NCBI RefSeq assembly: GCF_000179555.1
Contig: NZ_AECZ01000029.1
Span: 1-49,763 of the forward strand
DNA length: 49,763 nucleotides
Direction: 5' to 3'
Source of the DNA: Solidesulfovibrio fructosivorans JJ]
Lineage (GTDB): Bacteria; Desulfobacterota; Desulfovibrionia; Desulfovibrionales; Desulfovibrionaceae
Shown: positions 1 to 49,763 of the stretch, piece by piece
How positions within the stretch are numbered: the first letter of the stretch is position 1
How the letters are laid out: the number at the start of each line of letters is the position of its first letter
Program-made: the position numbers and the translations under genes
The notes under the pieces: model-generated
The model's input: the letters and a program-made list of their open reading frames with translations, nothing else
The model's database searches: none
Told to the model about the DNA's origin: nothing

Positions 1-26
1 TTTGCAAAAGGGTTTCCCCTCTCGCA
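1..26 (+). repeat. right half of dispersed hairpin A
   Basis: The window opens inside one arm of the A hairpin that recurs through the window (compare 17463-17504 and 43393-43435). The bases after it, CATCCCCC, match the outer flank of forward copies. The left arm lies outside the window. A TTG codon within the repeat is in frame with the following gene and would add residues MQKGFPSR, but the ATG at 50 is the better start. Confidence 0.8.
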
Positions 27-49
27 TCCCCCTTCCCCAAGGACACCTC

Positions 50-802
50 ATGAAACGTAAAATCATCGAAATCGACGAGGCCTTGTGCAACGGCTGCGGC
101 CAGTGCGTGACGGGCTGCGCCGAGGGGGCGCTCGCCATCGTGGACGGCAAGGCGCGGATCGTGGCCGACCACTTCTGCGACGGCCTGGGCGCCTGCATCG
201 GCCACTGCCCGACCGGAGCGTTGCAGATCATCGAACGGGAAGCCCCGGATTTCGATGAAAAGGCCGCGCTTGCCCATGTGGCCGCCATGGAAGGCAAAAA
301 AATGTCCGGCGGTTGCCCTTCGGGGCAGCCCCTGACCCTGACGCCCTGCCAGCAGGCCAACATCCCGACTGGGCGGACGCCGGTCGCCGGCTCGGCCCTG
401 TCCAGCTGGCCGATCAAGCTGCGGCTCGTGCCGCCTACGGCCCCGTTTCTAAAGGGCGCGCGCTTGCTTCTTACCTCGGACTGCGTGCCGCCGGCCTTTC
501 CCGCCTTCCACAGCGCTTTTCTGCCCGGCCGGGTGGCGCTGCTCGGCTGTCCGAAGTTCGATGACGTCCAGGCCTATGTGGACAAGTTGACGGCCATCGT
601 GCGCGAAAACGCCGTTGCGGACATCACCGTGCTCCAGATGGATGTGCCCTGCTGCTCGGGCATGGCCCGCATCGCGGCCATGACCGTGGCCGCCTCGGGC
701 CGGGACATCCCCGTCACCCGGGTGGTGGTCGGCAGGCGGGGCGGGATCGTGTCCATGGGACCGGTTTCCGAAAAGGGATCCGCGCGGGGGATAACCCTTT
801 AA
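50..802 (+). CDS. ferredoxin-domain iron-sulfur protein (250 aa)
   Basis: A small cytoplasmic electron-transfer-type protein. The N-terminus carries a ferredoxin fold: C13-x2-C16-x2-C19-x3-C23 is a complete [4Fe-4S] motif. The second motif, C43-x5-C49-x3-C53-P, has Leu at the position of the usual middle cysteine, so that site is either a [3Fe-4S] cluster or degenerate. Residues about 80-250 form a second domain I do not recognise, with a CCSGMARI segment (two adjacent cysteines) that could bind metal or a cluster. The ATG at 50 follows AAGGACACCTC, a weak ribosome site. The gene lies just downstream of an A repeat and upstream of a cupin gene. The partner is unknown. Confidence is high for the ferredoxin domain and low for the biological role. 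Confidence 0.8.
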   Translation: MKRKIIEIDEALCNGCGQCVTGCAEGALAIVDGKARIVADHFCDGLGACIGHCPTGALQIIEREAPDFDEKAALAHVAAMEGKKMSGGCPSGQPLTLTPCQQANIPTGRTPVAGSALSSWPIKLRLVPPTAPFLKGARLLLTSDCVPPAFPAFHSAFLPGRVALLGCPKFDDVQAYVDKLTAIVRENAVADITVLQMDVPCCSGMARIAAMTVAASGRDIPVTRVVVGRRGGIVSMGPVSEKGSARGITL

Positions 803-850
803 AAAGGCCGGCAGCCCCTCTCGCGCTTTCCCCCTCCTAAACTTTTTACC
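781..850 (-). repeat. degenerate A half-element, reverse orientation
   Basis: The order is hairpin (CGCGCGGGGG...CCCCTCTCGCG), CTTTCCCCCTCCTAAAC and TTTTTACC. This is the reverse complement of the TTTAGGAAGGGGAGAGCGCGAGAGGGG order of intact copies. The stem has mismatches, so this copy looks decayed. It overlaps the last codons of the preceding gene and may have extended that reading frame. Confidence 0.6.
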
Positions 851-895
851 TTAAAAAATTGGATAATCTCTCGTCACCAATCAAGGAGACCCGCC

Positions 896-1213
896 ATGAA
901 GAAAATCAACATCTTCGAGGAAGGTCCGTTCAAGGATACGGGGTACGGCATGCTGTGGGTTCATGATTCGGCCGACTTTCGCATCATTAACTTCAACTTC
1001 AAGGCCGGCCAGACCCTGCCCGTGCACAACCATGAAGTGGACGGCGAACTGTCCATCGTGGTGCTCGAAGGCGAAGGGGAATTTCTCGGGGCCGATGATG
1101 CGACGTCGCCGGCCAAGGCGGGCGACGTGGTGGTGTGCCCCATCGCCATGCCCCATGGCATTCGCGCCATCACCGACATGCGCGTGTTGGTGACCATCGC
1201 GCCGCCCCCATAA
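896..1213 (+). CDS. single-domain cupin protein (105 aa)
   Basis: A small cytoplasmic beta-barrel protein of the RmlC-like cupin fold. Motif 1 is seen as G-(x)5-H-N-H-(x)4-E around residues 37-51 (PVHNHEVDGELS), giving the two His and one Glu that usually bind a divalent metal. Motif 2 is PxxMPHGI near residues 83-90. The length is normal for stand-alone cupins. The start is supported by AAGGAGA 7-8 bases upstream. Such proteins can be metal-dependent enzymes or ligand sensors, and nothing here identifies a substrate. It is separated from the upstream ferredoxin gene by a decayed A repeat, so co-transcription is uncertain. Confidence 0.85.
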   Translation: MKKINIFEEGPFKDTGYGMLWVHDSADFRIINFNFKAGQTLPVHNHEVDGELSIVVLEGEGEFLGADDATSPAKAGDVVVCPIAMPHGIRAITDMRVLVTIAPPP

Positions 1214-1618
1214 TCCTTCGCCAGAAAAAAACGCGTCAAATGAAATTATCTTGGCGCGGGCACGTGATTTCAATGGGTTATAGTGCGAAGCCCCCTTGTC
1301 AGCGGCGCGGTTATGTGAAAAAAATCGCAATAGACGACCGCGATGCGGGGTCGCGGCGCGGCGAGGCACGCGCCGGCGCGTAATGCCAACCACGCGCCGA
1401 CGAAACGGTTCGCTCCAAGCAAACGCCATAAGCGGACGCGAACCCGCCGGCCTCCTTATTCGGACCCCAAACCACAAGGACTTTGGCGAACCGGCTTCGC
1501 CGCGCCACGCCCTGCATCGCGGCTTCGTATCGGAAAAGGGGCACAGGATCGGCTCCCCGATGACGGAAGGCGGAAGAACCCGCCGTAGCGGGGTGTTGAG
1601 AACTTTCTCGGCAGGCCG
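1214..1618. other. 405-bp intergenic region, no gene seen
   Basis: It lies between the cupin gene and the convergent DUF1501 gene. Reading frames here have no ribosome site and no recognisable protein. At 1575-1592 a short inverted repeat (CCCGCCGTAGCGGGG) could act as a weak terminator for the minus-strand gene. Bases 1225-1300 are AT-richer than the surroundings. I see nothing else. Confidence 0.5.
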
Positions 1619-2863
1619 TCAGGCAACGATCTTTGGTCCGTCCTTGGCCAGCTTGTACCCGGGGAAGACATCGCCGAGCCTGCTTTCGGGCAGGCCCAGA
1701 TGGCGCACGGCAATGCCGGCGATCACGTCGCGCCAGTCCGTGGCCACGGGGATGTCGTGCCCGCCGGCCAACCTGTGCCCGGCCAGCCCCGGCCAGTCGC
1801 CGTAGAGCCGGCCGCCGGCCACCGGACCGCCGAGCGCCAGCATCACGCCGCCCTGGCCGTTGTCCGTGCCGCCGAATCCGTTTTCCCGGGCCGTGCGCCC
1901 GAATTCCCCCAGCGCCACAATGACCGTGTCGTCGGCATGCCTGCCGAGGGCCTTCACCATATTGGCCAAGCCCTGACCCGTCTCGCGCAGCCGATCGGCC
2001 AGATAGCCCTTGGCCACGCCCTGGCAGGAATGGGTGTCGAAGCCTCCGATGGCCAGATAGGCCAGAGCCGCGTCGCGCCGGCGCGCCAGTTCGCGGCCGA
2101 AACGCTCGGCGAAATCCGGGAAAGCGGGCGCGGGGATGGCCCCGGCCGCCGCCCGGCGCGCCTCGGCCAACAACTTGGCCAGCACTTCCCTGCGCTCGTT
2201 CCGGCCGGCCGCAAAGGCCTTGGCCAGGGGTTCCTTGCCGGAAAAAAGCTGTCCCGCCGCATCGAAAAGGGTCTGGTCCTCCACCGGCAGGCCGGGCAGG
2301 CGTGGGCCGCGCCCCGGGGCGATCATGTTGTAATGGGGCGCGCCGTCGTACACGTCGCCCCGGCAGGCGACGAGCATCTGCCCCTTGCCGCCGCCAAGGG
2401 CCACGGCCAGCCGGCCGAGCCAACCGGTGCGGCCGGAGCCGCCTGCGGCCGTGCCCCGGGCAAAGGCGGCCACCGCCGCAGCATGTTGCGGCCTGACGCC
2501 GGGCAGGCCGCAGGCCGGAATCAGGGCCAACTTCTTTTGGCCGAAAAACGGGGCCACATCGGCCAGGGCCGGATGCAGCAGGAAGCCGTCTCCCAGGTCC
2601 AGCCCGCCGCAATCGGCCGGCAGGGCCAGGGTCGGGCGCAGATAGCGGTACAGGGGATCGCCCGTCGGCGCGACGACGGACAGGCCGTCGGGACCGCCCT
2701 GGAGCAGCAGCACCACCAACTGCTTGCCGGCGCGCCAGACCGGCTGGGCCTTCTTCTTGGCCCCGCGCCCTTTCTTGCCGCGCGCGGCAAAAATCCCAGT
2801 CGGACAAGCCAGCCCGGCCGCGCCCAGCATGGCCAGAAACCGCAGCGCCTCGCGTCGTCGCAC
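1619..2863 (-). CDS. exported DUF1501-family protein (414 aa)
   Basis: DUF1501 proteins have an alkaline-phosphatase/sulfatase-like fold and are usually exported. Their reaction is not established. Here the N-terminus MRRREALRFLAMLGAAGLACP is a twin-arginine-like or Sec signal. Family landmarks are present: LVVLLLQGGPDGLSVVAP (about 48-65), GGFDTHS in the middle, and EFGRTARENGFGGTDNGQGG near the C-terminus. The last is normally GTDHG; Asn replaces the His. GTG start at 2863 with GGGGCGAGG upstream. It sits downstream of a DUF1800 gene on the same strand; the two families are very often paired and probably act together at the envelope. Function is unknown. Confidence 0.85.
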   Translation of the reverse strand: MRRREALRFLAMLGAAGLACPTGIFAARGKKGRGAKKKAQPVWRAGKQLVVLLLQGGPDGLSVVAPTGDPLYRYLRPTLALPADCGGLDLGDGFLLHPALADVAPFFGQKKLALIPACGLPGVRPQHAAAVAAFARGTAAGGSGRTGWLGRLAVALGGGKGQMLVACRGDVYDGAPHYNMIAPGRGPRLPGLPVEDQTLFDAAGQLFSGKEPLAKAFAAGRNERREVLAKLLAEARRAAAGAIPAPAFPDFAERFGRELARRRDAALAYLAIGGFDTHSCQGVAKGYLADRLRETGQGLANMVKALGRHADDTVIVALGEFGRTARENGFGGTDNGQGGVMLALGGPVAGGRLYGDWPGLAGHRLAGGHDIPVATDWRDVIAGIAVRHLGLPESRLGDVFPGYKLAKDGPKIVA

Positions 2864-3095
2864 CCTCGCCCCCGATCCGTCGATAGGTCAGTTGGTTATT
2901 ATGCCTTCGGCGACCAAAGGGCTCCGCCCTCTGGACTCCCGAACCCGAAAGGCTCTCTCGCCGGCACGGATCACGCGGCTCCTGCGCAAAAGCAATCCCC
3001 GCCGGCGTAAAGACTTCCCTCGCACCCTTGATCCGTCATCTTGAACGATCGAAAAACTTGAAGCCGGTCCCCCTTGAAAATTTTTGAAGGGGGGT

Positions 3096-3130
3096 CCGGG
3101 GGGAAACTTTTTCAAAAAGTTTCCCCCCGG
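3096..3130 (-). repeat. B-type hairpin between DUF1800 and DUF1501
   Basis: A perfect 17-bp stem closed by a single C, CCGGGGGGAAACTTTTT and its complement. It is immediately followed on the minus strand by ACCCCCCTTC and a second imperfect inverted repeat (3069-3094). It lies 28 bases after the stop codon of the DUF1800 gene. It may terminate transcription or cap the 3' end of the mRNA. The flank matches the B half of the composite repeats at 30001, 43270 and 44256. Confidence 0.8.
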
Positions 3131-3158
3131 CCGCCGGAGGCGCCTCCTCCTCTCCCCT

Positions 3159-4658
3159 TTAATACCGCATGAAATCGGGCGCGGCCAACAGCACGGCCGG
3201 TCCGGCCTTGGCCGCCGTTTTCTTCGCTGCCTCGGACACGGTGGGACCCAGGGTCACGGCCAGCTCGAACACGTCGAGTTTTTTGGGCGTGATGCCAAGG
3301 CCCGGGATATGCCCGGCGGCGAGGTCGCCGGCAAAGGTCACGCGGCGCATGATGGCGTCCGGTTTCTGCCAATGGGCGGCGGCCACGGGATAGCCTTCCG
3401 GGCCGTCGGCCGCATAGAGCGGCTGGCCAAGGCCGGCCAGGGCACCGGCCAGGGCGGCGGCGTCCGTGGCCTTGGCGCCCACGGCCCGGGCGGCCGAAAC
3501 GACCTGGCGCAGGGGCGGCTTGAACCGGTTGCCCATGTATTTCGGGTCGAAAAATTCGCGACTGGTGAACAGCGTGCGCAGGGTTTCGCGGATGTCGCCG
3601 TCGGTCTTGCCGAAGGTCGCGACCATGCGGGAAACGAGGGCGGCCGGCGGCTCGTCGGCCAGGAAATAGACGGCCAGCTTGCGACAGATGTTTTTGGCCG
3701 TGGCCGGGTGGCTGGCCAGGATGCGCAGGGCGGCCACGCCCTCGGACAGGCCGGTGCCTTTGATCGTGTGCCCGAGCAGCACTTTGTCGGATGGATCGTG
3801 CAGGTCAACGTCGAAATTGAATCCGCCCGACTCCGACGCTCCCCGGGCCGCGCCCACGCGCCAGCCGGTGAGGATGCGGGCCAGGGCCACGGTGTCGGCC
3901 GGCTTTTGCGGACCACCCGGGCCGAGGGTCTGGTGGGCGATGAGGATGGCGGCGTAGGTCGGGTCGAGGGCTTCCTTTGCCGCCGCGCCGTTTTCGCGGT
4001 GGACCACGTTTTTCCAGTTGTCCCGGGCGATGAGCATGGCCGGGTGCGTGGCCGTGGCCATAAGCAGGTCGAGAAACTTGCCCATGGCGTGGGGGCGGAT
4101 GGCCTCGCGCTCGAAGGAGCCGACCCAGAGGTGGGCCAGGCCCTTTTTCGCGCCCAGGCTGAAGTGGTCGCTCCAAAAGGCGACCATGAGTTCGTAGAGT
4201 TGCCGCCGGGACCAGATGGCGCGCAGGAGTCGGGCGTTCGCCGCCTCCAGGGCCACCTCGCCGGCCCGGTCGAAGGTGCGGCGCATGGCTTCGGGCCCCG
4301 GCTTGGCGGCGGAGGCGGCCGAGGGGCCGTATTCCCGGAACAGATGCACGGTGTCCATGGACTCGCTGGGGAGCTTTTCCAGGGCCTTGGCCAGCGCCGG
4401 CGGGTCGTCCAGCTTTTCGTAGGCAAGCTGGCTGTCGATAAAGGCCGGCACGCCCATGGCGGCGACGGCTTTGAGGAGCCCCGGCGTGGGGCCGTAGGTC
4501 AGGCGGCTTACGGCCTGGGCCGCCTTGTCGCTGGCCGATGGCGCGCCAGCCGCGGCGGCCGCGACAACCCCGCCAAGAAACAAGGCCGCCAGCAGGGCGA
4601 AAAGGCCCACGGCGATGCGGCGAAACGCGGACGGGAAGTTGCGCGACATAGCGGCCAT
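3159..4658 (-). CDS. exported DUF1800-family protein (about 499 aa)
   Basis: Recognised as DUF1800 from an N-terminal AVSRLTYGPTPG segment, a helical body rich in R/W/E (LLRAIWSRRQLYELMVAFWSDHFS, typical of the family), and NICRKLAVYFLADEPP...LRTLFTSREFFDP followed by KPPLRQVVSAARAVGA, the usual C-terminal half. A hydrophobic segment near residues 15-40 (FRRIAVGLFALLAALFLGGVV) is a signal peptide or anchor. The start is uncertain: ATG at 4658 or 4649, with no clear ribosome site; a TTG at 4733 is possible but puts a poor sequence before the signal. Upstream partner of the DUF1501 gene. The family's biochemical activity is unknown. Confidence 0.8.
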   Translation of the reverse strand: MAAMSRNFPSAFRRIAVGLFALLAALFLGGVVAAAAAGAPSASDKAAQAVSRLTYGPTPGLLKAVAAMGVPAFIDSQLAYEKLDDPPALAKALEKLPSESMDTVHLFREYGPSAASAAKPGPEAMRRTFDRAGEVALEAANARLLRAIWSRRQLYELMVAFWSDHFSLGAKKGLAHLWVGSFEREAIRPHAMGKFLDLLMATATHPAMLIARDNWKNVVHRENGAAAKEALDPTYAAILIAHQTLGPGGPQKPADTVALARILTGWRVGAARGASESGGFNFDVDLHDPSDKVLLGHTIKGTGLSEGVAALRILASHPATAKNICRKLAVYFLADEPPAALVSRMVATFGKTDGDIRETLRTLFTSREFFDPKYMGNRFKPPLRQVVSAARAVGAKATDAAALAGALAGLGQPLYAADGPEGYPVAAAHWQKPDAIMRRVTFAGDLAAGHIPGLGITPKKLDVFELAVTLGPTVSEAAKKTAAKAGPAVLLAAPDFMRY

Positions 4659-4770
4659 TGCGACACTGTGCGCGGCCGATGGGGAAATGTCAATTGCGCG
4701 AAGGCGCTCGGAAAGCCGTGCAGTCGCGCGCAAGACCTGTTACGTTGGCAACAACTGCAAGGAGGATTCG

Positions 4771-4941
4771 ATGCCGCCAGTCTACATGAAACAGACGGTA
4801 ATCAAGTACGGCGTGGGCTTCGGCTCGGCCCTGGCCATGGCTGTCTCGTTCACCCTCAACAAGTCCATCTTCTGGGCTATCATCCACGGTATCCTGGGCT
4901 GGATCTACGTCCTGTACGCCTGGATTTTCAAGACGTACTGA
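4771..4941 (+). CDS. small membrane protein (56 aa)
   Basis: A short hydrophobic protein, MPPVYMKQTVIKYGVGFGSA to the C-terminal FKTY. One or two membrane-spanning stretches are visible (about 14-30 and 33-52, the second WAIIHGILGWIYVLYAWIF). A strong ribosome site, AAGGAGGATTCG, precedes the ATG, which supports a real gene. It is divergent from the DUF1800 gene and convergent with the glycosyltransferase. I do not recognise a named family. Confidence 0.75.
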   Translation: MPPVYMKQTVIKYGVGFGSALAMAVSFTLNKSIFWAIIHGILGWIYVLYAWIFKTY

Positions 4942-5016
4942 GGCGCGAAACGGCCCGCCACGGCAAAAACTCCGTAGCCGCCTTGCCGGCATCCCCGTGG
5001 GCTGTCGGCAAGGCCG

Positions 5017-6495
5017 TCAATAGAGGAAAATGGTATAGTCCGCCAGGCCCTCCCGTTTGAACGGCACATGGCGTTTGCCGAAAAAATCGGCGATGACATC
5101 GCGCATGTATCCGTAGACGAGGATGGCGCCGTGGGGATTTTCCTTCAAGAACCCGTCATCCTTCACCTTGGTGTGGGCGTTGCCGTAATCGAGGTCGATG
5201 AACCGGAAGTTGCGCACGTCAAAGCCGTAGTATTGCAGGCCGAAGGCTTCGGGGGAGCGCCAGTCTGTTCCGTGCTTCCAGTTGAGGAGATGGACGGGCA
5301 GGCCGGCGGCGGCTAGCTCCCGCGTCTTCAAACCGGCGAGGATGATGGTGTTCCTCGTGCTTTGAAACGTCGCGTCAAGGTGCGACAGGGTCAGGGTGAG
5401 GACGATGCACAGCAGCGCGTATTGGGTAACGCGCGGAAAGTTTTCGATAAGCATGCAAAAGCAAAAGAGCAGTAAAATGAGAACAGGGAATCCATACCTT
5501 GCGACATAAATTGGAAAAACGAATGAGATGGCATTGATGACAAAGAAAAGGGAAAATACGAAAAGAGAGATATACAGCCAGATCACACGCTGCTCACAAA
5601 AATTTTTTACAATAAAATAGGCAGCCCCGTCTTTGGCGGATGCTCTCTGATAAATCGTTTCATTATGGATATAAAATGTAAGACCCAGCACAAAAAAAGT
5701 AAAGAAGATGGCACCAGCGTAAAGATCGCCGAAATATTGCGCGAAGCGCATGGCCACAAGAAAATCAAGCCAATCCGGCCGGACGATCCAATCCCCGTGC
5801 AGGGCGGGGACACCCTCCAGAAGGTACCTGGAGAGCAAAAAGAGGACAGGAACAAGGCCGATGACGGTCAGGATATTGAACTTTAAAAACCGGGACGTGT
5901 TCGGTCGTTCGGGAATGAGAAGCGCGGTTGTCGCGACAAAAAGGCAAACAACAGGAATGCCGATGTACGTCGCATAACACAAAAGAACACTACTGCCTAT
6001 GAAAAAAAGGACCTTATTATCCGAGTACGAACGTATTGTCGCACAAGAAAAATATAGGCAGAGGACAAACAAAAGACCGTAAAGCGTATAGGGCCGGGCC
6101 ATGGTGGCCCATTGCATGAAAAAAGGATTGAGACCCAAAAGAATGAGAAAGATAAACGCCAGAAAGCCGTTTACATATCTTTTCACGAGGCTCCAGGACG
6201 CAAACAGGCAAAGCACCCCGGCGATGGCGGAGGGCAAGCGCAGGACAAGCTCGGACGGATGCGGCTGCGGCGCGAACACGCGCAACAGGAGCTGGTAGAG
6301 AGGAGCGGAATAATCCTGTGTCTGCAAGAGCCCTTCGAGAAAAGGTCGCTTGGCGGTCAGCAGCATGATAAATTCGTCAAGCAGGAGGGCCTTGCTCCTG
6401 GAAAGAGCGATATAGAGAACGCCGAAAAGGAGCATCACGGCCAAGGGGATGCTTCTTTCAAAAAAGGCACTGCTTTTACTTTTCATACTTCCCAT
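5017..6495 (-). CDS. GT39-like polytopic membrane glycosyltransferase (about 492 aa)
   Basis: About twelve hydrophobic helices and an early LLLDEFIMLLTAKRP segment: the Asp-Glu in the first periplasmic loop is the hallmark of GT-C enzymes of the PMT/ArnT (GT39) type, which move a sugar from a polyprenyl carrier to protein or lipid. FMQWATMARPYTLYGLLFVL is the matching second loop (ARPY). The C-terminus is a soluble domain (NPHGAILVYGYMRDVIADFFG). Start at ATG 6495 or 6486. The coding sequence from about 5450 to 6200 is visibly richer in A/T and in codons such as ATA and AAA than its neighbours, suggesting acquisition. No lipid-A or glycan genes flank it, so the substrate is unknown. Confidence 0.8.
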   Translation of the reverse strand: MGSMKSKSSAFFERSIPLAVMLLFGVLYIALSRSKALLLDEFIMLLTAKRPFLEGLLQTQDYSAPLYQLLLRVFAPQPHPSELVLRLPSAIAGVLCLFASWSLVKRYVNGFLAFIFLILLGLNPFFMQWATMARPYTLYGLLFVLCLYFSCATIRSYSDNKVLFFIGSSVLLCYATYIGIPVVCLFVATTALLIPERPNTSRFLKFNILTVIGLVPVLFLLSRYLLEGVPALHGDWIVRPDWLDFLVAMRFAQYFGDLYAGAIFFTFFVLGLTFYIHNETIYQRASAKDGAAYFIVKNFCEQRVIWLYISLFVFSLFFVINAISFVFPIYVARYGFPVLILLLFCFCMLIENFPRVTQYALLCIVLTLTLSHLDATFQSTRNTIILAGLKTRELAAAGLPVHLLNWKHGTDWRSPEAFGLQYYGFDVRNFRFIDLDYGNAHTKVKDDGFLKENPHGAILVYGYMRDVIADFFGKRHVPFKREGLADYTIFLY

Positions 6496-6637
6496 GCCGC
6501 CCGCCAAGTTGCATGGCCCTCTCGCGTTTACGCCGGCAAGCCGGGACCGAAGCGCCCCGCGCCGGAAAAGCGGCCCTTCGCATGGGGAGGGATTCCCCCC
6601 GGAAAGAAACACTTCCCTCAAGGGCGCGCGCCGCGCG

Positions 6638-7963
6638 TTACCGCTTGCCCCCGGCCGACAGGCCCCGACGGTCCACGACGCGGATGGTCTTGCCTTCCTG
6701 GCTTCGGGCCAGGCTCCCCGGCTCCACCAGGCGCACGGCGATGCCCACGCCAAGCTCCGAGGCCAGCCGGCGCTCGAGCTTGTCCACAAGCGTTTGATGC
6801 TCGGCCACACGGTCGAAAAGCAGCTCCTCGGTGGGCTCCACCTCGAGCAGCGCCTCGTCGAGGGCCCCGTCGCGGGCAACGACGATGCGGTAGTTGGGGG
6901 TCGTGCCCTCGACCTCGAGCAACAGCGATTCCACCCGCGAAGGGAACACGTTGACGCCCCGGATGATGAGCATGTCGTCGCTGCGCCCGACAATGCGGCC
7001 GATGCGGCGCATGGTGCGGCCGCAGGGGCACGGCCCGGGGAGGATGCGGGTGACGTCGCCGGTACGGAAGCGGACCATGGGAAAGGCTTCCTTGGTGAGC
7101 GTGGTGATGACCAGCTCCCCTTCCTCGCCGTCGGGAACCGGCTCGCCCGTGCCCGGGTCCACGATCTCGATGAGGAAATGGTCTTCGCTGACGTGCATGC
7201 CGGATTTTTCCAGGCATTCGCCGGCCACGCCCGGGCCCATGATTTCGCTTAAGCCGTAATTGTCCGTGGCCGTGAGCTTGAGACGGTCCTCGATGGCGGC
7301 GCGCATGGCCTCGGTCCAGGTCTCGGCCCCGAAAAGCCCGAAGCGCAGGGACAGAGAATTGACGTTGATGTCCATGGCCGCAAGGACTTCGGCCAGATGC
7401 AGGGCGTAGCTCGGTGTGGCCACGAAGACCGAGGTGCGGTAATCCTGCATGATGGCCGCCTGACGGCGCGTGCCGCCGCTACTGGCCGGAATCACGGCCG
7501 CGCCCACGGCCTCGGCCCCGTAATGAAAGCCCATGCCGCCGGTGAAAAGCCCGTAGCCCAGCGCGATCTGGACCACGTCGTCCTGGCTGGCCCCGGCCGC
7601 GACCAGCACCCGCCCCACCAGCCGGGACCAGGTTTTGACGTCGTTTCGGGTGTAGCCCGCGACCACGGGCTTGCCCGTCGTGCCGGACGAGGCGTGAAGC
7701 CGCACCACCTCGCGCAGGGGCACGGCGAAAAGTCCGTAGGGATAGGCCTCGCGCAGATCGGCCTTGGTGGTAAAGGGCAGGTTTTTTACATCGGCCAGAT
7801 CGGTGAAGGCCTCGGGGTCGATGTCGCGCTCGGCGAACCGATTGCGATACAGCGGCACGTTGCGCGACACGCGCATCAGCGTCTCCTGGAGCCTCTCCAG
7901 TTGCAGCTGGGCCAGATCGGCCCGGTCCATGGTCTCGAACTCGGGCTCGAAGCATTCGCGCAT
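6638..7963 (-). CDS. paaK: phenylacetate-CoA ligase family protein (441 aa)
   Basis: An adenylate-forming enzyme of the PaaK type, converting an aryl acid, ATP and CoA to aryl-CoA, AMP and PPi in the cytoplasm. Seen: the P-loop-like LHASSGTTGKP (about 90-100), YGLSEIMGPG (A5-like motif), GELVITTLTKEAFPMVRFRTGD (A7/A8), the C-terminal RSDDMLIIRGVNVFPSRVE, and CGRTMRRIGRI, all typical. The length matches PaaK (430-440 aa). ATG at 7963 chosen for GGGAGG seven bases upstream. It is the last gene after livJHMGF with a 27-base gap to livF, so the importer probably brings in an aromatic or aryl acid that this enzyme activates. Phenylacetate is the family's model substrate; specificity here is not proven. 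Confidence 0.9.
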   Translation of the reverse strand: MRECFEPEFETMDRADLAQLQLERLQETLMRVSRNVPLYRNRFAERDIDPEAFTDLADVKNLPFTTKADLREAYPYGLFAVPLREVVRLHASSGTTGKPVVAGYTRNDVKTWSRLVGRVLVAAGASQDDVVQIALGYGLFTGGMGFHYGAEAVGAAVIPASSGGTRRQAAIMQDYRTSVFVATPSYALHLAEVLAAMDINVNSLSLRFGLFGAETWTEAMRAAIEDRLKLTATDNYGLSEIMGPGVAGECLEKSGMHVSEDHFLIEIVDPGTGEPVPDGEEGELVITTLTKEAFPMVRFRTGDVTRILPGPCPCGRTMRRIGRIVGRSDDMLIIRGVNVFPSRVESLLLEVEGTTPNYRIVVARDGALDEALLEVEPTEELLFDRVAEHQTLVDKLERRLASELGVGIAVRLVEPGSLARSQEGKTIRVVDRRGLSAGGKR

Positions 7964-7990
7964 GGTCCGCCTCCCTGTTTGACGCACCGC

Positions 7991-8710
7991 CTATGCGTCC
8001 TTTTCCCGCCCCAGATAGGCCCGTCGCACGTCATGATTGGCCAAAAGCTGCTCGGAGGTGCCGGAGAGAAGCACCCGGCCCGTCTCCAGCACATAGCCCC
8101 GGTCGGCCACGGCCAGGGCGCTCTTGGCATTCTGCTCGACCAAAAGCACAGTGAGCCCCTTGTCGCGGCGCAGCTCGCCCACGTGACGGAATATCTCCTT
8201 GCACACCTGCGGGGCCAGCCCCATGCCGGGCTCGTCGAGGAGCAGGCAGCGCGGCCTGGCCATCAGCGCCCGCCCGATGGCCAGCATCTGCTGCTCGCCG
8301 CCGGAAAGCGCCGCCGCCTGCTGTCCCCGACGCTCGGCCAGGACCGGAAACATGTCGTACATCGCGTCCCGGTCCGCCAGCGCCTCGCGCCGCTTATACC
8401 GCGAATAGGCGCCGAGCAGCAGGTTGTCCTCCACGGTCATCGGCCCGAACACCAGCCGCCGCTCCGGCACATGGGACAGGCCCAGGCGCACGATGCGCTC
8501 GGGCTTCACCCCGGCGATGGAGCGGCCGTCGAAGAGCACTTCGCCGGCGGAAACGCGCAGCAGCCCGGAGATGGCGGATAAAAGCGTGGTCTTGCCCGCG
8601 CCGTTGGCCCCGATAAGCGCCACGATCTCGCCCGGGGCCACATGCAGCGACACCCGGCGCACCGCATGCACCCGGCCGTAATGGATATCGACGTTGCGCA
8701 AGGTGAGCAT
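7991..8710 (-). CDS. livF: ABC transporter ATP-binding protein LivF (239 aa)
   Basis: One of two cytoplasmic ATPases of a branched-chain amino-acid-type (HAAT) importer. Walker A GANGAGKTT (about 34-42), signature LSGGEQQML, Walker B RCLLLDEPGMGLAP and the switch His region are all intact. The short LivF length and the text RVHAVRRVSLHVAPGEIVALIG are typical of this subunit. Its ATG shares one base with the stop of livG (TGATG), indicating translational coupling. Confidence 0.95.
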   Translation of the reverse strand: MLTLRNVDIHYGRVHAVRRVSLHVAPGEIVALIGANGAGKTTLLSAISGLLRVSAGEVLFDGRSIAGVKPERIVRLGLSHVPERRLVFGPMTVEDNLLLGAYSRYKRREALADRDAMYDMFPVLAERRGQQAAALSGGEQQMLAIGRALMARPRCLLLDEPGMGLAPQVCKEIFRHVGELRRDKGLTVLLVEQNAKSALAVADRGYVLETGRVLLSGTSEQLLANHDVRRAYLGREKDA

Positions 8711-9477
8711 CAGTCGTCCTCGCCGAGGTAAGCCCGGACCACTTCCGGGTTCGCCTGCACCTGCTCGGGGGTGCCGTCGGCCAGGGGATGGCCGAAATTG
8801 AGCACGGTGACATGGTCGCTTATGCGCATGACGAGGTCCATGTCGTGCTCCACAAGGCCGATGGTGACGCCGAGCCTGTCGCGGATGGCCATGATCAGGT
8901 CGCCGAGCCGGGCCGTCTCCTTGGAGTTGAGGCCGGCGGCGGGCTCGTCGAGGAGCAGCAGTTTCGGGTCGGCGGCCAGGCCCCGGGCGATCTCCAGCAG
9001 GCGCTGTTTGCCGTAAGGCAGGTCGCCGGCCGGGGTGTCGCGTTCGGCGGAAAGCCCTACGAAATCCAGGCAGAAAAGGGCGCGCTCGCGGCAGGCGGCC
9101 TCGGCCCGGCGAAAGGACCGGGCGCGCAGCAGGCTTGCGGCGATGGAGTAGCGCGTATGGGCATGGCGGCCGGTCATGACGTTTTCGAGCACGGACATGG
9201 AGGTGAAGACTTCCAGGTTCTGGAAGGTGCGCACCACGCCGGCGGCGGCCCGCTTGTGCGGCGGTAGCGTTGCGATGTCGCCGCCGTCCAGAAAGACCCT
9301 GCCGTCGTCGATGTGCGTCATGCCCGTGATCACGTTGAGCATGGTGGTCTTGCCCGCGCCGTTGGGGCCAATAAGCGAGGTGACCGAGCCCGCGGCGATG
9401 GCGAAATCCGCTTCGGTCAGGGCGTGGATGCCGCCAAAGCGCACGGTGACGCCGGCAACGTCGAGCAGCGCCGTCAC
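8710..9477 (-). CDS. livG: ABC transporter ATP-binding protein LivG (255 aa)
   Basis: The second ATPase of the HAAT importer. Walker A GPNGAGKTTMLNVITG (about 36-51), the LivG-typical RTFQNLEVFTSMSVLENVM, signature DLPYGKQRLLEIARGLA, Walker B KLLLLDEPAAGLN and GLVEHDMDLVMRISDHVTVLNFG are seen. The start is GTG at 9477 and overlaps the stop of livM by four bases (GTGA), the normal coupled arrangement. Confidence 0.95.
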   Translation of the reverse strand: MTALLDVAGVTVRFGGIHALTEADFAIAAGSVTSLIGPNGAGKTTMLNVITGMTHIDDGRVFLDGGDIATLPPHKRAAAGVVRTFQNLEVFTSMSVLENVMTGRHAHTRYSIAASLLRARSFRRAEAACRERALFCLDFVGLSAERDTPAGDLPYGKQRLLEIARGLAADPKLLLLDEPAAGLNSKETARLGDLIMAIRDRLGVTIGLVEHDMDLVMRISDHVTVLNFGHPLADGTPEQVQANPEVVRAYLGEDD

Positions 9478-10445
9478 CTGGCTTCCCCCGCGCCGACGCG
9501 GCGCAGTTTGCGGAAAAGCCGCCCCAGGCCGCCGGTCAGGCCGTCCGGCAGGTACATGATGGTGAGCACCAAAATCGCGCCGTAGACCAGGATGTCGATA
9601 TCCTCGAACTCGCGCAGCGCCTCGGGCAGCGCGGTCAGAAACAGCGCGCCAACAACCGAACCCCAGACGTTGGCCATGCCGCCGAGCACCACCATGACCA
9701 CGAGCTGCACGGAGACGCCGAAGCCGAAGGAGGCCGGGGCGATGAAGCTCAGGTAATGGGCGTAGAGCACGCCGGCGAGTCCCGCCAGCCCGGCCGAAAG
9801 CACGAAGACGAAGCGCTTGTGGGCGGCGATGTCGACGCCGAGCGAGGCGGCGGCCTTTTCGCTGACGTGCAGGGCCCGTAGCGCCCGGCCGGTGCGCGAG
9901 CGCATGAGATTGAGCGAGACGAGCACCACCAGGGACAGCACCACGGCCACGAGGTTGTAATAGCTGCGGTCGGAATCGAAATCGAAGCCCAGAAGCGACA
10001 GGCGCGGAATGCCGACGTAGCCCGACGGGCCGCCGGTCAGGTCCACGGCCTCGTTGAAGACAATGGCCACGATAATGCCGAACCCCAGCGTGGCCATGGC
10101 CAGGTAGTGGCCCTTGAGCTTCAAAATGGGCGCGGCCATGACCCAGGCCACGACCATGGCCAGCGCCACCCCGGCCGCCATGCCCACGGGGATGGGCAGG
10201 CCGAAACGCGTGGTGCAGATGGCCGTGACATACGCCCCGATGCCGTAGAAAGCCGCGTGGCCGAGCGAAATCTGGCCGGCGTAGCCCATGAGCAGATTGA
10301 GCCCCACGGCGATGATGGCGCTTAAGCAGCCGAGGATGCAGATGCTCAGGTAATAGTCGTTGGGCAGCAGGTACGGCACGGCCAGGAGCAGGACCAGAAA
10401 AAGCCCGGCCTGGACGATGTTGCGGCCGAGAAGCGGACGCTTCAT
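9474..10445 (-). CDS. livM: ABC transporter permease LivM (323 aa)
   Basis: An inner-membrane permease with about nine to ten hydrophobic helices. The family motif LLMGYAGQISLGHAAFYGIGAYVTA is near residues 50-75. FNEAVDLTGGPSGYVGIP and GRALRALHVSEKAAASLGVD (the coupling-helix region that docks on the ATPases) are also present. MKRP start at 10445, four bases into the end of livH. Forms the channel with LivH. Confidence 0.95.
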   Translation of the reverse strand: MKRPLLGRNIVQAGLFLVLLLAVPYLLPNDYYLSICILGCLSAIIAVGLNLLMGYAGQISLGHAAFYGIGAYVTAICTTRFGLPIPVGMAAGVALAMVVAWVMAAPILKLKGHYLAMATLGFGIIVAIVFNEAVDLTGGPSGYVGIPRLSLLGFDFDSDRSYYNLVAVVLSLVVLVSLNLMRSRTGRALRALHVSEKAAASLGVDIAAHKRFVFVLSAGLAGLAGVLYAHYLSFIAPASFGFGVSVQLVVMVVLGGMANVWGSVVGALFLTALPEALREFEDIDILVYGAILVLTIMYLPDGLTGGLGRLFRKLRRVGAGEAR

Positions 10446-11317
10446 ACCCGGTCCACCCCGGCCTTGCCGAAAAGCCCCGACGGTTTGACGAACAGCAGCA
10501 GGAGCAAAATGATGAAGGCGAAGGCGTCCTTGTAGCCCGAGGACACGTACCCCGCACCAAAGGCCTCGAGCACCCCGAGCACGAGTCCCCCGGCCGCCGC
10601 GCCAAAGGGATTGCCGAGCCCGCCCAGGATGCAGGCGGCAAAGCCCTTGAGCCCGAGCATCATGCCCACGTCGTAGGCGGTCATGGTGATGGGGGCCAGT
10701 ATCGCCCCGGCCGCCGCGCCGATCAGCCCGCTTATGCCGAAGGATAAAAGCGCCATCCTGGCCACGGAGATCCCGACCAGACTGGCCGCCTTTTTCTGAC
10801 AGGCGCAGGCCAGCATGGCCTTGCCCTGGATGGTGGCGGAAAAATACAGCTTGAGCGCGGCAAGCAGGGCCAAGGTCACGGCCAGGACCCACAGGCTCTG
10901 GGGCTGGATGGCCGCGCCCAGGGCCAATATCGGCTTGACCCCGGAAAAGGCCGGCAACGAGACCGTGTCCTTGCCGAAAACCAGCATGGCCCCGCCCCGA
11001 AGCAGGATCGAGACGCCGATGGTGATGATGACGGCGTTTATGGCCGGCGCGCCGGCCAGGGGCCGGATGGTGAGCCGCTCCATGAGCGCGCCGACCACGG
11101 CCGTGGCCAGACAGGCGGCCAGCACCGCCACGGGAAGCGGCAGCCCGAGGCCCGAAAAAGCCACCGACAACATGCCGCCGAGCATCACGAACTCGCCCTG
11201 GGCGAAGTTGATGATGCCCGTGGTGTTGAAAATCATCGTGAACCCAAGCCCGATCAGGCCGTAAGCGGCCCCCTGGGTGAGTCCCGACACGAGATATTGC
11301 GGCGCGCCCGACAGCAT
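10442..11317 (-). CDS. livH: ABC transporter permease LivH (291 aa)
   Basis: An inner-membrane permease. It begins YLVSGLTQGAAYGLIGLGFTMIFNTTGIINFAQGEFVMLG, the classic LivH N-terminus, and has GKAMLACACQKKAASLVGISVARM as the coupling loop. ATG at 11317 is chosen because the conserved LivH sequence starts a few residues later. It has no Shine-Dalgarno: the preceding bases belong to the A hairpin of a composite repeat, only ten bases away. An in-frame TTG at 11350 inside the hairpin (adding MQKGFPSRLFA) is preceded by GAGAGGGGAG, so actual initiation is ambiguous. livH is separated from livJ by the full repeat. Confidence 0.93.
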   Translation of the reverse strand: MLSGAPQYLVSGLTQGAAYGLIGLGFTMIFNTTGIINFAQGEFVMLGGMLSVAFSGLGLPLPVAVLAACLATAVVGALMERLTIRPLAGAPAINAVIITIGVSILLRGGAMLVFGKDTVSLPAFSGVKPILALGAAIQPQSLWVLAVTLALLAALKLYFSATIQGKAMLACACQKKAASLVGISVARMALLSFGISGLIGAAAGAILAPITMTAYDVGMMLGLKGFAACILGGLGNPFGAAAGGLVLGVLEAFGAGYVSSGYKDAFAFIILLLLLFVKPSGLFGKAGVDRV

Positions 11318-11326
11318 AGCGAATAA

Positions 11327-11486
11327 GCGAGAGGGGAAACCCTTTTGCAAAGGGTTCTCCCCTCTCGCGCTCTCCCCTTCCTAAACTCTTCGACCGTTAT
11401 AAGCGGGTTGCCCTTGTTCCCCGGAAAAATTCTTTGGAAAGGGGGTCTGGGGGAAGAACCTTTCTGCAAGAAAGGTTTTCCCCCAG
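11327..11486 (-). repeat. composite B-A repeat, full copy, between livJ and livH
   Basis: Read along the minus strand: B hairpin (CTGGGGGAAAACCTTTC stem, 11447-11486), then ACCCCCTTTCCAAAGAA, a variable centre, TAACGGT...GTTTAGGAAGGGGAGAGC, then A hairpin (11327-11368, stem GCGAGAGGGG-A-GAACCC). The order and flanks are the same as at 30001-30168. It lies entirely between livJ and livH on the transcribed strand, so it may reduce expression downstream of the abundant binding protein. Confidence 0.85.
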
Positions 11487-11503
11487 CCGCTTCGTTCCAA
11501 GTA

Positions 11504-12649
11504 TCAGTTCCCGACGATGACCCAGTCGCCCTTTTCGATGCGCAGCATGATGAAGGCATCCGGGCCGAGGCCGGCATGGTCCGTGGGGCTGTAGGTGAAG
11601 ATGCCGCCGATGCCCGGGAAGTCCTTGGTCTTCTCCAGGGCGTCGCGGATGGCCTGCGGCTTGTCCGAACCGGCCGCCTCGATGGCCTTGACCGCCAGAT
11701 GCAGCGAATCGTAGCCGTGCCCGCCGAAGGTCGAAACCGGGGCGTGGTACTTTTCCTCGTAGGCCTTGGCATAGGCCACCAGCTGCGCCTTTTCGGGATC
11801 GGCATCCGGCAGCTTTTCGGCAACGGTGATCTTGCCCGCCGGCAGCAGGATGCCCTCGGCGGCCTCGCCGGCCAGCTCGATGAACTTTTTGCTGGCCACG
11901 CCATGGCTCATGTAAAGCGGCGTCTTGATGCCGAGCTGCACCCGGTTTTTCGCCACCACGGCCGGACCGGGGTTGGTGCCCCAGCAGATGATGGCGTCCG
12001 GGGACGCGCCCTGGATCTTGGTCAGCTGGGCCGTCATGTCCGTGTCCTTGGGACCGAACACCTCGTCGGCCACAAGCTCGAACCCGTCGGCCGGGACCAG
12101 TTCCTTGAGCACCTCGCGGCCGGCCTGGCCGAAGCCGTCGGACACGGTGAGGATGGCCAGCTTCTTGTAGCCCTGCTTCTTGGCATGGGCCAGGATGCGC
12201 GCCACGGCCAGCCGATCGGACGGCGCGACCTTGAAGATATACGGATTGACCGGCTTGGTGATCTTTTCCGCCGCCGAGCAGGAAATAAGCGGCACCTTGG
12301 CCGCGGCGGCCTTACCCATCACGGCCAGGGAGTTGCCCGAGGTAGTGGGGCCCAGAATGGCCGAGACCCGCTCCTTTTTCAGCAGCCGGTCCGTGGCCAG
12401 CACGGCCTTGTTGACGCCCGTTTCGTCGTCCAGGATCACGACCTCGAGGGGCCGGCCCAACACGCCGCCGGCGGCGTTGATCTTGTCCACTTCCATCTGG
12501 ATGGTGTTCTTCTCCGGCTCGCCCAGAAACGAGGCCGGGCCGGTGACCGACAGCACCGCCCCGAGGCGTACGGGATCGGCGGCCTGCGCCGGGGAGACGG
12601 ACAAGGCAAACAGTGCGGCCAGGGCGCAAAAAAGGGCATGCAGTCGCAT
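11504..12649 (-). CDS. livJ: periplasmic substrate-binding protein of the Liv importer (381 aa)
   Basis: A type I periplasmic binding fold. The cleavable signal is MRLHALFCALAALFALSVSP followed by AQAA|DPVRLG. The mature start LGAVLSVTGPASFLGEPEKNTIQMEVDKINAAGG is typical of LivJ/K and aromatic-acid-binding homologues. Further family sequence: ILGPTTSGNSLAVMGKAAAAKVPLIS. AAGGAG lies eight bases before the ATG at 12649. First gene of the transporter operon. Ligand unknown; the PaaK-type ligase at the operon end favours an aryl acid over leucine. Confidence 0.93.
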   Translation of the reverse strand: MRLHALFCALAALFALSVSPAQAADPVRLGAVLSVTGPASFLGEPEKNTIQMEVDKINAAGGVLGRPLEVVILDDETGVNKAVLATDRLLKKERVSAILGPTTSGNSLAVMGKAAAAKVPLISCSAAEKITKPVNPYIFKVAPSDRLAVARILAHAKKQGYKKLAILTVSDGFGQAGREVLKELVPADGFELVADEVFGPKDTDMTAQLTKIQGASPDAIICWGTNPGPAVVAKNRVQLGIKTPLYMSHGVASKKFIELAGEAAEGILLPAGKITVAEKLPDADPEKAQLVAYAKAYEEKYHAPVSTFGGHGYDSLHLAVKAIEAAGSDKPQAIRDALEKTKDFPGIGGIFTYSPTDHAGLGPDAFIMLRIEKGDWVIVGN

Positions 12650-12882
12650 CAAGGGCTCCTTGTGCAAGACGCCGCCGCGCGAGACGGCAATCCCCCGTCG
12701 CGCGGCAAACGCCGGTGTCGTCGATTCACGTCCCGCCCCTATAGTCGAGAACGGGCCTGAAGGGAACCGCAAACGCCCCCATGACGCCGCTCGCCGCTTT
12801 GCCCAGGTCGGCTTGCCAACGGCGCAAGGCCTGGATTATGCCCGGATAAGACACTCCCATCCCCGCAGCAAGGAGCCTGCCC

Positions 12883-13374
12883 ATGTACCCGATCCTGCGC
12901 GCCGTCCTGATCGCCCTGGCGCTTTCCACCCTTGCCGCCGGCCCGGCCCTGGCCCAGGCCAAGGCCCCCGCGCCCCAGGCCGCAACCGCCCCGGCCAACA
13001 GCCCCGCCAAAAAAGACGACCAGGGCGCCAAGAAAATCCCCGTGGCCATCGAACACGACGACAGCGACCCCCTCGGCGCACGCCTGGCCTACCGCCTCAA
13101 GGAAATGCTCGGCCGCTCCTCGCTCATGCAGCCGTCCGGCAAGGACGAAAAGAAAATCGTCATCGCCATCAAAACCAAGGAAGAATTCCCCGGCCGCCCC
13201 AACGTGGCCTCCATCTACTCCATCTCCTGGCTGTTCTCCTCCAAGGAAGGCTCGCTGAAATACTTCCTCACCTCCGAAGCCGGCATCGTCGACGCCCCGG
13301 GCATGGACCAGACCGCCGAGGAAATCCTCGGCAAGACCGACAAGCTGGCCACCACCTACGGCTACCTGTTCTAG
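12883..13374 (+). CDS. exported protein of unknown function (163 aa)
   Basis: Signal peptide MYPILRAVLIALALSTLAAG ending ALAQA, then an Ala/Pro/Lys-rich linker (about 24-55), then a compact domain (about 55-163) beginning IPVAIEHDDSDPLGARLAYRLKEMLGRSS and containing KIVIAIKTKEEFPGRPNVASIYSISWLF. It resembles proteins whose domain reads differences between regions of a sequence, but I do not recognise a family. AAGGAG precedes the ATG. Divergent from livJ; the codon use and GC match the neighbours. Confidence 0.75.
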   Translation: MYPILRAVLIALALSTLAAGPALAQAKAPAPQAATAPANSPAKKDDQGAKKIPVAIEHDDSDPLGARLAYRLKEMLGRSSLMQPSGKDEKKIVIAIKTKEEFPGRPNVASIYSISWLFSSKEGSLKYFLTSEAGIVDAPGMDQTAEEILGKTDKLATTYGYLF

Positions 13375-14037
13375 CGAAGGCGGACGAAGAGGGCGGGGGC
13401 TCCGCCCCCGCACCCCCGCCGGGAGGCCACGGGCCCCCCGGTCCCCCCTTCCGGTGCGCGTTGGCCGGGCGGAAGGCTTGGCTGGCTGGCGGAATTGCGG
13501 GGGGAAAAGATGGCGGCGGAATTTGTCGGGACGATGCCGCCGCTTGCGCGGCAGGCTCGTCCCAAGCAAATTCCGCCGCCACCACGCCGGTCGCCCCAGG
13601 GGGGCGACATTCGGAAAAACCGTTTGTTCTTGAAATGCGGCGCTTCGCCGCTGGCGTGGTTGTTGCCGCAATCGTGTCCGGCGTCGAGGCGTGAAGCGCC
13701 TCGTGTCGCCGGGCCGATTGCGGCAACGAACCTCCGTCGTCCCGCCGCCCGACGACACCAACCTCGCCCCCACCCCACTCTCCCCAGCCCCCAGACCGCC
13801 TTCCCCCATCCCAACCCGGTAAAGGGGGGTCCGGGGGGCATCAAGCCCCCCGGCGGTGAGGTGCAGGAGAGGCAGAGCCTCTCCTGCCGAGTCCAGGGCA
13901 GCGCCCCTGGCCTGCCCGGACGACGCCTTGGCGGATACTTCGTTACAGGCCGCTAAAGTTTTTTTCTCTTTCAGCCGATCATTTCTATCATAACGGACAT
14001 AACAGACATAACGGCACGCATCACGAAGGAGATTGAC
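13375..14037. other. 663-bp non-coding block with nested inverted repeats
   Basis: No credible gene. In order: GGGCGGGGGCTCCGCCCCCGC hairpin (13391-13411); a long inverted repeat with 23-24 base arms at 13511-13581 (GGCGGCGGAATTTG arm, one small mismatch); a perfect GTCGCCCC/GGGGCGAC hairpin (13590-13608); a second long imperfect inverted repeat at 13659-13731 (GTTGTTGCCGCAATCG arm); then three close hairpins at 13830-13916 (CCGGGGGGC/GCCCCCCGG, CAGGAGAGGC/GCCTCTCCTG, CCAGGGC/GCCCCTGG). The final 60 bases are AT-richer and contain the promoter/ribosome site (GAAGGAG) of the next gene. Confidence 0.7.
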
Positions 14038-15717
14038 GTGATCCAGCCCACACTTTCGACGCTGTTCAGGACGGCTGTACCTTCCTCTTCTTTTACGATG
14101 GGCAACCGCGACCCGTCGACGTCTTCCGCAGCATCGGGCGACACGGTCACGTTCTCGCAGGAAGCCCTGGCCAAAAGCCGTGAAAACGTCGAACAAAGCG
14201 ATACGGCGGACACATCGGATGCAGCCTCCGTCGAAAGTCCTTGGAAGACGCAATACGACCTCGAAGAGGGAACCGTCACCCTGGGCAACGGCCACAAGCA
14301 AAAGACCACCATCAAGGGCTCGAAGATGGAGATCCTGGAATATGACGGGTCAAAGCTCGTGCGGAAGGAAACGGGATCCATCGTCGCCGGGACCGTCACC
14401 AGGGATATTGAAGAATTTGACAAACGCGGCAAGCTGAGCAGCCGTGTCCATACCGAACTCTACGCCCCGGAGGGCGGCAATTCGACCCATACCAGATCCA
14501 CCCTGCAGCGTGACATTCAATGGTTCAAAAATGGAAATATCACCAGGGAACTCCATGATTCCATGGAGGTGGACGCTTCCTATTACTCAAATGTAAAACT
14601 GCACGATGAATCCATCGGCAATGCCGACACGCTGGAAGACCTCGCTGTAAATATAATGAAAGGCGTCACTGGAAACTTGACGAGCGATTTAATCTCAAAA
14701 AATTATTCAGCCGACATTATAGAATATAATGATAACCAAAAAATTTCTCGAACAACATCGATATCCCAGACATTACGGGCGAGAAACGAAACAAACCGAA
14801 TGACTTTCGACACCGGCGAGGCTATCAACACGACAAAAGAGATTAAAAACATTACGGATTTTTCAGTAAGCCAATCCGTATACGACAATGACGGAAATAT
14901 TGTGAGCCAGGGATCCTTCAAGGATACCTATGTGAAAGGGGTTTCCCAGTCGCAACAGCTCGATTTCAACCAATACAACAAGGGCGAACTTGTCCAGCAA
15001 AGTCATGCCGAAGCCACGCAGCAAGCCACGTCCGGGCACAGGTTACCCAAACGGCCGGACATCCTCGAAGCGCTTTCCCTGACCGAGCAGCAATACAGCG
15101 CCACGACGCCGCTCGGGGCCCAAACCTTGCTGGCCGACGGCAAGGAGAAGCAGGTCGAGAATCCCGCCTCGCTTGTGGACGCGACGCTCGGCTACATTGC
15201 CGATGGAAACTTCAACTCCGCCAAAAACACGAGCAGAGGCACCGCAAGCGACGTCCCGCACAGCAGTTCCTGGGAAAACACGCTTTATCAGGACGGCAAG
15301 AAGGTGCTGCAGCAGCGCGACTCGGAGGTTGTCCGGGAAAATCCCCTGCCGGACTTCACCGGGTTCATGACCGTCACGGGCCTGACCGAGGACCAGGATG
15401 CGGTGTATCTACGCAACACCAGTCATTCCGTGGAGACGTACAAGGATGGCCTCGCGGTGGACAATGCTTCGGTCGACATGGACGAGGCCTCGGTCGATGA
15501 CACGCGCGGCCTGACCCACACCGAAACGAACGTGCACTCGTCCAGCACCACCGGCGGCAAGCGCAAGGAAAACCATATGGCGCTGGCGGATTCCCTTGTT
15601 AACGTGGACAACAACAGCACCGCCTCCACGAAAAAGGTAGGGAGCAAGATGCAGATGCTGCTGGATAACGTCCTTTCGGTCTTCCAGGGTTTCGACGACG
15701 CGTCCGAGAAAAACTGA
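14038..15717 (+). CDS. 559-aa repeat protein of unknown function
   Basis: Not a family I can name. GTG start after AAGGAGATTGAC. Residues about 33-46 read GDTVTFSQEALAKSRE, a motif (DxVxxSxEA) seen at the N-terminus of several uncharacterised Desulfovibrio proteins. The body has at least eight short segments of the pattern aromatic-Asp/Asn-x-x-G/K followed by alternating hydrophilic residues: LEYDGSKLVRK, EEFDKRGKLSSR, QWFKNGNITRE, IEYNDNQKISR, SVYDNDGNIVSQ, NQYNKGELVQQ, TLYQDGKKVLQQ, ETYKDGLAVDN. These resemble beta-strand/turn units of YD- or MORN-type repeats. No signal peptide or membrane segment. The middle (14640-14920) is AT-richer than the rest. Confidence 0.75.
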   Translation: MIQPTLSTLFRTAVPSSSFTMGNRDPSTSSAASGDTVTFSQEALAKSRENVEQSDTADTSDAASVESPWKTQYDLEEGTVTLGNGHKQKTTIKGSKMEILEYDGSKLVRKETGSIVAGTVTRDIEEFDKRGKLSSRVHTELYAPEGGNSTHTRSTLQRDIQWFKNGNITRELHDSMEVDASYYSNVKLHDESIGNADTLEDLAVNIMKGVTGNLTSDLISKNYSADIIEYNDNQKISRTTSISQTLRARNETNRMTFDTGEAINTTKEIKNITDFSVSQSVYDNDGNIVSQGSFKDTYVKGVSQSQQLDFNQYNKGELVQQSHAEATQQATSGHRLPKRPDILEALSLTEQQYSATTPLGAQTLLADGKEKQVENPASLVDATLGYIADGNFNSAKNTSRGTASDVPHSSSWENTLYQDGKKVLQQRDSEVVRENPLPDFTGFMTVTGLTEDQDAVYLRNTSHSVETYKDGLAVDNASVDMDEASVDDTRGLTHTETNVHSSSTTGGKRKENHMALADSLVNVDNNSTASTKKVGSKMQMLLDNVLSVFQGFDDASEKN

Positions 15718-16113
15718 ACCGGCGCGTCCCCCCTTTCCGGGCGTTTCCTTCCCCGCCGTCGAGGCGTCGCCCCGAGGGCGGGCGCCGATCTCCGCTTCTT
15801 TTGGCCTGCCCTTTCCTGGGCCCAGGGCCACCCATCGCCAAAGCCCCCGGGGCGCGTGCGACACCCCTTGGCCATGCCGGGGCCAAAAAGCGACGCCCAA
15901 AATACTAGACAACAAGTCCGATTCTGCTTAGACGTTTACAGTCATATTGCCAGGGTGGATATGCGATCCCCCCGCAGTATCGACGAAACACCCAGGTCAA
16001 CGGGAACACCTCTCCCATACCAGGGCAGCGGAAGACGCTTTTAACCTGGAGCATTCCTTACAACCGTTACAGGGAATGCTTTGTTCGAACCTTAAAAAGG
16101 AATCATTGGGATC
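15718..16113. other. 396-bp intergenic region upstream of the flavodiiron gene
   Basis: No gene. Bases 15790-15900 are GC-rich with short palindromes (CCTGGGCCCAGG; TTGGC...GGCCAA), which could end the upstream transcript. From 15900 the composition becomes AT-richer. CTAGACAACAAG at 15905-15916 is repeated exactly at 21322-21333. An inverted repeat at 16050-16080 is listed separately. Confidence 0.5.
16050..16080. promoter_or_regulatory. inverted repeat AGCATTCC-N15-GGAATGCT, possible operator
   Basis: Perfect 8-base arms 16050-16057 and 16073-16080, 34 bases before the flavodiiron ATG. The spacing would suit a dimeric regulator or an mRNA hairpin close to the ribosome site AAAAAGGAAT. No T tract follows, so it is not a terminator. 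The factor that would bind is not known. Confidence 0.5.
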
Positions 16114-17340
16114 ATGCATATCAAGAAAATTGTGGATGATGTTTACCGCGTTTCTGTAAACGTCGAGGACAAGAATTATCTGTTTGAGGGCATTTGGCCA
16201 ATTCCCCACGGAATTTCCATCAACGGCTACCTCATCAAAGGCGAAAAGAACGTCCTCATCGACCTGACGCAAAATATTTTCGATTTCCCCAAGGAATTTA
16301 CCCGTCAGATTGAAGGGGCAAAACTGGAAGTCGAGGATATCGACATCCTGGTCATCAACCACATGGAGCCGGACCATTCCGGCTGGCTGCGCGAATTCTG
16401 CAAGAAAAACACGAAAGCGGTCATCTACTGCACCAAGAAGGCCATTCCGCTGTTGCAGGCCTTCTCCGATGTGCCGGCGGAAAGGGCCATCGCCATCACC
16501 GACGGCATGGAACTGACGGTGGGGGATTACGAACTGCAGTTCTTCGAGACCCCGAACATCCACTGGCCGGAAACCATGATGACCTACGAGCGCAAGAGGA
16601 AAATTCTTTTCTCATGCGACGCCTTCGGTTGCTACGGGAACATCGAGGAAGACAAGATCTTCGACGACCAGATCTCGCAGGAAAAGCACGAGTTCTACGA
16701 GAGCGAGGCCCTGCGCTATTACGCCAACATCGTGGCCACGTTCTCTTCCTTCGTGCTGCGCGGCCTGGAAAAGCTGAAGGATCTGGACATCAAGATCATC
16801 TGCCCCTCGCACGGCATCATCTGGCGGGACAACCCCTCCGTCATCATCAACGACTACAAGCGGTACGCCGAGTACAGCAAGGGTCCGGCGGAACGGGACG
16901 TCACCATCATCTGGAGCAGCATGTACGGCAACACCAAACAGGTGCTCAACACCATCATCGAGGTGCTGCGCAAGCGGGACATCCCGGTGCATGTGTACCA
17001 GGCTCCGGGCGACGACGCCGGATACGTGCTGGCCAGCGCCTGGAAGTCGGCCGGCCTGATCTTCTGCATGCCGACCTACGAGTACAAGATGTTCCCGCCC
17101 ATGGCCCAGATGATCGAGGAACTCCTGGTCAAGAAGGTCACCAACAAGAAGGTGTACCGCTTCGGCTCGTTCGGCTGGGTCGGCGGCGCGCAGAAGGACT
17201 TCGAGGCCAAGACGGAGAAATCCGGCTGGGACATCCTCGGCCATTATGAATGGCAGGGCGCGCCCACCGAGGCCGACCAGGAGGCCATTCGCACGGCCGT
17301 GGAAGGCTACTGCGACACGCTGATCGACTTTACGAAATAA
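16114..17340 (+). CDS. flavodiiron protein, rubredoxin:oxygen oxidoreductase type (408 aa)
   Basis: Reduces O2 (and often NO) at a non-heme diiron site using electrons passed through FMN, usually from rubredoxin; a cytoplasmic oxygen-defence enzyme of anaerobes. The N-terminal metallo-beta-lactamase-like domain has the full ligand set: H83-x-E85-x-D87-H88 (HMEPDH), H150, D169 and H233. The C-terminal flavodoxin domain begins about residue 255 with the FMN phosphate loop SSMYGNTKQ. The length equals the two-domain class A enzymes. No rubredoxin gene is adjacent. ATG at 16114 has AAAAAGGAAT upstream. Ends in a strong terminator. High confidence; O2 versus NO preference cannot be read from the sequence. 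Confidence 0.95.
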   Translation: MHIKKIVDDVYRVSVNVEDKNYLFEGIWPIPHGISINGYLIKGEKNVLIDLTQNIFDFPKEFTRQIEGAKLEVEDIDILVINHMEPDHSGWLREFCKKNTKAVIYCTKKAIPLLQAFSDVPAERAIAITDGMELTVGDYELQFFETPNIHWPETMMTYERKRKILFSCDAFGCYGNIEEDKIFDDQISQEKHEFYESEALRYYANIVATFSSFVLRGLEKLKDLDIKIICPSHGIIWRDNPSVIINDYKRYAEYSKGPAERDVTIIWSSMYGNTKQVLNTIIEVLRKRDIPVHVYQAPGDDAGYVLASAWKSAGLIFCMPTYEYKMFPPMAQMIEELLVKKVTNKKVYRFGSFGWVGGAQKDFEAKTEKSGWDILGHYEWQGAPTEADQEAIRTAVEGYCDTLIDFTK

Positions 17341-17365
17341 CTTTCCACCTCATAACGGAAATGCA

Positions 17366-17407
17366 AAGGGCCTTCCCATCGCCATGGCGGCGGGAAGGCC
17401 TTTTTTT
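17366..17407 (+). terminator. rho-independent terminator of the flavodiiron gene
   Basis: A 9-bp stem GGCCTTCCC (17369-17377) and GGGAAGGCC (17392-17400), whose loop contains CGCCATGGCG, followed by seven T (17401-17407). Starts 26 bases after the stop codon. Confidence 0.9.
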
Positions 17408-17434
17408 GCGCACCGCGACCATGCGCATCTTACC

Positions 17435-17504
17435 CCGTTAAAAACTTTAGGAAGGGGAGAGCGCGAGAGGGGAAACCCTTTCCTGAAAGGGTTTCCCCTC
17501 TCGC
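17435..17504 (+). repeat. A half-element with perfect hairpin
   Basis: CCGTTAAAAACTTTAGGAAG, GGGAGAGC, then the hairpin 17463-17504 with a perfect 19-bp stem (GCGAGAGGGGAAACCCTTT) and CCTG loop. No B half precedes it; the flavodiiron terminator is there instead. It lies between convergent genes, 26 bases from the stop of the DksA-like gene. Confidence 0.85.
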
Positions 17505-17530
17505 ACCCTCTTCGCCTCCCTCCTCTCTCC

Positions 17531-17797
17531 CTACCGCAATTGGCTGTCCTTGCTGCCGCGGCGGTTGTATGGGGAAAAGGCGACCTGATCCCGGTCGCGC
17601 TCCTGCTGGCAGGCGACGCAGAGCCGCACGCCGGGCAGCGCCTTGCGCCTCGCCTCGGGGATGGGCTCGCCGCATTCCTCGCACTCCGAGAGGCTTTCGC
17701 CACGGGGCATGCGGCTTCGCACCCGGGCCACCTCATCCTCGACGGAATGGGCTATCTGGTCCTGCACGGCCCCGTCGCCGGCCCAGCCATTGGCCAT
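17531..17797 (-). CDS. DksA/TraR-family C4 zinc-finger protein (88 aa)
   Basis: C4 zinc finger CEECGEPIPEARRKALPGVRLCVACQ (C-x2-C-x17-C-x2-C) preceded by a short helical segment with a QDQIAHSVEDEVARVR stretch. At 88 aa it is shorter than DksA (about 150 aa) and lacks most of the coiled coil that enters the RNA polymerase secondary channel, as in TraR-like or phage-type members. GGAGCG precedes the ATG at 17797. It lies downstream of the molybdopterin-enzyme genes on the same strand (108-base gap) but probably has its own promoter. A role in transcription control is an inference from the family. Confidence 0.85.
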   Translation of the reverse strand: MANGWAGDGAVQDQIAHSVEDEVARVRSRMPRGESLSECEECGEPIPEARRKALPGVRLCVACQQERDRDQVAFSPYNRRGSKDSQLR

Positions 17798-17905
17798 GGT
17801 TCGCTCCTTTGTCCAGGCGTCGGCGGTTCCCGAAGCGGGTCGGACAGGCCTGGCCCCGAAAACCGCTCTCCATAACCAATAACAATGAGGCCTCCCGGCG
17901 CGGCG

Positions 17906-18508
17906 TCAAGAGCCCCGCCCGCACGACGCCTGGCCGGAACCACGCTTCGGGGCGGCCTTGCCGGCGCGGCGGCGCTTCCCCTGGCCGCCGCCGAGCAGCC
18001 CGGCCTTGGCCAAAAGCCCGCCCACGGCCGCTTCCTCGGCCTTTTTCCCGGCCGGGGTGGTTTCCTCCCAGACAAGGGCCCGGTCCGGGCAGGTGGCCAC
18101 GCAGGGCGGCTCAAGGCCGCCAAGCTGCTGGTCCAGACAGAGGTCGCACTTGACCATGACCTTGTCCGGGCCGAACTGGGGCACGCCGTAGGGGCAGGCC
18201 CGGGCGCAGGCCTTGCAGCCGATGCAGCGCGCGGCGTCCACGACCACCCGGCCATCCTCTTCGCTTTTGCTGATGGCCCCGGCGGCGCAGGCGTCAAGAC
18301 AGGCCGGCGCGACGCAGTGCAGGCAGGCCAGGGACAGGCTTTTGCTCGTCACGGCCGGATAGCCGCCGTCCCAAAGGTTGACGACCCGCCGGAACCGTAT
18401 GCCGTAGGGCAGGTCGCGCCAGCTTTTGCAGGCGGTCTCGCAGCCGTGGCACTGGAGGCACTTTCCGGGATCGAACCGGATCAGATACTCTTTCACTGAC
18501 GCGTGCAT
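17906..18508 (-). CDS. 4Fe-4S electron-transfer subunit of a molybdopterin oxidoreductase (200 aa)
   Basis: A DmsB/NrfC-like four-cluster ferredoxin: CLQCHGCETACKSW (1), CLHCVAPACLDACAAGAI (2), CIGCKACARACPYGVPQF (3) and CDLCLDQQLGGLEPPCVATCPDRAL (4). It passes electrons between the catalytic subunit and a partner. After residue 160 comes a Lys/Arg/Gly-rich tail (GKKAEEAAVGGLL to GQGKRRRAGKAAPKRG) without clusters, which may be disordered. No signal peptide, so cytoplasmic. ATG at 18508 has GAGGAAGGG upstream and lies 16 bases inside the end of the catalytic gene, indicating coupling. No membrane anchor gene follows. Confidence 0.9.
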   Translation of the reverse strand: MHASVKEYLIRFDPGKCLQCHGCETACKSWRDLPYGIRFRRVVNLWDGGYPAVTSKSLSLACLHCVAPACLDACAAGAISKSEEDGRVVVDAARCIGCKACARACPYGVPQFGPDKVMVKCDLCLDQQLGGLEPPCVATCPDRALVWEETTPAGKKAEEAAVGGLLAKAGLLGGGQGKRRRAGKAAPKRGSGQASCGRGS

Positions 18509-20715
18509 CGCCCTTCCTCGATACGTTTGACCTCCACCAGCGTCTGGCTGGCCATGGCCGTAATCATGGGGTCGTAGGCCTTTTGCCGGTCCACGCTGTA
18601 GAGCAGGTTCACGTTGGCCCCGCCGTCGGTCAGGGGGAAATCGGGCAAGCCGAGCTCCTTGCAGCCCTGCCACCAGCCGTGCAGCAGCATGACGGTATCG
18701 GGACGGATGCCGGGGTAACGCTCGGCCTTGACCTTAAGCCAGCCGTGGGGCGAGGTCACCGTGACCCAGTCCCCGTCGGCGATGCCCCGGGCGGCGGCCG
18801 CGTCGGGGTGGATGTGCAGCACCGGATCGGGCGTGATTTCCCGCAAAAGCGGCACGTTGCGCTGCCAGGAAGCGCTGAAGTTTTTCGACGTGTGGTAGTC
18901 GGAAAGAATCAGCGGATAGGTCGCCGTCAGTTCGGGCGTGGCGGTCGGACTTTCCGGGGGCTCGCGCCACTCGGGCATGGGCGCGTAGCCGGCCCGCTCG
19001 AAATCGGTGTTGTAGAGCGCCACCTTGCCCTGGGGCAGATACGGGGCGTGGTCCAGCCGGGAACTCGGCCGGGCGAAGACCGTGCCGTACTTCTCGTATT
19101 CGGGCGGCGGGGGCGCAAGCGTCAGGCCGGTCGGACGGGCGCGCAGCGCGGCCATGTCCAGCCCCAGCGGGGCGAGCTGGTCGTCCATGCAGGCGGCGAT
19201 GTCGCCCTGCCAGAAGTCGTCGCCGTAGCCCATGGCCGTGGCGAGATCGAGAAAAAACCCGATCATGGACCTGTAGGGGCCAAGGGGCGGAATCACCCGG
19301 TTGGTGGCCATGAGCCAGCCGGGGCCGTACTGGAACGGAGAGTCGGTCTCGTAGCCCGTGGCCACGGGCACGACCACGTCGGCCCAGGGCGTCTCGGCGG
19401 TGCGGGCCACGTCCGCCACCACGAAGAAGTCGATTTTTTTCAGCGCCGCCAGGACATTTCGGGTGCCGCGCATGCTGGCCAGGGGCTGGGTGCCGGGGGC
19501 GATGATGCCCCGGACGGGGTAAGGATCGCCGGTCAGCACGCTTTCCCAGATGCGGTAATAGGCCGAGGACGCGCCTTCCATAAAAGGCTGAAAGGCGACG
19601 GGAAATTCCGGTCCCACCAGCTTGCCCACGATTTCCCTGGTGTAGCGCTCCCGCAGCGAAATGTCCTTGGGCCGGCGCTTGGGCGGAAGTTGCAGCATAT
19701 TGGTCCCGGGCCGGTCCAGGTGGCCGGTCACGGCCATGAGCATACCCACGGCGCGAATGGCGTCGCAGGACGAGGGAGTGTGCTCCACGCCGTTGCCGAG
19801 GTCGATGGCGGCCCGGGGCGTGGCGGCGTATTCGCGCGCCACCGCTTCGATCCGCCCTGCCGGAACACCGGTGATGCCTTCGGCCCAGGCCGGGGAGTAT
19901 TGCCGGACGTGCTCGGCCAGCCGCTCGTAGCCGTAGCACCAGTCCCGGACGAAATCGTGGTCGATTAGGTCCTCGCCGATCACCACGTGAAGCATGGCCA
20001 GGGCCAGGGCCGCGTCCGTGCCCGGCCGCACCGGCAGCCAGACGTCGGCCATGCCCGCGTCCGGCTCGACCGAGGGCTTGATGGCGACAATGCGCGCCCC
20101 ACGCGCCTTGGCGGCCAGAAAGGCCCGGGCCGCCGGCCCCACCGGGCCGGAGTAGATGGGCTGGCGGCCCCAGTAGAGGATCAGGTCGCTTTGGCCGTAG
20201 TCCGGCAGCGGCCAGTCGGCCACGGTATGCATGAAGCCGAAGGCGCGCTGCATGGCGCAGATGCCGCTGTGGCCGTAGTTGGGGCTGCCGTGGGCGATGA
20301 CGAAGCGTTGCAGGTATTCGCTGTAGGAACGCCGGGCCGGGGAGAGCACGGCCAGGGATTCGGGGCCGTACTCCCTTTTTTGTCGCAAAAGGACCGTGGC
20401 GATGTGGTCGATGGCCGCATCCCAGCTTATTTCCTCGAACCGCCCCTCCCCTTTTTCGCCGATGCGGCGCAGGGGCCGGGTCAGCCGGTCTGGGGAATAG
20501 ACCCACTGGGGCGCGGCATGGGCCTTGGCGCAAAGCGCGCCCCGGTTGTTGGGGGATTCGTCCATGCCGGCCACGCGGACAAAGCGTCCGTCCCTGACAA
20601 AGGCATATATGCCGCACCCGCCGCCCGGTCCGCCGGGACCGCACATGCCGCACACCGTGGGCACGACGGTCTCGCCCCTGTCCCGGGCCACGGCGAGCGC
20701 CTGTTCATAGAGCAT
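18493..20715 (-). CDS. molybdopterin (Mo/W-bisMGD) oxidoreductase catalytic subunit (740 aa)
   Basis: DMSO-reductase superfamily. The N-terminal [4Fe-4S] ligands are C22-x2-C25-x8-C34-x27-C62; the second gap is normally three residues and here is a Gly/Pro-rich GPGGPGGG. K64, next to the cluster, fits the electron-transfer Lys. C153 in HGSPNYGHSGICAMQ is the likely Mo/W ligand (Psr/Phs/Ttr and acetylene-hydratase-like enzymes use Cys here). The C-terminal molydopterin-binding domain is recognised from HIHPDAAAARGIADGDWVTVTSPHGWLKVKAE. There is no twin-arginine signal, so unlike PsrA, PhsA or TtrA it should be cytoplasmic. The operon is marR-this-FeS subunit. Substrate unknown. Confidence 0.88.
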   Translation of the reverse strand: MLYEQALAVARDRGETVVPTVCGMCGPGGPGGGCGIYAFVRDGRFVRVAGMDESPNNRGALCAKAHAAPQWVYSPDRLTRPLRRIGEKGEGRFEEISWDAAIDHIATVLLRQKREYGPESLAVLSPARRSYSEYLQRFVIAHGSPNYGHSGICAMQRAFGFMHTVADWPLPDYGQSDLILYWGRQPIYSGPVGPAARAFLAAKARGARIVAIKPSVEPDAGMADVWLPVRPGTDAALALAMLHVVIGEDLIDHDFVRDWCYGYERLAEHVRQYSPAWAEGITGVPAGRIEAVAREYAATPRAAIDLGNGVEHTPSSCDAIRAVGMLMAVTGHLDRPGTNMLQLPPKRRPKDISLRERYTREIVGKLVGPEFPVAFQPFMEGASSAYYRIWESVLTGDPYPVRGIIAPGTQPLASMRGTRNVLAALKKIDFFVVADVARTAETPWADVVVPVATGYETDSPFQYGPGWLMATNRVIPPLGPYRSMIGFFLDLATAMGYGDDFWQGDIAACMDDQLAPLGLDMAALRARPTGLTLAPPPPEYEKYGTVFARPSSRLDHAPYLPQGKVALYNTDFERAGYAPMPEWREPPESPTATPELTATYPLILSDYHTSKNFSASWQRNVPLLREITPDPVLHIHPDAAAARGIADGDWVTVTSPHGWLKVKAERYPGIRPDTVMLLHGWWQGCKELGLPDFPLTDGGANVNLLYSVDRQKAYDPMITAMASQTLVEVKRIEEGRCTRQ

Positions 20716-21223
20716 CGTTATCCACCTTTCGCGCGCGGGCCGCGGCGTCGCATGTGTCCGCCACGGGCGCGGCCTGGGCCTCGGCCATCTTGCGGTCGAT
20801 GTGGCAGTTGATGTCGCGCAAAAAGCGCAGGATGGCGTCCTGCTCCCCGGCGTCGTAGGCCGTCAGCAGGGCCAGCCGTTCCCGCCTGGCCACGGCGTGA
20901 CATTTCCCGTGGACGTCGAACATCCGGCGGCCGGCCCCGGTCAGACGGAAATAGATTTCCTTGTTGTTGGTCGGCTCGCGGTAACTTTCAATGAGCCCCT
21001 TGCCGACCAGCTTCTTCGCGATCTTGCTGATCGCCCCCCGGGTCATGCCCATCTCCCGGGAAATCCCGGTCACGTTGGCGTGGTCGAGACTGCCGATCCA
21101 GTGGATGCAATGGATCTCGGTCAAGTGCATGTCGCCGTAAAAATCCTCGCGTCCGTGCCGGAAGACGTCCGACCGTTCGGCGAACCGGACAAGGGCGTCG
21201 ATGATTTGCGTCGCCTGGCTCAT
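20705..21223 (-). CDS. MarR-family transcriptional regulator (172 aa)
   Basis: Winged helix-turn-helix: MHLTEIHCIHWIGSLDHANVTGISREMGMTRGAISKIAKKLVGKGLIESYREPTNNKEIYFRLTGAGRRMF (about 33-105), with the recognition helix MTRGAISKIAKKL and the Asp/Asn-rich wing. ATG at 21223 with GAGGGGA seven bases upstream; an upstream in-frame start at 21274 is inside the promoter and is not used. Its stop overlaps the ATG of the molybdoenzyme by 11 bases, so it is the first gene of that operon and probably regulates it and itself through the palindrome at 21247-21271. The ligand is not known. Confidence 0.92.
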   Translation of the reverse strand: MSQATQIIDALVRFAERSDVFRHGREDFYGDMHLTEIHCIHWIGSLDHANVTGISREMGMTRGAISKIAKKLVGKGLIESYREPTNNKEIYFRLTGAGRRMFDVHGKCHAVARRERLALLTAYDAGEQDAILRFLRDINCHIDRKMAEAQAAPVADTCDAAARARKVDNDAL

Positions 21224-21246
21224 GGCTCCCCTCTTTTGTTTCTTCA

Positions 21247-21279
21247 GAAACATTTTAGGGCGCAATGTTTCCATGTCAA
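21247..21279 (-). promoter_or_regulatory. sigma-70 promoter with MarR-type operator
   Basis: Read on the minus strand: -35 TTGACA (21279-21274), 16-base spacer, -10 TAAAAT (21257-21252). A perfect 8-base inverted repeat GAAACATT-N9-AATGTTTC (21247-21271) fills the spacer and covers the -10 box. It is 24 bases upstream of the MarR ATG. A bound dimer would block polymerase, so autorepression of the marR-molybdoenzyme operon is the natural reading. A second short repeat GTTTC-TTCA-GAAAC lies at 21238-21251. Confidence 0.75.
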
Positions 21280-21375
21280 CAAAAAACGCCCCGTGAACTT
21301 TACAGCCAGGGCTGACGCTGGCTAGACAACAAGCATTCTACGCAAACGCACGGACATGGGAGGGCTCACGCCGAC

Positions 21376-23214
21376 ATGCTTGCAATCGTGCTCTGGGGGA
21401 CCGGAGGCAACGCCCGGGACTTCCTCGCCTCCGCCGTGGGCGGAGGCTTCAGCGTCGTCGGCTGCGTGGACAACGACCCGCAACGCCAGGGCGGACGTTT
21501 CGAAGGCCTGCCCGTCCATGCGCCGACGGAGCTGCCCCGACTGCGCTTCGATTATCTGGTCATCGCCAGCCACGCGGCCGGGCCCATCCGAACGCAGGCC
21601 CTGGGGCTCTCCGTCCCCTCGGGAAAAATCCTGAGCACCGCCCATGTGATCTCCCTGCAACTGCTGGCGGCCGGTCATCCGCTGGCAGGCCAGGCCGTCG
21701 GCCTGGAAACGACCGGCTGGCACCACGCCTTCGAACTGTTGCCGGGCGTTCGCACATTAGGCGCGGCGCCCCTGCGCCAAGCGCTTTTGGACGACGCGTT
21801 CCTTGGCGACGTGGCGGGCCGGCGCATGCTGGTCCTCGGCGCGCGCGACGGGGCCTACGCCTTCGACCTGGAGCGACGCGGCGCGGCCGAGGTCGTGGCC
21901 TTCGATTTCCCCGAGACCCGCAGCCACGCCTTCAATTTCGCCGTGACCATGCGCGACTCCAAGGTAACGAGCATGGTCGGCTTCCCGGAACTGCTGGCAG
22001 CCGACAGCATGGGAAAATACGACGCGGTCTGCCTGTACGAGATGCAGGGCCTGCCCCGCCATCCCCTGGAGCTTCTGGGCGTGGCGACGGACAGGCTGCG
22101 CGTCGGGGGAACGCTCTATTTCGAGAGTCTGGCGGCGGAGTTCCTGCGGGACGGGGACGCGCGGGCAAAGGAAACGGAAGGCGCGGACAATCAGGCGACG
22201 GACGGCGGCTGGGCGCTGTCCCTCCCGGCCGAGCGGCTGGGCTACGCGGGCGAGGGCCTGGCCCATGTCCCGTCCATGGCTTGTCTGCGGGCCTGGATCG
22301 AAGATGCCGGGTTGTCGATAACGGCGCTCTCTCGCGACGCCTCGGGCGACGCGGTCCACGGCAAGGCCGTCAAGACGCGGCGCACCGCCCGGCGCGCGGT
22401 CCACGCGCCCGGATGCCGGACAAGTCCATCTCGGCGGAAGCTGTGCCTCGTGTACATCGCCGGCGCGCCGCGATCGGGCACCACCTATTTGCAGCGCACA
22501 TTGCGCGAGGCCGAGGGCTGCGGCGGCATCGACGACGAACAGTACCTGGACCTTTTTGCCTCGGTGCTGCGCGACGTGGAGCGCGACCCCTCCAATGCCG
22601 CCCTGGACGCCCATTTCGACGTATTCTTCACCACGCTCCAAAAATACGCCGTGCCCCGCACGGCGGCCGCCCGGGTCACGCCCGCCGTCTTCGCCCAGGT
22701 GGGACTGTGCAAGAATTTCCGCATGCTGGGCGCGGACCTGCTCGACCGGATCGTCGCGGCCAGCCTTGCCCCGGACACCCGCTTCTACGTGGCCAACCGG
22801 CCCTTTCCCGAGCCATCCTACATGGACGATCTGGCGTTTTATTGTCAGGAATCAGGCCTGTTCCGGGAGCTGCGCTGCATCCTTCCCGTGCGCCACCCCC
22901 TGGAGGTCTGGGCCTCGGGTTGCTTGAAATTCCCCTGGTGGCGCGAGGAGCGCTGGCCGTTTTCCATGGTGCTCGGGCGCTGGTTCGCGGTTTACGAAGC
23001 GGCGCGGGAACGCGGCGGCCTTTTCGTCGACTACAACAGGCTCAAGGAAAATCCCCAGGCGACCATAGACGCGCTTGCCGCGCGGCTCGGGCTGCCGAAA
23101 CTGACGGCCCTGCCCTTTCGCGCGTCGAGCGTCGCGCAAGTGGAACTGCGCCTCAGCCGCAGCCAGCAGGTAAGAATCGACCGCTTCCTCCAGACCCTGC
23201 CCTTTATCGCCTGA
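21376..23214 (+). CDS. three-domain fusion: Rossmann domain, SAM methyltransferase-like domain, sulfotransferase (612 aa)
   Basis: Residues about 1-110 begin VLWGTGGNARDFLASAVGGGFSVVGCVDNDP, a nucleotide-binding Rossmann segment like that of PglD-type or CoA-binding-like domains. About 150-330: MLVLGARDGAYAFDLERRGAAEVVAFDFPE resembles a SAM-binding motif I with acidic end of strand 2, as in methyltransferases. About 356-612: sulfotransferase, with the 5'-phosphosulfate loop GAPRSGTTYLQRT (about 363-375) and the 3'-phosphate motif RCILPVRHPLEVWAS (about 500-515). Such enzymes move sulfate from PAPS to a sugar or small molecule. The linker 340-355 is Arg-rich. ATG at 21376; a GGGAGG lies 12 bases upstream. 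No glycan cluster is adjacent. Substrate unknown; the first two domains could be catalytic or structural. Confidence 0.8.
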   Translation: MLAIVLWGTGGNARDFLASAVGGGFSVVGCVDNDPQRQGGRFEGLPVHAPTELPRLRFDYLVIASHAAGPIRTQALGLSVPSGKILSTAHVISLQLLAAGHPLAGQAVGLETTGWHHAFELLPGVRTLGAAPLRQALLDDAFLGDVAGRRMLVLGARDGAYAFDLERRGAAEVVAFDFPETRSHAFNFAVTMRDSKVTSMVGFPELLAADSMGKYDAVCLYEMQGLPRHPLELLGVATDRLRVGGTLYFESLAAEFLRDGDARAKETEGADNQATDGGWALSLPAERLGYAGEGLAHVPSMACLRAWIEDAGLSITALSRDASGDAVHGKAVKTRRTARRAVHAPGCRTSPSRRKLCLVYIAGAPRSGTTYLQRTLREAEGCGGIDDEQYLDLFASVLRDVERDPSNAALDAHFDVFFTTLQKYAVPRTAAARVTPAVFAQVGLCKNFRMLGADLLDRIVAASLAPDTRFYVANRPFPEPSYMDDLAFYCQESGLFRELRCILPVRHPLEVWASGCLKFPWWREERWPFSMVLGRWFAVYEAARERGGLFVDYNRLKENPQATIDALAARLGLPKLTALPFRASSVAQVELRLSRSQQVRIDRFLQTLPFIA

Positions 23215-23254
23215 CCCGGCGGAACCCGCACGGGAAATCTTTCGGACGGCACGT

Positions 23255-24769
23255 TTACGAATCCTGTGACGCGTCGCCATCCTGGCGCGATTGCCTGTAC
23301 TTGCTGACGGCTTGCCGGGTGACGCCGATGAGCCTGGCGGCGACGGACTGGTTGCCGCCGGCGCGGCGCAGGGCTTCCTCGATGAGCAGTTCCCGGGCCT
23401 GCTTGAGATTCGGCAGGCGCGGCCCGAAGCCCAGCAGATCCGCCGGGACAGCCCCGTCCGCCGGGGTCGCCGCGTCCAGGCGCACCGTTGGATCGAAGCG
23501 CAGCACCGCCCGAAATGCCTCCGGCCCAAGGGTTGCGCCCTCGGCCAGACGGGCGGCGTCGAGAACGAGGTGCCGCAGTTCCCGGACATTGCCCGGAAAG
23601 GCGTAGCCGCCGAGCAGGGCGGCGATGCCGGCCACGTCGGCCCGGAGGCTTCGCCCGCCCTCGCCCGCCGCCTCGTCGACGAAATGTTCGATGAGAAGCG
23701 GCAGATCGCCCGGGCGTTCCCGCAGCGGCGGCAGGGCCACCATATGGCCGCGCAGGCGGAAGTAGAGGTCGCGCCGAAACGTGCCCGCCTCCTGGAGCGC
23801 GGTCAGGTCCTGATGGGTGGCGGCGACGATGCGGGCCGTGGACTTGCGCGAGACGTCCGAACCCAGGGGCGCGTATTCTTCCTCTTGGAGCAGGCGCAAC
23901 AGCTTTTTCTGGGACTGCGGGCTCAGGTCGCCGATCTCGTCCAGAAAGAGCGTGCCGTCCCGGGCCGTCTCCACCAGCCCGGCCCTGGCCTGGGCCGCTC
24001 CGGTAAAGGCCCCCCGGGTGTGGCCAAAAAGCGTGTCCGCCACCATGTTGTCGTCGAGCCCGGCCATGTTGACGGCCACGAATTTGCCCTGCCGGCGGCT
24101 GACCCGGTGGATGGCCCGGGCGATGAGCTCCTTGCCCGAGCCGCTTTCCCCGGTCACCAGCACCGGCCAGGCCGTCTCGGCGATGGCTTCCACGTAATGA
24201 AAGACCGTGCGCATGGTCTTGTCCACGGTGAGGATGTCCGCGAAAAGCTCCGGGCTATCGAGCTCCTCCTGGAAAAGGCGCTGGCGCAGGGTGCTGTTTT
24301 CCCGGCGCAGCTCGAAGATTTCGATGGCGTGCTTGATGCCGGCGATCAGCGTATTGCGCGATTCGGTCTTGACGATGAAGTCGAAGGCGCCGAGCCGGAT
24401 GCAGTTGACCGCGGCCTTGATCTCGCTGAGCCCCGAGATGACCAGCACCGGCAGTTCCGGGTGCTCGGCCAGGATGCGGGGGATCAGCTCCTCGCCGGCG
24501 ACATGGGGCATCATGAGATCCACAGCCACGGCGCAAAACTGGCGCTTCCCGAGCATCTCCAGCACCTGCCGGCTGTCGGAGAGCGCCACGACGTTGTTGA
24601 TGCCCGAGGCGCGAAGCGCGCTTTGGAAGCTGCGCAGCCACGATTCCTCGTCGTCGACCAGGAGCACCGGATAGCGGGGCGAGGTCCGCTTGGCCCCGAC
24701 CCGCTCCGCTTGCGCCTCCCCCGTCGCCACTTCCCTGTCCGCCTCCCGCCGAGGCCCGCCGCGCGGCAT
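23255..24769 (-). CDS. sigma-54-dependent response regulator, partner of the PocR kinase (504 aa)
   Basis: Receiver domain about 34-150 with acidic pair D39/D40, phospho-acceptor D84 (VDLMMPHVAGEE), the SG of VISGLSE and K in VKTES. Central AAA+ domain: Walker A GESGSGKE, the sigma-54 contact loop GAFTGA intact (HTRGAFTGA), Walker B GTLFLDEIGDL, arginine-finger region FRRDLYFRLRGHMV. C-terminal Fis-type HTH ending ARLIGVTRQAVSKYRQSRQ. The first 33 residues before the receiver are unusual and look disordered. The ATG shares one base with the stop of the kinase gene (TGATG). It most likely activates the sigma-54 promoter at 27043-27058 ahead of the divergent glycyl-radical genes. Confidence 0.93.
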   Translation of the reverse strand: MPRGGPRREADREVATGEAQAERVGAKRTSPRYPVLLVDDEESWLRSFQSALRASGINNVVALSDSRQVLEMLGKRQFCAVAVDLMMPHVAGEELIPRILAEHPELPVLVISGLSEIKAAVNCIRLGAFDFIVKTESRNTLIAGIKHAIEIFELRRENSTLRQRLFQEELDSPELFADILTVDKTMRTVFHYVEAIAETAWPVLVTGESGSGKELIARAIHRVSRRQGKFVAVNMAGLDDNMVADTLFGHTRGAFTGAAQARAGLVETARDGTLFLDEIGDLSPQSQKKLLRLLQEEEYAPLGSDVSRKSTARIVAATHQDLTALQEAGTFRRDLYFRLRGHMVALPPLRERPGDLPLLIEHFVDEAAGEGGRSLRADVAGIAALLGGYAFPGNVRELRHLVLDAARLAEGATLGPEAFRAVLRFDPTVRLDAATPADGAVPADLLGFGPRLPNLKQARELLIEEALRRAGGNQSVAARLIGVTRQAVSKYRQSRQDGDASQDS

Positions 24770-26664
24770 CACACACCCCCTTCCCGGCCGCGTCCGCACA
24801 CCGGCAGGCGCATCTCCACCCGTGTACCCGCCCCCGGCCCGGAAGCAAAGACCAGCCGGCCGCCGTGCTCCTCGACGATGTTGGAGGAGACCGAAAGCCC
24901 GAGTCCCGTGCCGCCGGTTTCGCGCTTGGTGGTGAAAAACGGATCCATGATCTTGGAGAGGATCTCCGGCGCGATGCCCGAGCCGGCATCCGTCACCCGC
25001 ACCACCACCGAGGCGTCCTCGGGATCGGCCAGGGTCTCCACGCGGATGGCCTGATCCCGGCGGGTCAGGGCCTCGCAGGCGTTGACCAGCAGGTTTATGA
25101 CCACCTGGGACAGCTTTTGGGGATTGGCCGTCACGGCCGGCAGGCCCTCGGCCAGGGACACAGTGAAGCGGTTGGTGCTCTTGGCCACGAGGTTGTCGAC
25201 CAGTTGCAGGGAATTGCGCACCACGTCGCTTATGTCGATGTCCCATTTGAAATCGTCCGGGGCGCGGCGCGAAAAATTCTTGAGGCTCCCGACGATGCCC
25301 CGGATGCGGGTGGCCCCTTCGTACATCCGGGCGAGCAGGTCCGGGAGCATGTCCCGCAGTTCGGAATATTCCAGCCCCCCGGCCACGAAGTCCCCGTTTT
25401 CCCGGTAATAGGCTTCGAGGATGGGGGTGATGTCCTCCCAGATTTCCTGCAGCATGGGGAGGTTCAGGGTCATGAAGCTGTTGGGGTTGTTGATCTCGTG
25501 GGCCATGCCGGCGACCAGCACGCCAAGGGAGACCATCTTGTCGGCCTGAATGAGCTGCTGCTGTTTTTCCTTGGCCGCCCTGTCGGCCAGCACCCGCTCG
25601 GTGATGTCGCGCACGGCCAGCACCCGGGCCGCCCCGCCCTGGTAGGCGATGTCGCGCTCGCGCACCTCGCAGGTGCGCTCCCGGCCGTCCGGACCGACGA
25701 ACCGGGCCAGGCAGGCGTCCGCGCCGGCCGCGTCGTCGCAGGGGACGTCCTCCTCGCGGTCGGTGGGGGCAAGGAGCGTTTCCACCTCCCGGCCGATAAG
25801 CGTGGCCGGAACCTGCCCGAACATGGCGCAGCCGGCCTTGTTGGCGTCGACGATGGTTCCGCCCTGATGGATGAAAATGCCTTCGAAGGTGGCTTCCGAA
25901 AGCTGGCGAAAGCGCTCCTCGCTTTCGCGCAGGGCCTGTTCGGCCCGGCGGCGCAGTTCGATGGCCTGGGCCTGGAGATAGTTCTTCTCGGCCAGGCTGG
26001 AAATCTGGTGGGCGATCAGGCAAAGCGCCCGGCACACGGTCAGAAACTGCTCGCGGGTCATGACCGGCACTTCGGCCAGAGCGTCCATGTAATGCGCCTC
26101 GTCGGCCCCGATCTCGGCCGCGTAGGCCCTGGCCCGGCCCTCGTCGCCGGTTTCGATGCGCACCTGCCCCACCACCCAGTTGGCCACGTGGCGGTCGCCG
26201 GCGTAGATGCTCGTGCCGCCGTCCCACAGCCCGCTGCTCAGGCACGGCCGCATGATCGGCTCCAGGGGATCGGTGGAGCCGAAGGAGGCGTCGGAACGGA
26301 TGCAGTTGGAAAGCCCCTTGGGCGTACGGCGCACCACCTCGCGGCACAGGCGGCAAAAGCGGCTCGGCCGGGTGAGAGGCCGGCCTTCGGTATCGGTGAT
26401 GATGGAGGCGACGTTGGTGGCCGCGGCAAAGGCGTCCTGGATTTCCTGGATCGCCTCCACGTTGAAGATGTCCCGAAAGGTGAGCGTGTCGCCCCTGCCG
26501 TCCGTGCCGGGCCAGCGAAAACCCGGACGCGGCGGATCGCCCAGGGGATAGAGCCCGCTGTCCGCCTCCAATTCGCGGATACGGTCGCGCAGGCTTTCAA
26601 GTTCCCGCAGCAGGATCACTTGCCCCGGTCGCTGGGGCCGCGCCGTCTGTTCCCCCGATTCCAT
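24769..26664 (-). CDS. PocR-domain/PAS sensor histidine kinase (631 aa)
   Basis: No membrane segment, so a cytoplasmic sensor. Residues about 62-220 form a PocR domain: FCRLCREVVRRTPKGLSNCIRSDASFG and RPCLSSGLWDGGTSIYAGDRHVANWVVGQVR carry the conserved Cys set of the domain first described in PocR, the propanediol/glycerol regulator of the cob-pdu genes. A coiled stretch (240-262) leads to a PAS domain (about 263-375). The H box GMAHEINNPNSFM is at about 390, followed by N box LLVNACEAL, G1 DAGSGIAP and G2 GGTGLGLS. ATG at 26664 with CGGAGGA upstream. Divergent from the GlcG/diol-dehydratase operon, so a diol such as glycerol or propane-1,2-diol is the likely cue. Confidence 0.92.
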   Translation of the reverse strand: MESGEQTARPQRPGQVILLRELESLRDRIRELEADSGLYPLGDPPRPGFRWPGTDGRGDTLTFRDIFNVEAIQEIQDAFAAATNVASIITDTEGRPLTRPSRFCRLCREVVRRTPKGLSNCIRSDASFGSTDPLEPIMRPCLSSGLWDGGTSIYAGDRHVANWVVGQVRIETGDEGRARAYAAEIGADEAHYMDALAEVPVMTREQFLTVCRALCLIAHQISSLAEKNYLQAQAIELRRRAEQALRESEERFRQLSEATFEGIFIHQGGTIVDANKAGCAMFGQVPATLIGREVETLLAPTDREEDVPCDDAAGADACLARFVGPDGRERTCEVRERDIAYQGGAARVLAVRDITERVLADRAAKEKQQQLIQADKMVSLGVLVAGMAHEINNPNSFMTLNLPMLQEIWEDITPILEAYYRENGDFVAGGLEYSELRDMLPDLLARMYEGATRIRGIVGSLKNFSRRAPDDFKWDIDISDVVRNSLQLVDNLVAKSTNRFTVSLAEGLPAVTANPQKLSQVVINLLVNACEALTRRDQAIRVETLADPEDASVVVRVTDAGSGIAPEILSKIMDPFFTTKRETGGTGLGLSVSSNIVEEHGGRLVFASGPGAGTRVEMRLPVCGRGREGGV

Positions 26665-26862
26665 GAGCCGTCTTCCTCCGCTGGATCGTTGACGCCGCCC
26701 TTTTCGGGCCACCTGCCGACGCTTTTTCTCTAAGCATGAAACGGGCCAGCGTCACCCGTCCCCCAGGCGCTCCGGCCGGCCGTTTTCCGGCCCGATTCAA
26801 GCGCCAGAGCCCGTCTTTTCCCGCCTGTCCGGGCCATGCCGCCCGGTCGCGCAACCGGCGCT

Positions 26863-26966
26863 GACAACCTGGCGCATTTGGCGACAACCTGTGTTGACAG
26901 CCGTAACCGCCTCTTTTGCCAGTCTTTCGCTCGCTGGTCCGCGTTTCCCCGGCCTATCTTGTCAAC
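26863..26966 (+). promoter_or_regulatory. candidate upstream activator sites for the sigma-54 promoter
   Basis: The 9-base word GACAACCTG occurs at 26863-26871 and again at 26883-26891, exactly 20 bp (two helical turns) apart. GTTGAC at 26893-26898 is matched by GTCAAC at 26961-26966. They lie 80-180 bp upstream of the sigma-54 element, the usual distance for enhancer-binding regulators. Assignment to the adjacent response regulator is inference. Confidence 0.5.
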
Positions 26967-27042
26967 CCACGTTGCCTCGCGCAACCGCAAACGCTTCATG
27001 ACCGGCCGGATACAGCGCCTAACCGTTGTCGATACACGACTT

Positions 27043-27058
27043 TTGGCGGATGGAACGC
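27043..27058 (+). promoter_or_regulatory. candidate sigma-54 promoter of the glycyl-radical operon
   Basis: TTGGC then ACGCC with GG (27045-27046) and GC (27057-27058) exactly 10 bases apart, as required for -24/-12 promoters; the -24 half is good (TTGGC) and the -12 half weaker (ACGC for TTGC). Predicted start near 27070, 30 bases before the GlcG-like ATG. The divergent sigma-54 regulator and upstream repeats support it. Confidence 0.55.
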
Positions 27059-27099
27059 CATTTGAACTTCCCCCCGAACACCATAAGGAGAGACACCCC

Positions 27100-27498
27100 A
27101 TGCCCGTCACCCTCGAAACCGCCCGCCGCCTGATCGAGGCGGCCAAGGAAAAAGCCCTGTCCCTCGGCGTGCCCATGGTCGTGGCCGTGGTCGACGCCGG
27201 CGGCAACCTCGTGGCCCTGGACCGCCAGGACGACGCCCTACTCGTCAGCATCGAACTGGCCCGAGACAAGGCCTACTCGGCCGTGGCCGTCAAGACCGAC
27301 ACCGCCACCATCGGCCGACTCGCCCAGCCCGGGGCGGAACTCTTCGGACTCGGCCGGGCCTCGGGCGGGCGCATCGTCACCTTCGGCGGCGGCCTGCCCC
27401 TTGTGGAAAACGACAAGGTCGTCGGCGGCATCGGCGTCAGCGGCGGTTCCGTGGCCGAGGATACGGCCTGCGCCACCGCCGGGCAAAAAGCGTTTTAG
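27100..27498 (+). CDS. GlcG/HbpS-family (DUF336) protein (132 aa)
   Basis: A small alpha/beta protein of the GlcG/HbpS family, also found as the C-terminal domain of PduO. Seen: ARRLIEAAKEKALSLGVPMVVAVVDAGGNLVALDRQDDA, SIELARDKAYSAVAVKT, and the C-terminal VENDKVVGGIGVSGGSVAEDTACATAG, all diagnostic. Members bind heme, cobamide or small ligands; none of these can be chosen from sequence. AAGGAG lies 10 bases before ATG 27100; longer upstream frames run through the promoter. First gene of the operon, 60 bases ahead of the dehydratase gene, which suggests a job in diol or aldehyde metabolism. Confidence 0.9.
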   Translation: MPVTLETARRLIEAAKEKALSLGVPMVVAVVDAGGNLVALDRQDDALLVSIELARDKAYSAVAVKTDTATIGRLAQPGAELFGLGRASGGRIVTFGGGLPLVENDKVVGGIGVSGGSVAEDTACATAGQKAF

Positions 27499-27558
27499 CG
27501 GCTCAAGCAACCCAGCGGCCAGCCGGCCGCTTCATACACACCATTCCCGGAGGAACCC

Positions 27559-29985
27559 ATGTCCCAGCAACAGGTCACCACAGCCCGCAAGGCCCCCGCG
27601 CACCCCACGTTGACCATGCCCGAAGCCCATGGCCCGACGGAACGCATCGAAAAAGCCCTGGAACGCTTCGTCGCCACCGAACCGGCCATCTGCCCCGAAC
27701 GCGCCGTGCTCATCACCGAGTCCTACAAGGAAACCGAAGCCCTGCCCATGGTCCTGCGCCGGGCCAAGGCTCTGGAAAAGATCCTGGCCAACATGTCCAT
27801 CTTCATCCAGGACGGGGAGCTTCTCGTCGGCAACCAGGCCGGCAAGCCCAGAAGCGCCCCCATCTTCCCGGAATTCTCCTGCAAATGGGTCGCATCCGAA
27901 CTCGACCGGCTGGAAAAGCGCACCGCCGACGTGTTCCGCATCTCCGAGGACACCAAGGCCCAGCTGCGCCAGGCCTTCGCCTATTGGGACGGCAAGACCA
28001 CCAACGAATTCGCCGCCGCCATGATGCCGCCCGAAGCCCTGGAAGCCCACAACGACGTGGTCTACACCGTGGGCAACTACTTCTATAACGGTGTCGGGCA
28101 CATCTCCGTGGACTACGCCAAGGCCATCGGCCAGGGCCTCAATAGCGTCATCGCCGCCGCCAAGAAGGCCATGGCCGCCCTGGATTACGCCGACGCCGGA
28201 CAGCTGAAAAAATACCACTTCCTTGAAGCGGTGATCATCGCCAACAAGGCCGTCATCGCCTTTGCCGGCCGCTTCGCCGAGCTGGCCGAAAAACTCGCCG
28301 CCACCTGCGACGATCCGTTGCGGGCCGACGAGCTCAAGGAAATCGCCCGGATCTGCCGCAAGGTGCCGGCCAACCCCGCCGAGACCTTCCACGAGGCCCT
28401 GCAAGCCTTCTGGTTCGTCCATCTGGTCATCCAGATCGAATCCAACGGCCATTCCATCTCGCCCATGCGCTTCGACCAGTACATGTATCCCTACTACGCC
28501 CGCGAAAAGCAGCGCCTGCTGCCGGAAAAGGCCCAGGAACTCCTGGACCAGCTGTGGATCAAGTTTTCCGAGCTCAACAAGGTGCGCGACGAGACCTCGA
28601 CCATGGCCTTCGCCGGCTACCCCATGTTCATGAACCTGATCGTGGGCGGGCAAAAGCGCGACGGCACCGACGCCACCAACGACCTGTCCTTCATGTGCCT
28701 GCAGGCCGCGGCCAACACCAGGCTCTACGCCCCGTCGCTGTCCATCCGCATCCACGAGGGCACCCCGGCGGCGCTCTACCGCAAGGCGGCGGAGATCTCC
28801 CGCATGGGCATGGGCTACCCGGCCTACTACAACGACCGGGTCATCATCCCGGCCCTGCTCGCCCGGGGACTGGCCCGCGAGGACGCCCGCGACTACGGCA
28901 TCATCGGTTGCGTGGAACCGCAGGTCGGCGGCAAGACCGAGGGCTGGCACGACGCCGCCTTCTTCAACATGGGCAAGGTGGTGGAGCTGACCTTAAACGA
29001 CGGCGTGGACCAGCGCACGGGCAAACAGATCGGCCCCATGACCGGCAGCTTGGAGACGTTTAGGACCTTCGACGACGTCATGGCCGCCTACAAGGCCCAG
29101 ACCGCCTACTTCGTGCGGCTGATGGCCTCGGCGGACAACGCCGTGGACATGGCCCACGCCATGCGCTGCCCCCTGCCGTTCCTCTCCTCCCTGGTCGACG
29201 ACTGCATCGCCTCGGGCAAATCGCTCCAGGAAGGCGGCGCGCACTACAACTTCACCGGTCCCCAGGGCGTGGGCGTGGCCAATGCCGGCGACAGCCTGAC
29301 CGCCATCAAGAAGCTGGTCTTCGACGACAAGGCGCTCACCATGGCCGAACTGCGCGAACTGCTGGCCACGAACTTCGAAGGCCATGAGGACCTGCGCCAG
29401 ATGCTGCTCAACCGCGCGCCCAAGTACGGCAACGACGACGACTACGCCGACGCCCTGGCCCACGACGCGGCGCTCGTCTACTGCGAAGAGGTCAACCGCT
29501 ACGAAAACCCGCGCGGCGGCAAGTTCCAGCCCGGGCTCTACCCGGCCTCGGCCAACGTGCCCCTGGGGTCGGTGGTGGCCGCCACCCCCGACGGCCGCAA
29601 GGCCTGGACGCCGCTGGCCGACGGCGTGTCGCCCATCTCCGGCTGCGACACCTGCGGCCCCACGGCTTCGGTGCTGTCCGTGGCCAAGCTGGACCACGAG
29701 ATCGCCTCCAACGGCACGCTCCTGAACCAGAAGTTCCACCCTTCGGCCCTGGAAGGCGACACCGGCCTCGACAACCTCAAGGCCGTGACCGAAACCTACT
29801 TCCAAAACGGCGGCTTCCACGTCCAATACAACGTGATCAGCCGCGAAACCCTGCTCGACGCCCAGGCCAATCCCGACGCCTACAAGGGGCTCGTGGTGCG
29901 CGTGGCCGGCTACAGCGCCTTCTTCACGGCCCTCGACAAGTCGCTCCAAAACGACATCATCGCCCGTACCGAGCAGACTTTTTAG
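27559..29985 (+). CDS. glycyl-radical enzyme, B12-independent diol (glycerol/propanediol) dehydratase type (808 aa)
   Basis: A pyruvate-formate-lyase-like radical enzyme. The glycyl radical site is G784 in RVAGYSAFF near the C-terminus; the thiyl cysteine is C451 in GCVEPQ with catalytic E453. Active-site residues of the Clostridium butyricum glycerol dehydratase are all present with a shift of 17-18: N173 (VGNYFYNG), H181 (GVGHISVDY), H298-S299 (SNGHSISP) and H464-D465 (TEGWHDAAFF). Choline lyase and isethionate lyase differ at the H181 position. Expected reaction: glycerol to 3-hydroxypropionaldehyde or propane-1,2-diol to propanal, plus water. CGGAGG precedes the ATG. Operon with GlcG upstream and activase downstream. 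No microcompartment shell, aldehyde dehydrogenase or propanediol dehydrogenase is in the window. Confidence 0.9.
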   Translation: MSQQQVTTARKAPAHPTLTMPEAHGPTERIEKALERFVATEPAICPERAVLITESYKETEALPMVLRRAKALEKILANMSIFIQDGELLVGNQAGKPRSAPIFPEFSCKWVASELDRLEKRTADVFRISEDTKAQLRQAFAYWDGKTTNEFAAAMMPPEALEAHNDVVYTVGNYFYNGVGHISVDYAKAIGQGLNSVIAAAKKAMAALDYADAGQLKKYHFLEAVIIANKAVIAFAGRFAELAEKLAATCDDPLRADELKEIARICRKVPANPAETFHEALQAFWFVHLVIQIESNGHSISPMRFDQYMYPYYAREKQRLLPEKAQELLDQLWIKFSELNKVRDETSTMAFAGYPMFMNLIVGGQKRDGTDATNDLSFMCLQAAANTRLYAPSLSIRIHEGTPAALYRKAAEISRMGMGYPAYYNDRVIIPALLARGLAREDARDYGIIGCVEPQVGGKTEGWHDAAFFNMGKVVELTLNDGVDQRTGKQIGPMTGSLETFRTFDDVMAAYKAQTAYFVRLMASADNAVDMAHAMRCPLPFLSSLVDDCIASGKSLQEGGAHYNFTGPQGVGVANAGDSLTAIKKLVFDDKALTMAELRELLATNFEGHEDLRQMLLNRAPKYGNDDDYADALAHDAALVYCEEVNRYENPRGGKFQPGLYPASANVPLGSVVAATPDGRKAWTPLADGVSPISGCDTCGPTASVLSVAKLDHEIASNGTLLNQKFHPSALEGDTGLDNLKAVTETYFQNGGFHVQYNVISRETLLDAQANPDAYKGLVVRVAGYSAFFTALDKSLQNDIIARTEQTF

Positions 29986-30000
29986 GGGAGAAGAGAGGAG

Positions 30001-30168
30001 CCGGGGGGAAACCTTTCTGAAGAAAGGTTTTCCCCCCGGGCCCCCTTTCCAAAGACTTTTATAATAACAGCTGGATGTGAGCGGTGGAGCTCGTATAACG
30101 GTAAAAACTTTAGGAAGGGGAGAGCGCGAGAGGGGAGAACCCTTCCTTGAAAGGGTTTCCTCTCTCGC
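30001..30168 (+). repeat. composite B-A repeat, full copy, between dehydratase and activase
   Basis: B hairpin 30001-30038 (CCGGGGGGAAACCTTTC, TGAA loop, complement with one extra T), CCCCCTTTCCAAAGACTTTTA, variable centre, AACGGTAAAAACTTTAGGAA, GGGGAGAGC, A hairpin 30126-30168. It starts 15 bases after the dehydratase stop and ends 31 bases before the activase ATG, so it is an in-operon insertion in the same relative orientation as at livJ/livH. Confidence 0.88.
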
Positions 30169-30199
30169 ATCCTCCCCCTCCTTTTCCAAAGGTTCGCGC

Positions 30200-31162
30200 A
30201 TGAATTGGAAGCAGCGACAGCATTCGTTCAGCCTGGCCGACCGCGACCGTCCCGGTCCCACGGGCCTTGTTTTCGACATCCAGCGTTTCGCCGTGCACGA
30301 CGGCGGCGGCATCCGCACCCTGGTTTTCCTCAAGGGCTGTCCACTGCGCTGCCGGTGGTGCCAGAACCCCGAATCCATGAATCCGGCCCCGGAGATCATG
30401 CGCATCGCCCACACCTGCATTTCCTGCGTGAAGTGCATGGCGCTTTGCCCGCGACAGGCCATCCGTTTCGCCGCAAACGGAACGGTGGTCATCGACCGCG
30501 AGGCCTGCGACCTGTGCGGGGAGTGCGTGGCCACCTGCTACGCCGGTTCCATGACCATCGTCGGCCGCTACCTGACGCCCGGGGAAGTCCTGGACGAGGT
30601 GTGCCGGGACGCGAAGTTCTACACCGTCTCCGGCGGCGGGGTGACCTTTTCCGGCGGCGAGCCGACCTTGCAGCTCGATTTCCTGCGCGCCTGTCTGCGC
30701 GAGGCCAAGGCCCGGGGGCTGCACACCGCCATCGAGACCTGCGGCCACGCGCCCTGGACCTCGTTTGCCGGCCTGCTCGGCGACGTGGATCTCTTTTTGT
30801 GCGACATCAAGCACATGGACGGCGCGCGCCACCGCGAGCTGACCGGGGTGTCCAACGAACGCATTCTGGAGAACATCGAACGCCTGAGCCAGGCCGGGGC
30901 GGCGGTGCGCCTGCGCCTGCCGCTTATCCCCGGGGCCAACGACAGCGAAGCCAACGTCACGGCCACGGCCCGCTTCGCCGCCGGCCTGCCGCATTTGCGG
31001 GGCTTCGACATCCTGCCCTACCACCGCCTGGGGGAATCCAAGTGGCGCCAACTCGACCGGCCCTATCCCATGACCGGCGTCGCGCCGCACACCCGTGCGG
31101 AAGTGCTGGCCCGGGCCGCCCTGGCCGGGGAGTACGTGGCCACGGTCGGCATCGGCGGCTAG
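30200..31162 (+). CDS. glycyl-radical enzyme activating protein, radical SAM (320 aa)
   Basis: Uses S-adenosylmethionine and a [4Fe-4S] cluster to abstract hydrogen from the glycine of its partner. The radical SAM motif is the variant C-x3-C-x2-C in KGCPLRCRWCQNPES. An inserted ferredoxin-like domain has two further cluster motifs, CISCVKCMALCPRQAI and CDLCGECVATCYAGSM, as in activases of glycerol dehydratase and choline lyase. Later: SGGGVTFSGGEPTLQ, the SAM-binding GGE motif. Length typical of this three-cluster group. ATG at 30200; the ribosome site is weak (AAAGG), which together with the upstream hairpins predicts low expression relative to the enzyme, as needed for a catalyst of activation. 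Confidence 0.93.
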   Translation: MNWKQRQHSFSLADRDRPGPTGLVFDIQRFAVHDGGGIRTLVFLKGCPLRCRWCQNPESMNPAPEIMRIAHTCISCVKCMALCPRQAIRFAANGTVVIDREACDLCGECVATCYAGSMTIVGRYLTPGEVLDEVCRDAKFYTVSGGGVTFSGGEPTLQLDFLRACLREAKARGLHTAIETCGHAPWTSFAGLLGDVDLFLCDIKHMDGARHRELTGVSNERILENIERLSQAGAAVRLRLPLIPGANDSEANVTATARFAAGLPHLRGFDILPYHRLGESKWRQLDRPYPMTGVAPHTRAEVLARAALAGEYVATVGIGG

Positions 31163-31212
31163 GCCGCCCCGGGATGCGGGGCAGACGCGCGTTCCGGCCT
31201 GGGGACGCGCCG

Positions 31213-32064
31213 TCAGGCCGAGGCCAGGTATTGCGTCCACAGCACCCGGCGGAAATCCCTGGTGCCGGCGTAGTGGTGGAAGCGGCCGACGAAGGCGGCC
31301 CGTTCGTTGTAGAGCGCGCCCTTCCAGCCGGTATGCGGCGTGTGGAGCAGGTCGATACCGCCGATCATGTGCTGGCGGGCGGCCAGCTCCTCCAGGCCGA
31401 GGACGGCGGCGTTTCGCAGCATGTCGTAGAGGAGCAGAAAGGTCGTGGTGCGCCCGTCGCCGGCGTGGCAGTGGAAATGGAGCCAGGTGCCTGGGGGCAG
31501 TTCCCGGACGAAGCGGATGAAGCGGTCCACGTCCGCGTCGGACGGCCGCGAGTGGTCGCGCACGGCGATGCGAAACGTTCCCAGCCCAAGTCCGCAAAGC
31601 GCTTCCTGCTCGCTTCGCGCCCGGTCGTAGGCGACCTCCTCCACCCGGACCTCGGCCAAGGCGCCGTCCGGGTCCTTGGAAATGACCCGCGACACCGCCG
31701 CCTCGCCGCAGGGGGGCAGATCGCCGATGCGGGTCTCCTCGTCGCATTCCACCGCTTGCAGGGATTTGCCGTCATTGGCCCAGTTCCTGAGCCCGTACCA
31801 GCTGACCGGATGTTCGCCGAGCAGGGCGTGGGATTCCTGGCGCAGGTCCACCACCGTGACCTCGGGAGCCAGCCCCTTGATGGTCGTGGCCATCTCGGAC
31901 GACGAGGGTTGTTCGCTGCCCGAGGCGCGCAGTTCCGCCAAGCCCTGGCGCGAGGGCGGTGTGGTCGTGATGGGGACGGCCCAGGGGCCGGCCAGGCTGC
32001 GAAAGTGGCTGGGCAGCCCTTGTTCCCGGATGGAATCGAAAATCAGGGTCGGATCGCTTTCCAT
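31213..32064 (-). CDS. PTP-like inositol-polyphosphate phosphatase (phytase-like), 283 aa
   Basis: A cysteine-based phosphatase of the PTP-like phytase group. The P-loop HFHCHAGDGRTTTF contains HC-x5-R followed by TT, as in Selenomonas PhyA (HCEAGVGRTT). The upstream VVDLRQESHALLGEHPVSWYGLRNWAN also matches that group. The general-acid loop probably lies in the region before residue 170. Relatives usually have a signal peptide; here MESDPTLIFDSIREQGLPS is not one, so the protein looks cytoplasmic or the start is wrong. No strong ribosome site before ATG 32064. Neighbours give no clue. Substrate (myo-inositol phosphates) is inferred from the family. Confidence 0.82.
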   Translation of the reverse strand: MESDPTLIFDSIREQGLPSHFRSLAGPWAVPITTTPPSRQGLAELRASGSEQPSSSEMATTIKGLAPEVTVVDLRQESHALLGEHPVSWYGLRNWANDGKSLQAVECDEETRIGDLPPCGEAAVSRVISKDPDGALAEVRVEEVAYDRARSEQEALCGLGLGTFRIAVRDHSRPSDADVDRFIRFVRELPPGTWLHFHCHAGDGRTTTFLLLYDMLRNAAVLGLEELAARQHMIGGIDLLHTPHTGWKGALYNERAAFVGRFHHYAGTRDFRRVLWTQYLASA

Positions 32065-32121
32065 GCTCTGTCCGATGCCCGACGCCTTCCGAGCCGTCTT
32101 CCGGCCGGCGCGGTGCGTGTT

Positions 32122-32595
32122 TCAGGCGAGCAGCGGCGCGCGGACGGCCCCGAGCACCCGCAGGGCGTCCTCGGGCGCAAGCCGCACCATCTCCCCCCGC
32201 TGGCCCGCGTTGGTCACCACGGAGGCTTCGGTAAAAACGGCCTCTTCCATGGCGGTGGGGACTTTCTTGCGCATGCCGAAGGGGCTTATGCCGCCCACAT
32301 GGTAGCCGGTCACCCGTTCGGCCTCGGCCGGGGGCAGCATCTTGGCCGACTTGCCGCCAAAGGCGGCCGCCACCCGTTTCATGCTGAGCTCCCCGTCGGA
32401 CGGCACCACGGCGCAGGCCGGTTTGCCGTCGACGGACACCATGAGGGTCTTGAGCACCCGCGAGGCGTCTTCGCCGATGGCCGCGGCGGCGTGCAGGCCG
32501 ATGTGATGGGAGTCGGCCTCGTAGGCATAACGCACGGTGGTAAAGGGGACGCCGGCCTGGCTAAGGACGACGGTAGCCCGGGTTTTCTGCGCCAT
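32122..32595 (-). CDS. ybaK: YbaK/EbsC aminoacyl-tRNA deacylase (157 aa)
   Basis: Hydrolyses misacylated Cys-tRNA(Pro) in trans. Seen: HHIGLHAAAAIGEDASRVLKTLMVSVDGKPACAVVPSDGELSMKRVAAAFGGKSAKML, with the conserved Lys in VLKTLM, and TGYHVGGISPFGMRKKVPTAMEE, the YbaK signature GGISPLG region. Normal length. ATG at 32595. Stands 57 bases from the phytase-like gene start on the same strand; the two could be co-transcribed. Confidence 0.93.
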   Translation of the reverse strand: MAQKTRATVVLSQAGVPFTTVRYAYEADSHHIGLHAAAAIGEDASRVLKTLMVSVDGKPACAVVPSDGELSMKRVAAAFGGKSAKMLPPAEAERVTGYHVGGISPFGMRKKVPTAMEEAVFTEASVVTNAGQRGEMVRLAPEDALRVLGAVRAPLLA

Positions 32596-32736
32596 ATCCC
32601 GCCAAATTCCTTTTTGTTCTGGCAGGGCAGATAAAAAACCGGGCTGGCGGCGTCAAGTTCGGCCGCCCGGGCGCGGCGGATGGAGGGACTTGGCCGGAGG
32701 GACCCTGGCGTGCGGCCCCTCCGGTTTCGCGGCGCG

Positions 32737-32940
32737 TCAGGCCTTGGCCGATACCGACAGGCGCGAGCGCAGCTTTCGTTCGGCCTCGAGGGCCTGTTCG
32801 ACAAACGCCCTGTCGTCGAACCGTTCGCCAAGGGAGGATTCGACCTTGGACAGCTGACGATCGATCCTCCGGGTGTAGCCTGAACCGATATTCATAATAA
32901 AAACAATGGATAGTACCGTGATGGCGATATTCTTCCTCAT
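32737..32940 (-). CDS. small single-pass membrane protein (67 aa)
   Basis: MRKNIAITVLSIVFIMNIGSG forms a signal anchor or signal peptide, followed by a charged helical tail (RRIDRQLSKVESSLGERFDDRAFVEQALEAERKLRSR) likely to be coiled-coil-like. GAGGGAG lies nine bases before ATG 32940, which supports this start over longer upstream frames. Not a family I recognise. Its codons up to the anchor are AT-rich relative to neighbours. Confidence 0.65.
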   Translation of the reverse strand: MRKNIAITVLSIVFIMNIGSGYTRRIDRQLSKVESSLGERFDDRAFVEQALEAERKLRSRLSVSAKA

Positions 32941-33177
32941 AGCTTGAAACTCCCTCGCTGGTGAAGAAGGAAACGCGGCTTCTTTCACGGTGCGGGTATA
33001 GCGAGCCGGATTTTTGTTGTCAGCATAACGATTTGTCATGTTCGCCGACGACGCCAGGGGGGAAGAATCAAATCGTAGGAAGTGGTCCGGCCAAGAGAGG
33101 GCCAGGGAGGCTTCGCTGAAAAAGCGCCTCGGATGCGAGAAAACATGAAGGGATAAAAAGCCGCTCCAAAAGCAAAA

Positions 33178-33204
33178 GGGAGTCAGGCTATTAACCTAAC
33201 TCCC
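33178..33204 (-). terminator. terminator downstream of tRNA-Lys
   Basis: On the minus strand GGGAGTTAGG, loop TTAATAG, CCTGACTCCC, then CTTTTGCTTTT. One G-U pair in a 10-bp stem. Starts ten bases after the tRNA CCA. Confidence 0.8.
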
Positions 33205-33213
33205 TGGACTTGC

Positions 33214-33289
33214 TGGTGGGCCATCAAAGACTCGAACTTTGAACCAACGGATTAAGAGTCCGCTGCTCTACCAATTGAGCTAATGGCCC
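33214..33289 (-). tRNA. tRNA-Lys (anticodon CUU)
   Basis: 76 nt with encoded CCA. Acceptor stem GGGCCAT/ATGGCCC, D arm AGCTCAATTGGTAGAGC, anticodon stem GCGGA/TCCGT with loop CTCTTAA giving anticodon CTT at 33254-33256, T arm CAAAG-TTCGAGT-CTTTG. All cloverleaf positions fit. Confidence 0.97.
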
Positions 33290-33471
33290 GTGCGCCGTTC
33301 ATGCGCGGCGGAGAAGCTGTTTACGCGGATGGGGCGGGGGTGTCAACACAATTCCGTGAAAAAAATTCGCCAAGCCCGTCGCGGCATTTGCCGTCAAACG
33401 GTTTATGGCTTATAAGGATTGTCTTGACGAGAATACCGCCGCCATGGCGCGGCGTTCCCCATAGGGCGTTC

Positions 33472-34662
33472 ATGAGCCATATCCTCGGCATCAAGTTCCG
33501 TGACCACGGACAGTTGTATTATTTCGACTCCGGACCCTTCGTCGTCGGCGTCGGCGACAGCGTCCTCGTCCAGACCGAGCAGGGACTCGGCATGGGCAAG
33601 GTCGCCCTCGTGCGCGACACCCCGCCCGAAGGCGAGGAACAACCCGAAATCAAACCCATATTCCGCCTGCCCACGACCGAAGACGTGGACATCCAGCGCG
33701 AGAACGATTTGCTCGCCCGCGAGGCCCACACCTACTGCCGCAAGTGCATCGAGTCCCGCAACCTGGAGATGAAGCTCGTCGACGTGGAGGTGCTCCACGA
33801 CCGGGGCAAGATCGTTTTCTACTTCACCGCTCCGGGCCGCATCGACTTTCGCGAGCTGGTCAAGGACCTGGTCAAGGCCTACCACACCCGCATCGAACTG
33901 CGTCAGATCGGCGTGCGCCACGAGACGCAGATGCTCGGGGCCATCGGCAATTGCGGCCAGATGTGCTGCTGCCGCCGGTTCATGCGCAAGTTCGCCCCGG
34001 TCACCATCAAGATGGCCAAGGAACAAAACCTGTTCCTGAACCCCACAAAGATCTCCGGCATCTGCGGCCGGCTCCTGTGCTGCCTGTCCTTCGAGCAGGA
34101 AAACTACGAACAGTTCCAGAAGAAATGCCCCCGGGTCGGAAAAAAGTTTTCCACGTCCTTCGGACTGGTCAAGGTGCTGCGCACCAACCTTTTCCGCGAA
34201 ACCATCAGCGTCCTCGACGAAACCGGCGAGGAACACGAGCTGACGGTGGAGGAATGGAACGCGGCCCTGGCCAACCCGGCTTCCGCCGAATCCCGTTCCC
34301 AGGAGCGCCAGGACGCCGCCGGGCCCGAGGCCGGCCGCACCCCGCCGCGCCGGGCCCCGGAAGGGCAGCAAAACCAGCCCCCGCGCGGCGAACGCCGCGA
34401 CCGCGACCGGGAGCGCCCCCGCGCCGCCGGGCAGGGGCAATCCGGCGATGCGCCGCCCCGCGAGTCCCGCGAGGGACAGGGACGCTCCCGCCGGGGACGC
34501 CGTCCGTCCCGAAAAGGTCCCAGGCCGGCCGGCCAGCAGCCCCAGCAGTCCCAGGAGCAGCAGGCCCAGGCCCCGCGTCCCAAGAACCCCAGGCATGCCC
34601 CGCGCCCCGAGGCGCGACAGGGCGGCAAAAATCCTTCCCGTCCTCCGGAGTCCGGATCGTGA
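33472..34662 (+). CDS. ricT: PSP1/RicT-family protein (396 aa)
   Basis: PSP1 C-terminal domain: GQLYYFDSGPFVVGVGDSVLVQTEQGLGMGKVAL, then YHTRIELRQIGVRHETQMLGAIGNCGQMCCCRRFM and KISGICGRLLCCLSFEQE. The cysteines in CGQMCCC and CGRLLCCL are those that hold Fe-S clusters in the Bacillus RicAFT (Y) complex, which guides mRNA processing by RNase Y. In Bacillus this protein also supports competence and sporulation. The last 120 residues are a Pro/Arg/Gln/Gly-rich low-complexity tail that is absent from short members and may bind RNA. ATG at 33472 has only GGGCG upstream. The stop overlaps the metG GTG start by four bases. Confidence 0.9.
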   Translation: MSHILGIKFRDHGQLYYFDSGPFVVGVGDSVLVQTEQGLGMGKVALVRDTPPEGEEQPEIKPIFRLPTTEDVDIQRENDLLAREAHTYCRKCIESRNLEMKLVDVEVLHDRGKIVFYFTAPGRIDFRELVKDLVKAYHTRIELRQIGVRHETQMLGAIGNCGQMCCCRRFMRKFAPVTIKMAKEQNLFLNPTKISGICGRLLCCLSFEQENYEQFQKKCPRVGKKFSTSFGLVKVLRTNLFRETISVLDETGEEHELTVEEWNAALANPASAESRSQERQDAAGPEAGRTPPRRAPEGQQNQPPRGERRDRDRERPRAAGQGQSGDAPPRESREGQGRSRRGRRPSRKGPRPAGQQPQQSQEQQAQAPRPKNPRHAPRPEARQGGKNPSRPPESGS

Positions 34663-36614
34663 ACCGCTTTTTCATCACCACCCCCATATATTACGTCAAC
34701 GCCAAGCCGCATCTCGGCCATGCCTACACCACCATCGTGGTCGACGCCCTGGCCCGGTTCCACGCCCTTTTGGGCGAGGAGGTCTTTTTCCTCACCGGCA
34801 CCGACGAGCACGGCGACAAGATCGCCGAGGCGGCCCAAAAGGCCGGCCAGACGCCCAAGGAATATGCCGACTCCATAAGCGGCCTTTTCAGTTCCCTTTG
34901 GCCCAAGCTCGGCATCGCGCCGAGGCGCTTCATCCGCACCACCGACCCCGACCACAAGGAAGCGGTGAAAAAGGCCCTCCAGCTCGTTTACGACAAGGGC
35001 GACATCTACTTCGGCGAGTACGGCGGCCATTACTGCAAGGGTTGCGAGCGCTTCCTGACCGAAAAGGAGCTGGTGGACGGGCTGTGCCCGGACCACAAGG
35101 TCAAGCCCGAATACATCGCGGAGAAGAACTACTTCTTCCGCATGTCCAAATACCAGGGCGCGCTTCTCGAGCATATCAAGGCCAATCCGGACTTCATCCG
35201 CCCCCGCCAGTACCGAAACGAGGTGGTGAGCCTGCTCGAATCCGGGGCCTTGGAAGACCTGTGCATCTCCCGGCCCAAATCGCGCCTGACCTGGGGCATT
35301 GAGCTGCCCTTTGACGACAACTTCGTCACCTACGTCTGGTTCGACGCGCTCATGAACTACCTGACGGCCATCGGCTGGCCCGACGACCCGGATTTTTCCA
35401 AATGGTGGGACGTGGCCGAACACGTGGTGGCCAAGGACATCCTGAAGCCCCATGCCGTGTTCTGGCCGACCATGTTGCTCGCCATGGGCCTGCCGCTCTA
35501 CAAGCGCCTCAATGTCCACGGCTACTGGCTGGTGCGCGACACCAAGATGTCCAAGTCGCTCGGCAACGTGATCGAGCCGCTGGCCATGGCCGAGCAGGCC
35601 GGGCTTTCGGGCATGCGCTATTTTCTTTTGCGCGAGATGGTCTTCGGCTCGGACGCGAGCTTTTCCGACGAGGCGCTCATCGGCCGGTTCAACGCCGATC
35701 TGGCCAACGACCTCGGCAATCTGGCCAACCGCGCGCTGGCCATGACCACCAAGTATTTCGGCGGCACGGTGCCCGCATCCGACGCGCCGCAGGCCGCGGA
35801 TGCGGAGCTTGCCCGCCTGGGCCGCGAGGCCATGGCCAATTTCGTGCAGCTTTTCGGCGCGGCCCAGTTTTCCCGGGCCCTCGAAGCGCTGTGGGAGCTC
35901 GTGCGGGGGCTCAACAAGTACATCGACGCCATGGCCCCATGGACGCTTTTCAAGGAAGGCGACACCGCGCGCCTGGGAACGGTCATGGCCACGGTCCTCG
36001 GCGGCCTGCGCCAGGTGGCCGTGTGCCTGCTCCCGGTCATGCCCGAGGCGGCCGAAAAGCTCCTTGCCCAGCTCGGCCAGGAAACCGCCGGCCTAAACCT
36101 CGCCAAAGAGGCCGAGAACTTCGCCCCGCTCGCCGCCGGCACGGCCGTCGCCGCCACTTCCAACCTCTTCCCCCGCATGGAGGCCCCGGCCAAGACGGAC
36201 GCCCCCGCGCCCAAGCCCAAGGCCGCCAAAGACAAGGCCAAGGCGGCCAAAGCGGCCAAGGCTCCCGCCCCCAAGCCCGAACCCGAGGCGGAAGTGGCGT
36301 TCGAGGATTTCGCCAAGCTCGACCTGCGCGTGGCCACGGTGCTGACCGCCGCCCCGGTGCCCGGGGCCGACCGGCTCTACGCCATCACCGTGGACGTGGG
36401 CGAGGCCGAACCGCGACCCGTCGTGGCCGGGCTGGCCGAATACTTCCCGGCCGATGACCTCGTTGGCCGACAGGTGGTGCTCGTGGCCAACCTCAAGCCG
36501 CGAAAGCTGCGCGGGGCCGTCTCCCACGGCATGATTCTGGCCGTCAAACACGAGGGCGGCATGGCCCTTCTGACGCCGTCCGCCCCGGTCGCGCCGGGCA
36601 ACCGCGTTTCGTAA
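34659..36614 (+). CDS. metG: methionyl-tRNA synthetase (651 aa)
   Basis: Charges tRNA-Met. Class I signature PHLGHAYT (HIGH, about 17-24) and TKMSKSLGN (KMSKS, about 295-303). The zinc-knuckle insertion GHYCKGCERFLTEKELVDGLCPDH has C-x2-C then C-x2-H. The anticodon domain follows, then an Ala/Lys-rich linker (about 510-545) and a C-terminal EMAP-II-like tRNA-binding domain (FEDFAKLDLRVATVLTAAPVPGADRLYAITVDVG), so a dimeric MetG1 type. GTG start at 34659, coupled to ricT by a GTGA overlap, CGGAG nine bases upstream. Confidence 0.97.
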   Translation: MNRFFITTPIYYVNAKPHLGHAYTTIVVDALARFHALLGEEVFFLTGTDEHGDKIAEAAQKAGQTPKEYADSISGLFSSLWPKLGIAPRRFIRTTDPDHKEAVKKALQLVYDKGDIYFGEYGGHYCKGCERFLTEKELVDGLCPDHKVKPEYIAEKNYFFRMSKYQGALLEHIKANPDFIRPRQYRNEVVSLLESGALEDLCISRPKSRLTWGIELPFDDNFVTYVWFDALMNYLTAIGWPDDPDFSKWWDVAEHVVAKDILKPHAVFWPTMLLAMGLPLYKRLNVHGYWLVRDTKMSKSLGNVIEPLAMAEQAGLSGMRYFLLREMVFGSDASFSDEALIGRFNADLANDLGNLANRALAMTTKYFGGTVPASDAPQAADAELARLGREAMANFVQLFGAAQFSRALEALWELVRGLNKYIDAMAPWTLFKEGDTARLGTVMATVLGGLRQVAVCLLPVMPEAAEKLLAQLGQETAGLNLAKEAENFAPLAAGTAVAATSNLFPRMEAPAKTDAPAPKPKAAKDKAKAAKAAKAPAPKPEPEAEVAFEDFAKLDLRVATVLTAAPVPGADRLYAITVDVGEAEPRPVVAGLAEYFPADDLVGRQVVLVANLKPRKLRGAVSHGMILAVKHEGGMALLTPSAPVAPGNRVS

Positions 36615-36787
36615 CGCGCCTCCCACTCCGGCGAAAAACCACGGGAACCCGCGCGGGGATTGACTTGCGCCCCTCGTGTGCTACGAGCCGGTGAAACAAT
36701 TATGGCTGTTTCGCGTCGCGGGCCGGCGTCCGAGGGGGATGCCGGCCTTGTGTTGCACACGCGGGCGGCACGTTCGGGAGAGGGGTC

Positions 36788-38602
36788 ATGCGCATGTCCT
36801 TACAGCTGCGTCTGACCATCGGCACCATCATCGGTTTCTTCCTGGTGGTGCTGGTGGCAAGCGGCGTGTCTTTCTGGCGTCTTTCCGATCTGGCCGACCA
36901 GGCCGGTGCCACCCTGTCCCGGACCCAGGCCGACCTCGGGCAAAACGCCAATCCCGCCGTGCGCGACGACCTGCGCGCCCTGGCCCGGCGTCTCGACGCC
37001 CTGCCCGCCGAAACCGCTTCGGTTTCGGCCCTGGCTTCCATCCTCGCCGCCGTCCTTTTGGCGGCTCTTTTTTTATGGACCATAAACCGCTCCCTCATGC
37101 GGCCCCTCGAGCGGCTGGCCGCCTATGCCAAAAGCGTGGGCGGCGGCAAGGCCGCGCCCCTGGCCGACGACGGCCGGTTCATCGGCCGCCTGGGCCTGCT
37201 CAAGGACAGCCTGGAGGCCATGGTCCGGATCATGGAGGAACGGCTGGCCCTGGCCAAGGCCAAAGCCGCCGAGGTCGAAGCGGCCGCTGACGCCGCCGAG
37301 CAGGCTTCGCGCGAGGCCACCCGGGCGGGCAAGAAGGACGAGACCCGGCGCATGGGCATGCTGGCCGCCGGCGAAACCCTGGAAGGCGTGGCCGATTCCA
37401 TCAAGAAAGCCACGGCCGACCTGCGGGGCGAGGCCAAGGAGGTCAGCCTCGGGGCCGAGGAGCAAAAGACCTGCATCGACGATACGGCCGCCTCGGTGTC
37501 CGTCATGTTCGACTCCACCGTGGCCGTGGCCAAAAGCGCCGAGATGGCCGCGGAAGCCGCCGAGCAGGCGCGAAGCCAGGCCACGGACGGGGCGGCCGTG
37601 GTGGACGATTCCGTGGCCGCCATCGGCGAAGTCAGCACGCTGACCGCGTCGCTTACGGCCAACATGGCCGAACTGGGCCGTCAGGCCGAGTCCATCGGGG
37701 AGGTCATGACCGTCATCACGGACATCGCCGACCAGACCAACCTGCTGGCCTTAAATGCCGCCATCGAGGCGGCCCGGGCCGGCGAGGCCGGGCGCGGCTT
37801 CGCCGTGGTCGCCGACGAGGTCCGCAAGCTGGCTGAAAAGACCATGGCCGCCACCGGCGAGGTGGGCCAGGTCATCAAAGCCATCCAGAACGGCACCTTC
37901 GACAACATCCGCCACATGGAGCAGGCCTCCGGGGCCGTGGACAAGGCCACGGAACTGGCCGGCAGCTCAAGGGCGGCGCTTGGCGAAATCGTGCGCCTCT
38001 CCGGCGACGCCGCCGCCCAGATCGGCTCCATCGCCGGAGCCTCGGACGAGCAGGTCGCGGCCAGCGAACGCATCAAGACCGCCATCGACCGGGTGCGCGA
38101 ACTGTCCGGCCGCACCACCGACGGCATGGTCCGCTCGGCCGGCACCATCGAGGCGCTCGGCGGCGAGATCGAGGAACTCATCAAATTGAACGGGGTGTTC
38201 AAGCTCATCGGCCAGGGCACGGCCCAGGACGCGGTGGAACGGCTGGCCGCCTCCCCGGACATGACGGGACTCGCCCAGGCGGACATGGAACGCCTCATGC
38301 GCGGCGTGTTGTCGCAAAACGCCTTCCTGGAACTCCTCTACGCCACCAATGCCCAGGGCATCCAGATCACGGAAAATATCGCCCCGGCCGGCTTCCCGAC
38401 CAGTTCCTCGGGTTCGGTCAAGGGCAAGAACTGGTCCACCAGGCCCTGGTTCACCGAGGTCATGCAGAAAAAGGACACGTCCATCTCGGCCATCTACGTG
38501 TCCGAGGCCTCGGGCGAGTACTGCCTGACCATCTCCACGCCCATCTTTTCCGGCGACCGCATCGCCGGGGTGCTCGGCGCGGATATCAAAGTGTTTGGAT
38601 GA
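36788..38602 (+). CDS. methyl-accepting chemotaxis protein with C-terminal PDC/Cache-like sensor (604 aa)
   Basis: Two membrane helices, about 8-28 and 79-100, enclose a short periplasmic loop. HAMP-like region about 102-155 ([17 protein letters not shown]), then an Ala-rich coiled coil and the signalling tip [41 protein letters not shown] (about 314-355) which contacts CheA/CheW. After the coiled-coil return, residues about 490-604 form a sensor-like domain: [64 protein letters not shown], typical of Cache/PDC ligand pockets but here predicted to be cytoplasmic. ATG at 36788 with GAGAGGGG upstream. Convergent with the sigma-54 regulator (4-base gap). Confidence 0.92.
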
Positions 38603-38606
38603 TCCC

Positions 38607-39952
<1,346 letters not shown>

Positions 39953-39956
<4 letters not shown>

Positions 39957-41398
39957 GCCGGACCGTCCATCTTGCCCGCCCCGGCTTCGGACAGGGGCAG
40001 GCGGATGGTGAACACCGCCCCCTTACCCGGGGCGCTGTCCACGGTGATCTTGCCGGCGTGCTTTTCCACGATGCCGTAGACGATGGACAGCCCGAGCCCC
40101 GTGCCCTTGCCCTCCTCCTTGGTGGTGTAGAAGGGATCGAAGACGCGGCTTCGGATTTCCTCCGGGATGCCGGGGCCGGTGTCGGACACGGTGATGACGG
40201 CTTGGCCGGCGTCCGCGTCGCGCCTGGCGGCCAGGCTCACCTCGCCCTTGCCGTCCACGGCCTGGATGCCGTTTATGAGCAGGTTCAAAAGCGCTTCCTG
40301 AAGGCGCGAGGCGTCGGCCGGGATGACGAGGTCGTCCGGCACGTCGCTTGTCAGCCGCACGCCCGAGCCGCCCTGGCTGGACACCAGCCGCAACGTCCGC
40401 CCGGCAAGCTCGGACAGGGGCACCGGGCGCAGGGAGAATTCCCGGGCCCGGGAAAATTCCAGCAGCCCCTGCACGATGTCCCGCGCCCGCAGGGTTTCCT
40501 GGTGGATGTTGGCGAGCAGCTTACGCAAAAAGGCCGGGTCGGCGGTTTCCAGCTCGTCCAGGGCGATCTGGCTGGAGGTCGAGATGTTGTTGAGGGGGTT
40601 GTTGAGCTGATGGGCCACGCCGGCGGTCAGGGTGCCGATGGACGAGAGCTTTTTCGTCTGCACGAGCTGGTCCTGACGGCGCTCGATCTCGGCCACCATG
40701 CGGTTCATCGCCTCCATGACCTGCTCGATCTCGTCGTTGGTGTTGACGACCTGGATTTCCTTGAACCGGCCGGCGGCGATGTCCTGGGTGGCGGCGCGGA
40801 TGATGCCCAGCGGCTTGAAAATCTTGCGGAACATGAGCAACGGCAAGGCCACGCCCAGGGCCACGGACACGGACACGGCCAAAAGGAGCTGGGCCCCGAG
40901 CAGCCGGATCAGCGCCCGGATGCGCCCACGCTCGAATTCCACCACCGCGTCGGCGGCCTCGGTAAGGCCTTTGCCCACCTCGCGCAGCTTAAGCGCCGCC
41001 TCGCCGCCCTGCCCGCCCCCGGAGACGGCCAGATCCCCCAGAGCCTGCCGGTAGTCGCGCAGCCGCGCCCGCAAGGCGTCAAGCTGGGAGGAGACGCGCA
41101 AATCGCTGGCCTCGGCCGTCAGCGCGTCCAGAGTCTTGAAGGATTCGGCCAGGTAGCGCCGATCCTCGGCCAGGTCCTCGGGCAGGCCGTAAAGCAGATA
41201 GTTCTTCTCGTAGCGCCGCACTTCGAGGATGGTGTTGGCAATGACGTGCCCCAGGCGCATGAACTCGAGCTTGTCCTCCATGGTGCGCAGGTCCTCGTAG
41301 GAAATGATGCCCATGGCACCGATCCCGAGCACGTAAAGTGTCAGAATAGCGACTATTTTTTGTCGAAGACTGAGGCGGGCGCGAAGGAGGCTGGTCAT
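39953..41398 (-). CDS. membrane sensor histidine kinase, two transmembrane helices (481 aa)
   Basis: TM1 about 14-33, TM2 about 168-190. The periplasmic segment between is helical, with VRRYEKNYLLYGLPEDLAEDRRYLAE, a pattern typical of helical-bimodular-type sensors. HAMP about 191-245. H box at about 267-275 reads GVAHQLNNPLNNIST (Gln where most kinases have Glu). N box LLNLLINGIQAV, G1 DTGPGIPEE, F PFYTTKEEGKGTG and G2 GLGLSIVYGIVEKH are intact. ATG at 41398 with GGGGGA upstream. Paired with the sigma-54 regulator. The cue is unknown. Confidence 0.92.
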
Positions 41399-41512
41399 GA
41401 GGTCCCCCGGCTGGACGGATTGGCCTGCCGGCCTGGAGACTTAGCCTACACGCCGTGGCCCCGGGGAACAAGGCCCGGCGGGAATCGCCCCGCCGCCCTT
41501 GCCCGCTTTTTT

Positions 41513-41584
41513 TGCTCAAACGAGCAAAAAAACCCCCTTTTCCCCTTGACTCCTCCCAGGCGAGTCTTAATGCTCTTTTGAGCA
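41513..41584 (+). promoter_or_regulatory. promoter flanked by two identical-type operators TGCTC-N4-GAGCA
   Basis: Operator 1 at 41513-41526 (TGCTC AAAC GAGCA), operator 2 at 41571-41584 (TGCTC TTTT GAGCA), both with T/A-rich flanks. Between them TTGACT (41546-41551) suits a -35 box, with a possible -10 (TAATGC, 41568-41573) running into operator 2. Centre-to-centre distance is 58 bp. The protein binding there is likely the UPF0251 product coded 17 bases downstream, a DNA-binding protein, but that is inference. Confidence 0.65.
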
Positions 41585-41600
41585 AAACAAAGGAGTGATC

Positions 41601-41939
41601 ATGCCGCGTCCCCGTCTGCGCCGGTGCGTCTCCGGCATCCCCAAGGCCACGTATTTCAAGCCGCAAGGCGCGCCCCTGCGGGACTTGCGGGAAATCCGCC
41701 TGTCCGTGGAAGGACTCGAGGCCTTGCGCCTGGCCGATGTGGAAGGCCTTACCGCCGAGGCGGCGGCGACGCGCATGGGCGTGTCCCGCCATACCTTCGG
41801 CCGGGTGCTGGCCGAGGCCCGGGGCAATGTGGCCCGGGCGCTGACCACCGGTTCGGCGCTTCGCATCGAGGGCGGCGACTACGCCCTGGCCACAGACGCC
41901 CGCGCCGCCGGGGACGCGGCTCCAAACGACGCTCCATAA
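41601..41939 (+). CDS. UPF0251 (DUF134) HTH protein (112 aa)
   Basis: Starts MPRPRLRRCVSGIPKATYFKPQG, the unmistakable DUF134 N-terminus, followed by LREIRLSVEGLEALRLADVEGLTAEAAATRMGVSRHTFGRVLAEARGNVARAL, a sigma-70-region-4-like helix-turn-helix. Family members occur with DUF5320 and NifX/Mrp-type genes in sulfate reducers and archaea and are taken to be regulators. ATG at 41601 has AAAGGAG six bases away; a GTG at 41595 (MIMPRP) is possible. Likely autoregulated through the two upstream repeats. Confidence 0.92.
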   Translation: MPRPRLRRCVSGIPKATYFKPQGAPLRDLREIRLSVEGLEALRLADVEGLTAEAAATRMGVSRHTFGRVLAEARGNVARALTTGSALRIEGGDYALATDARAAGDAAPNDAP

Positions 41940-41954
41940 AAGGAGGATGACGTT

Positions 41955-42290
41955 ATGCCACGAGGTGATCGTAGTGGTCCCATGGGTCAGGGTTCCGGCA
42001 CGGGCCGGGGAGCCGGGTATTGCAGCGGCGCGGGCGCGCCGGGGTTTTCCAGCGCGCCGGGCCGGGGCGGACGGCGAATGGGCATGGGCATGGGACAGGG
42101 CCGCATGGGCGGTCGCGGCGGCGTGTGGTGTCGCGGCATGGGGCGCGGCTTCGGCCCCGGTGTTGACGCCGGAACCGAGACGGACGCCGAACGCCAGGCG
42201 CTTTTGCAGCAGGCCCAGGCCATGCAGGCCAACCTTGACGCCCTAAACGAACGTCTGGCCAGATTGGAAAAGACGGCCGACCAGGATTAG
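41955..42290 (+). CDS. DUF5320 Gly/Met/Arg-rich protein (111 aa)
   Basis: N-terminus MPRGDRSGPMGQGSGTGRGA matches the DUF5320 pattern (MPRGDxTGPxGxGPxTGR). Residues 20-70 are Gly/Arg/Met-rich with two cysteines (GYCSGAG, VWCRGMG). The C-terminus is a coiled coil (ERQALLQQAQAMQANLDALNERLARLEKTA). Function unknown; always found near UPF0251 and Fe-S/NifX-type proteins. AGGAGG ten bases before the ATG. Operon with the UPF0251 gene, 15-base gap. The NifX and MinD-like genes often following are absent here. Confidence 0.9.
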   Translation: MPRGDRSGPMGQGSGTGRGAGYCSGAGAPGFSSAPGRGGRRMGMGMGQGRMGGRGGVWCRGMGRGFGPGVDAGTETDAERQALLQQAQAMQANLDALNERLARLEKTADQD

Positions 42291-42306
42291 GAGGGGGGAA
42301 GCGGAT

Positions 42307-42490
42307 GCGGGAGTGGGAAACCCTTTGAAAAAAGCGGTAGCCCCTCCCGCGCCCTCCCCTTCCTAAACTTTCTCACGATGACGGCATGCGATAGGGAGCA
42401 CGTCGTTATCGTCAAGCCCTCTTCCGGAACGTCAAGGAAGGGGAAAACACGCGAGGGGGACAGCCCGGTGGCGGGTTGCCCCTTTCGCGT
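42307..42490. repeat. two decayed A half-elements in opposite orientation
   Basis: 42307-42372 is a reverse copy (hairpin GCGGGAGTGGGAAACCC...GGTAGCCCCTCCCGC, then CCTCCCCTTCCTAAACTTTC). 42431-42490 is a forward copy (GTCAAGGAAGGGGAAAACAC, then GCGAGGGGGACAGCC...GGTTGCCCCTTTCGCG). The stems keep about two-thirds of their pairs. The pair faces inward and fills the gap between the DUF5320 and DUF364 genes. Confidence 0.6.
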
Positions 42491-42522
42491 ATCCGTTGCA
42501 ACGCGACCGAAGGAGTAAGGAC

Positions 42523-43251
42523 ATGGCGGAAGAGATGCTTGGAACCGTGCGCGAACAGGCGCTCGCCCTGTGGAAGGAGCACGATCTGCTGGGCGAGCCC
42601 ATTACGGTCACGGCCCGCACGCTCACGGTGCACGAGGCCATCGGCGACCCCGATGGCGACGATTTCCCGCTGCAAAAAGGCAAGGAACAGCTCATGGAGG
42701 CCGTCTTTCGCGGCGAAAAAGGCCAGGCCTTCACGGACCGCTTCGGCGATTTCTCCGGCTCCCTGGCCGACGTGGCCGCCATGGAGCTTACCGGCAACTT
42801 CCGCCGGGCCGTGTTCGTCTCCGCGCTCAACGCCACCTGCCGCAGCCTGGGGCTTTGCACCGGCACCGTCCACTGCCGCGACAAGGAACCCAACGACTGC
42901 GCCACCGCCTTTCGCGACCACATCGCCGACACCTACGGCAATCCGCGCATCGCCCAGGTCGGCTTCCAGCCCAAGATGATTGAAATCCTGAGCAGCCGCT
43001 TCACGGTCAAGGTCCTGGACCGCGACCCGGACAACATCGGGTCCGTCAAGCACGGCGCGTCCGTCCACGGCCCCGAAGAACAGGCGTCGATCCTGGACTG
43101 GGCCGACCTCATCGTGTCCACGGGCTCGACGCTGGCCAACGACAGCATCGGCGATTTCCTCACCGACAAGCCGGTCATCTTCTACGGCACCACCGTGGCC
43201 GGCGCGGCGGCGCTCATGGGCTGGCAACGCTTTTGCGCCAAATCGCGCTGA
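42523..43251 (+). CDS. DUF364-family Rossmann-like protein (242 aa)
   Basis: The C-terminal half has NPRIAQVGFQPKMIEILSSRFTVKVLDRDPDNIG and WADLIVSTGSTLANDSIGDFLTDKPVIFYGTTVAGAAALMGWQRF, matching the DUF364 domain that is annotated as a putative heavy-metal chelation domain; the N-terminus (about 1-90) fits the associated DUF4213 part. CRSLGLCTGTVHCRDKEPNDC offers three or four cysteines. Roles proposed for the family involve metal or cofactor handling. Strong GAAGGAGTAAGGAC before ATG 42523. Cytoplasmic. Activity unknown. Confidence 0.82.
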   Translation: MAEEMLGTVREQALALWKEHDLLGEPITVTARTLTVHEAIGDPDGDDFPLQKGKEQLMEAVFRGEKGQAFTDRFGDFSGSLADVAAMELTGNFRRAVFVSALNATCRSLGLCTGTVHCRDKEPNDCATAFRDHIADTYGNPRIAQVGFQPKMIEILSSRFTVKVLDRDPDNIGSVKHGASVHGPEEQASILDWADLIVSTGSTLANDSIGDFLTDKPVIFYGTTVAGAAALMGWQRFCAKSR

Positions 43252-43269
43252 GTGTCTGGGGGAGAGGAG

Positions 43270-43435
43270 CCGGGGGGAACCTTTTCTGAAGAAAAGGTTC
43301 CCCCCGGACCCCCTTCCCAAAGACTCTTAGTGGTTACAGCGTGTTGCCTGTAACACAGCAGTAACCATTAAGAAGTTTAGGAAGGGGAGAGCGCGAGAGG
43401 GGAGAACCCTTTGCAAAAGGGTTTCCCCTCTCGCA
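43270..43435 (+). repeat. composite B-A repeat, full copy, between convergent genes
   Basis: B hairpin 43270-43307: perfect 17-bp stem CCGGGGGGAACCTTTTC with TGAA loop. Then ACCCCCTTCCCAAAGACTCTTAG, an inner hairpin-prone centre (TGGTTAC...GTAACCA, 43331-43368), AGAAGTTTAGGAAGGGGAGAGC and A hairpin 43393-43435. The arm CCTTCCCAAAGACT pairs with AGAAGTTTAGGAAGG, so the whole can fold as one long structure. Confidence 0.9.
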
Positions 43436-43461
43436 CCCTCTTATCCCTCTCCTCTCCCCTC

Positions 43462-44184
43462 CTAAAATAACCAGATATGGTCGAGACCGGCGCCGTCGTG
43501 GCCTTCGGTGCGCCGTTCCCGCAGGATGGTTGCCGGCCGCCCGGCGGCCACCATGTTGTCCGGCACGTCGTGGGTGACCAGCGCCCCGGCGGCGACGATG
43601 GCCTGCCGGCCGACGGTCACGCCGGGCAGCAGCACCGCCCCGGAATAGACCTTGGCGTAGTCGCCGATGACCACCGGCTTGTAGGTCCGCTTGATGTGCG
43701 AAGCCTCGCCGTGGCTATGGGTGAAAACGCGCACGTCCTCGGCCACGGCCACGTCGTTGCCGATGCGCACCCCACCTTTGGTGTCCAGAAAGACGTTGCG
43801 GTTGAAAAACACGTTGTCTCCGACGGTCAGCAGTTGGGGGAAATTGAACCGCATGTTTTCCTCGGCCGTAAAGACCGCGCCGCAAGCCCCGAAAAGCCGT
43901 CTGGCCAACAGCCGCCGAAACGGGATGGAAAACGAAACCACCAGACACAGCGGCAGCTTGTCGAAGGTGTCCCACAGAAAATGCAGATGGCGCAGGGCCG
44001 GCGTCAGCGGGTACTCCTCGGCCTTGGGCAGGGTTTCGGCATAGAGCCGGATGTGGGCGATGGCCTCCAGCTCCATGGGCGGCGCATCCATGATGGCCAG
44101 AATTTCCTGGACGGCTTCAGGCATTTCGATGTGGCCGAGGGCATCCTCAATATGGGATAGGCACGCATTGAAATAATTGGCCAT
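43462..44184 (-). CDS. hexapeptide-repeat acyltransferase (240 aa)
   Basis: C-terminal half is a left-handed beta-helix of the maltose/galactoside acetyltransferase type: FPQLLTVGDNVFFNRNVFLDTKGGVRIGNDVAVAEDVRVFTHSHGEASHIKRTYKPVVIGDYAKVYSGAVLLPGVTVGRQAIVAAGALVTHDVPDNMVAAGRPA. The His of THSH is the expected catalytic base and AGRPA closes the last coil. The N-terminal 100 residues are helical and not recognised. Probably transfers acetyl from acetyl-CoA to a sugar or similar acceptor. Isolated between two composite repeats. Confidence 0.9.
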   Translation of the reverse strand: MANYFNACLSHIEDALGHIEMPEAVQEILAIMDAPPMELEAIAHIRLYAETLPKAEEYPLTPALRHLHFLWDTFDKLPLCLVVSFSIPFRRLLARRLFGACGAVFTAEENMRFNFPQLLTVGDNVFFNRNVFLDTKGGVRIGNDVAVAEDVRVFTHSHGEASHIKRTYKPVVIGDYAKVYSGAVLLPGVTVGRQAIVAAGALVTHDVPDNMVAAGRPATILRERRTEGHDGAGLDHIWLF

Positions 44185-44255
44185 CGGGGACCTTCCGGTT
44201 TTCCGACAGCGTAGCAGACGGAGCCACCGCCAACAATGCGTTTGAGGAAGAAGAG

Positions 44256-44402
44256 CCGGGGGGAACCTTTTCTGAAGAAAAGGTTCCCCCCAGGCCCCCT
44301 TCCCAAAGACTTTTAGCGGTTACTACCTGTCACCGTTAAACGTTTTTGGGAGGGGAGAGCGCGAGAGAGGGACCCTTTTTTCAAAAAGGGTCCCTCTCTC
44401 GC
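44256..44402 (+). repeat. composite B-A repeat, full copy
   Basis: B hairpin 44256-44293 (CCGGGGGGAACCTTTTC, TGAA), CCCCCTTCCCAAAGACTTTTAGCGG, short centre, ACCGTTAAACGTTTTTGGGA, GGGGAGAGC, A hairpin 44361-44402 with a perfect 20-bp stem (GCGAGAGAGGGACCCTTTTT). The A stem sequence differs from other copies on both arms together (GAGAGAGGGACCC), a compensatory pattern. Lies between the acyltransferase start and the DsrE-like stop. Confidence 0.9.
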
Positions 44403-44426
44403 ATCGCCTTCTCTCGTCCCCCTCCC

Positions 44427-44783
44427 TCACACGCTCAGGATCTTCCAGCTGTCTTTGAGGTATCCGGTCATGGGCTCGCCCATGTAGAGAACGTCCAGGC
44501 CGAGGCGTTTGAGGTCTTCGGTCACGCCGTAGCGCTCGGCGCAGGCCAGGCAGGCCAGAAGCGTCACCCCGGCCTTGCGGCAGGCGGCCACTTCGGCCTG
44601 GAGCTCGGCGTCCGTGGCGAGAAGTTTCGCCGAAGGCCCCCAGACGACCAGATGCACCTCGTCCCACCAGCCCTTGAGGCGGGAGTTCTTGGCGTACATG
44701 AGCGCCATGTTCAGGGCCGCTTCCTTGTCGGCGGTGACCCAGAGCATGACCAGCCCCGGGGCCGCGTTCTCTTGCGTCGTCAT
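44427..44783 (-). CDS. DsrE-like small protein (118 aa)
   Basis: DsrE/DsrF-like fold: LVMLWVTADKEAALNMALMYAKNSRLKGWWDEVHLVVWGPSAKLLATDAELQAEVAACRKAGVTLLACLACAERYGV. The cysteines of the AACRKAG and ACLACAE segments are candidates for sulfur relay, though the family also has inactive members. Last gene of the flavin-redox cluster, 54 bases after the iron-sulfur flavoprotein gene. Confidence 0.85.
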   Translation of the reverse strand: MTTQENAAPGLVMLWVTADKEAALNMALMYAKNSRLKGWWDEVHLVVWGPSAKLLATDAELQAEVAACRKAGVTLLACLACAERYGVTEDLKRLGLDVLYMGEPMTGYLKDSWKILSV

Positions 44784-44837
44784 GAATACGTTTCTCCTGT
44801 GAAGAGGGGCGCGGAAACAGGGTGAGGAACCGCGAAG

Positions 44838-45413
44838 CTAGCCATGAAGCCTTTGCAGCACCCAGGCCATGTTCTTGCCCAGGTTTTTCATGGTCAGCAT
44901 GCCCTCCTCGTCTGTTTCCACATCGCCGGGCTCAAGCCCCCGCCCCATGTTCCAGTAGCTCGACCCCGGCACCACCATCTGGTTGATGAAGTAGAAGTGG
45001 TTGATGGAGTTGAAGACATGGATGGCTCCGGCGCGCCGCACGGCCACCGCCGCCGCGCCGACCTTGCGCGCCAGCATGGAATCGTTGGCCAGGGCCACCA
45101 TGCCGGCCCGGTCGATGATGGACTTGATGTTGCTCGAGACGTTGGCGAAGTAGGTGGGCGAACCCAGAATCATGCCGTCGGCCGCGACCATCTTGTCGAT
45201 GATCTCGTTTAACATGTCGTTTTTGACGGCGCAGTGGCCGTCCTTTTTCTCCCAGCACTTCATGCAGGCGATGCAGCCGTGGATATTCTTGCCGTGGAGT
45301 TGCAGCAGTTCGGTCTCGATGCCCGCGGCTTCGATTTCGCCAAGCGCCGTGCGCAGCATGATGGCGGTGTTGCCGTCCTTTCTCGCACTGCCGTTTATGG
45401 CCAGCACCTTCAT
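44838..45413 (-). CDS. iron-sulfur flavoprotein (NADPH-dependent FMN reductase family), 191 aa
   Basis: Flavodoxin-like fold beginning MKVLAINGSARKDGNTAIML (FMN phosphate site SARKDGNT). C47-x2-C50-x2-C53-x7-C61 (GCIACMKCWEKKDGHC) is the compact [4Fe-4S] motif of archaeal and clostridial iron-sulfur flavoproteins (Isf). SPTYFANVSSNIKSIIDRAG is the second flavin-binding loop. Isf proteins shuttle electrons from ferredoxin, or reduce O2, peroxide or quinones. AAAGGAG precedes ATG 45413; four-base ATGA overlap with the upstream flavoredoxin gene. Confidence 0.92.
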   Translation of the reverse strand: MKVLAINGSARKDGNTAIMLRTALGEIEAAGIETELLQLHGKNIHGCIACMKCWEKKDGHCAVKNDMLNEIIDKMVAADGMILGSPTYFANVSSNIKSIIDRAGMVALANDSMLARKVGAAAVAVRRAGAIHVFNSINHFYFINQMVVPGSSYWNMGRGLEPGDVETDEEGMLTMKNLGKNMAWVLQRLHG

Positions 45414-45982
45414 TGCCTTTCTCCTTTCTTGAGCGCCTTGCCCGCGCTCCAGGCGTCGGCGACATGGTCCCCGAGCGTCCAATAGCGGTTGTCGGGCATG
45501 GTGAGCAGAAGCGGCTTGTACTTCGCCACATCCGGCTTGCCGTCGGTGAGGATTTCGCCGTCGGCCCAACCGGCCTTGATTTCGCCGATGAAAAACGTGT
45601 GCTGCGGCAGGTCCACGGCCTGGAAAAGGGTCATCTCCAGGCACAGCGGGCACTGGCGGATCATGGGCGCGCCCGCGACCTCGCCGGAAAACACGTCGAA
45701 GAGCGCGGCCTTGTCCGCCTTGCGCCCGGACACGAGCCCGCAGTAATCGGTTTTCTCCACAAGCCCCGGCCCGGGCAGGCACAGGGAAAACGCGCCGTTT
45801 TCCCGGATGCCCTGGGCCGTGTACTGGCGATGGTTGATGGAGACGCCGATCATCGGCGGTTTGTGTCCCACCCGCGTCACCCAGGCGGCGGCCATGAAGT
45901 TGGGCCGTCCCTCGACCATCGCCCCGACCAGGGTCACGGGCATGGGCGGCAGGATCTCCGGGTCCAGGCGCACTTTCTCCAT
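45410..45982 (-). CDS. flavoredoxin-like FMN-binding protein 1 (190 aa)
   Basis: Split-barrel flavin reductase-like family. Contains PMPVTLVGAMVEGRPNFMAAAWVTRVGHKPPMIGVSINHRQYTAQGIRENGAFSLCLPG, KTDYCGLVSGRKADKAALFDVFSG, PQHTFFIGEIKAGWAD. The length equals flavoredoxin of Desulfovibrio gigas, an FMN dimer linked to thiosulfate/sulfite reduction. One base after the stop of paralogue 2, four-base overlap with the iron-sulfur flavoprotein gene. Electron partner unknown. Confidence 0.9.
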   Translation of the reverse strand: MEKVRLDPEILPPMPVTLVGAMVEGRPNFMAAAWVTRVGHKPPMIGVSINHRQYTAQGIRENGAFSLCLPGPGLVEKTDYCGLVSGRKADKAALFDVFSGEVAGAPMIRQCPLCLEMTLFQAVDLPQHTFFIGEIKAGWADGEILTDGKPDVAKYKPLLLTMPDNRYWTLGDHVADAWSAGKALKKGERQ

Positions 45983-45983
45983 A

Positions 45984-46553
45984 CTATTTCAGCTCCTTGC
46001 CGATGGAAAAAGCCAGGCCAAGATCGCGGCCCAGGCCGTAGTAATGCCGGTCCTCCGGGGCGAAGATGATGGGCTTTATGGCCGCCGCATCCGGCTTGCC
46101 GTCCTTCATGCACGCGCCGTCCACTTTCACGTCCAGCACCTCGCCCACGAACATGGTGTGCTGGCCCAGGTCCTGGACATGGATCAGCTTGCATTCCACC
46201 GTAAGCGGACACTCGGCAACATAGGGCGCATCCACGAGCTCGCTTTTCACGGCCGTGTAGCCGCACACCGCGAACTTGTCGGCATTTTTGCCGGAGACGA
46301 TGCCGCAGTAGTCCACCTTGGCCACATCCGCCTCGGCGGCGACGTTTATCGTGAACGCCTTGCGCTCCATGATGGCGGCATAGGAATAGCGGGGCTTTTG
46401 CAGCGAAACGGTCATGCACACCGGCTTGGAGCAGCATATGCCGCCCCAGGCCGCGGTCATGAGGTTGGGCTTGCCGTCCGCGTCGTAGGTGCCGATCAGC
46501 CAGGCCGGTGTCGGCAGGGTCATGCTTTTCGCGCCAAGGGAGACCTTTTCCAT
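45984..46553 (-). CDS. flavoredoxin-like FMN-binding protein 2 (189 aa)
   Basis: Same fold: TPAWLIGTYDADGKPNLMTAAWGGICCSKPVCMTVSLQKPRYSYAAIMERKAFTINVA, KVDYCGIVSGKNADKF, GQHTMFVGEVLDVKVD. ATG at 46553 is chosen because GAAGGAG is seven bases upstream; an ATG at 46559, which overlaps the stop of paralogue 3 as ATGA, lies only one base from that site. GICCSKP has a vicinal Cys pair not seen in paralogues 1 and 3. Sits in the middle of the operon. Confidence 0.9.
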   Translation of the reverse strand: MEKVSLGAKSMTLPTPAWLIGTYDADGKPNLMTAAWGGICCSKPVCMTVSLQKPRYSYAAIMERKAFTINVAAEADVAKVDYCGIVSGKNADKFAVCGYTAVKSELVDAPYVAECPLTVECKLIHVQDLGQHTMFVGEVLDVKVDGACMKDGKPDAAAIKPIIFAPEDRHYYGLGRDLGLAFSIGKELK

Positions 46554-46555
46554 TA

Positions 46556-47143
46556 TCATACTCCTTCGTGTTCAGTCCGTTGCGCCGGGTAGTCCCGGCC
46601 AGCCCGCCAGCAGGGGGCGACCGGTTCGCCGACGGAAAAATACCAGCCACTGGAATAGTCGAACAGAAGCGGCCTGGCTTTTTCCAGGTCCACCTTGCCC
46701 TCTTTGAGGCAGGATTCCTCGGCGTAGGAACCGGCCAGCTCGCCCACGAACACCTCGTGGGCCGGCAGGTCGATCACCTGATGCAGCTTCAGTTCCATAT
46801 TGACCGGGCATTCCCGGATCATGGGCGCATTGCCGAGTTCCCCGTAAAAGACGTCGAAGACGCGCGACTTGTCCACCTTCGCCCCGGAGACGATGCCCAC
46901 ATAGTCCGTGGCCACGGCCATGGACTTTCCCGGCAGGCAGATGGAAAACGCGCCGGATTCGCGGATGCCCCGGCTGGTGTGCCGGAACTTCTTCAGGCTC
47001 ACGGTCAGGTACTGGGGGGCCGCGTTGTTCAGGATGCCCACATGGGCGATGGCCAGGAAATTGGGCCTACCGTCCACCATTGCCCCGACAATGGTCGCGG
47101 GCATGGGATACAGCAGGCACGTCCGGCCAAGATGACGTTGCAT
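46556..47143 (-). CDS. flavoredoxin-like FMN-binding protein 3 (195 aa)
   Basis: MPATIVGAMVDGRPNFLAIAHVGILNNAAPQYLTVSLKKFRHTSRGIRESGAFSICLPG, ATDYVGIVSGAKVDKSRVFDVFYGELGNAPMIRECPVNMELKLHQVIDLPAHEVFVGELAGSY. Starts at ATG 47143 (MQRHLGRTCLLYPM), 13 bases after the nitroreductase stop, with GAAGGCGAAG upstream. More similar by eye to paralogue 1 (both share MPxTxVGAMV-GRPNF and GxxIRExGAFSxCLPG) than to paralogue 2. Confidence 0.9.
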   Translation of the reverse strand: MQRHLGRTCLLYPMPATIVGAMVDGRPNFLAIAHVGILNNAAPQYLTVSLKKFRHTSRGIRESGAFSICLPGKSMAVATDYVGIVSGAKVDKSRVFDVFYGELGNAPMIRECPVNMELKLHQVIDLPAHEVFVGELAGSYAEESCLKEGKVDLEKARPLLFDYSSGWYFSVGEPVAPCWRAGRDYPAQRTEHEGV

Positions 47144-47156
47144 GGCGCTTCGCCTT

Positions 47157-47666
47157 CTACCAACGGTTTCTGTGGATGCGCTCGGGCTTGAACCGGTCCA
47201 CGCGCTTGAAATCGGGGCTTGGATGGCCAAGCACCACCAAGGCGTGGGCCGAGACCCCTTCGGGCAGGCCGAGCAGCGTGGCCATGCCTTCCATGCGATC
47301 GGCCTGGGGATACAGCCCGCACCAGACCGAGCCGATGCCGAGCCCCCGGGCGGCCAGCATCAGGTTCTCCACGGCGGCGGAACAATCGAGCACCCAATTG
47401 CCCGGATACTTCTCCAGGGCGTGCTCGGCCGCGACCACGATGGCCAAAGGGGCGGTCTTGACCATGGCCGCGTAGGGATGGACCGACGGGATGGCGTCGA
47501 GCACCTCCCGGTCGGTGATGGCCACGAAATGCCAGGGTTGCTCGTTGCCGGCGCTCGGCGCGGCCATGGCCGCGCGCAGGATGGCGTCCATATCCGTTTC
47601 GGACACCGGCGCGTCGGTGAAGGCGCGGATGCTGCGCCGGGTATGGATGGCTTCGAACAGATCCAT
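47157..47666 (-). CDS. nitroreductase-family protein (169 aa)
   Basis: An FMN-dependent oxidoreductase: MDLFEAIHTRRSIRAFTDAPVSETDMDAILRAAMAAPSAGNEQPWHFVAITD (FMN-binding RRSIR and PSAGNxQPWHF), GIGSVWCGLYP and HPSPDFKR near the end. Members reduce quinones, nitro compounds or flavins with NAD(P)H. The short length is typical of the small clade common in anaerobes. AGGAGG precedes ATG 47666. First gene of a six-gene leftward operon, divergent from the HxlR regulator. Confidence 0.92.
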   Translation of the reverse strand: MDLFEAIHTRRSIRAFTDAPVSETDMDAILRAAMAAPSAGNEQPWHFVAITDREVLDAIPSVHPYAAMVKTAPLAIVVAAEHALEKYPGNWVLDCSAAVENLMLAARGLGIGSVWCGLYPQADRMEGMATLLGLPEGVSAHALVVLGHPSPDFKRVDRFKPERIHRNRW

Positions 47667-47754
47667 GGGACCTCCTTTTCGGTTTCCGCTTTACGGCTAA
47701 AGACATTTCTGCCAGTATGGCGAAAAAAACAAGTAGGCACAAATAAGTTGTGTA

Positions 47755-47770
47755 GTATCCTTTTGGATAC
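47755..47770. promoter_or_regulatory. HxlR-type operator GTATCC-N4-GGATAC
   Basis: Perfect inverted repeat GTATCC TTTT GGATAC, flanked by TA/CA (TAGTATCC...GGATACCA). Lies 20 bases before the HxlR ATG and 88 bases before the nitroreductase ATG, in a divergent promoter region. On the minus strand TTGTGC and CATACT (17-base spacer) would suit a promoter for the redox operon just next to it. Binding by the HxlR product is an inference from position. Confidence 0.6.
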
Positions 47771-47789
47771 CATAAAAGGAGCGGGCATC

Positions 47790-48191
47790 ATGGCCGGACA
47801 GGGAACATCGTGCGGGCGCAAGCGCTGCCGAGGCAAGGAATACTCATGCAGCATGGAACTTTCGCTGGCGGTCATCGGCGGCAAATGGAAACCGCTGATC
47901 CTGTGGCATCTGCGCGACGTCACGACCCTGCGCTTCTCGGCCCTGCGCCGCGCCATGCCGAGCATCACCCAGAAGATGCTCACCCAGCAGTTGCGAGAAC
48001 TCGAGGCCGACGGGCTCATCACCCGCACCGTCTACGCCGAAGTGCCGCCGCGCGTGGAGTACGGCCTGACCGAGCCGGGCCGCGACATCATCCCCATCCT
48101 CGAGGCCCTGTGCCGGTTCGGCAAGGAATTCGAAGCCCGGTTCGGGCTCGAGGACGCCGGCGCCGTGCCGGACCACGCCGCGAGGCGGTAG
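47790..48191 (+). CDS. HxlR-family transcriptional regulator (133 aa)
   Basis: Winged helix: SMELSLAVIGGKWKPLILWHLRDVTTLRFSALRRAMPSITQKMLTQQLRELEADGLITRTVYAEVPPRVEYGLTEPGRDIIPILEAL, the complete HxlR domain. C-x4-C-x6-C (GTSCGRKRCRGKEYSC) at residues 8-20 supplies three cysteines ahead of the domain; HxlR regulators often sense quinones or electrophiles through such a cysteine. AAAGGAGCGG precedes the ATG at 47790. Divergent from the flavin-redox operon, which it probably controls. Confidence 0.93.
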   Translation: MAGQGTSCGRKRCRGKEYSCSMELSLAVIGGKWKPLILWHLRDVTTLRFSALRRAMPSITQKMLTQQLRELEADGLITRTVYAEVPPRVEYGLTEPGRDIIPILEALCRFGKEFEARFGLEDAGAVPDHAARR

Positions 48192-48225
48192 CGGAGTGAG
48201 TGGGGAGGAGGAGGCGGGAGGAGAA

Positions 48226-48271
48226 CCGGGGGAGGGAACCCTTTTTTTCAAAAAAGGGTTCCCTCCCCCGG
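48226..48271 (+). repeat. B-type hairpin, terminator-like
   Basis: CCGGGGGAGGGAACCCTTTT pairs with its complement over more than 20 bp, loop of two or three bases, 35 bases after the HxlR stop, followed by ACCCCCACCCTCCCCAAAAACTTTC and then T7. The downstream part matches the arm that follows B in composite copies (compare CCCCCTTCCCAAAGACTTTT), but no A half follows. Confidence 0.8.
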
Positions 48272-48631
48272 ACCCCCACCCTCCCCAAAAACTTTCATAG
48301 TTTTTTTAATCGCAAGATATTACTTGTTTTTCAAGACGATCTAGGCGTCCATTCTTCCTTCCGCCCGTCTCGAGCCGCCTGGGAGCGCTCGTTGTTCATG
48401 GATAAAAAAGAGGCGCTGACCCGAGTGCTGTATCTTTTGCATCCATATTACATTCCTTTTCAGTATAGTTTTTAAACGTGAGAAGACCCTGGTGATGGAC
48501 GTTTCTTTTCCCCTTGCCGTGATTGCCCAAGGCAACAGAATTGTCATGTTCGCGCAAGGCCAAGAATATCAGTATGTTAAAGACGTGACAATTCAGGCCC
48601 GAATGGATTTCAGACCAAATTAGTTCCACAA
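48272..48631. other. 360-bp intergenic region, AT-richer, no confident gene
   Basis: Possible short frames (for example 48399-48475, 24 codons) have no ribosome site. Bases 48300-48480 and 48530-48620 are clearly AT-richer than coding DNA here. It carries the upstream control region for the sigma-54 promoter at 48632. Activator sites were not recognised. Confidence 0.5.
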
Positions 48632-48647
48632 TGGCACGGGGGCTGCA
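48632..48647 (+). promoter_or_regulatory. sigma-54 promoter of the ZraP-like gene
   Basis: TGGCAC-N5-CTGCA: GG and GC exactly 10 bases apart. It matches the consensus TGGCAC-N5-TTGCA at all but one position. Predicted start near 48659, 23 bases before the ATG at 48682 with GGAGG seven to eight bases upstream of it. Confidence 0.8.
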
Positions 48648-48681
48648 CACAGGGAAACAAATTTCATTGGAGGCATTTCCC

Positions 48682-49407
48682 ATGCGCAAAAGTATTCGTA
48701 TCCCCGCCGCGCTGGCCCTGACCCTGGCCCTGACCGTTCCGGCCCTGGCCCAGACCATCCACCAGCACAACACCCCGGCGGCCACGACCGCCAAAACCGA
48801 CACGACCAAGACCGACGCCACGGCCGCCAAGACCGTGGACCCCAACAAGGTCTACCTGCTCCGCCAGGACTACATAGCCAAGACCGCCGAACTGCGCGGC
48901 AAGCTCGTCGCCCGTCAGGCCGAGCTGGAAACCCTGCTCGCCACCAAGCCCGACGACACCACCGCCGTCACCAAGCTCACCACCGAAATAAGCGCCCTGC
49001 GCGGCAAGCTGTTCGAACAGGACACCCTCTTCCGCATCCGCTACGCCAAGGAAACCGGCACCCCCATCCGCATGACCCGCCACATGGGCCGGATGGAAGG
49101 CATGATGATGGACGGCATGATGGGCGGTAAGATGATGATGGGCCCCAAGAGCGATGCCGACTGCAAGATGATGGGTAAGGACAAGGGAATGATGATGATG
49201 GGCAAGGGCATGATGATGGGTATGCAGCATGACATGCAGGCCATGAACCACGGCGCGACCGGGGCCATGCCCGCTATGAACGGCACTATGCCCGGCCATA
49301 CCATGCCCATGCCCGCCGCCAACGCCCAGAACACTCCGGCCGCGGCCGCGCCTGCCGCTCCCAGCGCTCCCGCCGCCCCGACCAACACAGCCCCGACCAA
49401 CCAATAA
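48682..49407 (+). CDS. periplasmic Met-rich ZraP/CpxP-like metal-binding protein (241 aa)
   Basis: Signal peptide MRKSIRIPAALALTLALTVP ending ALAQ. A helical segment (about 55-125) YLLRQDYIAKTAELRGKLVARQAELETLLAT...TKLTTEISALRGKLFEQDTLFRIRYAKE matches the LTXXQ-like chaperone core of ZraP/CpxP. Then a methionine/histidine/glycine-rich region (about 130-215: MMMDGMMGGKMMMGPK, MMGKDKGMMMMGKGMMMG, MQHDMQAMNHG) suited to Cu(I), Zn or Ag ions, and an Ala/Pro/Thr-rich tail. In Escherichia coli zraP is driven by the sigma-54 activator ZraR, and here too a sigma-54 promoter precedes the gene. Metal identity not known. Confidence 0.85.
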   Translation: MRKSIRIPAALALTLALTVPALAQTIHQHNTPAATTAKTDTTKTDATAAKTVDPNKVYLLRQDYIAKTAELRGKLVARQAELETLLATKPDDTTAVTKLTTEISALRGKLFEQDTLFRIRYAKETGTPIRMTRHMGRMEGMMMDGMMGGKMMMGPKSDADCKMMGKDKGMMMMGKGMMMGMQHDMQAMNHGATGAMPAMNGTMPGHTMPMPAANAQNTPAAAAPAAPSAPAAPTNTAPTNQ

Positions 49408-49452
49408 CCACGCCCCGCGACGCTAACCACGCAGACTCACGGAGAAGTCCCA

Positions 49453-49722
49453 ATGCGCACCGCCATAGCCGCCTTCGCCCTCATCGCCGCCCTGGCCGCC
49501 GTCCCCGCCGCCTACGCCGCATCCCAGCCGACCCAAGACACCACCGCCGCCGCCGAAAAGATGTTCACCACCATGGACACCAACAAGGACGGCGTCCTGA
49601 CCAAGGAAGAATTCGCCGCCCACCACATGGCCGACGACTTCGCCAAAGCCGACAAGAACGGCGACGGCAAGGTCACCCGCGAGGAATACCTCGGCCACGC
49701 CTCCGGCATGCAGATGCAGTAA
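49453..49722 (+). CDS. exported EF-hand protein (89 aa)
   Basis: Signal peptide MRTAIAAFALIAALAAVPAAYA then two EF-hand loops: DTNKDGVLTKEEF (about 42-54) and DKNGDGKVTREEY (about 66-78), each with Asp at 1, 3 (Asn/Lys variation), 5 and Glu at 12, so both should bind calcium. Periplasmic calcium buffer or sensor. GGAGAAGTCC precedes ATG 49453. Likely co-transcribed with the ZraP-like gene (45-base gap). Confidence 0.88.
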   Translation: MRTAIAAFALIAALAAVPAAYAASQPTQDTTAAAEKMFTTMDTNKDGVLTKEEFAAHHMADDFAKADKNGDGKVTREEYLGHASGMQMQ

Positions 49723-49739
49723 GAAAGGGCAAAGAAGAT

Positions 49740-49763
49740 GCGAGAGGGGAAACCCTTTAAAAA
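49740..49763 (-). repeat. start of an A hairpin, reverse orientation
   Basis: GCGAGAGGGGAAACCCTTT preceded by GAT, the outer flank of reverse A copies. The right arm is beyond the window. Confidence 0.75.

What the first reader, a model, noticed from the sequence alone, without database searches (positions are those of the whole stretch)
43270..43435. A dispersed composite inverted-repeat element with two hairpins and complementary inner arms
Four full copies (11327-11486, 30001-30168, 43270-43435, 44256-44402) share the order hairpin B, CCCCCTTnCCAAAGAnTTTT arm, variable centre, complementary arm AAAActTTAGGAAGGGGAGAGC, hairpin A. At least eight partial copies lie at 1-26, 781-850, 3096-3130, 17435-17504, 42307-42372, 42431-42490, 48226-48271 and 49740-49763. 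In the copies compared, stem sequences differ between copies but mostly stay paired (for example GAGAGAGGGACCC at 44361), which suggests selection for structure rather than simple copying. The spacing is constant and the centre is not conserved, which argues for a mobile or RNA-level element rather than ordinary terminators. Whether it is already catalogued in Desulfovibrio genomes I cannot tell.
Basis: seen in the sequence. Interest (0 to 1): 0.75.

Follow-up and report, generated by a model that had tools for sequence, protein, structure and literature searches.

The report
Dispersed three-hairpin repeats at gene ends
The finding is real: it is a repeated DNA element of roughly 150-170 bases that folds into three hairpins, usually sits just after stop codons (often filling the gap between two genes that point at each other), and probably shapes the ends of messenger RNAs much as known REP/BIME repeats do in other bacteria, although it lacks their sequence tag and a matching transposase.

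Summary
Confirmed and extended. The element is hairpin B, an inner stem with a fast-changing centre, and hairpin A. Its A-side core occurs 229 times in this genome, 259 times in one congener and 63 times in Desulfovibrio gigas, but at most once in each of the other 12 congeners. Placement is the main result: in 841 kb, 22 of 44 full copies lie between convergent genes, with the outer hairpins a median 19 nt from the stop codons. Only 2 of 44 full copies, and 0 of 56 hits in D. gigas, are in divergent regions. About a third of gene ends followed by at least 90 nt of non-coding DNA carry one; few of these also carry a U-tract terminator. Stems mostly keep pairing while changing, and copies recombine. 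No GTAG/CGTC tag, target-site duplication or associated Y1 transposase was found. Most likely it is a two-way mRNA 3'-end module (attenuator, terminator or stabiliser), like REP/BIME/REPIN repeats but not a member by the tested criteria. Termination is inferred, not shown.

The parts
43270..43307 (+). hairpin B of the reported copy (17-bp stem, 4-nt loop)
43308..43329 (+). 5' inner arm (C/T-rich, then AAAGACTCTTA)
43330..43368 (+). fast-diverging centre, itself an imperfect palindrome in this copy
43369..43392 (+). 3' inner arm, pairs with the 5' inner arm
43393..43434 (+). hairpin A (19 bp with one unpaired base)
43252..43269 (+). purine-rich flank between the stop codon at 43249-43251 and hairpin B
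43435..43461 (+). pyrimidine-rich flank up to the stop of the convergent gene 43462-44184(-); purine-rich on the - strand
44256..44402 (+). full copy, short class; hairpin B 44256-44293, hairpin A 44361-44402; A faces the stop of gene 44427-44783(-)
30001..30168 (+). full copy between a glycyl radical enzyme gene (27559-29985) and a radical-SAM gene (30200-31162)
11327..11486 (-). full copy between a periplasmic binding protein gene (11504-12649, -) and a permease gene (10442-11317, -)
17435..17504 (+). A-half, about 22 nt from the stop of gene 17531-17797(-)
42306..42490 (.). two degenerate A-halves facing each other (A-A composite; the right half by eye and a weak hit)
3096..3130 (-). B-half, 29 nt after the stop of gene 3159-4649(-)
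48226..48272 (+). B-half, about 35-39 nt after the stop at 48191
782..850 (-). degenerate A-half overlapping the end of gene 50-802
1..26 (+). hairpin A cut by the contig start
49740..49763 (-). hairpin A cut by the contig end, about 18 nt after the stop at 49722

Best explanation
A dispersed repeat family that works at the RNA level as a two-way mRNA 3'-end module. Shown: two related units (hairpin, C/T-rich arm, A-rich stretch, CTTTTA) stand head to head around a decaying centre; in full copies the outer hairpins mostly start 5-35 nt after a stop codon; stems mostly stay paired while changing; copies recombine with each other. Inferred: a transcript from either side meets a 17-20 bp hairpin just beyond the terminating ribosome, then the inner stem and the second hairpin with its pyrimidine-rich tail. 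This ends or weakens transcription and blocks 3' exonucleases. Between convergent genes it would separate the two transcripts; inside operons (copies at 11327 and 30001) it would let the upstream gene be expressed more strongly than the downstream one. How it was copied to hundreds of sites is unknown; recombination between copies is the only activity seen.
For: Position: 44 full copies in 841 kb: 22 convergent, 20 codirectional, 2 divergent. In convergent regions the outer hairpins lie a median 19 nt from the stop; 37 of 44 distances are 5-35 nt. In codirectional regions with room, copies hug the upstream stop more than random placement (P 0.012 and 0.0017, n 5 and 8). Another genus (D. gigas): 34 convergent, 22 codirectional, 0 divergent of 56 hits; element in 25 of 35 convergent, 19 of 80 codirectional and 0 of 47 divergent regions of at least 100 nt. 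It is found at 96 of 301 gene ends in G000+G004 and 63 of 153 in D. gigas. Ends with an element carry a U-tract terminator in 3 of 49 cases in G000 and 5 of 51 in G004; other ends in 25 of 100 and 25 of 98 (P 0.007 and 0.03). Structure. Orthologous stems, 17 locus pairs: 462 base pairs same, 14 changed on both sides, 13 on one side, 21 broken, 13 gapped. Centres of 13 orthologue pairs are 57% identical overall, hairpins and arms 87-92%.
Against: No transcript-end data exist here. The proximal hairpin is not followed at once by a U-tract; TTT ends about 20 nt after it. A stem extended by the purine-rich flank is possible but little better than with shuffled flanks, so only composition supports it. 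The lack of classical terminators beside elements is partly trivial, because the element fills the space. Seven of the 19 codirectional full copies have the next start within 60 nt, which speaks against complete termination there. At the conserved glycosyltransferase locus hairpin A lies next to a start codon, not a stop. Among codirectional half hits, 10 of 24 B-halves and 6 of 13 A-halves point away from the upstream stop; 6 of those 10 B hits score under 25 bits, but one of the A hits has 80 bits. 21 broken stem pairs against 14 doubly changed ones (some are alignment slips) is weaker than perfect covariation. G000 and G004 copies are largely orthologous, so they are not independent.
Confidence: 0.6

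Rival explanations
1. A selfish non-autonomous mobile element (REPIN- or MITE-like) moved by an unidentified transposase. Its place near stop codons reflects target preference plus removal of harmful insertions, not a function.
For: Lineage-specific expansion: 229 and 259 A cores in two genomes, 0-1 in the other 12 congeners. Copies share a homologous centre that seems to drift freely. REPINs have a like layout and compensatory changes (PMC3116915, passages).
Against: No target-site duplication in 43 copies. No REP tag. Y1 transposase: 1 in G000, 0 in G004 and G028 (but 2 in G018, 4 in G005, 1 in G008); no element hit at E up to 1 in 7 of the 8 Y1 loci fetched. B and A halves enclosing genes in 841 kb: two cases, one an IS1595-type insertion into an arm, the other a 4.1-kb stretch with four genes not tested for transposase domains. 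Only the Y1 family was searched for.
Confidence: 0.22
2. Ordinary intrinsic terminators that converged on similar sequences in place.
For: Same positions as terminators; genomes of the family use many long hairpins at gene ends. A simple scan flags the - strand of hairpin B at 44293-44256 and two B-halves as terminator-like (16 sites against 10.1 in shuffles in 41000-49763, 22 against 24.2 in 1-20000).
Against: A 20-nt core repeated more than 200 times against 0-2 for the reversed control; fixed B-centre-A order in the full copies; homologous centres; no immediate U-tract.
Confidence: 0.06
3. DNA-level role (gyrase or nucleoid binding, cruciform, DNA-uptake signal) with stems kept for DNA structure.
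For: Near-perfect long palindromes could extrude; uptake signals sit in terminators of some bacteria (PMC1852404, passages); REPs bind gyrase (recalled). Both orientations occur about equally.
Against: Nearly absent from divergent regions, where a DNA role would be equally possible; anchored to stop codons. None of these roles was tested here.
Confidence: 0.08
4. The paired changes arise by template-switch correction of quasi-palindromes or gene conversion, not by selection on structure.
For: A subtype swap at an orthologous site and a 6-kb inversion between copies show active recombination.
Against: 24 of 39 copies keep the same G-U pair near an unpaired column in hairpin A, which correction would remove; the centre, in the same molecule, decays. 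Common descent of those 24 copies could also explain it.
Confidence: 0.2

Closest known systems
REP / REPIN (GTAG- and CGTC-tagged palindromes, RAYT-linked)
   Same: High-copy, inverted hairpin dimers with variable spacer and compensatory changes (PMC3116915, passages). In P. entomophila and S. wittichi most conv-REPs lie less than 20 bp from the 3' end of both ORFs (PMC3733652, section 15 read).
   Different: No GTAG/CGTC tag, no RAYT association found, hairpins of 38-42 nt (REPs: 20-40 bp, abstract), two different hairpins A and B, complementary inner arms.
BIMEs of enterobacteria (for example the REP between malE and malF, recalled)
   Same: Mosaic of inverted hairpins at 3' ends and inside operons after a binding-protein gene.
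   Different: Sequence not compared by a call; no REP tag. Seen here in Desulfovibrionaceae genomes; a scan of genome contigs also gave one contig of a MAG labelled Pseudodesulfovibrio and one of a MAG labelled Klebsiella (label not checked).
Tandem, U-, V- or X-shaped hairpin terminators
   Same: Several hairpins downstream of stops, coded on both strands (definition in PMC8355165, passages).
   Different: Here they are one repeated element of common descent with more than 200 A cores.
DNA-uptake-signal terminators of Neisseria and Pasteurellaceae
   Same: Repeated sequence forming many of a genome's terminators (PMC1852404, passages).
   Different: Signals are about 9-11 nt, generally with at least 1,000 copies; the element here is much longer and no uptake role was tested.

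Membership tests
REP/REPIN | GTAG or CGTC tag at one end of the palindrome | tested here: not met
   Either tag, on either strand, in 16-18 nt at the four hairpin edges: 1, 2, 1 and 0 occurrences among 43 copies.
REP/REPIN | RAYT (Y1) transposase in the genome, near the repeats | tested here: not met
   PF01797: matches in 4 of 8 genomes (G000 1, G018 2, G008 1, G005 4), none in G004, G011, G028, G026; no element in 7 of the 8 Y1 loci.
REP/REPIN | mostly extragenic inverted dimer with spacer, high copy number | tested here: met
MITE | target-site duplication | tested here: not met
   No clear excess of direct repeats of 3-9 nt at the borders of 43 copies (k=3: 10 against 7.3, maximum 11 in 50 shuffles; k=4: 2 against 1.9; k=5-9: 0).
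MITE | terminal inverted repeats shared with an autonomous element | tested here: inconclusive
   No clear autonomous element in 841 kb; the rest of the genome was not examined for it.
Intrinsic (Rho-independent) terminator | hairpin followed directly by a U-tract | tested here: not met
   Proximal hairpin is followed by C-rich sequence; TTT ends about 20 nt later (56 of 69 units parsed); the distal side is pyrimidine-rich (28% purine, n 19).
Intrinsic (Rho-independent) terminator | stops transcription in vitro or in vivo | not testable with these tools
   No expression data available.
Known RNA family (Rfam 15) | match above the gathering score | tested here: not met
   Only a tRNA in the window.
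DNA-uptake signal | promotes DNA uptake | not tested
   No test made.

The most novel reading that the evidence does not exclude
A gene-end part that behaves as a replicating element: from a copy that stands alone at one glycosyltransferase locus in at least 7 of 12 congeners, a two-way 3'-end module multiplied to 230-260 A cores in one branch, now sits at about a third of gene ends and about half of convergent gene pairs, and did so without the REP tag or the transposase that known families of this kind use.
Probability: 0.35. Interest if true: 0.7.

Novelty: new variant of a known kind. Interest (0 to 1): 0.5.

Why it matters
If right, a bacterium has let a single repeat family take over a large share of its transcript ends. 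That makes testable whether such repeats spread because they are selfish or because they work, and offers ready two-way 3'-end parts for sulfate reducers. The sharp contrast between congeners (0-1 against more than 200 copies of the A core) gives a natural comparison. The repeats also coincide with contig ends (both ends of the window), and their stems can read as protein sequence, which matters for assembly and annotation.

Tried and rejected
Rfam search: nothing but tRNA-Lys. Plasmid collection, distant blastn: no match. Y1 transposase link: not found. Target-site duplications and REP tags: no clear sign. Purine flank as a specific 5' partner of the arm: at least 5 pairs form in 28 of 32 A and 17 of 24 B units, but shuffled flanks pair nearly as well (7.2 against 7.8 and 5.0 against 5.8 pairs on average), so only composition supports it; 13 of 69 units could not be parsed and were dropped. 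Purine flank as a feature of stop codons: rejected, because in codirectional regions the distal flank is pyrimidine-rich on the sense strand too. Conservation of element positions between D. gigas and G000/G004: only 4 reciprocal best pairs qualified, 1 with an element in both and 3 in neither; too few to judge. A 140-kb stretch of congener G001 gave no hit to the element profile. Papers: in the listings shown by ten searches (several listings were cut to 8-15 titles) I saw no paper on palindromic 3' repeats in Desulfovibrionaceae; the library is open-licence only. The D. gigas genome paper (passages) has no occurrence of 'palindrom', 'hairpin' or 'terminator' in its main text.

Full report
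Observation. The element is real. The window is a complete contig (C29) of a 4.67-Mb genome in 75 contigs. The reported copy (43270-43435) folds into hairpin B, an inner stem closed over the centre, and hairpin A, at -112.6 kcal/mol against -53.6 +/- 4.6 for shuffles; the other three full copies behave alike. In the own genome 40 full-length matches were scored (itself and 39 others at 80-85% identity), of 433 first-look candidates, because only 40 are scored. I aligned 46 full copies found in the window and 38 other own-genome loci; 39 of these went into alignment A1 and model R1. The examples read from the last five genomes are mostly half matches or related hairpin pairs of other sequence.

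Distribution. The A-side core (20 nt, at most 1 mismatch) occurs 229 times in G000, 259 times in G004, 63 times in G028, once in 9 of the other 12 congeners and not at all in 3; 24 of 247 sampled family genomes have any match, and the reversed control gives 0, 2 and 2 in the three rich genomes. The B-side motif occurs 74, 83 and 69 times there, and 35 and 43 times in two genomes of another genus that have no A core, so A and B can spread apart. A DNA search of 59 relatives found matches in 26, none of them among the 24 genomes from outside the family. One pattern scan of named genome contigs found six stretches: two each in MAGs called Desulfovibrio sp. W18 and Desulfovibrionaceae UBA6814, one in a Pseudodesulfovibrio MAG and one in a MAG labelled Klebsiella pneumoniae, whose label I did not check. 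G028 is Desulfovibrio gigas by its chromosome length of 3,693,899 bp.

Old copy. In 7 of 10 loci printed, an A-half stands at the same place, before a glycosyltransferase gene (G009, G006, G000, G001, G011, G008, G005); G012, G013 and G004 could not be read in that print-out, though in G012 the core lies 49 nt from that gene by coordinates. So the single core of 6 of the 9 one-core congeners is this copy (G001, G006, G008, G009, G011, G012); G003, G007 and G010 were not checked. This copy is therefore old in the genus. That the others came from it is a guess.

Context. Genes were called with a hexamer model of my own. In 841 kb of G000 and G004, 100 hits comprised 44 full copies, 31 B-halves, 20 A-halves and 5 others. 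Full copies: 22 convergent, 20 codirectional, 2 divergent, where intergenic DNA is 18,995, 61,056 and 24,614 bp. In G000 alone (22 copies above 60 bits) the convergent excess has P 0.0006 and the divergent lack P 0.03. In 21 of 22 convergent cases the region is at most 63 nt longer than the element: stop codon, short flank, element, short flank, stop codon. Of convergent regions of at least 100 nt, 13 of 27 in G000 and 18 of 28 in G004 carry a hit. D. gigas, another genus, repeats this: 0 of 56 hits divergent, and 25 of 35 convergent regions carry one. Half hits are less tidy: 10 of 24 codirectional B-halves and 6 of 13 A-halves point away from the upstream stop. The 18 nt after the stop are 74% purine at element ends (n 40) and 51% at others (n 109) in G000; the strand asymmetry continues on the far side of codirectional copies (72% and 28% purine, n 19), so purine/pyrimidine flanks go with the element.

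Inside operons. Two window copies lie between genes that look co-expressed: binding protein and permease (11327-11486), glycyl radical enzyme and a radical-SAM protein (30001-30168). The next start is about 5 and 27 nt away; in all, 7 of 19 codirectional full copies have the next start within 60 nt. Complete termination would be odd there; partial attenuation or 3' protection fits better, as known for the malE-malF REP (recalled). Another such copy follows a DegT-type aminotransferase gene, and the gene after its G004 counterpart is a chorismate synthase.

Evolution. Of 29 G000 hits of at least 40 bits, 21 could be lifted to the G004 stretches, and 19 of these have an element hit there. Between 13 orthologue pairs, centres are 57% identical and hairpins and arms 87-92%; this includes pairs of different subtype, and one pair without a parsed centre. 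Stem pairs in 17 locus pairs: 462 same, 14 changed on both sides and paired, 13 changed on one side, 21 broken, 13 gapped; some of the broken ones reflect alignment slips. Within A1, double changes exceed shuffles (67 cells against 22.8; 9 pairs against 6.3), while the number of pair types does not (20 against 20.5). Copies exchange: a 6-kb segment is inverted between two inverted copies (C2 111641/117617 against G004), and at C2 188184 the two genomes hold different subtypes between conserved flanks. An IS1595-type insertion interrupts one G004 copy, with what reads as an 8-nt duplication (by eye; transposase domain). Two full G000 copies have no element in G004: at C2 127640 G004 keeps a purine-rich remnant, so loss is likelier than gain, and at C2 195615 G004 holds other sequence. 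In the other direction an A-half at G4a 24933 has no element in G000, and a full copy at G4a 287150 has only a 24-bit remnant.

Mechanism. The two halves share a plan: hairpin, C/T-rich arm, A-rich stretch, CTTTTA. Because they face each other, the arms are complementary. A transcript from either side would meet a long hairpin just past the stop, then the inner stem, then the second hairpin with a pyrimidine-rich tail. Shown: anatomy, place, pairing, exchange. Inferred: attenuation or termination and 3' protection. Not shown: any transcript end, any protein, any transposition.

Known kinds. The placement matches REPs closely (conv-REPs mostly under 20 bp from both ORFs, PMC3733652, section 15 read), and the layout matches REPINs (PMC3116915, passages). 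Membership fails on the tag and the transposase. As a terminator it lacks the immediate U-tract. I therefore file it as a new variant that works like a REP/BIME-type 3'-end repeat.

Noticed in passing
L053, L055 and L056, start of the glycosyltransferase gene: Hairpin A and its arm read as an open frame (ESF.EGRAREGNPF.QKGFPSR) into the glycosyltransferase in G011, G008 and G005, reminiscent of palindromic elements inside coding sequence.
   Followed up: partly
L166-L174 (G011), convergent regions: G011 has another gene-end repeat: GATGCCTCCGGCGGCCGGG... hairpins facing each other at convergent stops, built on a like plan with different stems.
   Followed up: no
L175-L198 (G028 / D. gigas), convergent regions: Some single hairpins seem to join the left arm of A to the right arm of B, and isolated N letters stand at hairpin joints; within-element deletions or unresolved assembly (by eye).
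   Followed up: no
L142:8755-9756 (-): IS1595-type transposase gene inserted in an arm of one element copy in G004.
   Followed up: yes
element centres, for example window:43330-43368: Centres share a decaying palindrome of the form GGTTACAG...GTAACC whose origin is unexplained.
   Followed up: partly
window:33214-33289 (-): tRNA-Lys (CTT).
   Followed up: no
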